64,000 bases of DNA, from positions 744,001 to 808,000 of the forward strand of contig NW_004457624.1 of the NCBI RefSeq assembly GCF_000203815.1, given 5' to 3'. This stretch comes from Cavenderia fasciculata (lineage: Eukaryota > Evosea > Eumycetozoa > Acytosteliales > Cavenderiaceae). Positions within the stretch are counted from its first letter, which is position 1. Each line of letters opens with the position of its first letter. Under the pieces are notes generated by a model that ran no database searches, was not told the origin of the DNA, and worked only from the letters and a program-made list of their open reading frames with translations. Made by a program: the position numbers and the translations under genes. Positions 1 through 64,000 of the stretch are shown here, piece by piece.

Positions 1-48
1 GATGATTGTTCAATATGTAGTTATTTGATAGATTTAAATTAATTAAAC

Positions 49-2316
49 ATGACAACAACATTATCAATATCACAATTATCAATATCAAGATCACTATCAA
101 CATTACCAAATACTATTTTATACAATATTATATCATACTTGTTGCCTGGTGATGTTGACCCTACTGTATTGATGATTAGTTATAGTGATGAAGCAAAAGT
201 TGAACGATTTCAATCACTATTCAATGCTGCGTGTCTTGGTATGACGTGCAAGAGATTAAATAGGATTGTAAGAGTAAAGTTGCCTTTAAAAGCAAGTCTA
301 TACATTCGCAATGACAAGCAAATCAACTCACTGCTGATCATGTCAAGTTTGGACAAGTCATTAGAGACTAGTTACTTTAATCGTCTTTCATTGTCATTTC
401 AACACGATCTTGATATAGACAGTGCCAAACTTGAACAAATCATTAACCATTGTCGTTTGCGCGACCATGATGGTGGTGATGACGACGATGAACAAGAACT
501 CAAAGGAAGAGTAGTATTAAAGAATTTGGATATCAACAAGGCATTGTGCAAGACACTCAAAATATGTCGTCTACCCGACGACATTGAAAGTCTAGGTATT
601 GATTCAAGTGTAGATACATCAATCATTACAGATGAGCACTTTTATCCAAAGAAATTAAAGACATGTAGGATAATTGGTTTCTCAAAGATCAACTTTCCAA
701 TACCTCTACACGTTACGGAAATGATGATTATCTTGGCAAGTTTCACAAACCCAACTCTTGATGGAGTGGTATTTGGTAGAGCACTGACCAGTCTCTGTTT
801 ATATGGTGCGGATATTCCAATCAAAAAGGGGTTGTTTCCTCTTGACGGATCACTTCGAACCGTTTCTTGCCATGCTTCTAGTCTCGAGGTTGGAGTGTTT
901 CCTCCGACTCTTAGAACACTGGATTTAGGTTATACTTTTAACCAACCTCTTTCGGTAGGATCGTTACCAGAGGGACTTGAAAACCTCACCTTTTCCTATT
1001 GTTATAGCAATACGATCGGTAAGGGTGTGTTACCCTCTACGTTAACAAACATAAAGGGTGGAGTAAACGGCGCCATGATGGAGCCAGGGTCACTCGATCT
1101 TTGTAGAAAACTCACCAAGCTAGTCGTCCTCCAATCAAATTTCCAACCCAAAGTACTACCCCCTTGGATCATCAATCTTGAAATCGGTCAAATCCATTCC
1201 GTCCCAACCAATCTAAATGATACATTACAAGTTTTAAAAACCTCTCAATCTATTACTTTACCAAATTATTTACCTCAATCGTATGTACAAAATAGACAAA
1301 CAAATGGATTATTTAATTATTTAATAAATTTTTCTTTTTCTTTTTTTTTTTTTTTTAGATTAAAGATTTTACAATTTAAAATTGATGAACTTCTACCAGG
1401 AATTATTCCACAAGAGAACCTTACGGAATTATCTATAATAGGACAAAGAATATCTTATGTGATGCCACTTGGAGAGTTGTTACCATCACATTTAAAGGTT
1501 TTGGCTTTTCCATTTCCTTCACAAAGCACACCTTTTCAAGTAACTGATATTCCACATAGTCAATTGGAAAAGCTTACATTACAAGGCGTGGGAGAACATG
1601 AGATTGCCTTTCCAGCCAATTCATTTGACAATCTTACTTTTCTCGAGATTCAGTCATTCAGACATCCGATTGGTTCACTTCCACCAAACTTGGTTCATCT
1701 TAGAATGTCTCATACCTATCCTCATCCACTACCACCTTTACCAAATTCGATAGAATCCCTTAAATTCATTACATTGGGTCAACAGTTTTACCTCAATGAT
1801 CGTCCATACACATCAGACTATAACATGTTACTTTCTCAATCGGTCAATGGAAGCGGTCTGCCACCAAGTCTATCAGTAATATCCTATACATTGCCCTGCA
1901 AAATAGGTAAAAAATCAAAGATCACTATCGTTGTCGATACGATCAACCATTACATTCCACCAACTCCCATTATCAGTGAGGACAGACCGACAAAATTTAA
2001 TCTTGATTTTATTGACTTGGTCAAGAACACTACCAAGATTATGGATCCCACTCCTGCCTACTCTAAAAATATCATATTGGTCAGACCACTCATTACAAAC
2101 GATGATCGTTCTTTAATTGACCAAGTATTCTTTTACAAAGCAGACACAAATTGTACTCTTTGCCTAAATTCAGTGACAAACGAATCCATTAGAGAAGCTC
2201 TATTGGCAGTACTCCAAGGACACACCAATACTGTAACATCTGTCATTTATGAATACTTGGATAAACATAAAAAAGATGAAGATGAAGAAGAAGAAGATTG
2301 TGGAATATTTTGGTAA
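49..2316 (+). CDS. F-box-like / FNIP leucine-rich-repeat protein
   Basis: Two exons, 49..1280 and 1359..2316. The intron has a GTATGT donor and a poly-T/AG acceptor and interrupts the repeat region. The spliced product is 729 residues. Residues about 17-80 resemble an F-box (LPNTILYNIISYLL, then a conserved CLGMTCKRLNRIV helix). The rest is an irregular array of FNIP/LRR units with the recurring pattern L-P-x-x-L-x-x-L, for example GSLPEGLENLTFSY and GVLPSTLTNI. The C-terminus is acidic (DEDEEEEDCG). In dictyostelids such proteins are thought to act as substrate adaptors of SCF ubiquitin ligases; here that is inference. An AATAAA signal lies at 2323-2328, and the gene ends tail-to-tail with the acyltransferase at 2405. 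The intron is 78 bases with no in-frame stop, so retaining it would add 26 residues without breaking the frame. Confidence 0.85.
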   Translation: MTTTLSISQLSISRSLSTLPNTILYNIISYLLPGDVDPTVLMISYSDEAKVERFQSLFNAACLGMTCKRLNRIVRVKLPLKASLYIRNDKQINSLLIMSSLDKSLETSYFNRLSLSFQHDLDIDSAKLEQIINHCRLRDHDGGDDDDEQELKGRVVLKNLDINKALCKTLKICRLPDDIESLGIDSSVDTSIITDEHFYPKKLKTCRIIGFSKINFPIPLHVTEMMIILASFTNPTLDGVVFGRALTSLCLYGADIPIKKGLFPLDGSLRTVSCHASSLEVGVFPPTLRTLDLGYTFNQPLSVGSLPEGLENLTFSYCYSNTIGKGVLPSTLTNIKGGVNGAMMEPGSLDLCRKLTKLVVLQSNFQPKVLPPWIINLEIGQIHSVPTNLNDTLQVLKTSQSITLPNYLPQSYVQNRQTNGLFNYLINFSFSFFFFFRLKILQFKIDELLPGIIPQENLTELSIIGQRISYVMPLGELLPSHLKVLAFPFPSQSTPFQVTDIPHSQLEKLTLQGVGEHEIAFPANSFDNLTFLEIQSFRHPIGSLPPNLVHLRMSHTYPHPLPPLPNSIESLKFITLGQQFYLNDRPYTSDYNMLLSQSVNGSGLPPSLSVISYTLPCKIGKKSKITIVVDTINHYIPPTPIISEDRPTKFNLDFIDLVKNTTKIMDPTPAYSKNIILVRPLITNDDRSLIDQVFFYKADTNCTLCLNSVTNESIREALLAVLQGHTNTVTSVIYEYLDKHKKDEDEEEEDCGIFW

Positions 2317-2404
2317 ACATTCAATAAAATTATTTGTATTATTATTTTTGTATTATTATTTTTATATTATTATTTGTATTATTTTATTTATATTAATTAT
2401 TTAT

Positions 2405-3549
2405 TTAATTTGATTTCTTATTATAATTAACTTTATAACCATACCAATAACCAACAAAAGAAAGTTTGTTGTGAGAATTAATTTGAGTACGACGAGCATG
2501 AACCAAATCAGCAAGACAATTCATCAGGGAATTATACCAAGATGCTGTGTCATTCTTGTCAAAGGCAGTGAAATTGGTTCGGCTGAGGTACATTGCCTCG
2601 ATTGTATTTGAAAGACGTGAAGCCAAACGGATTAAATGCAGGGTAAATGAACCAACTGAAGTGTAGATTGGGTAGAGGTTGGGATAGTGGATGCCTACAA
2701 TATGAACACCACTGGCCAATATCCAGCCATCCAACAAGTTGTTGTTTGTTTCCAAAAGACCGCTGCCATTGCTTGTGGCACCTTCGACAAACACGACAAT
2801 GGGACCGTTCCATTTGAGTGTCTTGGAAAGTCCGACCAACGATACTGCCTTTGACGATGGAATGACTTGGTAAGAGATGGCATTGGTCAATGCCTCCCAA
2901 AGAGTCATTGGTACAACGTATCCTGGTGTATTAGAGACAGAGTCGTTGGGTGGAACGGCAAAGGTAGGAGAATATCTGTATGCAAGATAGATAATGTCGA
3001 CATAACTAGTATGATTGGCGAGAATGACATCATTCAATTTAACATCGCTAAGGGATCCAGAAAGTTGACGATTCTTTGACAATGTTTCTGTATATTCATC
3101 CATTTTATTGAATCCCAATGCAATCAATACTATTCTTCCAAATACAATAGAGAAAAATCTATTCAAGAATCTTGATGCAAATCCTAATTGTACCTAAATT
3201 AGATCAAATTAATACATTGAGTTGATCTATCTAATCTATCTATACTATGTGCATACTTTTTTAAAGAGTGAATCTGAACCAACAAGTAGTAATGTGAATA
3301 CAACGATAAATGGTAATCTAATAATAAATAATGCAAATCCAATAATATTTGAAACAATTGATACTATTATATTTGTTGATTGAATCTAATGATTATGATT
3401 GATGATGAGATGAATGTAAGCAAAGAGAAGGAGAGTAAGTATCAAGGTAGGTCGATAACATATAAAGTTATAGTGACTGTATGTACCTTTGGTGGTAACA
3501 AAGGATGTATACCTGTTGGACCATCTCTCCAATTTGAGAACTTCTCCAT
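2405..3549 (-). CDS. LOA1/VPS66-like lysophospholipid acyltransferase
   Basis: Three exons on the minus strand: 3487..3549, 3257..3385 and 2405..3193, giving 326 residues. The N-terminus MEKFSNWRDGPTGIHPLLPP matches the conserved start of the yeast LOA1 (VPS66) family of lysophosphatidic acid acyltransferases. This is followed by a hydrophobic stretch (residues about 25-60) likely to anchor the protein in the ER membrane. The PlsC-family motif H-x4-D is at residues 125-130 (HTSYVD), and the glycerol-phosphate-binding motif appears as EGATSNG at about 201-207. Expected role: acyl-CoA-dependent acylation of a lysophospholipid in membrane or storage-lipid synthesis. I assigned the start from the family-specific N-terminus, which lies upstream of the main open frame and needs both introns. 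The substrate cannot be read from sequence. Confidence 0.85.
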
Positions 3550-3832
3550 TTTCTATTTCTATTTGTATATATATCTGATATTTAAACTGTAACTGTAACT
3601 ACTGTGTATTATGTAAAGTTGTTTCTCTTTTTTAATCTGAGTAATTAAAGAATGATTGTTGTTCATGATTCATCATGAAGAGATCAGATCAAAAAAAGTC
3701 AAACACTGATCAGAGGAAGGATTAATTAATTTAATTTTTAAAATATTTATTATGATTATTATTATATTATTATTGTTATTCCTTTTTTAATTGTTATTAT
3801 TAATCTAAAGCCAAGCTGACGAGAGAACATAT

Positions 3833-6011
3833 TTAGTAGGCCCTGTATAAATCCTCTGGTGACATTATATTTAAAACTTCATCGATTTGTTGCATTTGTA
3901 CGTATTCTTGAGGAGGAACTCTATTATAGAACTCTTCAATAAATTGAACATGTTTGTCTGTGATTGGGTCGCCACTGGTGGTACGGAACATGGCAGAGTC
4001 TTGTTCGGTAAACTCGGTGTAGTAGTTGTCGTAGAATTCGTGTACCATCTCTTCGAAACGTTCGCTGTTGTTTGGCATGTTTCTCAAGACAAACTCGCCA
4101 CCCTTTGGAGCAAAGTTAAAGTGATCTTCAATGACACTGTCAGTGACGTCGCTCAATGTCTTGTATCTGTAGTTTGGTGCACGACCATAGACGAGGTTGG
4201 AACGAACACCCTCCCATAGATCGGATCCCTCTTCAAACAAACAATTGGCAATCTTATATTCAAGTGATAACAAATCTCTTAAACTAATTGTTTCCTTTGC
4301 TTCTGCAACATGACGATATAATGCGTTTGTCAACTATATAATATCGAAAGAAAGAAAAGGTGTTATTAATTAATTATTCATATATTTAAGTATACTTTTG
4401 CTTTGTTTTGATTTTTCTTTACCTTTAATCCCAATGGAGAAGATTTGTTCATATTTTGAATACATCTCTTTGCCCAATCACTGTGTTGTCTTTCCTTGTG
4501 GAGAGCTTCGATGATTTCCTCGACAGTGTCCTTTGAGAAACAACGATCGATGGCTTCACGGTAGGTGGTGTAGTGGGTTGGTTGAGAGACGAGATCGTCA
4601 AACGAGTCAGAGTGTGTGTCCAAGTGGAGGAACATACGGTCTGGACGATTGGGTGGCAATTGACAGAGTGAATCTTCAATGAGTGGGATGTGGGCAGTAC
4701 GCATGTAAAAGTTGCCTACACCAGTTTGAATCAATTCACCGGCACGAAGACGACGACCAGTCAATGCAAGATACTTTCCAAGGAAACCATCCATACGAGC
4801 AAGTAATCTCATACTTCCACAATCTGGGAAATAACCAAGAGCTGCCTCTGGGAATGACATGACTGCATTCTCTGTAACTACTCTAATTCCTGAATTGGCT
4901 GTTAATGCTGCTCCAGATCCAACTAAATAAACAAAAAAGTTAAAGTTAATAAATATAAGATAACTCTCTCTTTCTTTATATGTATATAAATATATATTTG
5001 ACGAAACGTACCAGCTAAACCATCTAAAATGTTAATTTGTGGTTTTGGAGTGATTGCCAAGAGATACATAGCCTTGTAAAGCTTCTTTAAGTATTCTTGT
5101 GGGTATTCAGTGTTTCTCTTTTCAAACATGGCAACGAAATCGGTACCGGCTGATTGAATCAAACCTGGTGTCGAGGTGTGCAAACTGAAACATGAGATTC
5201 TTTCATTGATGATGACTTCCTTCAAGTACTCATCAATCAATCTCAAGGTAGTGTCGCTTAAACTGTTTAATGTCTTTCTGTCATTCAACAATGCTCTTGA
5301 AAATGTACCTCCGTATCTTGTTTGTGCAGAGATGAGTGGTGGCTAAAAGAAGTTTGTTTGTTGTTAATATCTATGTTCGATCTATCTATTGTTATTGTTG
5401 TTGACTACCTACATTATTACTTGGTAATCTTGGGTATGGAATACTGTCACCACCATGTCTTGAGAATTGAATGTTTGCTTCCTCATGATCCTTTTTGTTA
5501 AAGAGTTTATGAGCTTCACTAACACCATAATGATCTTTACTTGAAAGTGGAATACCAGTAACCTATTATTATTATATGATACAAATAATGATTGATGATT
5601 CTATTAATAATCTAATCTAGCTAATCTTCAATCCAATAGTTCATTCATTATCTGTTTCGCGAAACATACATTATCCCAATCTTCATTCAAATCGTGAATG
5701 TTACCCAACATACCAAGTTGTTGGAATGATGGAGTGTAATAAAAGTCATGTTGTTGTTGTATCTCGGCCAATTGATGTGACTTGAGGTTCTCTATCTTTT
5801 GTTCGGGAGTGATATCCTTTTCGAGTGGTGATGCAGGCTTTGGTTGAATTTTAGCAACCTTTGGCATATCCTTGAACGATACATTCTTTGATGCAGAGAA
5901 TGACTTCTTCTTGCCTCCAGAAGTAGCAGATGCAGCACTACCGCTACTGGCATATGATCTACGCAAGGTTAATTCAATAACCTTACGATTGCAACAACGT
6001 GATGTCAACAT
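3833..6011 (-). CDS. Enoyl-CoA hydratase/isomerase, HIBCH-type, mitochondrial (possible mS47)
   Basis: Five exons on the minus strand: 5670..6011, 5413..5562, 5012..5342, 4423..4922 and 3833..4333, all junctions in frame, 607 residues. The N-terminus (MLTSRCCNRKVIELTLRRSYASSG) is basic, hydroxylated and non-acidic, as in a mitochondrial targeting peptide. The crotonase core includes LLNDRKTLNSLS, an oxyanion-loop equivalent SAGTDF (AGGD in active enzymes), DGLAVGSGAAL, and the HIBCH block PEAALGYFPDCG with Glu and Asp where 3-hydroxyisobutyryl-CoA hydrolase has its catalytic pair. The protein is much longer than a typical HIBCH (about 385 residues), with extra N- and C-terminal parts. The altered AGTD loop and the length fit either valine catabolism or a HIBCH-derived mitochondrial ribosomal protein (mS47). 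I cannot decide between them. Confidence 0.8.
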
Positions 6012-6530
6012 CTCTCTCTCTCTCTCTTCTATCTCTATCTACTATCTATCTATGATGTTGATGTTGGATAAACTACTTGTACAAAAAGAGAAGTAATATA
6101 CACTAGCTGATGATGATTGATTGATAGTCGGTGCAGAGTGGTATAGGCTGAAATGATCAGATTGCTTGCTGAGCACAAACATAAAAAAAAACGAGACAAT
6201 TCGAAGTTCGTACAAAAAAAAAAAAAAAAAATATATTTTTATGTTTGTTTATTTATTTAAATATAAATATATAATTAAGAATATTTAATATTTAATATTT
6301 ATAATAATATTATTTATTTTCCCCACTCTGAGAGAATATTATCACCCAACTCCAACTCATGTTTTCATCATCTATGATTATGATTCTAATGATGATGATT
6401 TGGTTGAAGAAGACAGGATAAACGAGGAGGTGATACCTTTGGTCACTCGAGTGCACTGTGATCTCTCTCTCTCTCTCTCTCTTACTATTTCCCACCAGAA
6501 GACTTTTTCTTTTTCTTTTGCTTTTCATCT
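6012..6530. other. Intergenic region, AT-rich, no gene seen
   Basis: This 519-bp gap lies upstream of the HIBCH-like gene and downstream of the small minus-strand gene ending at 6531. It holds a CT run next to the HIBCH-like start (6011-6030), a poly-A tract at about 6214-6230, an AT-only stretch at 6230-6315 and a second CT repeat at 6464-6482. An open frame at 6310-6528 is simple-sequence and not convincing as a gene. Confidence 0.6.
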
Positions 6531-6980
6531 TTAGCTGTATTCTCCATTTACCAGCAATACGATGTACTTGAGTTTAAATTGGAATACACCACCGCCAGCG
6601 CTGACCGAGCGATTTGGTAGGCACTGAATGTGTTTGTGATAAAAGACGGCTAGGTTTTTGAAATGGATGTCTCCATGTCCAGTCTCAAACATGATAAATG
6701 TGTGTTGGTCGTGTATAAAAATGTTTCCTGAATAGGTAGTCTCATCGTCAATTGTATAGAGTTTAAAACTTTTAAAGGGTATCTTGTCCATTGTCGTCGA
6801 TGCACTACATGTCATTAGATGGCGATTCGATTCCAACAATGAGGATAAAGATTGCTGAATAGTTTGTTCTTTTTCCTCCGATGTCAAGTCAAAGGATGAT
6901 GGTGAGGAGGAATAGGAGGGGGAGGAGGGTGGAGGGGATGAAGGGTTAGGCTTTCTTGCTTTGTTTTCAAAAAATGACAT
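6531..6980 (-). CDS. Small protein of unknown function with a PIP-box-like start (weak PAC4/PSMG4 resemblance)
   Basis: If translation starts at the ATG at 6980 the product has 149 residues, beginning MSFFENKARKPNPSS, followed by a Ser/Pro-rich linker and a folded-looking region from about residue 45. The segment NIFIHDQHTFIMFET...FKNLAVFYHKH faintly recalls the proteasome assembly chaperone PAC4 (a strand, then a conserved NLAV). That is a pattern impression only. The frame stays open upstream to about 7080, and codons just ahead of the ATG complete NNDIMSFF, which resembles a PCNA-interacting (PIP) motif with Asn in place of Gln. A different frame immediately upstream (7081-7230) also looks coding, so the true N-terminus may be lost to a frameshift. 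Function not recognised. Confidence 0.4.
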   Translation of the reverse strand: MSFFENKARKPNPSSPPPSSPSYSSSPSSFDLTSEEKEQTIQQSLSSLLESNRHLMTCSASTTMDKIPFKSFKLYTIDDETTYSGNIFIHDQHTFIMFETGHGDIHFKNLAVFYHKHIQCLPNRSVSAGGGVFQFKLKYIVLLVNGEYS

Positions 6981-7161
6981 AATGTCGTTGTTGCTCGACT
7001 TATCAGGTGTTGTCAAGCGCGTGGAGCTCTTCTCTATTTCTCCTTCTCGGAACGTAAAGAAGGAGGATTTATCTACCACTTCTTTGTTAATTTTTCATCC
7101 GTTTCCGAATCAACAGAGTCGATTTCGTATACTATCTTATCGTTTCCTCCTGGTTCCACTT

Positions 7162-7740
7162 TTATGTTGGTGTTGTTATAATTATTATTATTGTTATTAT
7201 TATTATTATTATAATATTGTTGTTGAATGTTAGTGGTTGTTCGAGTTGAGTTGTCTTTGCATTTACGATTTTCTTTCTCTTTCTTGTATTATTACTTCTA
7301 TCTTGGTTCTCCTCTTCTTCTTCTTCATCATCTTTATCAAAATATGTATCCTTTGAGCTTGTTGTTGTTGTTGGTGTTGATGTAGTTGAACTCGAGCATG
7401 GTGATGGTTGTGGTGGCGTTGATATCGATGTAGATTGATTGTTTCTTGATGTTATCGAGTTCTGATGATGATGATGATGACTATGGTTGTCATTGTCATA
7501 CGTCTTTCTATTTCTCTTTTTACGTTGTTCATCCAACTCTATATCTTTGATAGTATCCTTTACAACGTCCAAACAACCCATATCAACGGTGAGATACAAG
7601 AAACATAGTATCATATGGTTGTTCAACTTGTACACATCCTTGCTAAAGTCTTCTTTACAGAGTGGACATAGTGTCCCTATTTGATAGTTCTTGTTAACTC
7701 TTGATAGAGTTAATCTTTCTTCCATATGCATTGATGGCAT
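7162..7740 (-). pseudogene. Truncated, inverted copy of an array A first exon (A0)
   Basis: The minus strand from the ATG at 7725 encodes the array A exon 1 module: MEERLTLSRVNKNYQIG, the finger TLCPLC...LNNHMILCF, then the DVVKDTIKDIELDEQ helix, a His/Ser/Thr-rich linker and TRKRKKI. The first ~200 bases match unit A1 (7967 onward) at all but about one position, but in the opposite orientation. After KRKKI the sequence leaves the family: there is no NHYF splice junction and no FNIP/LRR exon 2 or cap exon 3, and the frame runs into ATT repeats. It is therefore an isolated N-terminal module. It could still make a ~190-residue zinc-finger peptide. Two further ATGs lie just upstream (7740, 7731). 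Confidence 0.7.
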
Positions 7741-7966
7741 GTTATTAAATGATTGTTAAATTCTAAAGAGGATTAAAAAATACAATTAATATCAGTTTGA
7801 AAAGAGAGGATAATAATCAAAGATAGATTACAGTATTTATAATATTAAAATTTAAATCAACAAAAATAATTATTAATTTTATTTTGTATTTTTGGTGGAT
7901 AGGGAAGCTAGCTCACATTTATAGAAATTAACATTTCTTTTTAATAACTGCTTTGGTTAAACTCTC
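7741..7966. promoter_or_regulatory. Divergent spacer between inverted copy A0 and array unit A1
   Basis: This AT-rich spacer of 226 bp separates two head-to-head, nearly identical exon 1 copies. It must hold the promoter of the A1-A2 gene and, if A0 is transcribed, of A0 too. I recognise no specific binding site. Confidence 0.35.
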
Positions 7967-10900
7967 ATGGAAGAAAGATTAACTCTATCAAGAGTTAACA
8001 AGAACTATCAAATAGGGACACTATGTCCTCTCTGTAAAGAAGACTTTAGCAAGGATGTGTACAAGTTGAACAACCATATGATACTATGTTTCTTGTATCT
8101 CACCGTTGATATGGGTTGTTTGGACGTTGTAAAGGATACTATCAAAGATATAGAGTTGGATGAACAACAATTTAAAAAGAGAAATAGAGAGACGTACGAC
8201 AATGATCATGAGAGCTCGACAACATCACCAATTACATCATCACCATCCTCATCAATTACAACAAGCTTGAACGATTCATGCATTGACAACGATAAAGAAG
8301 AAGAAGATAATGACTATCATAAAGATAATAATAAGACAACAACAAGAAAGAGAAAGAAGATTGAAAATGGCCATGGGTCTTCATACTCGACAACACCAAC
8401 AACAACAACACCGACATTATCATCATCATCAAATCATTATTGTATGTTATAATATTTTTTGTATCTTTTATGACTCGATTTGTATACTAATGATTATTAT
8501 GATTATGATTTATATATTTGTATAGTTAAAGATTTATTATTTAGAGCATTGCTCATACCTATATTACATCGCGAAGATTATAACGAAAGTGTAATGAATT
8601 TATTGATGACTTGTAAGGATGCTATGAAATGGAAGGATACTGTCGTATTCCCAAGATTACCTTCTATTGATACGATAGAATCTTACAAGAATAATGGAAG
8701 AATCAATCAACTACCTCGACGATACAACAGAGTCTATATCAAGAGTGATAGAGATCTAGATTATTTCAAAAAGAATGTGGATGGTCTAATCAATCATCAT
8801 TGTCAAAAACTAAACTATGAAATTACTGATCCGATACCAGCTGGATTGATACCAGACCACTTTACAAAGATTAGAGCCAAAGGAACGATAGTAGTTGGAT
8901 CAATTCCACCATTTACAACTCACCTCTTACTTATTGCGACCACAGCACATCAAGAGGTCTATAAAGAACTGTTCCCCGATACATTAGAGGTGCTCCATTT
9001 ACATAATGGAGTTATTGGAGAACACTCAAACATCGACGATCTTTTACCACACAATTTAAGGATACTTGATGTCACATCCAATTTGGTGTATCCCTACCTC
9101 TTTAAACTCAAGAACTTACATTCTCTCGCCTTAAGGAAAATTCAACAAGTCGCCGACCCTGCCGGACATATAGATATTCGCGTTGGATCTATCCCAAATA
9201 CAATTGCGCATTTGTTCATTCACGGTAGTTGCGTCGAGAGTGGGTACATTCTTCCATCGAGTGTCACATTCCTCGCACTTGACATCACTAAAAACTCATT
9301 TCGATGTATTCCTCCCTCTGTCAAGTTCCTCTATGCCATATGTAGAGAACCCACAACACTCTTGGAGGGATCGATTCCTTCATCAGTCACAACTCTCCAT
9401 TTGAATGGTAAATTCGGGCTGCGTTCAGGGAGCATCCCACAGTCAGTCAACACCTTGGCACTCATTGGACTCGAAGTCTCTCCACCCATGCACACCATTC
9501 CGGATAGCATTTCAACGCTCTCTGTCAACGGATTAAAGTGCGAATTTGATGGTAGCCAATACCCAAACAACATAAAGTATTTTAGTATATATGGAGTGTT
9601 CAATTTAAACAAACTCAAATCAACTATTCCACCATCAACCAAGTATTTTGACTTTCAAGCCACCCATACCGATACTATATCAATCGTTAAATTAAATGCC
9701 AATGATATTCCAAATGGAGTTACTCATATTAGATTGGGTAAGTTGTAATACGAAGCTTATCAACCAATGAAATATGTCCAATAAGATACACACAAGCTAG
9801 ATTATAATTTATTTATATTTAAATATTTTCATCAATGACAATTTAGGCCCTGGATTTGTTAATCAATCATTAGTTCCAGGATTTATTCCAGACAATTGTG
9901 AGTATTTGGAATTACCTTGCAACTATGACAGAGCACCACTTTGGTGGGCCGTACCCAAACAATTGAAAACTGTCATTTGTAATCCGTTATGTTCGAGGAT
10001 TAGCCAAAGCATTCCATCTATCAAACAATTACCTCAAAATTATCCTCATCAAGGAGGTATCGATTATTCCCCTATTGCATTCACTAATATGACTTACGCA
10101 AAACACTGGAAAATGGAGATTGTAAATGGGCCTTCGTACTCTACTACTACAACAACAACAACAACTACAATGACACTATCATCATTATCATCAAATCATT
10201 ATTGTAAGATATAGATATAATATTATTTTATTGCTAGATGTATACTAATTATTATTATTATTATGACTATTAGTTAAAGATTCATTATTTAGAATATCGA
10301 TGATATCGATATTACATCGTGAAGATGATAATCAAAGTGTCATGAATTTATTGATGACTTGTAAAGATGCTATGAAATGGAAAGATATTGTTGTATTCCC
10401 AAGATTACCTTCTATTAACACGATAGAATCGTACAAGAATAATGGAAGAATCAATCAACTACCTCGACGATACAACAGAGTCTATATCAAAAGTGATAGA
10501 GATAAAGACTATTTCAAAAAGAATGTAGATGGTTTAATCAATCATCATTGTCAAAAACTAAACTATGAAATTACTGATCCGATACCAGCTGGATTGATAC
10601 CAGACCACTTTACAAAGATTAGAGCCAAAGGACAGATACAAGATGGATCAATACCACCATTTACAACTCACCTCTATCTTGAGACCACAAATCAACAAGA
10701 GATCTATAAAGAACTCTTCCCCGATACATTAGAGGTACTCACGATTACAAATGGAGTCATTGGTGAACGCTCAAACATCGACGATCTTTTACCACACAAT
10801 TTAAGGGTACTTGATGTCACATCCAATTGTGTGCATCCCTACCTCTTTAACCTCAAGAAATTATATTATCTCATCTTGAGAAGGAAAGTTCCACAAGCCG

Positions 10901-11833
10901 TCAACCCTGTCATACATATAGATATTCGCGCTGGATCTATACCCAACACAATCGAGCGTATGTATCTTGGTAATTGCGTGATTGAGAGAGGGTACGTTCT
11001 TCCATCAAGAATCAAACTCCTCGTCATCGACCTCTCTCTAAACTCACCTCAATGTATTCCTGCCTCTGTCCAGTACCTCCTTGCCAAGTGTAACCAACCC
11101 ACAACACTCTTAGAGGGATATATTCCTTCATCAGTGACAACTCTCCATTTGGCAGGTAAATTCGAGTTTCGTTCAGGAAGCATTCCACGTTCAGTCAACA
11201 CCTTGGTGCTGATTGGACTCGAAGTCTCTCCACCCATTTACACCATTCAGGATAGCATTTCATCGCTATATATCAGTGGATTAAAGTGTGATTTTGATGG
11301 TAGCCAATACTCAAACAGCATAAAGCATTTTAGTATTTGTGGAGCGACCAATTTTAACAAACTCAAATCAACGATTCCACCATCAACCAAGTATTTTGAC
11401 TTTCAAGCCACCCATACCGATAATACATCAACTATCGTTAAATTGAATGCCAACGATATTCCAAATGGAGTTACTCATATTAGATTAGGTATGTAGTTGT
11501 AAATAATTAAAACAAGATTTTAAAATATTCATATTTTCATCATACCATGATTTAGGAAATGGATTTAATCAAGCATTAGTTCCAGGATTGATTCCAGACA
11601 GTTGTGAGTATTTGGAATTCCCGTACTACTATGACAAAACACCACTATGGTGGGCCGTACCAAAACAATTGAAAACTGTATCTTGTAATCCTTTTAGGGC
11701 AAGGGTTAGCAAAAATATTCCACCGTCTATCAAACAAACACCAAAAAATCTTTCTCATCAAGGAAATATCGATTATACCCTCATGTCATTCACTCATATT
11801 GACAATGAAAAATACTGGTATATGGAGATTTAA
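7967..11833 (+). CDS. Fused tandem FNIP/LRR protein (array A units A1 + A2)
   Basis: Five exons: 7967..8441, 8526..9737, 9847..10203, 10274..11488 and 11556..11833. All junctions keep phase 1, giving 1178 residues. Unit A1 has the zinc-finger exon (CPLC...NHMILC, a UBZ4-like C-x2-C-x13-H-x3-C), a low-complexity linker with RKRKK, an F-box-like segment (ILHREDYNESVMNLLMTCKD), FNIP/LRR repeats (GSIPPFTTHL, NDIPNGVTHIRLG) and the cap exon (VPGFIPDNCEYLEL...WWAVPKQLKTV). Instead of stopping, the A1 cap runs at 10117 into the tail of a first-exon linker ending SSNHY, which splices into a second LRR exon and a second cap. Unit A2 therefore has no zinc finger of its own. Alternatively A2 could be expressed separately from the ATG at 10300. 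Role inferred: ubiquitin-ligase adaptor. Confidence 0.75.
10117..10121 (+). other. Fusion junction between the A1 cap exon and the A2 first-exon tail
   Basis: Intact cap exons end ATGGAGATT then TAA (for example 11823-11833). Intact first exons read AAGATTGAAAATGGGTC here (for example in A3 near 12400). At this site the text is ATGGAGATTGTAAATGGGCC: the cap sequence up to AGATT, then first-exon linker. The five shared bases AGATT mark the likely microhomology join, and the codon frame is the same on both sides. Confidence 0.75.
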
Positions 11834-11959
11834 TGATAGACTGATACTAGTTCTCTGTATTTCAAAGAGGTCATTATAAAAATATATTTCATATTCGAGT
11901 CAAATAGCTCGCACTTCTACAGCTGTAGAAAATAAACTTTCTGCTTTTAGTTATCGGCA

Positions 11960-14100
11960 ATGGAAGAAAGATTAACTCTATCAAGAGTTAACAAGAACTA
12001 TCAAATAGGGACGTTATGTCCACTCTGTAAAGAAGACTTTAGCAAGGATGTGTACAAGTTGAACAATCATATGATACTATGTTTCTTGTATCTCACTGTT
12101 GATATGGGTTGTTTGGACGTTGTAAAGGATACTATCAAAGATATAGAGTTGGATGAACAACAATTTAAAAAGAGAAATAGAGCGTTGAACGACAATGATA
12201 GACATCTTCATCAAAGTTGCTCGACAACACCAATAAACAATCAATCATCGTCATCACCATCAACATCATCAATTACATCATCAGCAACAACCCCTAACGA
12301 CTCATGCTTTGATCGTTATAACGATATAGAAGAAGAAGATAATGACGATCACCAAGATAATAATAATAAAAAGATAACAACAAGAAAGAGAAAGAAGATC
12401 GAAAATGGGTCATCATACTCAACAACAACGACGACAAAGACATTGTCATCATCAAATCATTATTGTATGTTATATTGACAATTAACTTAAAATATCGCTC
12501 TATTTGAAAGTTGTATACTAATTATTATTTATATTATATAGTTAAAGATTCATTATTTAGAGTATCAATGATATCTATATTATATCGTGAAGATTATAAC
12601 GAAAGTGTAATGAATCTATTGATGACTTGTAAGGATGCTATGAAATGGAAGGATACTGTTGTATTCCCAAGATTACCTTCTATTAATACAATAGAATTGT
12701 ACAAGAACGATGGAAGATTCAACCAACTACCTCGACGATACAATAGAGTCTATATCAAGAATGAAAGAGATCTAGATTATTTCAAAAAGAATACAAATGG
12801 TCTAATCAATCATCATTGCAAAGAGCTAAACTATCTAATTGATGATGTGGTGCCAGCTGGATTGATACCTGATCATTTTACAAAGATCAGAGTTGATGGA
12901 TTGATAGAAGTTGGATCAATACCACCATATACAACACACCTCTATCTCGGGGACATAGAAGAACAAGAGATATACAAAGAACTGTTCCCAAATACATTAG
13001 AGGAACTCAAAATACCAAATGGATTGGTTGGTGAACACTCAAACCCTGACGATCTTTTACCACACAATATAAGGGTACTTGCAATCAAATCCAATTTGGT
13101 TCATCCCTATCTCTTTAAACTCAAAAATCTAAATTACCTTTTGATCGACGAAATTAATGGTGATGACGACGATCAACAACAAAACCAATATCATATAGAT
13201 ATTCACATTGGATCTATACCCAACACAATTGAGTATTTATATCTTGAAAATTGCATCATCGAACCTGGATATTCTCTCCCATCAAGTGTCAAGTACCTCT
13301 CAATCGACCTCTCTAAAAACTCACCCCAATGTATTCCTTCATCTGTCAAGTACCTATATGCCAACTGTGACCAACGCAGACGACTTTTACCACTCTTGGC
13401 AGGATCTATTCCTTCATCCGTCACAGATCTCTATTTGCAAGGTAATTTCGAGTTACTTCCTGGAAGCATCCCATCGTCAGTCACCTCACTGGGACTGGTT
13501 GATCTTGAATACCAACCACCCGTTTTCACCATCCCAGATAGCATCACCACACTATTTATCCATGATTTAAAATGTGAATTAGATGTAACTCTATTCCCAT
13601 ACAGCATAGAGTATTTTACTATTTATGGAGATTTCAAATCCCAACTCAAATCAACTATTCCACCATCGACAAAATATTTTGATTACCAAGCCATTACATT
13701 AAACAAAGGTACATTTAGTGCCAATGATATTCCAAATGGAGTTACTCATATTAGATTTGGTAAGTCAATGAATGATCATTTTAATCAGTTGACTTTAATA
13801 TTAAAGTATTTCTTTTCTTTTTTTACATTTTTAGGGTATGAATTTAGTGAAATCCTGGTTCCAGGATTTATTCCAGACAGTTGTGAGTATTTGGAACTCC
13901 ATTACGCCTATGATATAGCACCACGTTGGTGGGGAGTACCAAAACATTTGAAAACTGTCAGTTGTAATCCTTTTTGTTTCCATATGAGTCAAAATATCCC
14001 ACCATCAAAACAAACACCTAAAAATGAGAATCATCAAGGAGGAAGTGGCTGTGATAATGACACAAGATACAAAGATTTTTGGGTAAAGGAACTCTGGTAG
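11960..14100 (+). CDS. UBZ-like zinc finger / FNIP-LRR protein (array A unit A3)
   Basis: Three exons, 11960..12464, 12542..13759 and 13835..14100, 662 residues. Exon 1 gives MEERLTLSRVNKNYQIG, the CPLC...HMILC finger, a Ser/Thr/Asn linker and TTRKRKKIENG. Exon 2 begins FKDSLFRVSMISILYRED, an F-box-like helix pair with the invariant LLMTCKDAMKWKDTVVFPRLPSI, followed by FNIP/LRR units such as GSIPSSVTSLGLVDLE and ending NDIPNGVTHIRFG. Exon 3 is the cap (VPGFIPDSCEYLEL, WWGVPKHLKTVSCNP). The second intron is 75 bases with no in-frame stop, so the unspliced frame also stays open. Intron 1 carries TACTAAT at 12516. Tandem with A2 (126-bp gap) and A4. Likely cytosolic or nuclear; function inferred only. 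Confidence 0.85.
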
Positions 14101-14351
14101 ACTCGTGAAACAATCGAAAACATTATGCATTGAAATAAAAAAATAAGAATATATATATATTCAAAGTTTATACATATCGATTTAACAGTTGTTGTTTTCT
14201 TTAATTCCTCATCAAATATGTGTAAAATAAAATAGTAATATTACTAAAATAGTTTTTTATGATTCTTCGAGAAATTTTCATAGCCATCCCCCAAGATCTT
14301 GATTTCATTTCATTTTATGTATTAGTTGTTAACATTTTGAAACTCCGTTCA

Positions 14352-16385
14352 ATGGAAGAAAGATTAAATCTATCAAGAGTTTACAAGAACTATCAAATAG
14401 GGACACTATGTCCACTCTGTAAAGAAGACTTTAGCAAGGATGTGTACAAGTTGAACAATCATATGATACTATGTTTCTTGTATCTCACCGTTGATATGGC
14501 CTGCTTGGAGATTGTAAAGGATACTATCAAAGATATAGAGTTGGATGAACAACGGAAAGGGGGAGATAGTAAGCTGAATGAAAATGATGGTCATCTTCAA
14601 AGTTTGCCGTCAACATCAAGAAACAACCAATCTTCGATTGCATCAATGAACTATTCATGTGATGATCAAGATAATAATAATAGTACAACAAGAAAGAGAA
14701 AGAAGATTGAAAATGGGTCATTAGCAAAGATGAAAACCACAACTTCAACAAATCATTATTGTAAGTTATCTTATCTCGAGATATAAAAGCTTTAGATGCT
14801 GTATACTAATGATTAGTATTATTATTCTAGTTAAAAATTCATTATTTAGAGTATCAATGATATCAATATTACACCGGGAAGAACGAAATCAAAGTGTAAT
14901 GAATCTATTGATGACTTGTAAAGATGCAATGAAATGGAAGGATACTGTTGTATTCCCAAGATTACCTTCTATTAATACAATAGAATCGTACAAGAACGAT
15001 GGAAGATTCAATCAACTACCTCGACGATACAATAGAGTAGATATCAAGAGTGATAGAGATCTAGAATACTTCCTAGAGAATACAAATGGTTTAATTAATC
15101 AACATTGCAAAGAACTAAACTATCTCATTGATGAACCAATACCAGCTGGATTGATACCAGATCATTTTACAAAGATAAGGGTTAATGGACAGATAGAAGA
15201 TGGGTCAATACCACCCTATACAACTCACCTAGTTCTTGGGGCAAAAGAAGAACAAGAGATATATCGACAACTGTTCCCAAATACATTAGAGGAACTCTAT
15301 ATTACAAATGGAGTGATTAGGGACTACTCAAACGTCGACGATCTTTTACCACACAATATAAGGATACTTGCTATCAAATCCAATTTGGTGCATCCCTACC
15401 TCTTTAAGCTCAAGAAACTAAATTGTCTCACCATCGATGCAGTTGAACAAGAAACTGACTATGATGATGAAGACGATGATCAAGATCATATAGATATACA
15501 CATTGGAACAATACCCAATACAATCGAGTATTTGTATCTTGAAGATTGCATCATCGAACCTGGATACACACTTCCATCAAGTGTCAAGTACCTCTCAATC
15601 GAACTCGACAAAAACTCATACCAGTGTATTCCTGCCTCTGTCCAGTATCTCTATGCCATATGCAAAGAACCCACAACTATATTGGCAAGATCTATTCCTT
15701 CATCAGTCATAGATCTCTGTTTAGATGGTAAATTCGGGTTACTTCCAGGAAGCATCCCATCGTCAGTCAAAACCTTGGGACTGTTTGATCTTGAAACCAC
15801 ACCAGCTGTATACACCATCCCAGATAGCATCACTACAATGTATATTGGTTATTTAAAGTGTAAATTGGATGTAACTCTTTTCCCAAACAGCATCAAGTAC
15901 TTTGCTATTCATGGAAAATACAATTTCCCACTCAAATCATGTATTCCACCATCGACAAAATATTTTGACTACCAAGCAAAACATCAATCAAAATTGAATG
16001 CAAACCAAATTCCAAATGGAGTTACTCATATTAGATTGGGTAAGTTGTAATACGAAGCAAATATTAATTAATTATTAATACTAATATTTGTTTCTCACAT
16101 TTAGGGAATGGATTAGTTAAAAAAGCATTGTCCCCAGGATTTATTCCAGACAGTTGTGAGTATTTGGATTTGAATTGCGACTATGACAAAGCACCACGTT
16201 GGTGGGCCGTACCAAAACAATTGAAAACTGTCATTTGTAATCCGTTTTGTTCGAGGATTAGCCAAAGCATTCCACCATCTATCAAACAATTACCTGCAAA
16301 CGAGAGGCATGTTAGAGCAGAAGATTGGGATGCAAACCACAGATACCAAAATTTTTGGGAAAAAGAAATCTGGTTCTGTTATTAA
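14352..16385 (+). CDS. UBZ-like zinc finger / FNIP-LRR protein (array A unit A4)
   Basis: Three exons, 14352..14760, 14831..16039 and 16105..16385, 632 residues, all phases consistent with A1-A3. I chose the ATG at 14352 because MEERLNLSRV matches the family start; an in-frame ATG at 14259 would add 31 residues with no family match. The finger is CPLC...NNHMILC. The linker is shorter than in the other units and ends TTRKRKKIENGS. The LRR exon contains acidic insertions (DYDDEDDDQDH) in one loop, at the same place as the DDDDQQQ insert in A3, so this loop tolerates expansion. The cap exon reads SPGFIPDSCEYLDL...RWWAVPKQLKTV. Same inferred adaptor role as its neighbours. Confidence 0.85.
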
Positions 16386-16736
16386 ATCGACCAGAAAATA
16401 AACAACTAGTATTATCAAATTTAAAATATTTTTCCATCCAAGTTTGTTGCATCAACCTCTACAAACACAATAATTAATTTGATAAGTACAATACAACATC
16501 TGTTATTTTTTTCAATGTTTTTCGAGGATGATCATTTAAAGTAGCTGTGTTATTGGTTGTGACAATAGAATGGAAGAAAGACTAACCTCTCTCAAGAGTA
16601 AACAAGAACTATCAAATAGGGACACTATGTCCTCTATGTAATCTGGTGATGATATGTAAACCCTAGGAAATAAACAATTATTATCAGGAAAATATATATT
16701 TTTCCTCCAAATTTATTTCTCTTTCTTTCTCTCTCT
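16386..16736. other. Intergenic region holding an array A relic
   Basis: Between the A4 stop and the TRAPPC13 stop. It is AT-rich apart from the exon 1 relic at 16570-16643 described separately. I see nothing else in it. Confidence 0.6.
16570..16643 (+). pseudogene. Relic of an array A first exon (A5)
   Basis: ATGGAAGAAAGACTAACC and the following CTCAAGAGTAAACAAGAAC, CAAATAGGGACACTATGTCC match the first ~70 bases of the array A exon 1 (compare 7967-8035), with small indels that destroy the frame. Similarity stops abruptly after CTCTATGTAA, inside the zinc-finger codons. It marks the 3' edge of array A and a lost fifth unit. Confidence 0.75.
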
Positions 16737-18476
16737 CTATGATAACAAAACATGTGTTGAATCAACCTCTTTAAAGAAAGGTGTTTTGTTATTTTTGTTG
16801 TTACTACTACTATTATTATTTTCTACATATACATCTGCCAATACACCCAATTCGAAAAAGTTCTTGGGTACTCCTGCAGAGGTGGCTGCTGCAGCTGACC
16901 CGAATCCCGAATGAGGTGGGTTGGCGGATGGCGCAGCAGGGTTGACTCGGATTGATCCACCCGACTCTACCAATGTCGGTTCTAATAATTTAATCGCCAA
17001 TCCACTAATTTGTTGCATTCCAGGTTTCAATGGGAACATTTCAATATCTAAATTAATCGAACTATTTGCTTGTAATGCTCCAATCTAAAAATAAAATAAA
17101 TATTAAATTAATTAAATTAATTAAAATAATTAAAAAAGAAATGATCAATGATCCATTCTCTTTTTTTTTTTTTTGTTCTCTTTATACCTTTGGTAAATGA
17201 CCATTAATTAAAATACCATCCATTTTGTTACGAACTAGTACAAATAGTGGATGAAGGATACGATTTGTTTTGTTGATGATTTTGGCAGTGACTGTGAATG
17301 GCTTTTCCAACTCGACGGTGGGAATGGACACGAGGTTGCATTCAACCTCTTCAAGACACACCTTGCGTTGTATTTGGGCGGTTTTGAGACGTCCAGTCTC
17401 ACCCATATACGACCGCCACACAATATCGAGTTTGCCCAATGTCGCTGCATTCTTTGTTTCAAAGTCGTTTGGATCCTTGGGCATCACCTTGAAGAGATAT
17501 TGTCTACTGTTACCCTCTCTTAAAAATACAATGTCTGGCGACGCTCTAATCTCTGACATGAGCGATTGGATGGTCGAGTCGGTTGATTTCTTCCACCCAC
17601 TGCCATTACTCGATCCCAAGCTGTTGGCCAATTGCAACATTGGTGGTTGCTGCGGCGATGGTTGCTGGCTATGCTTAACCTCGCTCATATTGCTCTGTGT
17701 AAAGAGATCGGCTGCTTCAAAGGTGACCGTATCAATCAGCAGTGCTCCCTGTGTAGTATTTTCCAAACACACCTCTACAAACGTTGTATTGGGTATCGAT
17801 ATAATCTTGGACTTGATACCCAATGGATTACTAACTTGAAACTTAAAGAACTTTTTAAATTTTTTAACTTCTCCTTCAAGTGTAACATATGTAACTGCAC
17901 AACATAATCTATAAATAAATAAAACAAGAGAGTAAGTAATCTAATCTTTCATTCTTTCTTTCTTTCATTTCTTTCTATTCATACATATTTACACCAAACT
18001 CTTTAACTTCACGTTGTACAACGAAATCAGAGTTGAAACCTGGACCAAATACAGGGATGGGTTTAGGTTCACTATCCAACAACAATATTCTTTGTGTCGT
18101 TGTTTGTAATTCAACCTAAACACAAGATAGTTAGTATACTATGTTACATTCTTCATGTGATTGTGTGTGTGTGATACAATACTTTTATAAATACATTCTT
18201 TACTTCATGAGGTGAATGATTATTTAGTGATATATAACTTGTGAATATTTCTCCGAGGTAGATTAAACCTGATTGTAATTGTAACATAGAGGTCATACCA
18301 AGACCTTCTATTCCACCACCCATCGTATCATTGTTGCCTGGTTGTATAGTAGGTGGTAGTATCATATCGCTTATTACATCATCGCGTTCACAGAGTACAG
18401 GATTATTTGCTTGTAACAATGGTTTGCTTAACCTCATCACTTTGAGATTAAGCAACTGATTATCTTTATTCTCCAT
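16737..18476 (-). CDS. trappc13: Trafficking protein particle complex subunit 13 (TRAPPC13)
   Basis: Four exons on the minus strand: 18183..18476, 17985..18115, 17188..17908 and 16737..17084, 497 residues. The N-terminus (LLNLKVMRLSKPLLQANNPVLCE) and the block LIYLGEIFTSYISLNNHS match the conserved start of TRAPPC13/C5orf44-type TRAPP subunits. So do NILCCAVTY...FRKFFKF-like residues (KKFKKFFKFQV) and FVEVCLENTT. The family adopts immunoglobulin-like beta folds and is part of the TRAPP II/III complexes that activate Rab GTPases in Golgi and endosomal transport. The intron 2 junction (phase 2) was chosen because it restores GVNILCCAVTY. The protein is somewhat longer than its human counterpart because of Gly/Asn and Gln/Pro-rich inserts. 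Confidence 0.9.
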
Positions 18477-19488
18477 TCCCTCTCCTCTATCTCTCTATCT
18501 CTATAGTTCTATATCTTTGTGATAATAGTTGAATTCTGAACTAACTATTGATTATGAATAATAATTAAAAAATAAATATTTACCAAAAAGAAGATCTTTG
18601 TTTTTTATGCTTTGATCATCAACTCTTCGACTAGTTTATTTATTTATTTATTTATTGTTTCTATTATTATTATTATTATTATTATCATTATTACTTTTAT
18701 CCTAGTATCATGATTGTATCATAGTTTAAACTCAAAATTCAAGAAGACACAGTTTGTTTTGGAATTAATAGCCATCATCCAGTTCTTATCTCTCTGTCAA
18801 CAACCTCATATGAGATGCGAGGAAGTAGGCATCTTACATCAGGAGGCTCTCTCTCTCTCTCATCTTGTATAGAGAGGGGGGAGAGGGGAGGAGAAAGGAC
18901 GCATGCAGTAACTAGGGGTGAGGAGAGCTGATAGTGATTGATTGATTGATCGATTGATTCTTCACTCACTCACTCATAATAATATCCCCCTCGCATAATT
19001 TTGTTGTAGTATGCCATCTTTTCACACACATACACACACACACACGCTGGTTGTGTCAAATACATCTGCAACGGCAACATCATATGATTGTTTTGCTTAA
19101 TCACTTCAACTTGCATCTGACAACCCACTTCACTGTGTATCATCAATCACACTCACTGTTCCCTCTCTCTCTCCTCTTCTCTTCCTCTCTCTTTTGTTGG
19201 AAAATGATTTGTGTACAACTATGATTGATAATAATATTATGATGAATGGAGTAGGAGTGAGTGGAGTCTGATGAGTAATATTATTAATCATATTCTCCTG
19301 TATATATTGTTGTTCTTGTTCTAGAAAATATAAGTTAGTTAAATTGTATCTTTTTTTTGTTGTTGTTTGTCGTTGTTTGTTTCCTTTGATAAAAGAGAGA
19401 GAGAAGAGAAGAGAGAAAAGAGAAGAGATAGAGAAATAATAGAAATAATATTAATAATAATAATCAAGGTAAAGGAACAACAACAATA
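18477..19488. other. Divergent intergenic region with simple repeats
   Basis: About 1 kb between the divergent TRAPPC13 and membrane-protein genes. It holds (ATTT)n at about 18636-18656, (ATT)n at 18660-18690, a CT run near 18850, TGATTGAT repeats at 18935-18960, CACTCACT and (CA)n at about 19025-19046, and CT-rich and GA-rich tracts to 19440. No coding signal. It should contain both promoters, but I recognise no specific element. Confidence 0.55.
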
Positions 19489-21241
19489 ATGATGGGAAAT
19501 TCAAAATATTCCCAAATATTCTTGGTGGCTGTGGCGGTGATATTATGCTTATTTGTTCCATATATACAAGCATCATCTCCTTTAGGTATGTATTACAACT
19601 ATTATTATTATTCTATTTGATTGGTCCAAATTAACCAACCAACCAACCAACACCTTCTTCTGTCAATCTAGATATTCTCAATATAGGTGGAAGTAGAAGT
19701 GGAGATGATGGTGGAAAGACACGTCCAGAGATATATCTATTTAAAAGCAACTCTAATAGTACTGTGGTACTGTCTCACCAGAATGGTACCATCTACTTTA
19801 TCGATATGGAGTCACTCGAAATTGATCGAGAGTATCGACTTCGAGTACCCTACTCACCAAGCAATGCTGGATACTTGGATGTGATCAACGGTCACCTCTA
19901 CATGGCATTTAACGATTTTAGATCCAGTATTCGAATCAATCAATATAAAATCGATGATTTACAAGATGCCAAAGTCATTCAAGTAGGTAGACACACTGAC
20001 AAATTAATTTAAATACATTCATTTCTAATTTCATTCAATTTATTCTATTTAATTTAGATCTACGAAGAAGGATTGAATTTTGGAGAGAATGCAATGTTTG
20101 TTGATCAAGATCGACGATTATTGACATTTATAACGTCTAGATCGATTCGTCAATTTGATATTGATACAATGGTGATCAAGAAACACTTGTATCTTTCTCC
20201 AAGTACACAATGTCAAGCAACAGAGACTGCTGTTGTATACAATGATAATCTCTATATTGGATGTCTATCGAAACAATCCACTCCCCTATTCCTAAGATAC
20301 TCTTTAGAAGATTTGGAATTATTGGAACAGTAAGTATATTAAATATAAATATATATATTATATAAATATAATATAATATATTAATCGATTACGTGTCTAA
20401 TTAATTATTTGTTTATTTAAAAAAGAGCAACACATCAACATGGAATTTACCCTCGAAGTATGATAGCAATCCCTGGAAGCAATGTATTGTTGTCTGTAGT
20501 TGTACCGGCAAATATTGATCGTGAACCATCAAAGATCATATTATTGTCACCTGATGACCTCAGTTTAATCGATACTTATGTCATGCCAACAGCCATTCCA
20601 TACATTCAATCATCAATTGCAAACAAAGCAAATAATGGTAAGCAAACAAAGAAAATGATAGATGAACTAAATTAATTAATTCTTTTAATGTTTTGTTTTT
20701 TCTAGCATTATTATCATTTGGAACAAGAGTATATTCAGTTTCTATAAATGAGGGTACTATTAATGTTGATGTTGAAGAGAAAGATATTACTTATTTGGGA
20801 GGAGCAATCTTGTCATCGGTATATTACAAAAAGGAACAATGTGCATTGTTTAGTACTGACTGGGACCGAGTGTACAAAGTTAGAATCCCAGGTATCTCAC
20901 CAATACATGATCAAGTTGAAAAGGAGGGATGGACATGGTGGAAGATTGTATTCCTCGTTGTCGGTCTCACCTTTGCCCTCTCGTTGATCGTTGTCTTTAT
21001 CAAACTATACGATGACATTAAAAGTGGATCAATCTTTAAAAAGGATAGAAAGAATAACAATAATGATCCCAACGTTAACCAAAATGGTGGAAGAAATCTA
21101 ATATTCAATCATCCAAGATATCATAAAAATATTATTAAAAAGAATAACAACAATAATAATAATACCAACAACAATAATAACAACAATAATAACAATAATA
21201 ATAATAATAATAATAATAACAAAGCAAATTATGTATTGTGA
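19489..21241 (+). CDS. Type I single-pass membrane protein with beta-rich lumenal domain
   Basis: Five exons: 19489..19585, 19672..19982, 20058..20329, 20426..20637 and 20706..21241, 475 residues. Residues about 8-28 (IFLVAVAVILCLFVPYIQASS) form a cleavable signal peptide. The lumenal or extracellular part has repeated short beta segments that each report a value, such as GTIYFIDMESLEI, GYLDVINGHLYMAFND and TAVVYNDNLYIGCLS. This suggests a beta-propeller, in the style of PQQ/WD-like ER proteins. A transmembrane helix lies at about 376-397 (WKIVFLVVGLTFALSLIVVFI), followed by a basic cytosolic tail that ends in a long Asn run. I do not recognise the family, and the propeller is inference. Location is probably ER or plasma membrane. 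Confidence 0.75.
21124..21225 (+). repeat. AAT/AAC trinucleotide run encoding poly-Asn
   Basis: Mixed AAC and AAT codons encode the Asn-rich cytosolic tail of the type I membrane protein. This is typical dictyostelid coding microsatellite. Confidence 0.8.
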
Positions 21242-21324
21242 ATCTAAAACAATATAAAGATAGATAGATAGGTGTTTAAAACATGTAATTAGAATAATAA
21301 AAAAAATATTTTTAAAAGAAAACA

Positions 21325-22746
21325 ATGTGTTGTGGGTGCGGTTTGATTGATCAATCTCTACCACTAGTCAATACAAAGTCAATCAAGAATGCATTCTTTA
21401 AAGACTACCTAATGTTTGATCAGTTGGAGAGTGCAATAGTCTATCATCCTAGATTGAGTGCTATCAAGATGCCATCAACACTCAAACGACTCACTAAACA
21501 CATTGTGTTTGTTGAAGATCAACTATCGACCACTACATTGGAGCAACTACATATTGTACAACAAGACAAAGATGAAGAGGAAGATGAAGAATGGGTTAAA
21601 ATACGGAGTATTGTCATTAATGACATATTCAACTTTAATCAATTCTATAATCTAACTCATCTGACACTTGATCATACCGATGTGGTCTACCCTCATCTAA
21701 GCACGGTCTCTATGTTTCCTCAATCCCTTAAACATCTGTCTTTATTCATTAATGACTCGTTTACATGGGATAATCCAGCCACCCAGTTTCCAATGTCTCT
21801 AGAATCACTTCAGATGAGATGGAGAAAAGGTGATGAAAGTGGATACTACAACGACGATGATATACAACTCCCCAATCAATGTCTCTGGGAACTGTCTCTT
21901 CAATTGGTTCCATTTGACATTTACAGAAAGATAATCATACCAACTGGAGTAACCGACCTCTTACTCAAGATACAGAGACGTAGAACCATCACTTATTACC
22001 CCGACCATCCACTACCAAACACTATTCGTACATTCGAATTCATGAGTGATATATGTTTCCCACCCGACACCTTTATTCCTCCAGAGACAAAGAGAATAGA
22101 TTTCTGTATGCCTAGTGACACTGATGACACTAGCAGATTCTTTCAATATTTTCTTGACACTTCCTCCAGGACTAGAGACGTTTGTTGATTTGAGCATTGA
22201 TGGCACTCACATTCTACCCGATACACTCAAATCCCTACGTACCTCTGCTCAACTGACAAGTCTACCCAAGAACGAGTCGAATCATTCTCTACAGACCTTT
22301 TCAGTAGCCCCTTTCAATTTCCAAAGTTCCCGCCATCACTCAAATCATTAACCATCAGGGCGACAAAAAACATTGATTTGATGACCAACATATTCAAAGA
22401 GAAGACACCAAGTCTCGAGGTTTCTTATGATACAAGTGCGGTTCAAAATGAAATAGAAATTGGATTGGATGATATTCTATTCCATTCAAACATTGTCACC
22501 ATTGTATTGCGTAGATTTGTATGTGGCAAAAAATACACATTTAAAATCAGAAGGTTCGATCCAGACACTGTCCTCATCTCGAACAAGGTTCTCTTTATGG
22601 TGGTTTTATTTATAAACAAACAACATCAGCTGACAAACCTGTTCCAGAAGGTCAAAACCTATATTACCTTAAATCTTCTCTTAGAGGATTGTTCATTTGT
22701 GAAAAAAAATAGAAATGGTATTTGCGTTGTAGAGAAAAATCAATAA
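21325..22746 (+). pseudogene. FNIP/LRR-family gene with two compensating frameshifts
   Basis: A first frame (21325-~22150) encodes an irregular LRR protein: YPHLSTVSMFPQSLKHLSLF, TQFPMSLESLQMRW, HPLPNTIRTFEF. At about 22150 the coding signal moves to the +1 frame (LPPGLETFVDLSIDG, HILPDTLKSL). At about 22290-22310 it moves back to the first frame (FPPSLKSLTIRA to the stop at 22746). The shifts cancel (+1 then -1), but the original frame has a stop at 22186. No GT-AG intron of suitable size explains either shift. Without them the product would be about 470 residues, with the C-terminus VCGKKYTFKIRRFDPDTV. Both shift points lie near T or C runs, so sequencing indels are possible. Otherwise the gene is dead. 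Confidence 0.65.
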
Positions 22747-22864
22747 ACTATCTACATATAAAATAAAATAAATATCTATCCTCCGAGTCAACAAAAAAAA
22801 TATCTTTGGTCGCAGAACAAAAAAAGAGTAGATAGTCGAATAAACATAATGATCATTTTGTAAA

Positions 22865-24526
22865 ATGAATATTACAGGTGTATCAAATATTATAGTTGTA
22901 CATATCATATCATTCTTGGACCCGATTGATAGTATATGTTTAACACTAACAAGCAAATCCTTTTACTACAAGAGAGAACAGTTCCTAGCCAATGCATTTC
23001 AGTTTAGTAACAAGTTTCTCAGAGATCATGGATGCACTCAAAAGTCTATCTCTAATCTGATGAAAATGATCGAGAAGGATAGATTTAAACAATTTAATTT
23101 AAAATCATTCAATGATAGTATCATCAGATCAATTAAAAATCAATTACCATCCATTCACAATGGTAAGCAGAGAAACAAATGATCAAGCAAAGAGAGACCA
23201 ACAGTGTAACATTTAAATTAATTTATTTATTTCTAAATCTAGAATTGATTGTATTGGTTAATAGTCAAGTTGACCCAATTAAAGATAATGATATTTCAAG
23301 AGTTATTGTAAGAACAAAGGATGGTGTAAAGGATCCGATAGATCTATCGTTTCTCCCACCGTCTGCCACCAACTTGGTGTATGATTGCAAACGACCTATA
23401 GTAGTTGGATCGATTCCATCAACCATTAAAAAACTTGAATTTGGCACATATCATAACAAAGCAATCAACAATCCCTCACTCATCCCATCGTCAGTGACCG
23501 ATCTGATTCTTTCCAATTCTGTAGTGTCACCCGGTGCCATTCCATCAAGTGTCACCACTTTGGCATTTGGAGCCAGATTTACTCATGATTTAGAACCAGG
23601 GTCTGTCCCACCCAATCTAAAATCACTAAAGTACTTTCGCAGCGACTCTAGCGACCCAATCCCTAGAGGTGTGGTGCCAGACACTGTACGTGTCATTGAA
23701 GGTATCGGGTTGGATCATTTAGCGGAATACCCACCCTACTTGGAGAAACTAATTAGTTCGACTGAGCGCTTTATCAGTTCCCCACCCTTCCCCACCTCAC
23801 TCACTCATCTCGATATTACAGATTGGAGAACAGAGCCACACGAACAATGGAGAAAAATGATTGTAACTACACAAATCACTCATTTTAAAGTTTACAACTA
23901 TGAACATCATATGGATAGTTTACCACCAAACCTTACTCATTTATATATTAGATGTAAGTAAAATAATAATAATAATATTTATAAAAGAATACATTTTAAT
24001 AATTATATCTAACATTATCTTTTCTTTCTTTTATTTAGATGAAAAAATGAATAATCCAAAAGTTATATTTCCAAAAACATTAAAAAGTTTAAGTGTATTT
24101 AGATTTGATATACCAATTTATGTTGGATTGTTTCCAGATAACTTAGAAAGTTTTACATTCAGTGATTCTTGTTGGCTGTTGCAAAAAGATATGCCAGCAG
24201 AGATACTACCTCGATCATGTAAATTAATATCAAATAATATGTTTGGATATTCACACAATTTGGAATGGATTGCTAAAAATCAGCGATCATTTAGCATTAG
24301 ATGGAATTACCTAAAGGAAAAGATTGATTTTAGATTCATTGGCAATGATGATGACACTGTCGTCTTTATTGGTCAACATTACTTTTTTGGAGGTATCTCT
24401 ACCATTTCCAAACTAAGAAAGATTGAAAAAGAAGGATCACAATTCCAATTATTTAACAAGATTATGCATGCTGAATTTAATTCAATGTTTGGTAGAGAAA
24501 AATATAATGTTGATGATTTCTTTTAA
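22865..24526 (+). CDS. F-box / FNIP-repeat protein
   Basis: Three exons, 22865..23162, 23243..23953 and 24039..24526, 498 residues, both introns phase 1. The N-terminus is a good F-box-like helix set (SNIIVVHIISFLDPIDSICLTLTSKSFYYKR). FNIP/LRR repeats follow: VGSIPSTIKKLEFGTYHNKAI, SLIPSSVTDLILSN, GAIPSSVTTLAFGARF, GSVPPNLKSLKYF, then FPKTLKSLSVFRF and GLFPDNLESFTF. The C-terminal ~120 residues are non-repetitive. In this architecture the F-box would bind Skp1 and the repeats would select a substrate; that is family-based inference. Unlike the array A and B proteins it has no zinc-finger exon, and its exon borders differ in sequence. AATAAA follows the stop at about 24542. Confidence 0.85.
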
Positions 24527-24646
24527 TTTAATTTAATCAATCAATAAAAATGAATTGAATCAATCAAATTTGTATTTTAAAATTTATATAAATTATTTAT
24601 TATTATTTTTTTTGTTTTTTTTTAATTCCCTTTCTTTTTTCTATTT

Positions 24647-26534
24647 TTATCTGGAAGTTACCATATCATCAATTTTAAGTAACATGACAACAGTTTCGGT
24701 TGAAAGGGTTAAAGCGCTAGTTGAAACAAGGAGGGGTTGAACGACGTTTTCGTCAATGATATTGGTGATGGCACCCTTACGGACGTTGATACCGGCGGTC
24801 TTTTCACCTTGGGCGTGCTTGTTACGGAGCTCAGTAACGATGGAAATGGGGTGGAGACCGGCATTCTCGGCCAAAGTGTATGGGATGATCTCGAGGGCCT
24901 CGGCGTAGGCACGGACACAGTAACCCTTGATACCGGGGAGTGTCTTGGAGAACTCTGTGACTTGTTGCGACACCTCAATCTCTGGGGCACCGCCACCGGC
25001 AATCAAGTATTTCTTCTTGACGAGTGAACGGATGACGCAGAGAGCGTCGTGGATGGAACGCTCGGCTTCGTCGAGTACGAGCTTGTTGGAGCCACGGGCG
25101 AGGATGGTGACGGTCTTGCCTGGGTTGGGTACGCCAGTGACCTTGACGACCTTGCCGTCGGCGGTACCAACCTCTTCGACGAGGTCAGCGCGACCGAGCT
25201 TGTCGGCAGTGAACGAGTCAATGTTGGCAACTGGAGTACATCCAATGGTGTTGCAGATAAACTCGATATCTTCACGCTCGACATCCTTGACGACGAGGAT
25301 CTTGAGCTTGGCGAGGTAATGGAGCGAGTATTCGTTGAGTGCGTCACGGAGGATCGACTTTTGAACGAGCAATACGTTACATCCGCTCTTTTGGATCTTA
25401 CGACACATCTCCAAGATCATCTTTGGCTCTTCCTTGAGCACCTTGTCCATCTTGGTGTAGTCGCTGACGACAATGTTGTTGTCCATGTAGGTCTTTGGTG
25501 CAGACAAACAGAATTGGATCAAACCAATCTTGGCGTTGTTCACACGGGTTGGGCCGCCGGCGGCATGCGACGATTGTTGGTCAAAGACGAGACCCTTGAC
25601 AAGTTCGGTATCATCTATGGTGCCACCGAGCTTCTTGATGATCTTGATGTCCTTGAGATTGACATTGTCGGCGGTGAGTGGATCCTTTAACACGTTCAAA
25701 ACAGCGTCGACAGAGATTGTAGCCAAGTTGGTGTATTGTGACACAACCTTGGAGTTGAGCGAGGTGATGGCACTCTTGACCAAACTCGAACGATCAGTCA
25801 AACTAATTGGTGTTGCCATGTTGGTCAATACCTCTAATGATTTGCTCAATGCCAATGTAAACGACTCGCTAATCAACGATGGATGAATACCCTTGGACAT
25901 CAATGTACTAACTGCTCCCAACAATGCTCCAGCAATAACTACCACCGATGTTGTTCCATCACCAGCTTCAATATCTTGTGCTTTTGCTAATTCTGCCAAC
26001 TATAAAGAGTTATATTGTATAAGTTGTTGTTGTTCTATATTCTGTATCATCATCTATATCTATATCTATAAATTTAATTACCATTCTTGCAGCTGGATGT
26101 CTAACTTCCAAGTGTTGTAAGATGGTAGCACCATCATTGCTAATAATAACTTCTCCATTTGGTGAACTGATCTATAAAGTAGTAAGTAATAACAAGTAAT
26201 GTATAAAGGTTGAGAGTTAATCTTTGTGATCTTTTAAATTTTGACAATGATCATCATCACAAGTCGTGTGTCGTCTGATTTGATTCATTGTCAATCATAA
26301 TCTTTTAAAACCATAATATAACCATACCATCTTATCCATACCCTTTGGACCCAAGGATGTTCTAATAGCATCGGCAACAGCTAATAATAAGTAATGATGT
26401 AAATGATGTTAGTATTTGTTTGATCTTCTGTATCTCTCTTTTGACCACCTACCTCTTGCGGCAACGATGTTTGATGTTCTAACATCCTTTTCCTTTTCCT
26501 TTTCCTCAAAGTCTCCTCTAGATGGTGCAGACAT
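24647..26534 (-). CDS. cct4: T-complex protein 1 subunit delta (CCT4 chaperonin)
   Basis: Four exons on the minus strand: 26453..26534, 26328..26380, 26082..26171 and 24647..25999, 525 residues, full length for the family. Group II chaperonin signatures are present: [24 protein letters not shown], the nucleotide-site GDGTT at residues 88-92, and near the C-terminus [12 protein letters not shown] and [12 protein letters not shown]. The delta-subunit-specific stretch [20 protein letters not shown] identifies CCT4. It is one of eight subunits of the cytosolic TRiC ring that folds actin, tubulin and WD proteins. The last exon is much more GC-rich at third codon positions than its neighbours, as expected for a highly expressed gene. 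It lies 222 bp from the stop of the TrpRS gene, in the same orientation. Confidence 0.97.
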
Positions 26535-26756
26535 TCTATTATACTAAACTATTTATATATATATTAAAATATAATACAATGAAGAGATAAAGTAGAAGTA
26601 GTAATCTCACTCTGATGAAAGGGACCTCACTTCATAAAAAAAAAAAAAAAAGGAATCGTGAACACGAAAAAAAATTAAAAAAAACTATGAACTGAGCTTC
26701 AAGAAAGGGTACATGTACAATTCTTTTGGGTTTATTATTATTATCTCTGTGATATG

Positions 26757-27992
26757 TTATTCATAAAGACCAATAATATTTTTAATATCAGTCAAGTTAC
26801 GATTGGCAATTGAACGAGCACGATGTGACCCCTTTTGAAGTATCTCTTTGATGTATTTGGGATTGGCTTGATGGTATTCGATCTTTTCGCGAATAGGTGC
26901 AAGATGATTGGTGATGGTTTGTGTGAGGAATGATTTGAACTCGCTGTGCTTGGCATTGGTAAATTGGGAGGCAATGTCGGCTGGCGACAAGGGTTGAGTG
27001 GATGGCATCATGGCCGATGCGATGGCTAGCAGGTTGGCTATATTGGGTCGGGTGACAGTGTCGTAGGTGATGCCGATGGTAGAGTCGGTAGCAGCTTTAC
27101 TGATCTTTTTAGCGATGGTTTCGTTGCTGTCGGTGAGATTGATACGCGAGTTCTCTGATACGTCAGACTTGGACATCTTGGAAGCTGCATTCTGCAGACT
27201 CATGATACGCTTGCTTTCGCTGGTACTCACAATTTGTGGTAGTGGAAAGTAGTCGGTCTTGTAATGCGCGTTGAATGCATGTGCAATCTTGCGTGTCAGT
27301 TCCACATGTTGTGTCTGGTCTTCGCCGACCGGCACGTGTGTTGCACGGTACAACAGAATGTCGGCAGCCATCAAGATGGGGTATGCCAGCAGTCCGTAGG
27401 TCGACTGTACCGCCGAATCTGTGTTCTTCTTGCTCTTCTCCTTGAACTGGATCATGTTCTCGAGACGACCAAGTGCTGTGTGGCAGCTGAGTATCCACGA
27501 CAACTCGCAGTGTGCCGGTACCTGCGACTGATTAAACAGCACCACCTTGTCGGGGTCGATACCACATGCCACATACTCTATTGCCACATCCACCGTGTTC
27601 TTACGTAGCGATGCTGGCTGCACCGCCTTGTTTGTCAGCGAATGCAAATCAACAATCGAGAACAGTAGACTGCTGCTGCTATCCTCTCCTGCACCACCAC
27701 CATCCTTTGCAATCTTTGCTTCGTTTCTAGCAATCGAGTTTTGTAATTCTATCCAATTAAGCATTGCACCCGAGTAGTTACCAATATGCAATCCTCCATT
27801 GGTAGGTTGCATTCCACTAAATATACGAGTTGGTTTGTTTACAAAGTCATGATGTTTCTTTAATTGTTCCATTGATATGATCAAAGAGGAGTCGTCTTCC
27901 TTTGTACCAGTACTGTACGACCGCATACCTCCCTTTATGATCATCACATTCTTTGCATTCTTGAATGTACTAGCTGTTATTCTATTCAGCAT
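26757..27992 (-). CDS. wars2: Tryptophan-tRNA ligase, mitochondrial (bacterial type)
   Basis: A single exon of 411 residues. The N-terminus (MLNRITASTFKNAKNVMIIK) is basic and lacks acidic residues, as in a mitochondrial presequence. The class I synthetase HIGH motif is LHIGN at residues 68-72 within GMQPTNGGLHIGNYSGA, and the KMSKS loop is exact at 272-276. Other bacterial TrpRS blocks are SIVDLHSLT, GRLENMIQFKEKS, YPILMAADILLYRA and VGEDQTQHVELTRKIA. It charges mitochondrial tRNA-Trp. Its start lies 162 bp from the start of the divergent gene at 28155. The coding GC is elevated in the central part, like CCT4. Confidence 0.95.
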   Translation of the reverse strand: MLNRITASTFKNAKNVMIIKGGMRSYSTGTKEDDSSLIISMEQLKKHHDFVNKPTRIFSGMQPTNGGLHIGNYSGAMLNWIELQNSIARNEAKIAKDGGGAGEDSSSSLLFSIVDLHSLTNKAVQPASLRKNTVDVAIEYVACGIDPDKVVLFNQSQVPAHCELSWILSCHTALGRLENMIQFKEKSKKNTDSAVQSTYGLLAYPILMAADILLYRATHVPVGEDQTQHVELTRKIAHAFNAHYKTDYFPLPQIVSTSESKRIMSLQNAASKMSKSDVSENSRINLTDSNETIAKKISKAATDSTIGITYDTVTRPNIANLLAIASAMMPSTQPLSPADIASQFTNAKHSEFKSFLTQTITNHLAPIREKIEYHQANPKYIKEILQKGSHRARSIANRNLTDIKNIIGLYE

Positions 27993-28154
27993 ATCTCGAT
28001 ATCTATATATCTATATACTCTTCTTGGAATATGAAAATGAGTATGATTTCATACTCAAACTCGAGTTGCACATGAAATCATTCTTTTTATTGTTCAACTT
28101 TTAATTTAAATTATTATTATTTCAAAAAGAGATAAATGAAGATCAGGTTAAATA
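27993..28154. promoter_or_regulatory. Short bidirectional promoter region
   Basis: Only 162 bp separate the start codons of the divergent TrpRS gene and the gene at 28155, so both promoters must lie here. The sequence has an AT-only core at about 28100-28125 and oligo-A/T tracts. No defined site is recognisable. Confidence 0.45.
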
Positions 28155-30296
28155 ATGACATCAGAGTTGAATAGATGGAGAGATGTGACGGCAGAATGGA
28201 AGACGATGAATCGAAACTCATTGTATGAATTGATATCTACTCCACTTGTCGACAATGAATTACAGAGACTATCAATCTTTTTGACAAACCTCTATAATGT
28301 ATGTTATGATGAGATATATATAGATATAGATATAGATGTTATTGTTTACAACTATTAACTGTAATTTGAATATATATATATATTTAGATCATAAAAGAAA
28401 AGAATGGTATTGAAGAGATACTAGAGGAATATATGAATGTATTTGTATTGATAACAAATTTGATCAACATTCCCATCTTTTCAACTTCATCAAGACATGA
28501 ATACATATCATCTAGTGCCGATACAATATACAAGATGATTATAATCTTTTTAAACAAATCAAATATCAATCCGAATCACAATCATAATGATGATAAACCA
28601 TCACTTTTAAAATTAAAACAAAGGTAACAAAGATTTCAACCCATTATTATTATTATTATTATTATGTATGGTATTAATTCTCTTTTTCTTTTTCTTTTAG
28701 GATTAATGGATGGTCAATTAAACAATTAGAACAAGCATGGTGTCGTGAAAAGATTGTAAGAGAATCAAATGAAATATCTTATTTACATCAATTGATGGAA
28801 AAGATGAGAATAGGCAGCCAAGATTTACATGACAAACAAATTGAATTGTACAATACCGAATTGATCAATACTCTGACCAGACTAAGAAATAGTCACTATA
28901 TATACTGTGACATTAATGTCAATTATCTATCATCTGCCATCAATGTATTATCAAAATCATCAATTGAACCAGAACTGTGTCAATCCATTTTAGATTCCAA
29001 TTTGGAAAGATACAATGAACAATCTGGTACTATTATTGGATTAAATACTAAATTTATAAAAGATACATTATCAAATTTAAAACAACAAGATCAATCCTCC
29101 TCTTTATCATCATCATCCACTTCATTATCATCATCGCTTCAAAGTAATATCATTTCAATTTGGACAAAATATCCACAAATTTATTGTAAATATGTATGTA
29201 TATGTAGAGTTGATTTACATGTAAATACATTAAAGATAACAATTTTTGTTAACATTTACTTTTTGCACCATTCATTCATTCATTTTTTAAGATATTAGAA
29301 ATTTTAGTAAAATATTTTGATCAATTTCAAGATGATCCATATTCATTTGAAAAGAAAAACTCTTTGGATAATATTAAAGTTACAAATGATGTAGGGTTAT
29401 CGACAATTGCTCAATGTTGTTTATTAAATCCTCATATTCATCATTTCACAATGGATTTTTTAAAACAACTTTGGATCTCATCACCTTGTTATTTAGTATC
29501 TGATTTCACAGGACAATTAAATCAATTAATTGTTAAAAAATATCAATTAATTATTACTAAAAATGATATTAGTCTTTATCAGGTATGTCTATAGAATAGA
29601 TTTAAAAAAAAAAAATTATAAATATATATATTTATTTATTTATCCTTTTTTTCTATTTTCTTTTAGTATTATCCAAAACATTTAAAACAATTAATATTTA
29701 TTTATCAACAAATGTCAAATCAATTAATTGATTATGAAGAATTTGACAAGTCATTTGTCAGTTATTTCCAAAGGATTCATGAATGTCAAAGCTATATACT
29801 ATCACAATACTCTAACGCTACAAATCCACCCATTTCACAAATACTCTTTGATATTTGGTTCATTTCAAATCAATTTATAAGATTTTTCAATCAATCAATG
29901 AGTTATCTTACAAAATATCAAAATATTATTAATCAGGTATGAAACCAAAATCATAATAACAATTTGAACATTACCAATCGATATTAAATTTATTTCATTT
30001 ATTTTTAGGATCAATTAAAATTAAATACATTGATTGATTATATTATTTGGAATAGATATCCTTATAATATTAACGATAATGATAATAATAATAATAATAA
30101 TAATAGTACAGAATCAATTCCCTATCACCTTGGAGATAAAAAACAAGAACAAGATATAATTAATTTCCAAAGACAATTAAATCAATTTAAATCATTTCTA
30201 TTCAAGTATTCAGAAAAACAAGGAAAATTAGAATCAGAAGATGAATTAATCATGGAAGAAGATAAAGAGTTGTATTATATATTTAAATCTTTTTAA
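28155..30296 (+). CDS. Unrecognised alpha-helical protein
   Basis: Six exons: 28155..28298, 28388..28623, 28701..29193, 29292..29582, 29667..29936 and 30009..30296, 573 residues; all junctions keep frame. The sequence is rich in Leu, Ile, Gln and Asn, predicted largely helical, with no transmembrane segment and no motif I can place. Typical stretches are RINGWSIKQLEQAW, WTKYPQIYCKYILEILVKYF and LFDIWFISNQFIRFFNQSMSY. The repeated W/Y-rich helices suggest a scaffold of helical repeats. The C-terminus is acidic (EDELIMEEDKELYY) after a poly-Asn loop. It could be a diverged member of a helical-repeat complex subunit, but I cannot assign a function. Confidence 0.7.
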
Positions 30297-30442
30297 TTTA
30301 ATAAAAAAATATTATTCTAAAAAGATTTATCTTTTTTTTCCTTTTTCATTGTTTATTACTTTTGAAAAAAAAAATGGTAATAAATAAATATTGTGTGTGT
30401 CGCTACTCTACTTTTTGTTGTTGGTCGAGTTTGTAATCAAAT

Positions 30443-31843
30443 CTACAGGTGTATTATTTTTGTTTTTTTTTTTAAAGTATCTCGGGGAGAATTTAATATA
30501 TTGGGAGTTGAAGGAGATGAAATAGGAGATGTCGAGGCAAGCGCAGGTGAAGAGGGAAAAGATGAGTTGGTGGAAGAAGATGGTTCTGAAATGAGATTGA
30601 CAATGATCCAAATGGCTGTCGATTCAGCACGAATCGATCCAGACTGATCCTTGATGCAAGAGTGCACGTATATTTTCTTTCCGTCTCTTCTTTCGATACG
30701 TGTCTCGATCAGACTAACTGAATTCAATGGAACAAACTTTTTATAATTTACAGATAGGTTTGCAGTGACTGCATATTTCTTTGGTTTTGGTTCATTGATC
30801 GTAGTAGTGGTGGTGGTAGCAGAGCAATTGGTAGTACTACTGACATTTGATGATGACGATGATGATGGAGATGAAGATGGTGATGGGAATGAAGAAGAAG
30901 GAGATGAAGATGAAGATGATTGTTGTTGATCTTCTTCATAATTATTATTATAATAGTATCTTATACAACAAGCCATTGAATCGTCAAACAAGGTCGCCAA
31001 GGCACCACCATGTACACAACCTGGTGGACCTTCACAATTGTTACTCCAATACACCACACCGACCAACATTCTATCTGGCAAGTAATCCAAAACGATATGG
31101 TTCCCAGACTCGGTCAATGAAATGGGTGAAGATGTATTTTGTTGAACCATATTACTATTTCCTTGTTGTTTGTTATTTAAATTTGGCGATAATAATCTTT
31201 GTTGTTGTTGTCGATTTTGTATTTTTTCATGTTGATCATGTTCCATCATCATTTGTTGTTGATCTCTATTAATAGTACTAAAGCCCTTCCAGTAATATTT
31301 GGAGAAAAACTTTCTGTCTTGATAAACATAATTTTTGCCCTTGAATCCATTTTCCTTTCGTTTCTCGTCGTTGTCCATTTGGTTTCTCGAGATTGGTTGT
31401 AGGTCGTGTCGTTGTGAAAGTAGTACCGCCCATTGTGGCCATTCAATTGTATTTTCATCCATATAGTCTCCACTGTGATATGTCGTTGTGGTGGTAGAGT
31501 CTTGGTTGTGGTGCTCGACGCTGCAATCTAGAGTAGCACCATTCGAATGGTCCTTACTATTATTGAGAGGGTTGTGGTGGTGGTGGTGGTGATGATGATG
31601 GTGTGTAGCATCACCCTTTGCGACTGCCGCACAGTCACTGCTGCCGCTACTGCTGTTGCTACTGCTACTATTCTTTCGCGACCCACTTCCACTTCTCTTG
31701 AGTGATTTGGATCGACGTTCAGACGATGGACTCGTCGTCCCAGACTTTGATGATTTATGTGAATGGGAATTTTGTGCTTGTTGTTGGTGATTCATTCCAA
31801 TGGCTATAAACATAGTTTTTAATGCTTGCCAGAATGATGTCAT
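30443..31843 (-). CDS. Hotdog-fold thioesterase (THEM4/PaaI-like) with low-complexity inserts
   Basis: A single exon of 466 residues. The catalytic hotdog core begins at about residue 250 (NHIVLDYLPDRMLVGVVYWS) and holds the family signature GCVHGGALATLFDDSMA, with the HGG at 278-280, then ANLSVNYKKFVPLNSVSLIETRIERRDGKKIYV and a final strand AESTAIWIIVN. Such proteins hydrolyse acyl-CoA thioesters; the spacing is closest to THEM4/THEM5-type enzymes. Unusual features: a ~60-residue Gln/Ser/Pro/Thr insert splits the core after the first helix, a ten-His run sits at about 81-90, and the first 240 residues are mostly Ser/Asn/Gln-rich. I recognise no targeting sequence with confidence. It is convergent with the gene ending at 30296. 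Confidence 0.8.
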   Translation of the reverse strand: MTSFWQALKTMFIAIGMNHQQQAQNSHSHKSSKSGTTSPSSERRSKSLKRSGSGSRKNSSSSNSSSGSSDCAAVAKGDATHHHHHHHHHHNPLNNSKDHSNGATLDCSVEHHNQDSTTTTTYHSGDYMDENTIEWPQWAVLLSQRHDLQPISRNQMDNDEKRKENGFKGKNYVYQDRKFFSKYYWKGFSTINRDQQQMMMEHDQHEKIQNRQQQQRLLSPNLNNKQQGNSNMVQQNTSSPISLTESGNHIVLDYLPDRMLVGVVYWSNNCEGPPGCVHGGALATLFDDSMACCIRYYYNNNYEEDQQQSSSSSSPSSSFPSPSSSPSSSSSSNVSSTTNCSATTTTTTINEPKPKKYAVTANLSVNYKKFVPLNSVSLIETRIERRDGKKIYVHSCIKDQSGSIRAESTAIWIIVNLISEPSSSTNSSFPSSPALASTSPISSPSTPNILNSPRDTLKKKTKIIHL

Positions 31844-32995
31844 TTTATAAAAAATTATATAATATTATATAATATAAATATATATAAATATATAAAATAT
31901 ATAGATCTTTTTTTTGTATCTCAATCCAATTTAATTGAATCTAACGAATCAAAGAAAAAAAAAAAAAAAAAACAAACTGGATGGTCGACTAAAACTGAAT
32001 GACTTGTCTGACTATCCAGTCGCAAAGAATAAGAGGTGGATACTGATTTAAATATATGTATATATATATAAAAAAGTGGTAATATGCAAGTACTTAGAAT
32101 ACGCGAGTACTACTAGTCGTGTAAATTGGAGGGAGATAGATTTAAATCGCGTAAACCGTCTTTCTATTTAATGAAAAAGAATAAAATTAATAAATGGTAA
32201 TTACAAATATCTCTTCTTTTTAATGTGTCAATATTATATTATTATTAGATTGGAATTAGGTGAACTTTGCAAAGTAGTTGCCGTAAAAAAAAAAAAAGAT
32301 GACAATCAATTGGTCAACACAAGCGAAAGGATGGATATGGATTGTCAAAGAAAATGAGAGTCAGATGAAAAGGGTAAAATGAAGGAGGGAGAATGATAAA
32401 AAATATTATAATATTATATAATGAAAAATAATAACTCTTAAGAATCAAAAAGAGTTGTATCCACCAATTGTTATGTTATTGTTACAAACAACATACTTTA
32501 ATTTTTATGTGTTGTTTTTGTTGTTGTTGTGTACACAAATAAATATATATATACTTGTATGATTATGATGGTAGGTCTCTGGCTTGGTGGATATCGGTTG
32601 GAAGTGGTGTGGTGTGATGAGTGATGGTGATATGAAAGGATGGACAAATTTGAATGAGTGAGGGAGGAATAATTAAAGAAATTAATAAATCGAAATTAAT
32701 TATTCAATTGTCGCTAAAATCAACCAATGTCAATCCCATCCCAAGCAAAGAGAGAGAGAGGGTGTGTTGAAAAGTTATTGATGCTTCTACTCTTAATAAT
32801 TCAGTGAGTGAGAGTGTTTGTGTTATTGATGTTGTGTGACTGTGTTTGTTGTTGTTGTTGTTGTTGAAATCGCACCTCTTCCACCAATTCATGTGAGCGA
32901 TGAAACTATCGAAAGTTTAATGAACAACAACCCACCACCATGGTGTTAAATTAATTGTGCGAGAGGGGGTTGGTAGAGTAGGTGAAAATCAATAT

Positions 32996-33015
32996 GGTGG
33001 GGTTAGGGTTGATGG
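32996..33015 (+). other. G-rich tract (possible G-quadruplex)
   Basis: GGTGGGGTTAGGGTTGATGG has four short G-runs in an otherwise AT-rich region, and a C-rich stretch (ACCCCCTACCC) follows about 35 bases downstream. The two could pair or form alternative structures. This is a sequence observation only. Confidence 0.4.
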
Positions 33016-34781
33016 TTCCTAAGGTGATCTTCTAAAGTTCACCCCCTACCCTGTTCTTCGATTGTTGTTCTCTTTAACAATCAAAGAAACAACCTTTAGA
33101 GCTAGAGCAAAAAGAGTGTTCCACTGTTGTTGTTGTTGTTGTTGTTGGATGTAAGAAAAAAAGAAGAAGAAGAAGAAGAAGAGTTCAAGGCAACAAAGAG
33201 TTTCTTCATCGTCTGATCCTCCTTTCTTTAAACACTATCATGAAATGTGAAATGTGTACACATTTCAAATTAAACCTCTTCCTTTTGAGAAAACTCTTCT
33301 TCTTCCCTTCTTTCTTTGTCTCTTTTTCCTTTCATATCTCTTATCAGATATCTATCTGTCCATCGATCTACTATCAATCTAGATTTATTAGTCATCCCCC
33401 CTCTCGTCCTCTATTATTATTATTATTTTGTTGTATTATTTCTACTCTATAACGATGATCAACTTGGTGTTGTTGTATACATATGACTGTGACACGTCAT
33501 ACCTACAAAAGAATAGCTGTTGTATTTTTGTATCTATTAATTAATCTATAAATGATTTACCTTTTGAAAAAAAAAAAGGAGTGAGAGAGAAAAGATAGGA
33601 TATATTGATAAGAATTAAATATTATATTTTAATTATATGTACAAGCGTAAAGTAAAAAAAACAAAGAGAGAGAAAATGTTGAACAACTTTTTAATTAATC
33701 GCAGACAAGGGAAATTTCGATTTCTTAAGAGGGACACCTTCAAAAACCAAACAAATCGACCAACTGTCCCCAAGTTGTCGAAAATAATTTAGTAATAAAA
33801 ACTCCGTTTTTTCCCATCCAGCGCGCTTCCAAAAGGGAACTAAAAAGTCGGTCCATCCAGAATGAAGAAGAAACCATTGACCAATCAATCCATCAACCTT
33901 TTTAAAAGAAGCTCACATTGATTACATGGTGATTTCACTCACTTCATTATTATTATTTCGAACTACGGTATTAATAAATATGCATATATACTACTTCCAA
34001 CTGCCACTATGCTATTAGAACATCATCACTTTTGATGAATATACCAATCATTTATTCACTCAACTCGACACTTTTGATGATTAATATATTAAAATATACC
34101 ATACTATATGTAGATAGGGGAGGTGATGATAGATGATAGATGGGAAAGAGACAACCAACAAGCCAAAAACAATTTACAATCCATGAAAGACAAGTCAAAA
34201 ATAACTATATGTACATGTGTGATTGATTAATTAAACACACACATTCTTCATGTTGACAATGACAATTGACGATGACATTACCTGTTGTTGTGTGTTTAAT
34301 TGGAGGGTTAGAGTTTTCGTATGTTGGAGATATTTATATTTACATGTTGTGTTGTTTTGTTTGGAGGGTGTTATTTTTATCACCTCTCGAGAAATGATAA
34401 TGATGAGATGATGATAAATATAGGGTGGGAGGGTTAAATGATCATCATTGAATGTAGATGTATTTTACTTGTACTTTGACTACTTGACTTGGATTGTTAC
34501 ATGAAATGCTATGAGATATTCATTGGTTGATGATGATGAATCACCGTCGTCTTGATCATCTCCCGTCTCATCACCATCATACAGGAAGGAAAGATTATTT
34601 GGTAGATATCTATCGTCAATCAACAACAATACTAAAAAACTAAGGTATGTAATAATACCATACCATTATCTTATCACACTGCTATCTATTTCATGTTCAT
34701 TATTTATTTGTACTTTCTTTTTCCAACCCTAATTCTGTGTCCCTGGCAACAACCATTCATCCCATCCCTCATTCATCATAG

Positions 34782-34808
34782 CTTTTTTTTGAACCATCGA
34801 AAAAAAAG
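34782..34808. repeat. Inverted repeat of T and A runs
   Basis: CTTTTTTTT, nine bases, then AAAAAAAAG forms a 9-bp stem with a 9-base loop. It could be chance in AT-rich DNA, or a transcript end structure. Confidence 0.4.
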
Positions 34809-35507
34809 GGGCTTCTTCAAAGATTTTGACTTTTCTCTTGTTTTGGCTATGTCCTATGTTTGAGACGAAAGAGTTTTTTCCAAGCTATCACCCCAATCTT
34901 TAGAGGTCGTAGAACGAAAGATATCGAGACAGATAGCTAGCGTCAAACCTAAACATAGCCATGCCAAGGTTCGATTATGAGATGCTCAAGTCTATCGATA
35001 AACAAAAAGACACCTACCTACCTACTCTCAAAGTAATTCATCTTAATTGTACTGTTGCTTAGATGTTAGACGTTAGACGTTAGACAGACGGTTTTAAAAA
35101 AGGTTGTTGTTCAAAATATATAGGAACGAGAAGTTCATAGTTTACAATAGAAATAGGGGGTTATGTTTAATTAGTTCTGCATGCTTTAGACTTTTTTTTT
35201 TGTGATCGATCTCTCCAACCTTCACTCTCCCGTTCTCTCATTTCTAAAATCATAGAGGATATGATTTGAAAGATTTTTCCCTTCCATCCTACCTTCTCTT
35301 GTTCTTTTACCTGTATTCTGGGGCTATCAGTTGTTGATTGTTGCTCATGTCATAGGTCTCTCCCCACCCACCCTCACCAATGAAGAAGGATTAGAGGGGT
35401 TCTGAAACAGCCCTATTCTGGTGACAGAGGTGTCATGTTACAAGGAAAAGGGGTTTTGTGAAGATACAAACAAACAAACGACATGATATGATTACAATCT
35501 CGATTGC

Positions 35508-35593
35508 GCCCCGCTTTTCAGACGTCGCCATCAACATCTCAGGGGTATTAATTAGCATTTTTGCAGCGCTTAATTAATTTATCTCAGCGGGGC
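35508..35593. repeat. GC-rich inverted repeat around an AT-rich hairpin
   Basis: GCCCCGCT (35508-35515) and AGCGGGGC (35586-35593) are perfect inverted copies. Between them ATTAATTAGC and GCTTAATTAAT (35547-35579) form a second stem. Such GC-rich pairing is rare in this DNA and may mark a structured RNA. Confidence 0.45.
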
Positions 35594-36173
35594 TTGCCAT
35601 TTTTCGATTCAAATTTTGGTGGATTTTTAGATCAGCAAAGATTCCAACTACAGTGCTATCAGCCCAAAAACAGTGGTGAACTCATCACTAGATGGATGGC
35701 AGTGACGTTGTTGATGAATGAATCAGATCATTCTCTTTGCAGGCTTTTGCCAAATTCGTCTCTGGTTTTGGGTCGACCCCTCTCAAATAGAATGAACAAG
35801 TAGGCAGGTAGAGGCCATCGACAACTGGACCATCATCGAATTTCAACTTTGCATTCATTTCCACCCGAATGGTGGTGGTTCAAGTCGATCACGCTCACAA
35901 ATCGAAAAGAGAATGAATCAGTTGATTTTCTTTCTTTTTTTCTTTCAAAAAAATTGTTGTTTTAGATTATTATTAACGGTCGTGTTGCAACAACAATAGT
36001 TTAGTCTACCATCTCCATCTCCATCTGTTGATTGGTTGTTATTATTATTCATCCTATATCTCTCTCATCTCATCTCATCAATCAAACTTAAAAAAAATAA
36101 TATAAATAATATTTATTTGTTGCCCTGTATTTTTTATTTTTAAATAACATTTTGTCATCATCTATCCTTTTTT

Positions 36174-36217
36174 CCTATCCTATCCTATCCTATCCTATCC
36201 CTATCCCTATCCCTATC
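36174..36217 (+). repeat. TATCC then TATCCC microsatellite
   Basis: Several TATCC units followed by TATCCC units, about 200 bp upstream of the start codon of the membrane-protein gene. Confidence 0.85.
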
Positions 36218-36414
36218 TGTCATAATCTCAATCTCAAGAGGATATTTATTCATTTATTTTTTTTGCAAATCACCAAATCAACTTTCATACCTATTGTTTT
36301 GGCCCCTATATTTATCTATCCTATTCTAAATCGTTCTATCCATCTTAACCAAGGATTTAATTAATTTGATACTAAATTTAGATTATCGTCATCTAATTTT
36401 TAACTGTTACAGAA

Positions 36415-38928
36415 ATGAAAAGAGAATTAACCTTTGAAGATATTCAAAGAGAGTTACAACAGGCAGAAGAAGATGAAGAAATCAACGACCCCAACAACAA
36501 CAATGTAAATAATCATCATTTTACTAATCATTTAAATAATAACAATACCATTGTCAATAATAATATTACAGAACAACAAATGATCGATTTTATAGATTCA
36601 ATTCAAAACAATAATGATGAAAATAATTCTAATAATAATGAAAATGGAAATGAATTAAATAGTAATAATAATATTTCTACAAATAATAATAATGATGGTT
36701 CAATTAATACTGATACCAATAATAATATAGATTCTAATAACAATAATAATAACAATAACAATAATAATGATAATAATAATAATAATAATAATAATATTAA
36801 TAATAATAATAATTTCAATAATTTGAATAATAATAATAATAACAATAATACAAGTAATAATAGTCTTGGATTAAGTGGAGGATTTTTTATTCCATCACAT
36901 TTAATTTCAACTGGATCATTAAATACTAGTACATCGTCATTGGGTAGTTCAGCTGAATTAATTCCACAGCAACAAAAGAAAGGTCCAAGAGTTTCAAATC
37001 TAAGAGGTTCCAATTGGTCGTCCAGTTCCATTGAAAGTAGTGATGATGAAAAGCCAGCCAATGAACATGTCCAAAGAAATCCAAGATCCGAGCTAACCTC
37101 TTCTGTTGGTAGTGACATTGAAGGTGGAATCTCAATGAAACAAATGAAAAAGAAAGATAGACATGGTTCCATTGTTGTCAAGGAAGGTCAAAAATTCTAT
37201 TCCGATGATGAGTTGGGATGGAAAGGTTGGGAAACTGTTCGTCTCATAGGAGAAAGATATATATTTGGTCTACTTATTGCTGCCATTGTTTGCTTTTTCG
37301 TTTGGATTCTTTCACTTCCAACATGGACCGGTGGTTATGATTCTGCTACTTATTTTAATCATCTTGTATATACAATTTTCTTTCAAGTTTCATCCGTAAG
37401 TAAAAAAAAAACAAATTTAATTAATTAATATTAATATTTTTTTTATACTTTTATTCTAACATTCTGTTTATTTAAAAAGATATTTTTTGGACCAGTATAT
37501 GTAGCAGCTGGTTTTTGCGTATCTTATGGTTGGAATAGATTAGTTAAATCTCAGGTATTGTACTATTCGGTTGTCCTTATATCTGCCTATACTCTTTTCT
37601 ATGGCTTGCTATATCACTTTGGAGTACAGTACTGGTACTATTACCTTGATGCTATTGGAGTGGTACTCATCTTTGTCCTTTTCGAAGTAGTCTTTTGTTT
37701 CCTAATCAATTGTAATATTCAAGGTGAAAAGTATGGAAAGAAGGTTAAATTTGAAGAAATTGATATTAGAACTGCTGGTTGGATTACTTTTAATTATAGT
37801 ATGTAAACAAACAATAATATTCAAATACTTTTTAATTTAAATATTAATAGTAATATTAATTTCTATTTCTTTTTTTAAATTATCTTTATAGCTGTACCAG
37901 ATATTTTTGTAACTCTTTTAACAGTATTATACATGTTCTTTTTATTGCCAGTATACTTTTCAATTGACAATAATTTCATTCGTCTTGCTTGGCGTTTATT
38001 TGTTCATCCTATTTATTGGGTTTCAATTGTAATGTTGGCTCGTCAATTCTTGACTAGAGATATCAGTGCCGATGATATTATGTTAAATAGTAATATTGTT
38101 TTGTATGTTAAACAAAACAAAAAAAAGAATCAATCCAATTATATAATAATTTAATTTTATATTAATTTCTCTTTTTTTAATTTCTTTTATAGACATACAT
38201 TCTTCCATCATCAAACATTGGGTAGAATATTTGTTTATACATTTACAGGAGATGAATCATATCTTACTGAAGTTGCTATGATTATAGCTGCCATTGAAGA
38301 TATTGTGGTTAGGTGTCTGTCATTGAAGCGTGATGAATGGGTTGCAAGAATTCTTTATGGTCAGGAAGTAGCCAAACAAAGCGTGTATTCCCAACAAAAT
38401 TTGCAACTTCGATCTGCTATTCTAAACATTCAAGTCGGTCTTGAGTTTAGTGGTCTCATCTCTGCACCTCTCTTTGTATTCTTGTTCCAAAAACATGCCA
38501 TGTTGTTCCACTTTTTCGATGGAGGTGATAAGATTCTCGCCGGTGAAATTGCTCTTCAAGCACTCTTGTCCATTGCACTAGATCTTATATCTGAGTTTAT
38601 TTGTACCTACTTTGAATGTAGGTTCTATCGTCTGCCACTATTAAACACTTGGAAGTGGATAAAGAGCAACAAATATTTTATTGTTTGGCTTGCTTTTGGT
38701 TCAGTTACAATGGGTCTGTGTGGTATGATTTGGACTTGTGCTAGAACTCCTAGAATGGGATTGTATGTATCATTAAAACAAAATACAATTAATATATTAT
38801 TCAAGTTTATTCATTAATTATTTTTTCATTTCATTTCTAGATGTTCATCAAATGATATTTGTTCATGCGGTTCAATTATTGCAACTTCATTGCCTCCATG
38901 GTGTAACAACTCAACAATGATCATGTAA
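36415..38928 (+). CDS. Multi-pass membrane protein with Asn-rich N-terminal head
   Basis: Five exons: 36415..37395, 37480..37798, 37892..38102, 38193..38762 and 38841..38928, 722 residues. The first ~280 residues are cytosolic-looking: MKRELTFEDIQRELQQAEED, a long poly-Asn region, then a Ser-rich segment with SSSSIESSDDEKP. About eight or nine hydrophobic helices follow, starting with FGLLIAAIVCFFVWILSL. Further ones are FGPVYVAAGFCVSYG, YYSVVLISAYTLFYGLLY, LDAIGVVLIFVLFEVVFCF, VPDIFVTLLTVLYMFFLLPV, PIYWVSIVMLARQF, LISAPLFVFLF and YFIVWLAFGSVTMGLCGM. The tail is Cys-rich (CSSNDICSCGS). I do not recognise the family. A dictyostelid-specific transporter, channel or receptor is possible. Confidence 0.75.
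36722..36866 (+). repeat. AAT/AAC run encoding poly-Asn
   Basis: Nearly continuous AAT and AAC codons in the head of the multi-pass membrane protein. Confidence 0.85.
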
Positions 38929-38952
38929 ATTTATAGTATTAATAATAGTAAA

Positions 38953-38953
<1 letters not shown>

Positions 38954-39034
<81 letters not shown>
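38954..39034. repeat. (TAA)n microsatellite
   Basis: About 27 uninterrupted TAA units in the 273-bp gap between the convergent membrane-protein and PKS genes. Confidence 0.95.
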
Positions 39035-39201
39035 GGGAATTAAATTAATTTAGCAAATTGAAATCAATTTGCACCACAGTTTGTGTTTTAAAAAAAAGAA
39101 GGATCAAAGAGATCCAACAGAATTAAATAATTAAAAGAATAATAATAAAGAAAGGGTAAATTAAAATTTGTACAAAACAATGAATATGTTTATATTCTAT
39201 T

Positions 39202-42200
39202 CTATTTTTTAATTAAATCAATAATCATATTGATTGAACTATTTGATATTTGTGATTGGTTGAATAGATTTAGTTTGTTGAATTGACCTTCTATCCATGA
39301 TTTAATTTGGATGGCTACCATGCTGTCTACACCATACTCTTTGAGTTTGGTGTCAGTGTTGATGAGTGATTTTTGAATGGAGAGGATGTCAGATATTTGA
39401 TCAATCACCATGCTTTCAATTGTGTCGTTACCACCAACACCTTGGTTATTTTGTTTGGTGGCACTAGTTGAGTCAAATGTGACGAGTGGAGTGAACCGGT
39501 ATTTGAGGTAGGGTATGGCTGAAACAAAATGTTTGAGGTTGGCATCAAAACATCGGAGTTGGGTGAATGGGGTGTCTTGGCTGATAAACGACGATCTTAG
39601 AACACCATACACCACCGATAGAGGGAGCATTGACAATCCAAGTGATCCTAGGTTGGTACGTGCACCCTTGTCCAAAGATACTTTACCAGTTGAACCAATC
39701 GATCCCCAATTAATACTTGTTGCAGCCAACCCACATTGTCGACGGTGTTTGGCGAGTCCGTCCAAGAACGCATTACCGACACCGTAGCTAGTGTTACCCT
39801 TGGAGATGAGTGTGGCAACAGACGACAACATTTGAAAGTGGCATAGTTGCCATCCCAACTTGACAAACAAGTTGTGTAAATTATAAGCTCCAACTGCTTT
39901 GGCAGACATTGCTTCGTTATGATTTTCCAAATTAATAGAGTCGGCACCAAGGACATGATAAAAGTTTGCCGTATGTATGACAGTCTTGACTGGTTTGATA
40001 GCAGTGTTGGTCTTGTAAAGTTCGACAATACTCGATTCGAGTGCACTGTAGTTTCCAACATCACACTTAATATAATGAATGGCAAGCGTTGATGATCCAT
40101 CATGATTCTTCATCTTGGTTTGATTCATCAATAACTGTATTTCATACTTTGGTGCAGAGAATGACAAGACAATGATATCTCTTAATTGTGGTGAGTGTTT
40201 GATTACGTATTGGAGACATTCAACCGACATACCAGTCTGTCCAGTGATTAAAAGTGTATCTTGTATTCCTTCCAGAGTATAATTGACTCGATCAATTGGT
40301 TTCTTGTGTTGTTGTTCAGTCCACATTGGTTGTATTAAATCACGATCAACATTTTCAAAGTCAATGACTACCTTTCCAATACTCTTTCTAGATTGAACCA
40401 ATTCCAATGCTTGATGAATATCTTGACATGAATACACTGTACAGTATGTCCAATTCAATTTCTTGCTCGTCAACAATGACTGTATTTCCAAACAATCTCT
40501 CAAATTGAATGAAATATTGTGGAGAGAATGGTAACTTTGTTGTTGGTTAAATGCATCCATGTCGAGTCGGTCCACGATTGTTAAATCTACAACTACACCA
40601 CTGCTTGACAAACACCGTAGATTACATTGCATCTTTGAACGATCCAATGTGTTTATGATCACTTGTACACCTTTGCCATCGGTCAATTGCTTAATCTTTT
40701 TTGTAAAGTCAGTAGTAGACGAGAGGACCGATGTGATAAGACTGCCATAATGTTTGTTGAGGAATGCCGATTTATCTGGGTTGTGTGGCGAGCACGTCAC
40801 AAACACCTTTCCTTGGTGATTACTGCATTTCAACAAGTTGAGGATAGCCAACCCTACAGCTCCGGCAGCACTATGAATGAGAATCGAGTCTGTATCTTGG
40901 AGACTTGCCTTTTTAAATAAGGCACAATAGGCAATTCCAAATACCGATGGGAATGAAGCAGCTTGTACAAATGTCATTTCTACAGGTTTACCAAGTAATC
41001 TCTTTTCATCTACTATAACATGTGATGACAGAGACCCAGTTTCAGAGACAGTGTACACTTCATCACCAACCTTGAACTTTGTAACTTTGTTTCCTACCCT
41101 TGAAACTATGCCAGCCAGGTCTTGTCCAAGAGGAGGATTGTAAGAGTCACATCCTCTTCCACCACTACCAAACAAGTCTTGTTTAATCGACCCATTGAGA
41201 ATCATTGTGTCACGAATATTGAGTGACGATGCTTTCACCTTGACTTCGACTTGAAACTCGGACAATGACTCGCACCGACCTCTGAGATGGTACTTGTAAT
41301 CCTTTTCAAATGATACTTTGAGATCAATGTCATTCTTGATTGTAAATCTTTCATCTTGATCAATTGATAATGGTGATTTAAATTCTCTTTCAACCATGAC
41401 TTGAAGGTCCTTCTTCTTGTTGTTGTTTTCAACAACCAAAGTGAATTCCTTGTCACCCAACAACGATGAATTGGACAATGCCAACAGTTGATCGAGGTTG
41501 ACAATACCAGATACCTCCTTGTCCATTGAAATGGGGATACTGTCAAATTCAAACAATCCAACGGACCCTTGATCTTGGTACTCTCTACAATTTGGTATTA
41601 AACATTCATTGAGTGGACTATCAATCAACGTCAACATTCTAACCTCTATTTGTGCCTTTCTAATGATTTGATGTATCTTTAAATGTTGCATTGTCTTGAC
41701 CACCAAATTATCACTTGTCATTTCTTCCAATGATTCCAAATAAATAATTAATGATCGTTTTTGTTTGATTGATTCTAATAATAGTTTAAATTGATTATTA
41801 TCATCATCATTGATTAAATTATCTGATGAGAATAATGTTACATTTTCACGCATATTACCAATCATCATTAGATTATTTGCTTGTTCAATTAATCGTTGTT
41901 GTATTGAAGAGGACGATGATGAGGATGAAGAAGAGGAAGTAATAAATATAATACTATCCAATTGATTATTAATATTATTATTATTGTTGATTGTTTCTTG
42001 AATAGATTGTTTACGACAAATTAAAAGGGATGTGTTATTGATCACCTCGAATTGTGATGATTCAAGACTAGTCATTAATGAACCAGAGTTGTCTATTGTG
42101 TCGATGGTAACTAAAATCTGACCATTTGGATTCAATAGTCTGTGTAGTTGATGTACAAGGTCGTTGGCATCGACTATACTATCATTTGACAGAATAAGGT

Positions 42201-45200
42201 CATAGCTACATGGTAATAACCCTTGTTCTAAAAGTGACGATGTGGTGGTGGTAGTAGATACACCATGGAGATGAGTAACTCTGGCACCACCTTTGGCATG
42301 CATGAGGTAAGGCACTAATACCATTTCTTCCTGATCATCTGATACAATGTGGTAATCAACCACCAATGAGCTGGCACCAGGAACAGACTCTGAGATAAAA
42401 TGATTGAGGTTACCTATCAATTCAGCAGAGTTCATGTCGTTTGACAAAGTGTCCAAGATCCGAATGACCTTGTGTGAAGACTGAACCGACGCCTTTACAA
42501 ATGATTCCAAGTAGGTTGAAATGTCACCGATAACAACATCAACAACATGTACAGGGAGGGATGGTGAGTTTTTAGGTTGTAACTCTGTTTTGTAGATGTA
42601 TCTTGATGGATCCTTTGCTGTGTGAACCTTGAGTATTTTAGTCAAAGATCGACATACTACAGACCCGCACGTAGCAATAACCGTGCCATTGCAGTCGATA
42701 ATATCACTCGATCCTCTAAACTCGTTTCCTCTTTGACCACTACTACGTGACACGCTGTATAATGATGATGACTGACCAGCTATCATGTTTTGAAGAGGAA
42801 TGTTTTTGGCATAGATTGTCATATCGTGGATTCTGTCAAATACAATCTCGCAACTTGGATGTTCACCTTTAAAACTAACTAGGTTGGCGTGGAGAATGCA
42901 GTCGAGTACAGATGCATTTAAAATGGTGTTGTTGGCTTGAAATTGGTCTCTAGGTGAACTGTCAACTTGGGTCATTGAGTCTCCGTGTTGATTGAATCTG
43001 ACTTGTTGCACACGTTGGAAAGTCTCGCCGTATGGAAGTCCAACCTTGATCAGTTTATCATATACATCGGTATGATTCATTGTGGCAAATGTATACTGCT
43101 GTTGTAACAACTCGACATTGTCATAATGTTGTTCGTCGCAGTCGACTGAGCTAGCTTCTTCAGTCACTGTGATTCTTCCAATTGCCGATTTGATCCATTG
43201 AGACGACTTGGTATCAAAGTATTGAAACATGACATTATAATCATTCGATGTTGAACCGTGACCAATAGTAGTAAACGTTGATTTTAATTTACCTTGTACA
43301 CCTTCAACCAAAAAGAATGGACTGATAAATTCGAGTCGATGAATATGAATATCCTTGCCCGAGAATGCATTGATAATGTTTTCAATGTATCCGGCACCTG
43401 GGAACAAGTACTTTCCTTTTACTTTGTGTCCTTTTAAATATTGATATGATGGTCTTCCAATATCGATTGCACATTCATACGTGTTGAGAGATGGATGGTC
43501 GCGGAACCCAAGCAGGTTGGTAGGGACGCCACCCAATCGTTGTACCTGGAATTCAGGCTGCTCCTCCCAAAGGTATTCCGTATCCCATTGATATCTTGGA
43601 AGGTTTCTAGCACGATGTTTCCAATCGTATCCCAACTCGCTTGAAGAAGAAGAAGAAGAAGATACTACTTGGTTTCTAAAACAAACATTTGCACCAGCGA
43701 AGTAAAGACTTGCCAAACATGATTGAATTGATTCGACTTCATCCTTTTTTCTATTTAATGGTGAGAGGATGGTTGCTGATTTTTGTTGTGATAATAATGT
43801 CTTTAAATAGAACGACAATGTTGAATGTGGTGCAATCTCTAAATAAATATACTCTTGATTATTATTATTATTTGTGAAACTAATTATATTATTAATTGCT
43901 TGTTGGAATAATACTGGTTGTCTGAGATTATCAAAAATTGATTGTGCATTAAATTCTGATGATGATTCTATTAATCGTGATGTCGTTGTTGAGAAGTATG
44001 GTATCGTTGGTTTATCGCATTCATATTTAATATTATTATTCAACTTCTTGAAAATGAATTCCTTTGTTGATTCTTGTTGTGATGAATGGAATGCACATGG
44101 TGTACCAAGGAATGCACTAAATATATTGTCAGCTTTAAGTTGTTGATCTAATAATCTGAGTTGTTTTTCATCACCAGCCAATACAATTGAATCTTCAGCA
44201 TTGTAACATGCAACTTCCATATCATCAAATTGTTGTTGGAATCTCTCATTGAATTTATCATGTGACAATGATACAGATAACATTCTACCACTTCCAATTG
44301 TTGCATTTTGAGCTTCACTTCTGAGATAAACAATTCTTGCTGCTTCTTCCAATGATACAATTCCTGAACACCATGCTGCCGTTACATCTCCAAAACTAAA
44401 TTAATTAAATTAAAAAATATTAATATTTAATTAATAAATGTTTAATTAAGAATAAAAAAATTGTTATACATACCTATGACCAACAACGATTGATGGATTA
44501 ATTCCAAAATATTGATATAATTTAACCAATGCAACTTGAATGATAAATGTTGATGGTTGAGCTAGAATTGGATGGTGAATGGTTTGACCACTATCACTAC
44601 CGGATTCACATAATTTACCAAGGATTGAATAATTGTAGTGTTGTGAGAGTAGTTGATCGACTAGGTTGACTGTATCGCGGAATACTTGAAAGTGGTCGTA
44701 TAATTCCTTTCCCATTCCGTTCCACTGTGCACCTTGACCACAAAATACCATTACCACCTTTGACGACGGACGATTACCAAATTGTCCAATGTTGGAAGCA
44801 TACGATAATGGTTTATCATAGATCTTTGTTGAATTGATAAAAGAGTCCCAATCTTTTGCAACAATCACCTTTTTATAAGCTGGTTGGTTGGCTTTTAAAG
44901 ATTGATGTAAAACAAATTCTTTAAATGTTAAAATATTTCCAAAACAACCAGTATTATTCTTGATCATATCAATATATAAATCCATTGATTTTTTACTATT
45001 TGTTGATAATGGTATTAAATATTCATCTTGTTGTTTTGGTTCTAAATAAATAAATAAATAAATAATTAATTAATATTTAATAAATATTTAAATATATTTA
45101 TATCACATACCAATTGAATGATTTCTTTGATTATTATTATTATTTTTATATTCTTGAATAATAATATGTGAATTTGAACCTGTAATACCAAATGAATTAA

Positions 45201-46569
45201 TTCCCATTCGAATGATTCTATTTTCATCATAATCTGGGAATGGTTCATTTTCCAGTACAATTTTAATTTCACCGTTGAGGAGATCAATCTTTGGATTGAG
45301 TTGATTGAAATGAATGTTTTTAACCAACATTCTATTCTTTAACATCATGGCACATTTGATGAGTGCAGCCACCCCAGCAGTGCTTTCCGTGTGACCGATA
45401 TTACTCTTGACCGATCCAATACGAAGAGGGTCTTGTGTTGAATGTGACCCTTTAAATACATTACCAAGTGCTTTGATCTCTATTGGGTCACCTGTAGGAG
45501 TCCCAGTACCATGGCACTCAATATAATAAATGTCAGATGGAGACAACCCAGTTTCATAGAGTGCTCTCTTTGTATTGACTTGTTGAGCTTCACTCGACGG
45601 TGAAGTAGGTGATGACTTTTCAAAATTACCATCTACATTATAACTACCGCCTTTAATCACACAATATATATCATCTCCATCTTCAATAGCACGTGATAAT
45701 TTCTTTAATACTATCATTGCAACTCCTATAAATTAATAATCATAATAAATATAAAAAGTATTAATATATTAATTTAATTTAATTTATATCTATTTGTATT
45801 TATATTTACCTTCACTACGACAATAACCATCAGCTGAAGAATCAAATGAAGCACATTTACCACTTTTACCCAACATTCCAGCAGATGTGAATGAAATGTG
45901 ATTGATTGGGTCAAAGAATGCGTTCATTCCACCGGCAATGGCAATATCACTGTCACCTTTGCGAATAGTGTCGACGGCCATGAGAACACCGATAAGGGAT
46001 GACGAACAGGCCGTATCGATAGACAACGACGATCCGCGGAAATCAAAGCAGTAGGAACATTTGATAGAAGTACCCGATCTTCCCATCTTGAGGATATTGC
46101 TCATCGTCGTCATGTTGTGTGTTTGCATTGTACTGACTGCATCAAACATTTGACCGATAAATGTGGATGTAGGACTCCCAAGTATAGAAATGGGATCAAT
46201 ATGAGCATCTTCTAAAGCTTCCCAGAGTACCATCAAAGCGACGCGTACTTGTGGGTCCATGGCAGCAGCGTCCTTTGGAAGAATACCAAAAAAGTTTTTG
46301 TCGAAGTCTGTCCATGTCTTGTAATCGAGGAAGCCCGATCGATCAGTTGCAATGTATCCCTGGTCTACATATGATTTCGACCATCTCTCTTTCGGATTCA
46401 GTTGAGAAATACCATCCAATCCATTGACTAATTGATTCCAAAATTCTTGTGGAGTTTTAGATCCACCTGGTAATCTACATCCCATTCCAATAATTGCAAT
46501 ATCATTATCATTATTATTATTATCTTGTTGTTGTTGTTGTTGATTATTATTATTATTTTTATAATCCAT
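39202..46569 (-). CDS. Type I polyketide synthase (PKS-1)
   Basis: Four exons on the minus strand: 45810..46569, 45111..45725, 44474..45041 and 39202..44395, 2378 residues. KS (about 20-450) has the active Cys in SIDTACSSSL and both histidines in ECHGTGTPTGDP and NIGHTEST. AT has GQGAQW, GHSFGD (catalytic Ser) and PCAFHS. DH is at about 960-1200, with HKVKGKYLFPGAGY and VLDCILHA. A methyltransferase-sized segment lacks a glycine motif and looks inactive. ER is at about 1720-2030, with GQDLAGIVSRVG and HSAAGAVGLA. KR is at about 2045-2250, with LLITGQTGMS and SYGVGNAF. ACP carries YGVDSM near 2335. There is no thioesterase or chalcone-synthase-like domain, so product release needs another protein. 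It should make a reduced polyketide or fatty-acid-like chain; the product is unknown. Confidence 0.93.
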
Positions 46570-47758
46570 TTTTGAAAAAGAATTTAAAATATATAGGTAT
46601 ATTATTTGTTGGGTAGATTTATGTATTAATTATGATTATTAAGATTATTTACAGAGGTAGATTAAAATTGTTTTGTTGTTGTTGATGATGATGATAAATT
46701 AAAAAAATATAAAGTTAATATTAATATTTTTAAAGATGTTGTCAACTATTTATAAAGTTATTCCTATACCTTTTGTTCAGGGTGAGATTTGATTGGAAAG
46801 GGGTTTGGGAAGAGTCGGTTCTAACATTCAATTGTCGGTACCCCTATCTATTGCACATGAGGTAGGGTAATATTGGTCAGCAACACAAGTATGAACTGAA
46901 TGAATGACAACGTTGCTCAACTCTCTCTCATTCTCGGTTTTATCGATGAATTTTTTTAACCAAGGAATCCAATCTAATTTGAAAAGAGGGGGTTGTGTCA
47001 TGAACCTCCACCAAATATATTCCTCTTCTTGTTTTGTTGTTATAATAATTTTATCATTATCATCATGTTGTTATATCACCACGACATAGAACCAAACCAA
47101 AATAGATTATGAATGTGAATGAATTGATACCACCGCTACCGCTACCGCTGCCACTACCATGATGACCAACTTGGTCGTTTCACTACTCACCTTCACTTAC
47201 TTTCAATCGATATCGATATCGAGAGAAAACAAGAGGAGTTGTGTGGAGTGTGAGTCAGTCGGTCGATAAAGGAAAGCGACTAGAATGAATGAATGAATAA
47301 ATGAATGTTAAAGGTTGCGTGTTGTTGTGATAGATCTATCGATGTCAAGCCAGATAGCCATCTTATGTGTGCAAGACAGGTCGATTGATTTGATGTCTGA
47401 CATTGCACATGATTGGCAAGTAGAGTGTGCATGTGTGTATGTGTGTGTTTGCACAATAAAGTGTGAATCCAAAGATCGATGATGATGATAGGAATAATAA
47501 AGTTTGATCATCAAGCTAGTTTAGTTTAGTTTAGTTGGTGGGTGAGGTGACCAACTCGATGATGATGATAATTAAAATAAAATTAAAAGAATTTAATTAT
47601 TTAAAAATTAGAGGTGAACATCATATGATCATAAATTAATTTTATCAAAGTATTTTCTCTATCTCACACCCCACTTGATAATAATGTAGTTTGTGATGAT
47701 TCTTCATTTTATTGTTGCTCTACTAGATTATTTGTATAATAATATTAAATGAGCAATC
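46570..47758. other. Divergent intergenic region
   Basis: About 1.2 kb between the starts of PKS-1 and the gene at 47759. It is AT-rich near both genes, with a less AT-rich middle (46780-47260) that has no credible open frame. It should contain both promoters. I recognise no element. Confidence 0.5.
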
Positions 47759-49030
47759 ATGATTCAAAGTAGTAGTGTCAATATTAATATTGATAATAAT
47801 AATAATAATCAAATAATATATGAACAACAGCATCTAAAACAACAACAACAACAACAACAAGATGATGATGATCGGTTACCATTGCTACCACACTTGATAC
47901 AATCAAAGATAGTAGGGTATCTGGCTAGTTGTATAGTCCGACTAAGTCTAGTTTGTTGGCGGTTCTTTGATTTGGTGGTCATTCACTATTCGACACTTTA
48001 TCTAACCAACACTAACAACAATAACAATAACAATAACAATAACAATAACAATAACAATAGCAATGGTGGTAAATGTCAAGATGTCTATGCTCATTTGTCT
48101 AGTCCGTACTGCCCGTTAAAACGTGTCACAAGTATTGTAGGCAGTCACAACCAACTTCCACTACTCAAACCCAATGTAAAGGTGTCAATACACATTAAAT
48201 ATGATCCTCACAACCAACAAGTACACAACTTTCAAATCGAATCTTTGATATCATCATCAGGCGAGCAGCCACAGTCTACGGTAGTGTCGGCGACGTGTCC
48301 ATTTAAAAGCCACTGTCATCATTGTCATGGATGTGCCACTAAAAAGGGTGGTTTAGAGCATCTTCCCAAATTAATAGATACGTCTGCCACAACGATGACC
48401 ATCCTTCCCCCACCTCCTCCATACAACCCGATCGATATGCTTTCTCAAATAATGCAAATGTTAGAATCAATCACAATCAATATTGATTTGGTCAATGCAG
48501 GTAAAACGAGTCAAGATTATTACTACCTGGTATTTGCTTCACCAAACCTCAAATCACTCAGAATATTTAACCCAGATAAACCAGAACCGAGAGACACGAG
48601 CGTTATATTTGATGCATTGTGGAGAAAAAAACCTAAGCAGTTGGAGACTGTTTTAGTGAATCGTCCATTCCAACCAATGAACATAAGAGATGTCAGTAAA
48701 TCACTTGATCGACACAGAGCCACACTAAAACAATTTAAAATAGCCATCAAAACACCACATCATTGGGAACAAGAAAGAATGGTGTTGGATGACTTTGAAG
48801 CAGTATTTGGCCGTTTGCTCCAAGATCAAATCAGAGATTCAACAATAGGACTATCATCTTTTAATCCCGTTCTACATGTACAATTCTTCCACACTGGGTT
48901 TGGGTATTCACCAAGTTTCTCAATCACAAAAGAGTCTCCTCAATTCCATTTCAACTATGATTACATAAACAAAGAACGTGTTTATCAAGGTTTTGATGGA
49001 ATTAAAATTTATTTTAATAATAATAAATAA
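47759..49030 (+). CDS. F-box-like protein of unknown function
   Basis: A single exon of 423 residues. After a poly-Asn/Gln head, residues about 40-80 (LLPHLIQSKIVGYLASCIVRLSLVCWRFFDLVV) have the spacing of an F-box, including the conserved L-V-C-x-R-F pattern. A poly-Asn loop follows (AACAAT repeat at about 48009-48062), then a Cys/His cluster CPFKSHCHHCHGCATKK that could bind zinc. The C-terminal part has weak LRR-like stretches (SPNLKSLRIFNPD). It ends 64 bp from the stop of PKS-2 and sits between the two PKS genes, but nothing links it to polyketide synthesis. It could be a diverged SCF adaptor. Confidence 0.7.
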   Translation: MIQSSSVNINIDNNNNNQIIYEQQHLKQQQQQQQDDDDRLPLLPHLIQSKIVGYLASCIVRLSLVCWRFFDLVVIHYSTLYLTNTNNNNNNNNNNNNNNNSNGGKCQDVYAHLSSPYCPLKRVTSIVGSHNQLPLLKPNVKVSIHIKYDPHNQQVHNFQIESLISSSGEQPQSTVVSATCPFKSHCHHCHGCATKKGGLEHLPKLIDTSATTMTILPPPPPYNPIDMLSQIMQMLESITINIDLVNAGKTSQDYYYLVFASPNLKSLRIFNPDKPEPRDTSVIFDALWRKKPKQLETVLVNRPFQPMNIRDVSKSLDRHRATLKQFKIAIKTPHHWEQERMVLDDFEAVFGRLLQDQIRDSTIGLSSFNPVLHVQFFHTGFGYSPSFSITKESPQFHFNYDYINKERVYQGFDGIKIYFNNNK

Positions 49031-49094
49031 CAATGAAAGGGTTATACACTTTCTCTTCTCTTTTTTGTATATATGAAATCTATTTATTTATTAA

Positions 49095-52000
49095 TTATTT
49101 TTTAATTATTCTATTTACATTTTCAATGATTGAATTAATTGTACCATTTGATATTTGAGCTTGATTAATTATATTGGATTGTTTAAATTCAACTTCAATC
49201 CATGATTTGATTTGAATAGCATTCATAGAATCAACTCCATAATCTTTGAGTTTGGTGTCACCATTTAATAGATTCTTTTCAATTGAAAGTAGGTCTGCAA
49301 TGAATTCGATAATCTTATCATTCATATTGTCTTGATTGTCATTATTGTTTGATTTCTTGGCGACAATACTTGACAAGTGACAGAATAAATGTGAAAGATT
49401 TGGTGTTTCAGAGAGGAATCTGTCGACTTTAATGGCTGCACAAATAATACTTGTAAATGGAGTATCAGAATCGATAAACGATGATCTGAGTACTCCATAT
49501 ACTGTTGAGAGTGGCATCATATGTGCTCCAATACTTGACAATGCTTCATTTGATAGTTTACTAATTGCAACTCTTCCAGTTGATCCAATCGATCCCCAAA
49601 TAATAGCTGTTGCTGCTAATCCACAATTTCTACGGTGTTGAGCAAGATGATCGAGGAATGAATTGGCAACTGCATAACTGAAACTTTCTCTTCCAGAGTA
49701 TTGAGCAATCGATGACAGTAAATGGAAATGATTTAATTTCCAGTCTAATTTTTCAAATAAATTATGAAGATTCAATGCACCAATTGCTTTGGCCATCATT
49801 GCTTGTCGATGATTCTCTATTGTCACATCATCTGCATCTGCAAATACATAGGTATTGGCACAATGAATAACTGATTTGACTGGTTTAATAGTTGAATCAT
49901 TTTTGTAAAGTTGTTGAATTGATGAAGAGAGTTGATCATAATTTCCAATATCACATTGAACATAATGTAATCTAAGGTGTGCTTGATGTTTGTTGATATG
50001 ATTAATTAATAATTGAATTTCATATTTTGGTGATGAATAGGAAACAACAATAATGTCACGTAGTTGAGGTGCATGTTTGATGATATAATGAAGTGATTCA
50101 ACAGCAACTCCAGTTTGACCAGTCATGAGAAGAGTATCTTGAACACCATCAAGTTGATAGTGTACTCTTTCTATCTGTTTTCTATCTCTTTCACGTAACA
50201 TTGGTTCGACCAAATCTCTTTCAGCTATTTCATAATCAATGACAACCTTTCCAATATGCTTTCTTGTTCTAATATATTCCATTGCTTCAAGAATTTGTTG
50301 ACATGGGAATACCTTGATAGGTGGCATCTCCAACCCTTCTTCAACGATGAGTTTCTTGATCTTGTTGGTGTAGGGGATATGCTCTTCATTGAGTTGAAAC
50401 GCAGTGTATCCCTTATCGAATTGGAATGGTCCCATATCGATATTGTCGACACTAAAGAATTGGTCGACGGACAAGTCAATAATCATACCATTTCTATAGA
50501 GACATTTAAAGTTATCATGCATTCTCGTATAGTCTAGTGTATTGATTACATAGTTTACACCCAGTCCATCGGTCATTTCCAAAACCGATTCTGTAAAGTT
50601 GTCATATGACAGTACAGCAGTGATAAGTGAGCCATAGTGTTGTTCGAGATACTGTTTCTTTTCATCTGATCCAACTGTCACAAACACTTTGCCAGTGTGT
50701 TGTTGGTGTTTGAGGAGATTGAGCATTGTCAGACCGACACCACCAGTTGAACTATGGATGAGAATAGATTCGAATGGTTCAATACCGGCTTTTTTAACTA
50801 GAACAACATAGGCAGTACCCATTGCAACTGGAATAGACGCAGCTTCAGCAAATGAGAGTTCCTTTGGCTTGTGAACTAGATTGTGTTCCCATGCCAACGT
50901 TGACGAGGCAAAAGAATGAGAGCTACCAAAAACTTCATCACCAATCTTGAAGTTTGATACTTTTGGTCCAATTCTTGTGACGATACCTGCAAGATCTTGT
51001 CCCAATAGAGGATCGTAAATATCACCAAATGGGAGTATTCTCTGATCGACTCTACCTTCCAAAGTCATAAGATCTTTGAAATTGATTGATGCTGCTTTGA
51101 CTTGAACTTCAACACGGTAGTCTTCCATCACCTCTGTCTTTGATCTAAGATGGTATTTTGAATCCTTTTCAAACTTTACTCTAATATCTTGTTTATCGGT
51201 GACTATAAGTCTTGAATCCAATTCCAATGCTTTGGGAGCATCTATTATTCTTTCAACATTGACTTGAATAACTTGATCATTGCATTCCAATTTAATATTC
51301 TTTTCACCAATATGATTGCTGTTGGCATATTGCATGATTTGGTTGAGTGAGAGTTGATTACAACTTTGATGATCCATGCTGATTGATATCGAATCAAATG
51401 AGAACATATCAGATGGACGATCATAATCTCTGCAAATTGGAACCAAACATTGATTGAGTTGACCAGTTATCAATGTTATTAATTTGACAGGTAGTTGTTC
51501 CTTTCTTAATATTTGGTGTAATCTGATGAGTTGCATTGATTTCTTGTCAAGATTACTCGAATTCATTTCAACCAATGATTCCAAATAAATAATTACAACC
51601 TTTTCTCCTTGTTGATATGATATTGAATCCAACAATGATTGATATTTACTTTCATCGCTAATATCATCACTTGAAATACTTTTAACTTGTTTTGAAATTG
51701 ATGATGCTTGTGAAATCAATCTGGTTGAAGTGGTGGATGGAGAAGAGGATGTAGAGGAAGAGGGAGTAATAAATAATATTTTATCAATATTATCGAAATT
51801 GGTTTCCCTCATTGATGTCTTTTTACAAATCATTGTAATATCATCTGGTTCGAGTTTTAGATTATTATTAATATGTTGAATATTAAATTGTGTTGATTTA
51901 ATATCTCTGATGATTAATTCTTTGCTGTTTTCATCGACGACCACTGAATCATTGTTGATTACAACGAGTTGACCATTTGGATTTAATAGTTGATATAATT

Positions 52001-55000
52001 GTGTTGTCATATATTCATTATTTTGAATAAATTCTTGTGATGATAAAATGATATCATAACTATTTGAAAGGAATCCTTGGTCATTCAACGATAATGATGC
52101 ATTGAACTCTTTAAATAATTTAATTGATAAATTATTATTCTCGAGGAAATCAAAAGAGATTGAGAAATCCTGAGTAGAGAAATCAATGATCATATTCGAG
52201 ACTGAATCCAATGTTGCAAGACAACTTCCAATAAGATTGATAGCAAGAATATCATTAAATCCAAAGTCCAATACTCTAATCATCTTGTGTGTTAACGATG
52301 ATTTTAGATATCTTTCTAAATATTCAACAACATTATTGCTGTTTTCCGAGGAGGATGGAGATGGTGAATTCTTTGGTTGATAAATTGACTTTTTGATGAA
52401 TTGTGATGGATTTTTAGCTTGATGTACTTTTAATACTTTGGTCAATGATTTACAAATCAATGATTCACATTTGATGATGATATTACCATGTTGGTCAATA
52501 ATATCAAGTGATCCTTTGAATTCATTTCCTCTTTGTTGTTGACGATTTCTACTGTTCATTGAAGTCTTTGATACGTTGAATAAAGAGGTACATGGGTGTT
52601 GAGGAATATTGTTTGAAAAGATGTGGAAATCTTGAACTCTATCAAATATGACTTCACATTTTTGATGTTCTCCTTTAAACTTTTACAATATTTGAATGAA
52701 TCATACAATCCAATACCGATGCATTTAAAACTGTATTTGATTGTTCAAACTTGTTTTTTGCACTACAATCAATCTCTGACAAAATAGAACCATCTTGATT
52801 GAATGATATGTTGTTGACTCGCTTGAATGTATCGCCATAAACCAATCCAACTTTGATTAACTTTTCATAAACATCTGATTGTGTCATCATGGCAATGTTG
52901 TATGATTCTTTTTTAAGTTTGGTAACAACGTCATACTTTTTGGCAAGCGTCACTGGGGTCTTGATTGATAATCTACCTACTGACGATTTAGTCCAAGTTG
53001 CTGCTTTACTATCATAATATTGGAATATTACTTGATAGTCCTCCGGTGATGATGACACAAATGACGATTTCAAACGAGATGGTACACCTTCTTTGAGGAA
53101 GAATGGTGCAATAAACTCGAGATGATGGATATGGATATCTTTGTTGGGGAATGCATTAATAATGTTTTACAAGTGTATCCTGATCCTGGGAACAAATATT
53201 TTCCTTTTACTTTGTGTCCTTTTAAATATTGATATGATGGTCTGTTGATATCAATCGATGATTCATAGGTCTTGAGTGATTCATCATCGCAAATACCAAG
53301 CAATGTTGTTGATACACCTCCCAATCTTTTCTTTTTGAATGGTTCTTGTTCCTCCATAAGGTACTCGGTATCCCATTGATATCTTGGAAGATATCTTGTT
53401 CTATTCTTCCATTCATTGTCATCATCACCGATGAGGGGTAATTGATTTGTGAAATTAACATTTGCACCAATGAAATAGAGTTGTGAGAGACATGATTGAA
53501 TTGATTCGACTTCATCCTTTTTTCTATTTAATGGTGAGAGGATGGTTGCTGATTTTTGTTGTGATAATAATGTCTTTAAATAGAACGACAATGTTGAATG
53601 TGGTGCAATCTCTAAATAAATATACTCTTGATTATTATTATTATTGGTGTTTTTGATTATATTATTAATTGCTTGTTGGAACAGTACTGGTTGTCTGAGA
53701 TTATCATAAATATATTGTGCATTAAATTCTGATGATGATTCTATTAATCGTGATGTCGTTGTTGAGAAATATGGTATCGTTGGTTTATCACATTCATATT
53801 TAATATTATTATTCAAGTTCTTGAAAATAAATTCTTTTGCTGATTCTTGTTTTGATGAATGAAATGCACATGGTGTACCAAGGAATGCACTGAATATATT
53901 GTCAGCTTTAAGTTGTTGATCTAATAATCTGAGTTGTTTTTCATCACCAGCCAATACAATTGAATCTTCAGCATTGAAACATGCAACTTCGATATCATCA
54001 AATTGTTGTTGGAATCTCTCATTGAATTTATCATGTGACAATGATACAGATAACATTCTACCACTTCCAATTGTTTCATTTTGAGCTTTACTTCTGAGAT
54101 AAACAATTCTTGCTGCTTCTTCCAATGATACAATTCCAGAACACCATGCTGCTGTTACATCTCCAAAACTAAATTAATTAAAAAAAAAATATTAATATTT
54201 AATTAATAAATAAATATTAATTAATTAATTAAATACAACATACCTATGACCAACAACGATTGATGGATTAATTCCAAAATGTTGATATAATTTAACCAAC
54301 GATACTTGAATGATAAATGTTGATGGTTGAGCTAGAATTGGATGGTGAATATCTTTATCATTACTATTTCTTAATTTATCGATAATAGAGTATTGATAGT
54401 ATTGACATAATAACTTGTCCAAGTGATCAACCGATTCACGGAATACTTGAAAGTGATTGTATAATTTTTCACCCATTCCAGCCCAGTGAGCACCTTGCCC
54501 ACAGAATACCATCACCACTGATTTGTTTGATTCACTGTTCAACTGAGACATGTTTGAAACTGATGTTTGTTGTTTTTCATAAAATATACTTGACGTTGAC
54601 AAAAGTGAATCCCAACCATCAGCAATAATCAACTTTTTACAAGGTGGATGGTTCGTTTTCATTGACTGATATCTGACAAAATCTTCAAATGACATCTTAT
54701 TACGATACGACTCGGTATTATTCTTAATCATATCAATATATGAATCAATTGATTTCTTGCTATTTGCTGAAAATGGAATTAAATATTCTTTTGCTTTCTC
54801 GTGATCTAAAAAAATATATTATATATAATATAATAAATAATTATTAATATCTAAAATAAAATAATCATAATAATCATCATTATAAACATACCATTATTAT
54901 TAATTAAATTATTATTATTATTAATATTATTATTTCTATATTCTTCAACGATGACATGTGAATTTGAACCAGTTAAACCAAATGAGTTGATTCCCATTCG

Positions 55001-56218
55001 AATGACTCTGTCATCTGGTAAAGGTTCATTCTCCAATACAATCTTTATTCTGCCATCCAACAGATCAATTCTTGGATTTAATTCTTTAAAGTTGATATTC
55101 TTGATCAGAGTTCTATTCTTGAGCATCATTGCACATTTGATGATTGATGCAACACCTGCTGTACTCTCGGTGTGTCCAATATTACTTTTGACCGATCCTA
55201 TTCTGCGTGGTTGTTCTTTAGAATGTGAATTGCCAAATACTCCACCAATACCTTCATCCTGAAACGGATCACCAGTTGTTGTTCCTGTTGCTTGACACTC
55301 GACATAGTAAATATCAGATGGTGACAGTCCAGTCTTTTGAAGAGCTGTACTTGTATTTACTTGCTGTGCTGCACGTGATGGAGCTGTTGGTGACGACTTT
55401 TCAAAGTTACCATCAGCATTACAGTTACCACCTTTGATAACACAATAAATATTATCATTATCTTGAATTGCTTTTGATAGTCTCTTTAGAATGACGACAC
55501 CAACACCTTCACTACGAACGTATCCATCAACTGAAGAGTCAAACGATGAACATTTGCCAATCTTCCCAATTAACTTCATTTGTGTGAAATGGGCTGAAAT
55601 AGTTGGTTCTACGAAAGCATTCATACCTCCACAGATAGAGATATCACTGTCACCGTTACGAATAGTATCGATACCTTGGAGAATACCAACAAGTGATGAT
55701 GAACAGGCTGTATCAACCGATAAAGCAGGACCACGGAAATCGTAGCAATACGATGCTTTGAGGGCAGTATCTGATCTTCCAGCTCTGAGGATAGGTTTCA
55801 TGTTTGGAATGTCATAGTTGTGCATTATTTCATTTGAGAGAAACATCTGACCTACAAACACAGATGTATTTGAACCTCTGATTGATGCAGGGTCGATATG
55901 AGCATCTTCTAAAGCTTCCCAAATGACTGTCATAAAGAGACGTACTTGAGGATCCATGGTTGAAGCTTCAGCAGTCAGTGTACCAAAGAATTGACGATCG
56001 AAATTGGTCCATTCCTTCATATCTAGGTAACCAGCACGTTCCGAGGCAATAAACTCTTGATCATTGTATGATTTAGACCATCTGTCTTCAGTGATGGTGC
56101 TAATACCGTCCAGACCATTGACAAGTTGCTCATAAAACTGTTGAGGTGTTCTTGATCCACCCGGTAGTCTACACCCAATACCAACTATTGCAATATCATT
56201 ATCCTTGTTGACACTCAT
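49095..56218 (-). pseudogene. Type I polyketide synthase (PKS-2), damaged
   Basis: Three exons on the minus strand: 54892..56218, 54244..54805 and 49095..54168. Domain order matches PKS-1: KS, AT, DH, degenerate MT, ER (GQDLAGIVTRIG, HSSTGGVGLT), KR (LLMTGQTGVA, SYAVANSF) and ACP (YGVDSMNA). KS keeps the active Cys (SVDTACSSSL) and the NIGHTEST histidine, but the HGTGT motif reads ECQATGTTTGDP: the first catalytic His is Gln. In DH the frame breaks just after FPGSGY (about 53165) and again near 52690. The second break restores the original frame, so net insertion is three bases, with stops between. The rest is open. The DH at least cannot be made as it stands, unless both breaks are assembly errors. 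The KS change would still impair condensation. Confidence 0.8.
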
Positions 56219-57809
56219 TATAATTATTATTATTATTTATTTGAATAGTTGTTGTTGGTATAAACAAAATATTAAAAAGTGAGGATGATTTGAATGAATG
56301 AGGTGAATGGGTAATATAAATAATATTAAGAAGAAGAAGAGGATGAGGATGAAGAAGCTAACTAGTTTAGAGAACTGAAAAGGATAACACTCTGTTCTTG
56401 TTCTTTTAAACATGTTCCAACATGTGTGTATTGGGACTAGTACTCCAATTACTGCTAGTACTGGTACTAGTTGCAGCTGATGCTGTTGGCAACAGGGTGA
56501 GGTCTGTTGCAGCTGACCAATTACTAGTCGGTAATTGTCATGACAGTCCAGCACTCGATATATAGTCCATCTATCTTGTCTGTCTGCTGTCTGGTTGTTT
56601 GCACCCTTGTCCAATAACAACATGTCATTATGTTGGTTAGGTAAGGTGAGTAGTGTAGTGGGACGGACACCAATTAAATTAATTATTTAACACCAACTAA
56701 CTCTATTTACATATATATCTATCTATAGTTGGTTGTTGTAGAGATGATTGGTGATGTATAAATATATATATATTTGGGAGTAGTAGACATTCTTGTTTGC
56801 TGTTGTTGTTTGTTGGTTGTGCAGCAACCAACCTATAATAAGCAATATTGCATAGTTGTGAGTTGTATCTGGTTGTTGATCTTGCAATAATAAAATGTTT
56901 AAACGAGTGAAAGAGTGAGTGACAGTGTAAAAGAGACAGATGGGGGTTGACTCTATGTCTCTTTCAAGTAGAGGACGCTTCCCACCTGAAAAGATAAAAT
57001 TTAATTTTATCATTATTTATTGGAACATGTTATTTTGACTCTCGGGAATATAATATAATATTTAAATCCAACCTCACACACTCACTATCTTATCAAATCT
57101 ATATGCTATTAAAAATAACCATCCCTCTCTCTCTCTCTTTCTCTTTCTTTCTTTCTCTTTCTTTCTCTCTCAACCTCTAAGAAGAAAAGAAGGAGACACC
57201 ACCTCATACACATACATTTTCCAATATCTTGAAATAATGATATTCATTCATTCGTTCATTCATGTGTTGAACACACAAAAGTATAGGTAATAAGTGAAAC
57301 TTATTTGGGTACTGCTATTTCAAGTAGCACCTACCTTGAAATTCATTATAATTGTGTGCTATTATATGGAATGTATGTACATACAAAAAAGGTGAACTTG
57401 ATGGTTTTTGAAAGGGTTGATCAATAATTATAATTAGACATAGATGAAAGAAAGACACAATTGAATCAGATTCGAATCGCTCTTGTGGAGGAACAAAATA
57501 ATTTAATATCATAATAACAACTCGATGGAAGCAAGAAATCATATGTAAGCTGTCTCTTGTAATCCTAGTCGTCTCAACATAAGCCAAAATATTTCACGAT
57601 CTATCAAACAATTATCCGAGTCATAATGGAGGGAACAAATTCCGAAGACTGGTATTTAGAAATCGAACATCATTTATTGAAAATAGATATAATAAACCCT
57701 GTCACATAAAAATAACAATGCTCATTTATCCACATATTAGTCTAACCCATTTAGTTTAAAAAATCATTAAAATTTATTGATGAAGAAATCTTTCATTTCT
57801 TGAAACTAA
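56219..57809. other. Intergenic region with simple repeats and an array B relic
   Basis: 1.6 kb upstream of PKS-2 and of array B. It holds GAA/GAT-rich (56329-56358) and CT-rich (57123-57172) tracts, ATTC repeats near 57245, and a decayed FNIP cap exon at about 57500-57675. No intact gene is visible. The promoter of PKS-2 should lie just above 56219. Confidence 0.55.
57500..57675 (+). pseudogene. Relic of an array B cap exon (B0)
   Basis: The stretch CTGTCTCTTGTAATCCTAGT, then GTCGTCTCAACATAAGCCAAAATATTTC and CGATCTATCAAACAATTATC, closely follows the cap exon of B1 (59555-59620). It is followed by GAAGACTGGTATTTAGAAAT, like the end of B2. Stops and indels interrupt it. It marks a lost unit 5' of B1. 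Confidence 0.7.
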
Positions 57810-59696
57810 ATGGAATCAATAGTTAAAGATTGTATATCGAATATAACAGGTGTTTGTAGAATATGTAATCAAAAGATATCATCTTATGATGACGATGACG
57901 ATATACATCAACAATCAATGATCAATCATTATTTAGATTGTATCGATTCATTTAAATCGGTATTGTTAAATATCAATAATAGTCGTAAACATGTCGATCA
58001 TGATCATCAAGATAGTAATATTAGTAGTAGTTCAAGAAAGAGAAAGAAGATTAAATCATCCTCGATATCTGAACCACCTACATCAACAAATCATTATTGT
58101 AAGATATTTATCTACTATGTTCGGGATCACATGATTGTAATATATTAATGATTACATATTCTCGTACTATCTAGTTAAAAATTCTTTATTTAGAGTATCA
58201 ATGATATCAATATTACATCGTGAAGATCATAATAAAAGTGTAATGAGTCTATTGATGACTTGTAAAGATGCTATGAAATGGAAGGATACCGTTGTATTCC
58301 CAGGATTACCTTCTATTAACACGATAGAATCATACAAGAAGAATAAAAGAATTAAACAACTACCAAAAAGATACTATAGAGTCGATATCAAGAGTGTTAG
58401 AGATCGAGAGTACTTCAAAAAGAATGTCGATGGTTTAATCAATCACCATTGTAGAGAACTCAGACATTTCTGTGGTGATGATACAATACCAGCTGGATTC
58501 ATACCAAATCACTTTACAAAGATTCAAGTTTTTGGAAAGATAGAAGTTGGATCACTACCCCCATTTACAACTCATCTCTATCTTGGGTCACACCGTCACC
58601 AACAAGAGATATATCGAAAACTGTTTCCAGATACAATAGAGGTACTCGATATCATCAATGGAGTGATTTGTAAACAATCAAACATTAATGATCTCTTGCC
58701 ACACAATATCAGGACACTTCGAATGACATCCAATTTAGTTCATCCCTATCTATTTAAACTCAAGAAACTATATAGTCTCACCATTATGAACGAAAAACAA
58801 GAGGAAGATGACATTAATAATGGCCAGATAGATGTTCGTGCTGGAACTATACCAAGTACAATCGAATATTTAAATCTTGGTAGTAACAACATCGAGAGTG
58901 GGTCTATTCCGTCGAGTGTAAAGTACCTTGAAATCAACCTAGCTAAAACCCCACTCGGATGTATCCCTCCTTCTGTCAAGTATCTTTATGGGCATTGTTT
59001 CAAACCGGCAACACTCTTGAAAGGGTCAATTCCTTCATCCATCACAGACCTTCATTTGGAAGGTCCATTCAGTGTAAATATCTCCGGAAGCATCCCATCG
59101 TCGGTCACCTCGTTGAATCTGGTTGAAGTTCCACATATTCCCATTTTACCAGAACTGGATAGTATTTCTAAACTATCTCTCTGTCATTGTGGACCTATAC
59201 ATGAAGATAGTCCATATCCAAAGAACATAAAGTATTTCAGTATTGTTGGTTACGGTCGATATAAATCTATTCCGCCATCAACAAAATATTTGTATTATGG
59301 AATTACTAATTCTAAATTGAAGGAAAACGATATTCCAAATGGAGTAACTCATATTAGATTAGGTATGTTATCAATAAATGAAATCATATCATGATATTGA
59401 TTAAAGATAGTAATTTATAATTCTCATCCAAAATATATTTTGTAGGATTTAGTCAAGAATTAGTTCCAGGATTTATTCCAGATAGTTGTGAGTATTTGGA
59501 ATTTCCATCCATCTATAACAAAGCACCACTTTGGAAGGCTGTACCAAAGAATTTGAAAACTGTCTGTTGTAATCCAAGTCGTCTCGGTATAAGCCAAAAT
59601 ATTCCACCATCTATCAAACAGGTATTTGTCAATGATACTCATCAAGGAGGTTATCTTTGGGTAAAAGACTCTGTGTTCAAAGAAGAAGACTGGTAA
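57810..59696 (+). CDS. UBZ-like zinc finger / FNIP-LRR protein (array B unit B1)
   Basis: Three exons, 57810..58098, 58175..59362 and 59446..59696, 575 residues, introns phase 1 as in array A. Exon 1 differs from array A: MESIVKDCISNITGVCRICN, with the zinc ligands CRIC and HYLDC separated by an acidic loop (SSYDDDDDIHQQ), then SSSSRKRKKI. Exon 2 is homologous to array A exon 2: FKNSLFRVSMISILHRED, LLMTCKDAMKWKDTVVFPGLPSI, then FNIP repeats such as GSIPSSVKYLEINLAKTP and NDIPNGVTHIRLG. Exon 3 is the cap, VPGFIPDSCEYLEF...APLWKAVPKNLKTVCCNP. This is the only unit of array B that reads through intact. Inferred role: adaptor combining an ubiquitin-type finger, an F-box-like helix and a binding repeat. 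Confidence 0.85.
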
Positions 59697-59820
59697 TTCC
59701 TAACATCAATCACAAAAAAAGATTGAACAAAAGTAAATAAATAATTTAAAAACCCTAAAAAAATTGACCTCTTCAATTGAACTTTATACCTACCTATTGG
59801 TTTGTTCATGCAAAAACTAA

Positions 59821-61744
59821 ATGGAATCAATAGTTAAAGATTGTATATCGAATATAACAGGTATTTGTAGAATATGTAATCAAAAGATAATATTATCATC
59901 TGATGATGTTAATGATGGAAGTGGTGTAACATCATCACATCAACAGACAATGATCAATCATTATTTAGATTGTATCGATTCATTTAAATCGGTATTGTTA
60001 AATATCAATTATAATAGTAAACTTGTCGATCATGATCATCAAGATAGTAATATTAGTAGTAGTTCAAGAAAGAGAAAGAAGATTGAAAATGTATCGCCAT
60101 CAGACCCGACAACTATTACATCTTCATCATCAAATCATTATTGTATGTTTTAAATTTATTCTACAATAATATTAGGGATATTAATAGATGTATACTAATG
60201 ATTACAATTATTGTATTATAGTTAAAGATTCATTATTTAGAGTATCAATGATATCAATATTACTACACGAACATTTTAATCAAAGTGTAATGAGTCTATT
60301 GATGACTTGTAAAGATGCTATGAAATGGAAGGATACTGTTGTATTCCCAAGCCTACCTTCTATTGATGCGATAGAATTGTACAAGAATAATGGAAGAATC
60401 AATCAACTACCTCGACGATACAATGGAGTATATATTATGAATTTTAGAGATAGAGAGTATTTCAAAGAGAATGTCGATGGTTTAATCAATCATCATTGTA
60501 GAGAACTAAACTATCTAATTGATGAACCGATACCAGCTGGATTTATACCAGATCACTTTACAAAGATTAGAGTGTGTGGAGAGATAGAAGTTGGATCAAT
60601 ACCACCATTCACAACTCACCTCTCTCTTGGGTTAGACAAGAACCAACAAGAGATTTATAAAGAACTCTTTCCAAATACATTAGAGGCACTCAATATCATA
60701 AATGAAGTGATTTGTAAACACTCAAACCTCGATGATCTCTTACCACACAATATAAGTGCGCTTGAAATAACATACAGTTTGGTGCAACCCTATCTCTTTA
60801 AACTCAAGAAACTAAATAGTCTCGCCATTCGAAACTTTGGACACAAAGACCATGACAATGAAAAGATAGAAATTCGCGCTGGAACTATACCAAATACAAT
60901 CGAACATTTAAATCTTCGTAATTGGACTTTTGAGAACGGATCGATCCCATCGAGTGTAAAGTACCTTGAAATCAACCTCACCAATAACCCATTCAGATCT
61001 ATCCCTCCTTCTGTCAAATACCTATATGGGTTTTGTTACGAACCGACAACACTCTTAAAAGGGTCAATTCCTTCATCCATCACAGATCTTGGTTTGGAGG
61101 GCCATTCGAGATAGATATCTCTGGAAGCATCCCATCGTCGGTCACCTCGTTGAAACTGGTAGAAGTTGAACATATTTCCATTTTACAAGAGCTGGATAAT
61201 ATTTCCAAACTATCCCTGACTCATTGTGAATTGAAACTCGATGCAAGTCAATCCCCAAAGAATATAGAGTATTTTGGCTTTTTTTCCAACTATATCCGTA
61301 CATCTATTCCACCTTCAACAAAATATTTGGATTATGGTATATTTCATGATAAACCCAAAGCCAATGATATTCCAAATGGAGTTACTCATATTAGATTTGG
61401 TAAGTTGTTCAATGGAATCTAGGAAAAGAACCGAATCGTTTAATGTTTAAAATATTAAGATTTTTATCTTTTATTATATTTTAGATATTGATCAAGCATT
61501 AGTTCCAAGATTTATTCCAGACAGTTGCGAGTATTTGGAATTTCCATACCACTATAACAAAGCACCACTTTGGAAGGCTATACCAAAACATTTGAAAGCT
61601 GTCTCTTGTAATCCTTGTTGTCAGAATATCAGCCAAAATATTCCGCCATCCATCAAACAAACATGCGCAAATATGCCTCATCAAGCAAGTATTTGGGCTG
61701 ACGACTTTATATTCAAGGAAGAAGACTGGTATCTAGAAATATAA
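59821..61744 (+). pseudogene. Array B unit B2 with a one-base deletion
   Basis: Exons 59821..60142, 60222..61399 and 61485..61744, with all splice sites intact. Exon 1 carries CRIC, an enlarged loop (about 29 residues) and MINHYLDC, then SSSSRKRKKIEN. The LRR exon matches B1 until about 61100, where GGAGGGCCATTCGAG replaces the expected GGA-GGN-CCA-TTC-GAG. One base is missing, and a TAG follows at 61112. The sequence beyond stays open in the shifted frame (GPFEIDISGSIPSSVTSLKL to the cap exon), showing the break is recent or a sequencing error. As written, a protein truncated inside the repeats, about 405 residues, would be made. Confidence 0.7.
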
Positions 61745-61850
61745 CATCACTGAATAAAAAATTTACATAAAAATGACACAACAAATCTCATATCGGTATC
61801 TATCTTTTGAATACATATTCTTAAAGCTAACCGTATTTAAATTAAACTAA

Positions 61851-63786
61851 ATGGAATCAATAGTTAAAGATTGTATATCGAATATAACAGGTGTTTGTAG
61901 AATATGTAATCAAAAGATAATATTATCATCTGATGATGATGATGATATACATCAACAATCAATGATCAATCATTATTTAGATTGTGTCAATTCATTTAAA
62001 TCGGTATTGTTAAATATCAATAATAGTCGTAAACATGTCGATCATAGTAATAATCTTAAACATGTCGATGATAATCTTCATCAAGATATATTACGAAGAA
62101 AGAGAAAGAAGATATCATCAATGTCATCCTCCTCGACATCTATCCCTTCATCATCAACAAATCATTATTGTACGATATTTATTGTTAGTTATCTTCATCA
62201 TGATTGTTTACTAATGATTATTCTTGTATAGTTCAAGATTCATTATTAAGAATATCAATGATATCAATATTATATCGTGAAGATGATAACGAAAGTGTAA
62301 TGAATCTATTGATGACTTGTAAAGATGCTATGAAATGGAAGGATACTGTTGTATTCCCAAGATTACCTTCTATTAATACAATAGAATCGTACAAGAATAA
62401 TGGAAGAATCAATCAACTACCTCGACGATACAATAGAGTAGATATCGAGAGTCTATATTATGAATGTTAGATAGAGATTATTTCAAAAAGAATGTCGATG
62501 GTTTAATCAATCATCATTGTAGAGAACTAAACTATTTCATTAATGATCCAATACCAGCTGGATTTATACCAGATCACTTTACAAAGATTCAAGTTTGTGG
62601 ACGGATAGAGGTTGGATCAATACCACCATTTACAACACACCTTCTGATTGGGTCGTCGCGATACCCACAAGAGATATATAAAGAACTATTCCCAGATACA
62701 TTAGAGATGCTCGATACCGCGTACGGAGTGATTGGGGAACACTCAAACCTCGACGATCTTGTGCCACACAATATAAAGGTGCTTTATATTGCATCCAATT
62801 TGGTTCATCCCTATCTCTTAAAACTCAAGAACTTATATTTAATGACCACTTACGATATTCAAGATGGTGAAGGACATGGATATATTCGCATTGGAAATAT
62901 ACCCAAAACAATCGAGTATTTATATCTTAACAATTGTACAGTTGAGAGTGGATACACTCTTCCATCAAGTATCAAGTACTTCTCAATCAACCTCACTAAA
63001 AACTCACCCCAATGTATTCCCTCATCTGTAAAGTACCTATTTCTTGTTTGTCAAGGCCCTACAGTCCTCTTGAAAGGATGGGTCCCTTCGTCAGTAACAG
63101 ATCTCAGATTAGATGGCCAATTCCAACTAACAATAGGAAGCATCCCATCGTCAGTCATCACATTGTCACTGACTGGTTTTGATGTCTCCCCACACGCTTC
63201 AACCATTCCAGATAGCGTTAATTCATTAATTATCAATGGATTAGATTGTCAATTCGATGCAACTCTCTATACAAGTAGCATCAAGTATTTTGGTATGTTA
63301 GGAAAGTACCCTTTCTCAATCAAATCGTGTATTCCACCATCGACAAATTATTTTGATTACCAATCCAGCTATATATCTCAATGGAATGCCAATGATATTC
63401 CAAATGGAGTTACTCATATTAGATTGGGTATGTAACAAATCAGCAGATATCGTAATAGATTATATAGATATAACAGATATTTTATTTTCAACCAACTATT
63501 TATAGGGTATAACTTTAATAAAGAATTGATTACAGGTTTTATTCCAGACAGTTGTGAGTATTTGGAATTATCCTACATTTATAATGAAGCACCACTTTGG
63601 AAAGCTGTACCAAAACAATTAAAAACTATCCGTTGCAATCCAAAGTGTTCTGTGATGAGCAAAAATATTCCAGCTTCTATCAACCAAACACCTAAAACCA
63701 GGGCACATGAAGGAGGGAGTACATGGGATGCTAACTTTAGATACCTTGGTTTATGGAGAAAGACAGACTGGTATATGAATATTTAA
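61851..63786 (+). pseudogene. Array B unit B3 with an early frameshift
   Basis: Exons 61851..62169, 62232..63427 and 63506..63786, with splice sites intact. Exon 1 has CRIC, a poly-Asp loop and MINHYLDC, a duplicated HVDH/HVDD stretch, then RRKRKKI. In exon 2 the frame fails at about 62450. After RRYNRVDIES the text TATATTATGAATGTTAGATA resembles the B2 version (YIMNFRDRE) but is out of frame, giving TAG at 62468. It resembles two slightly offset versions of the same segment joined together. The remaining repeats and cap are open in the new frame (LDRDYFKKNVDG to the stop). As written the gene gives a short protein with only the zinc finger and F-box-like part. Confidence 0.7.
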
Positions 63787-64000
63787 CAAATAAAAGAAGA
63801 ATAGTCAAAAATAAATAAACAGAAGAATTAAATAAATAATTTATTATACTTTTTTAACACCAGCATTCAAAAAGAGAGAGGTTGATATGTGTCTACTCGA
63901 CACCAATAACTCACTAATTTAATTAATTATATTTGCTCTCTACACTCAAACAAAGAGTAATCAATTAACTTTGTTTTATTTTTTAAAGCGTTAAATTGTA
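63787..64000. other. 3' flank of array B, no gene seen
   Basis: AT-rich 214 bp after the B3 stop, to the window end. No coding or family sequence is recognisable. Confidence 0.5.

Follow-up and report, generated by a model that had tools for sequence, protein, structure and literature searches.

A changing array of FNIP-repeat genes with a plausibly F-box-like start and an optional C2HC finger in Cavenderia fasciculata

The 64,000 nucleotides of Cavenderia fasciculata DNA analysed here (assembly GCF_000203815.1, contig NW_004457624.1, positions 744,001 to 808,000 of the forward strand; hereafter the window, its first letter being position 1) hold an unstable array of changing gene copies that appear to encode FNIP leucine-rich-repeat (LRR), F-box-like receptors with an optional C2HC finger. 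We consider it probable that the family consists of lineage-specific, tandemly duplicated substrate receptors for an SCF-type (Skp1/cullin-1) ubiquitin ligase, to which a zinc finger has been added as an optional accessory. The block at the start of exon 2 would then be a strongly diverged F-box docking on Skp1, the FNIP leucine-rich-repeat solenoid encoded by exons 2 and 3 would bind the target, and the optional N-terminal C2HC finger, presumed to bind zinc, would be joined through a variable basic linker (RKRKK) and add a protein contact or steer localisation, a role that would not be ubiquitin reading in a known UBZ mode.

Array B occupies positions 57810-63786 as three units on the forward strand (B1, 57810-59696; B2, 59821-61744; B3, 61851-63786), each with three predicted exons separated by introns of 62-85 bases that run from GT to AG, the splice sites being predictions from the DNA itself. 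B1 is the sole unit of this array that is open throughout, with 575 codons: its predicted exon 1 (57810..58098) encodes a type B C2HC finger (C-x2-C-x20-H-x3-C) and RKRKK, exon 2 (58175..59362) opens with KNSLFRVSMISILHREDHNKSVMSLLMTCKDAMKWKD, part of an F-box-like helical block that takes up the first 45 or so residues and is followed by FNIP leucine-rich repeats, and exon 3 (59446..59696) supplies the final FNIP repeats and the stop. B2 (59821..60142, 60222..61399 and 61485..61744) has a type B finger with an x27 spacer and loses its exon 2 frame near 61110; B3 (61851..62169, 62232..63427 and 63506..63786) has one with an x21 spacer and loses the exon 2 frame near 62460, and the 3' part of this exon is nearest to a fingerless gene outside the window, L025. 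C-x2-C...H-x3-C and RKRKK stand in exon 1 of all three units, and their exon 3 carries DSCEYLE together with WKAVPK or WKAIPK. Upstream of B1, at 57540-57670, there is what looks by eye like a degenerate copy of exon 3. The preliminary description had given every array unit a finger and RKRKK in exon 1, followed by an exon 2 and an exon 3, and this arrangement stands for the three units of array B, but B2 and B3 are frameshifted, unit A2 of the second array keeps only the tail of exon 1, an orphan exon 1 lies at 7162-7755, and outside the window four more genes have no finger upstream.

Array A (7162-16385) begins with that orphan exon 1 (7162..7755, reverse strand), which encodes a type A finger and has no exon 2, and continues on the forward strand with A1 (7967..10214; exons 7967-8441, 8526-9737 and 9847-10214), A2 (10274..11833; exons 10274-11488 and 11556-11833), A3 (11960..14100) and A4 (14352..16385), the last two open, with 662 and 632 aa. 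Units A1, A3 and A4 have the type A finger, and A2 has neither an exon 1 start nor a finger of its own. Because the A2 exon 1 start is missing, A1 and A2 could also be read as a single gene, since an alternative A1 splice at 10203 leads in frame into A2 exon 2 and gives one open frame (7967-11833) of 1178 codons with two F-box-like/FNIP halves. The orphan exon 1 lies head-to-head with A1, to which it is identical at 200/201 bases of the finger stretch, and could encode a short, finger-only protein or be debris; downstream of A4, at 16570-16660, lies a decayed type A exon 1 start with a stop inside. The window also holds a further LRR/FNIP-like gene, recognised by eye, at 43-2316 (+), with a weak F-box-like match below the cut-off (E 0.001) that sets residues 16-75 against 36 profile positions, as though split by an insert, and two similar large genes at 39202-46629 and 49095-56236 (both -) whose translations resemble type I polyketide synthases.

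When the whole genome (31.0 Mb in 21 contigs) was searched with a 99-residue query taken from the beginning of exon 2, 23 matches up to E 1 were returned, and since two of these are parts of B3, the family counts 22 genes. Seventeen are on contig C21, to which the window belongs (15 of them within 751-863 kb), and the other five are spread singly over C4, C5, C12, C18 and C20. When the open reading frames upstream were read for exon 1, a type A finger was seen in six genes (A1, A3, A4, L027, L032 and L035), a type B finger in ten (B1, B2, B3, L024, L028, L031, L033, L038, L039 and L041) and none in five (A2, L022, L025, L036 and L040), exon 1 of L043 not being identified; with 16 of the 22 genes bearing a finger, five lacking it and one unassigned, the finger is therefore optional. 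By eye, exon 1 of L022 looks like a type A copy with the finger deleted, and that of L036 like a type B copy whose finger is broken; in L035, the frame of exon 1 ends before the usual splice site. The 16 family fingers and that of the orphan exon 1 make up the 17 tabulated below. RKRKK was read in 12 of the 22 genes, with close variants in a few others, and is possibly a nuclear signal, although by itself no proof of nuclear localisation. Most copies, fingerless ones included, retain Asn-His-Tyr/Phe (Asn-Arg-Tyr in L031) directly upstream of the first splice junction (e.g., at 58089-58098), a stretch that may form the first turn of the F-box-like block. The genome as a whole holds at least 193 FNIP matches, counted as matches and not as genes, from 150 scored of 848 candidates.

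That the genes carry FNIP repeats, as originally described, is borne out by Pfam PF05725, which matches B1 with an E-value of 3.7e-31 (107.4 bits for B1 and 70.8 for A1, at a cut-off of 21). Exon 3, however, had been described as a DSCEYLE/WAVPKQLKTV cap, and the best FNIP match spans the exon 2/3 junction in both B1 (residues 475-513, junction at about 492) and A1 (548-587, junction at about 562); because the intron thus splits an FNIP repeat, we reject a separate exon 3 cap. Diversifying selection on the recognition face of the repeats was looked for and not found: with the concave face assigned by sequence pattern and not from coordinates, its exposed positions vary no more than the remaining exposed positions do (pN 0.317 vs 0.284, with 347/2000 random sets as high). 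The absence of excess variability on the face that would recognise targets counts against the SCF receptor reading, as do the many unrelated LRR proteins among the structure matches, which fill those lists to the point that the repeat fold does not discriminate.

The first 45 or so residues of exon 2 are its most conserved part, and their sequence makes it plausible that they are F-box-like; the earlier proposal of an F-box-like start survives as a kinship of profiles that is weak but specific, without a curated Pfam F-box match to go with it. Pfam F-box models matched neither of the full-length proteins B1 and A1, nor any N-terminal piece taken from B1, A3, L038, L039 and L040, and L043 reached PF00646 below threshold (E 0.13, 12.6 bits, cut-off 20.5), this gene being a relative in both directions of search (E 8.4e-5 with the family query; in reverse, 19 other places with E from 1.9e-6 to 1.2e-3). 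Against 20 F-boxes of the same genome, drawn from the best 25 loci of 87 PF12937 matches, the family block profile scored 17.0 in hhalign, which was reached by 1/300 shuffles of the F-box columns and by 1/300 of the family's own columns, and when 35 windows along exon 2 were compared with these F-boxes, the three N-terminal ones ranked 1-3 (15.3-16.0; next, 10.6). The hhalign probability of the kinship between family and F-box profiles is low, at 7-15%. An AlphaFold2 (AF2) model of exon 2 from 18 sequences has helices at 3-15 and 20-33 and a short one at 35-37, with pLDDT of about 52-67, and behind this block a repeat solenoid at mostly high confidence; a PDB search with the N-terminal block profile gave three matches to E 10, all unrelated and none of them an F-box. 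The missing Pfam match, the low pLDDT and hhalign probability and the PDB search without an F-box all speak against the SCF receptor reading; on balance, the block is likely, though short of proven, to be F-box-like.

If the lack of a curated F-box match and the low pLDDT in the block are given more weight, exon 2 could instead begin with a cap for the N-terminal end of the FNIP solenoid, in proteins that would be scaffolds or ligand binders with no link to ubiquitin, as has been suggested for the FNIP proteins of CroV, whose repeat proteins seemingly lack an enzymatic association and may be structural (PMC9525666). We hold this to be rather unlikely: the F-box profile test singles out this very block, and the N-terminal capping module of CroV539 has only 15 residues (PMC9525666) as compared with the roughly 45 conserved here.

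Turning to the finger, the type A spacing (C-x2-C-x13-H-x3-C) has four matches in the six frames of the window, as against 0.03 on average and never more than one across 100 shuffles, the four being near-identical copies and therefore not independent. A looser pattern (spacer 8-30) has ten matches in the window, seven in array units and three elsewhere, so the type B motif alone says little and the case for it rests on constraint. Here, pN/pS is 0.071/0.217 in the type A finger vs 0.308/0.406 in the linker that follows (seven rows, orphan included) and 0.140/0.315 vs 0.302/0.345 for type B (seven of ten rows, the distant L038, L039 and L041 being left out), and these low finger values, together with silent changes in some ligand codons, mean that the exon 1 finger is kept by purifying selection. 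The four ligands, Cys-Cys-His-Cys, are present in all 17 fingers and their columns are invariant in the 7 + 7 aligned rows. Homology of the two finger types is at most possible, their profiles aligning with each other in hhalign at P 0.0095 (probability 4.3%), and the 3' half of exon 1 (RKRKK...NHY) looks alike by eye in types A and B. The same x13 build is also seen outside FNIP genes, in two open reading frames of about 220 aa on contig C8 (L017 and L019, both with Ala two residues after the His) and one of 76 aa on C13 (L018), with E-values of 0.004-0.02.

Among 14 close paralogues, the median dN/dS is 0.20 over the first 45 residues of exon 2 and climbs to 0.43-0.52 in the repeats, and pS is lowest at the exon 2 start as well (0.28 vs 0.36-0.52), which may reflect homogenisation by conversion. 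B3 has a type B exon 1, yet its repeats group with the fingerless L025 (support 100/99) and its frameshift lies upstream of the L025-like part, as if the gene were a recombinant. In a tree built from the repeats (19 rows, B2 and B3 as fragments; L031, L041 and L043 left out) neither exon 1 type forms a single clade, type A needing four changes and type B five, of which the starred branches force two and three; the types are not clearly clustered on this tree (82/500 and 98/500 shuffles as low), and its deep part is unsure because of two long branches (L038 and L040). Such an array might be mostly decaying, with few working genes, and a broken exon 2 in 4 of the 22 genes (B2, B3, L031 and L041) as well as the remnants in the window point that way; however, A3, A4 and B1 are open over three predicted exons and both the finger and the helical block are under purifying selection, which leaves decay improbable.

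The finger had also been called UBZ4-like, and the family was thought to link ubiquitin reading to substrate choice. In UBZ4 fingers the Asp two residues after the His ligand contacts ubiquitin. The order of the ligands fits those fingers, but the spacing and the residue after the His do not: the spacer is x13 in the seven type A and x15-x32 in the ten type B fingers vs x11 in RAD18, WRNIP1 and FAN1, and Asp at His+2 occurs in 0/17 fingers vs 3/3 of these comparison fingers (all from solved structures, the FAN1 stretch having Met in place of the last Cys), the residue here being Ile or Leu in 15 of the 17, Ser in L038 and Arg in L041. UBZ4 membership was rejected on these two grounds. The helix motif of UBZ2 and UBZ3, D(-4)-A(0)-L(+3), sets an Asp at His-2 and an Ala at His+2, and in FAAP20 (UBZ2) neither the D164A nor the A168Y mutant retained any detectable binding to ubiquitin (PMC4267625); the Asp-Ala pair is missing in all 17 fingers, with the Asp alone in one (L035), and membership of UBZ2/UBZ3 was likewise rejected.

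It is therefore very improbable that the finger is a UBZ4-type ubiquitin-binding domain in a protein that both reads ubiquitin and selects substrates, even considering that, beyond the CCHC ligand order, the CPLC and N-x-H of type A resemble RAD18 and WRNIP1 (Asn stands two before the His in 6/7 type A fingers), and that the AF2 model of the type A finger, from eight sequences (mean pLDDT 79), puts His37 and Cys41 in a helix (31-49) after a bridged turn (single-residue bridge 19/25), a second helix following at 52-66. The beta-beta-alpha finger whose absence had been named as a refutation of the UBZ4 reading is neither borne out nor contradicted by this type A model. Some database matches lean the same way, all of them sub-threshold: Pfam Zn-C2H2_12, 'autophagy receptor zinc finger' (E 0.0078 with an 87-residue piece, 0.2 with the whole protein), FAAP20 (E 0.043) and TAX1BP1 (0.053) among 48 PDB hits in which RING and other fingers come first and abound, and the TAX1BP1 UBZ as the third (E 9.7) of three Foldseek matches for the type A model (E 5.3 to 9.7). 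None of the Foldseek matches is significant and VIA-align gave no match of note, both structural searches being weak for so short a chain and thus no ground for exclusion; PDB searches with type A and type B profiles and with single finger sequences gave nothing informative, and one of NCBIfam nothing useful. Now considering that 5 of the 22 genes are fingerless, ubiquitin reading is no property of the family, and in view of the absent UBZ spacing and contact residues we describe the finger as a C2HC zinc finger and drop the name of ubiquitin reader. It is scarcely probable that the finger is a new small recognition module, also present in non-FNIP proteins of this genome and here fused to F-box-like FNIP receptors, that would bind a ubiquitin-like or already modified protein through a surface unlike those of UBZ2, 3 and 4, letting a single protein chain both sense a modification and bring in the SCF ligase; if true, the fingerless copies would be its sensor-free version.

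A B-box zinc finger needs more than four ligands. Four are conserved in the finger described here, and hmmscan, whose filters drop weak matches, listed no B-box model up to E 10; in both respects the family differs from the dictyostelid OG5 126643, 'Zinc finger, B-box domain and FNIP repeat-containing protein', compared here by its family name, which is alike in naming a zinc finger with FNIP repeats and in being one large family (241 members in Ddis, 381 in Asub, 206 in Ppal and 55 in Dfas, D. fasciculatum, according to the Acytostelium genome paper, PMC4334915). The same source describes FNIP proteins as a large dictyostelid family with hundreds of genes per species (PMC4334915), and insertion in one of these, the D. 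discoideum gene chtB, yields a social cheater (PMC3559258). In comparison with FNIP/FGxxFN LRR proteins (PF05725; CroV588, PDB 6nyr), the family has in addition an N-terminal block of helices and, in many of its members, a zinc finger, and its repeats are irregular by eye. The structures of CroV FNIP proteins have been solved and F-box fusions noted in Megavirus baoshan, in an article that calls the functions of FNIP proteins little known (Huyton et al., 2022; PMC9525666). These giant-virus F-box and FNIP proteins (Megavirus baoshan and others) likewise have an FNIP solenoid behind an N-terminal F-box or F-box-like part (PMC9525666), whereas here the F-box goes unrecognised by Pfam and a finger stands in front; a pattern search of viral contigs gave two block matches and 90 finger matches, none confirmed as relatives. 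For the FBXL-type F-box/LRR receptors, the structural alignment to FBXL2-SKP1 (6o60) begins only at residue 35 of the model and thus leaves the F-box itself out of the match, and many unrelated LRR proteins score alike. The Skp1 interactors of D. discoideum include FNIP-subclass LRR proteins, and the F-box-like sequences of that species are degenerate, with insertions tolerated between helices (Boland et al., 2022; PMC9485057). No description of this C2HC finger combined with FNIP repeats was found in the literature searched, a scope in which subscription papers mostly do not fall.

As a caution to others, C-x2-C...H-x3-C alone is no sign of a ubiquitin reader. As an FNIP family with what would be a cryptic F-box, these genes, finger-bearing and fingerless copies lying in one region, offer natural pairs for studying degradation targets and the role of the finger.
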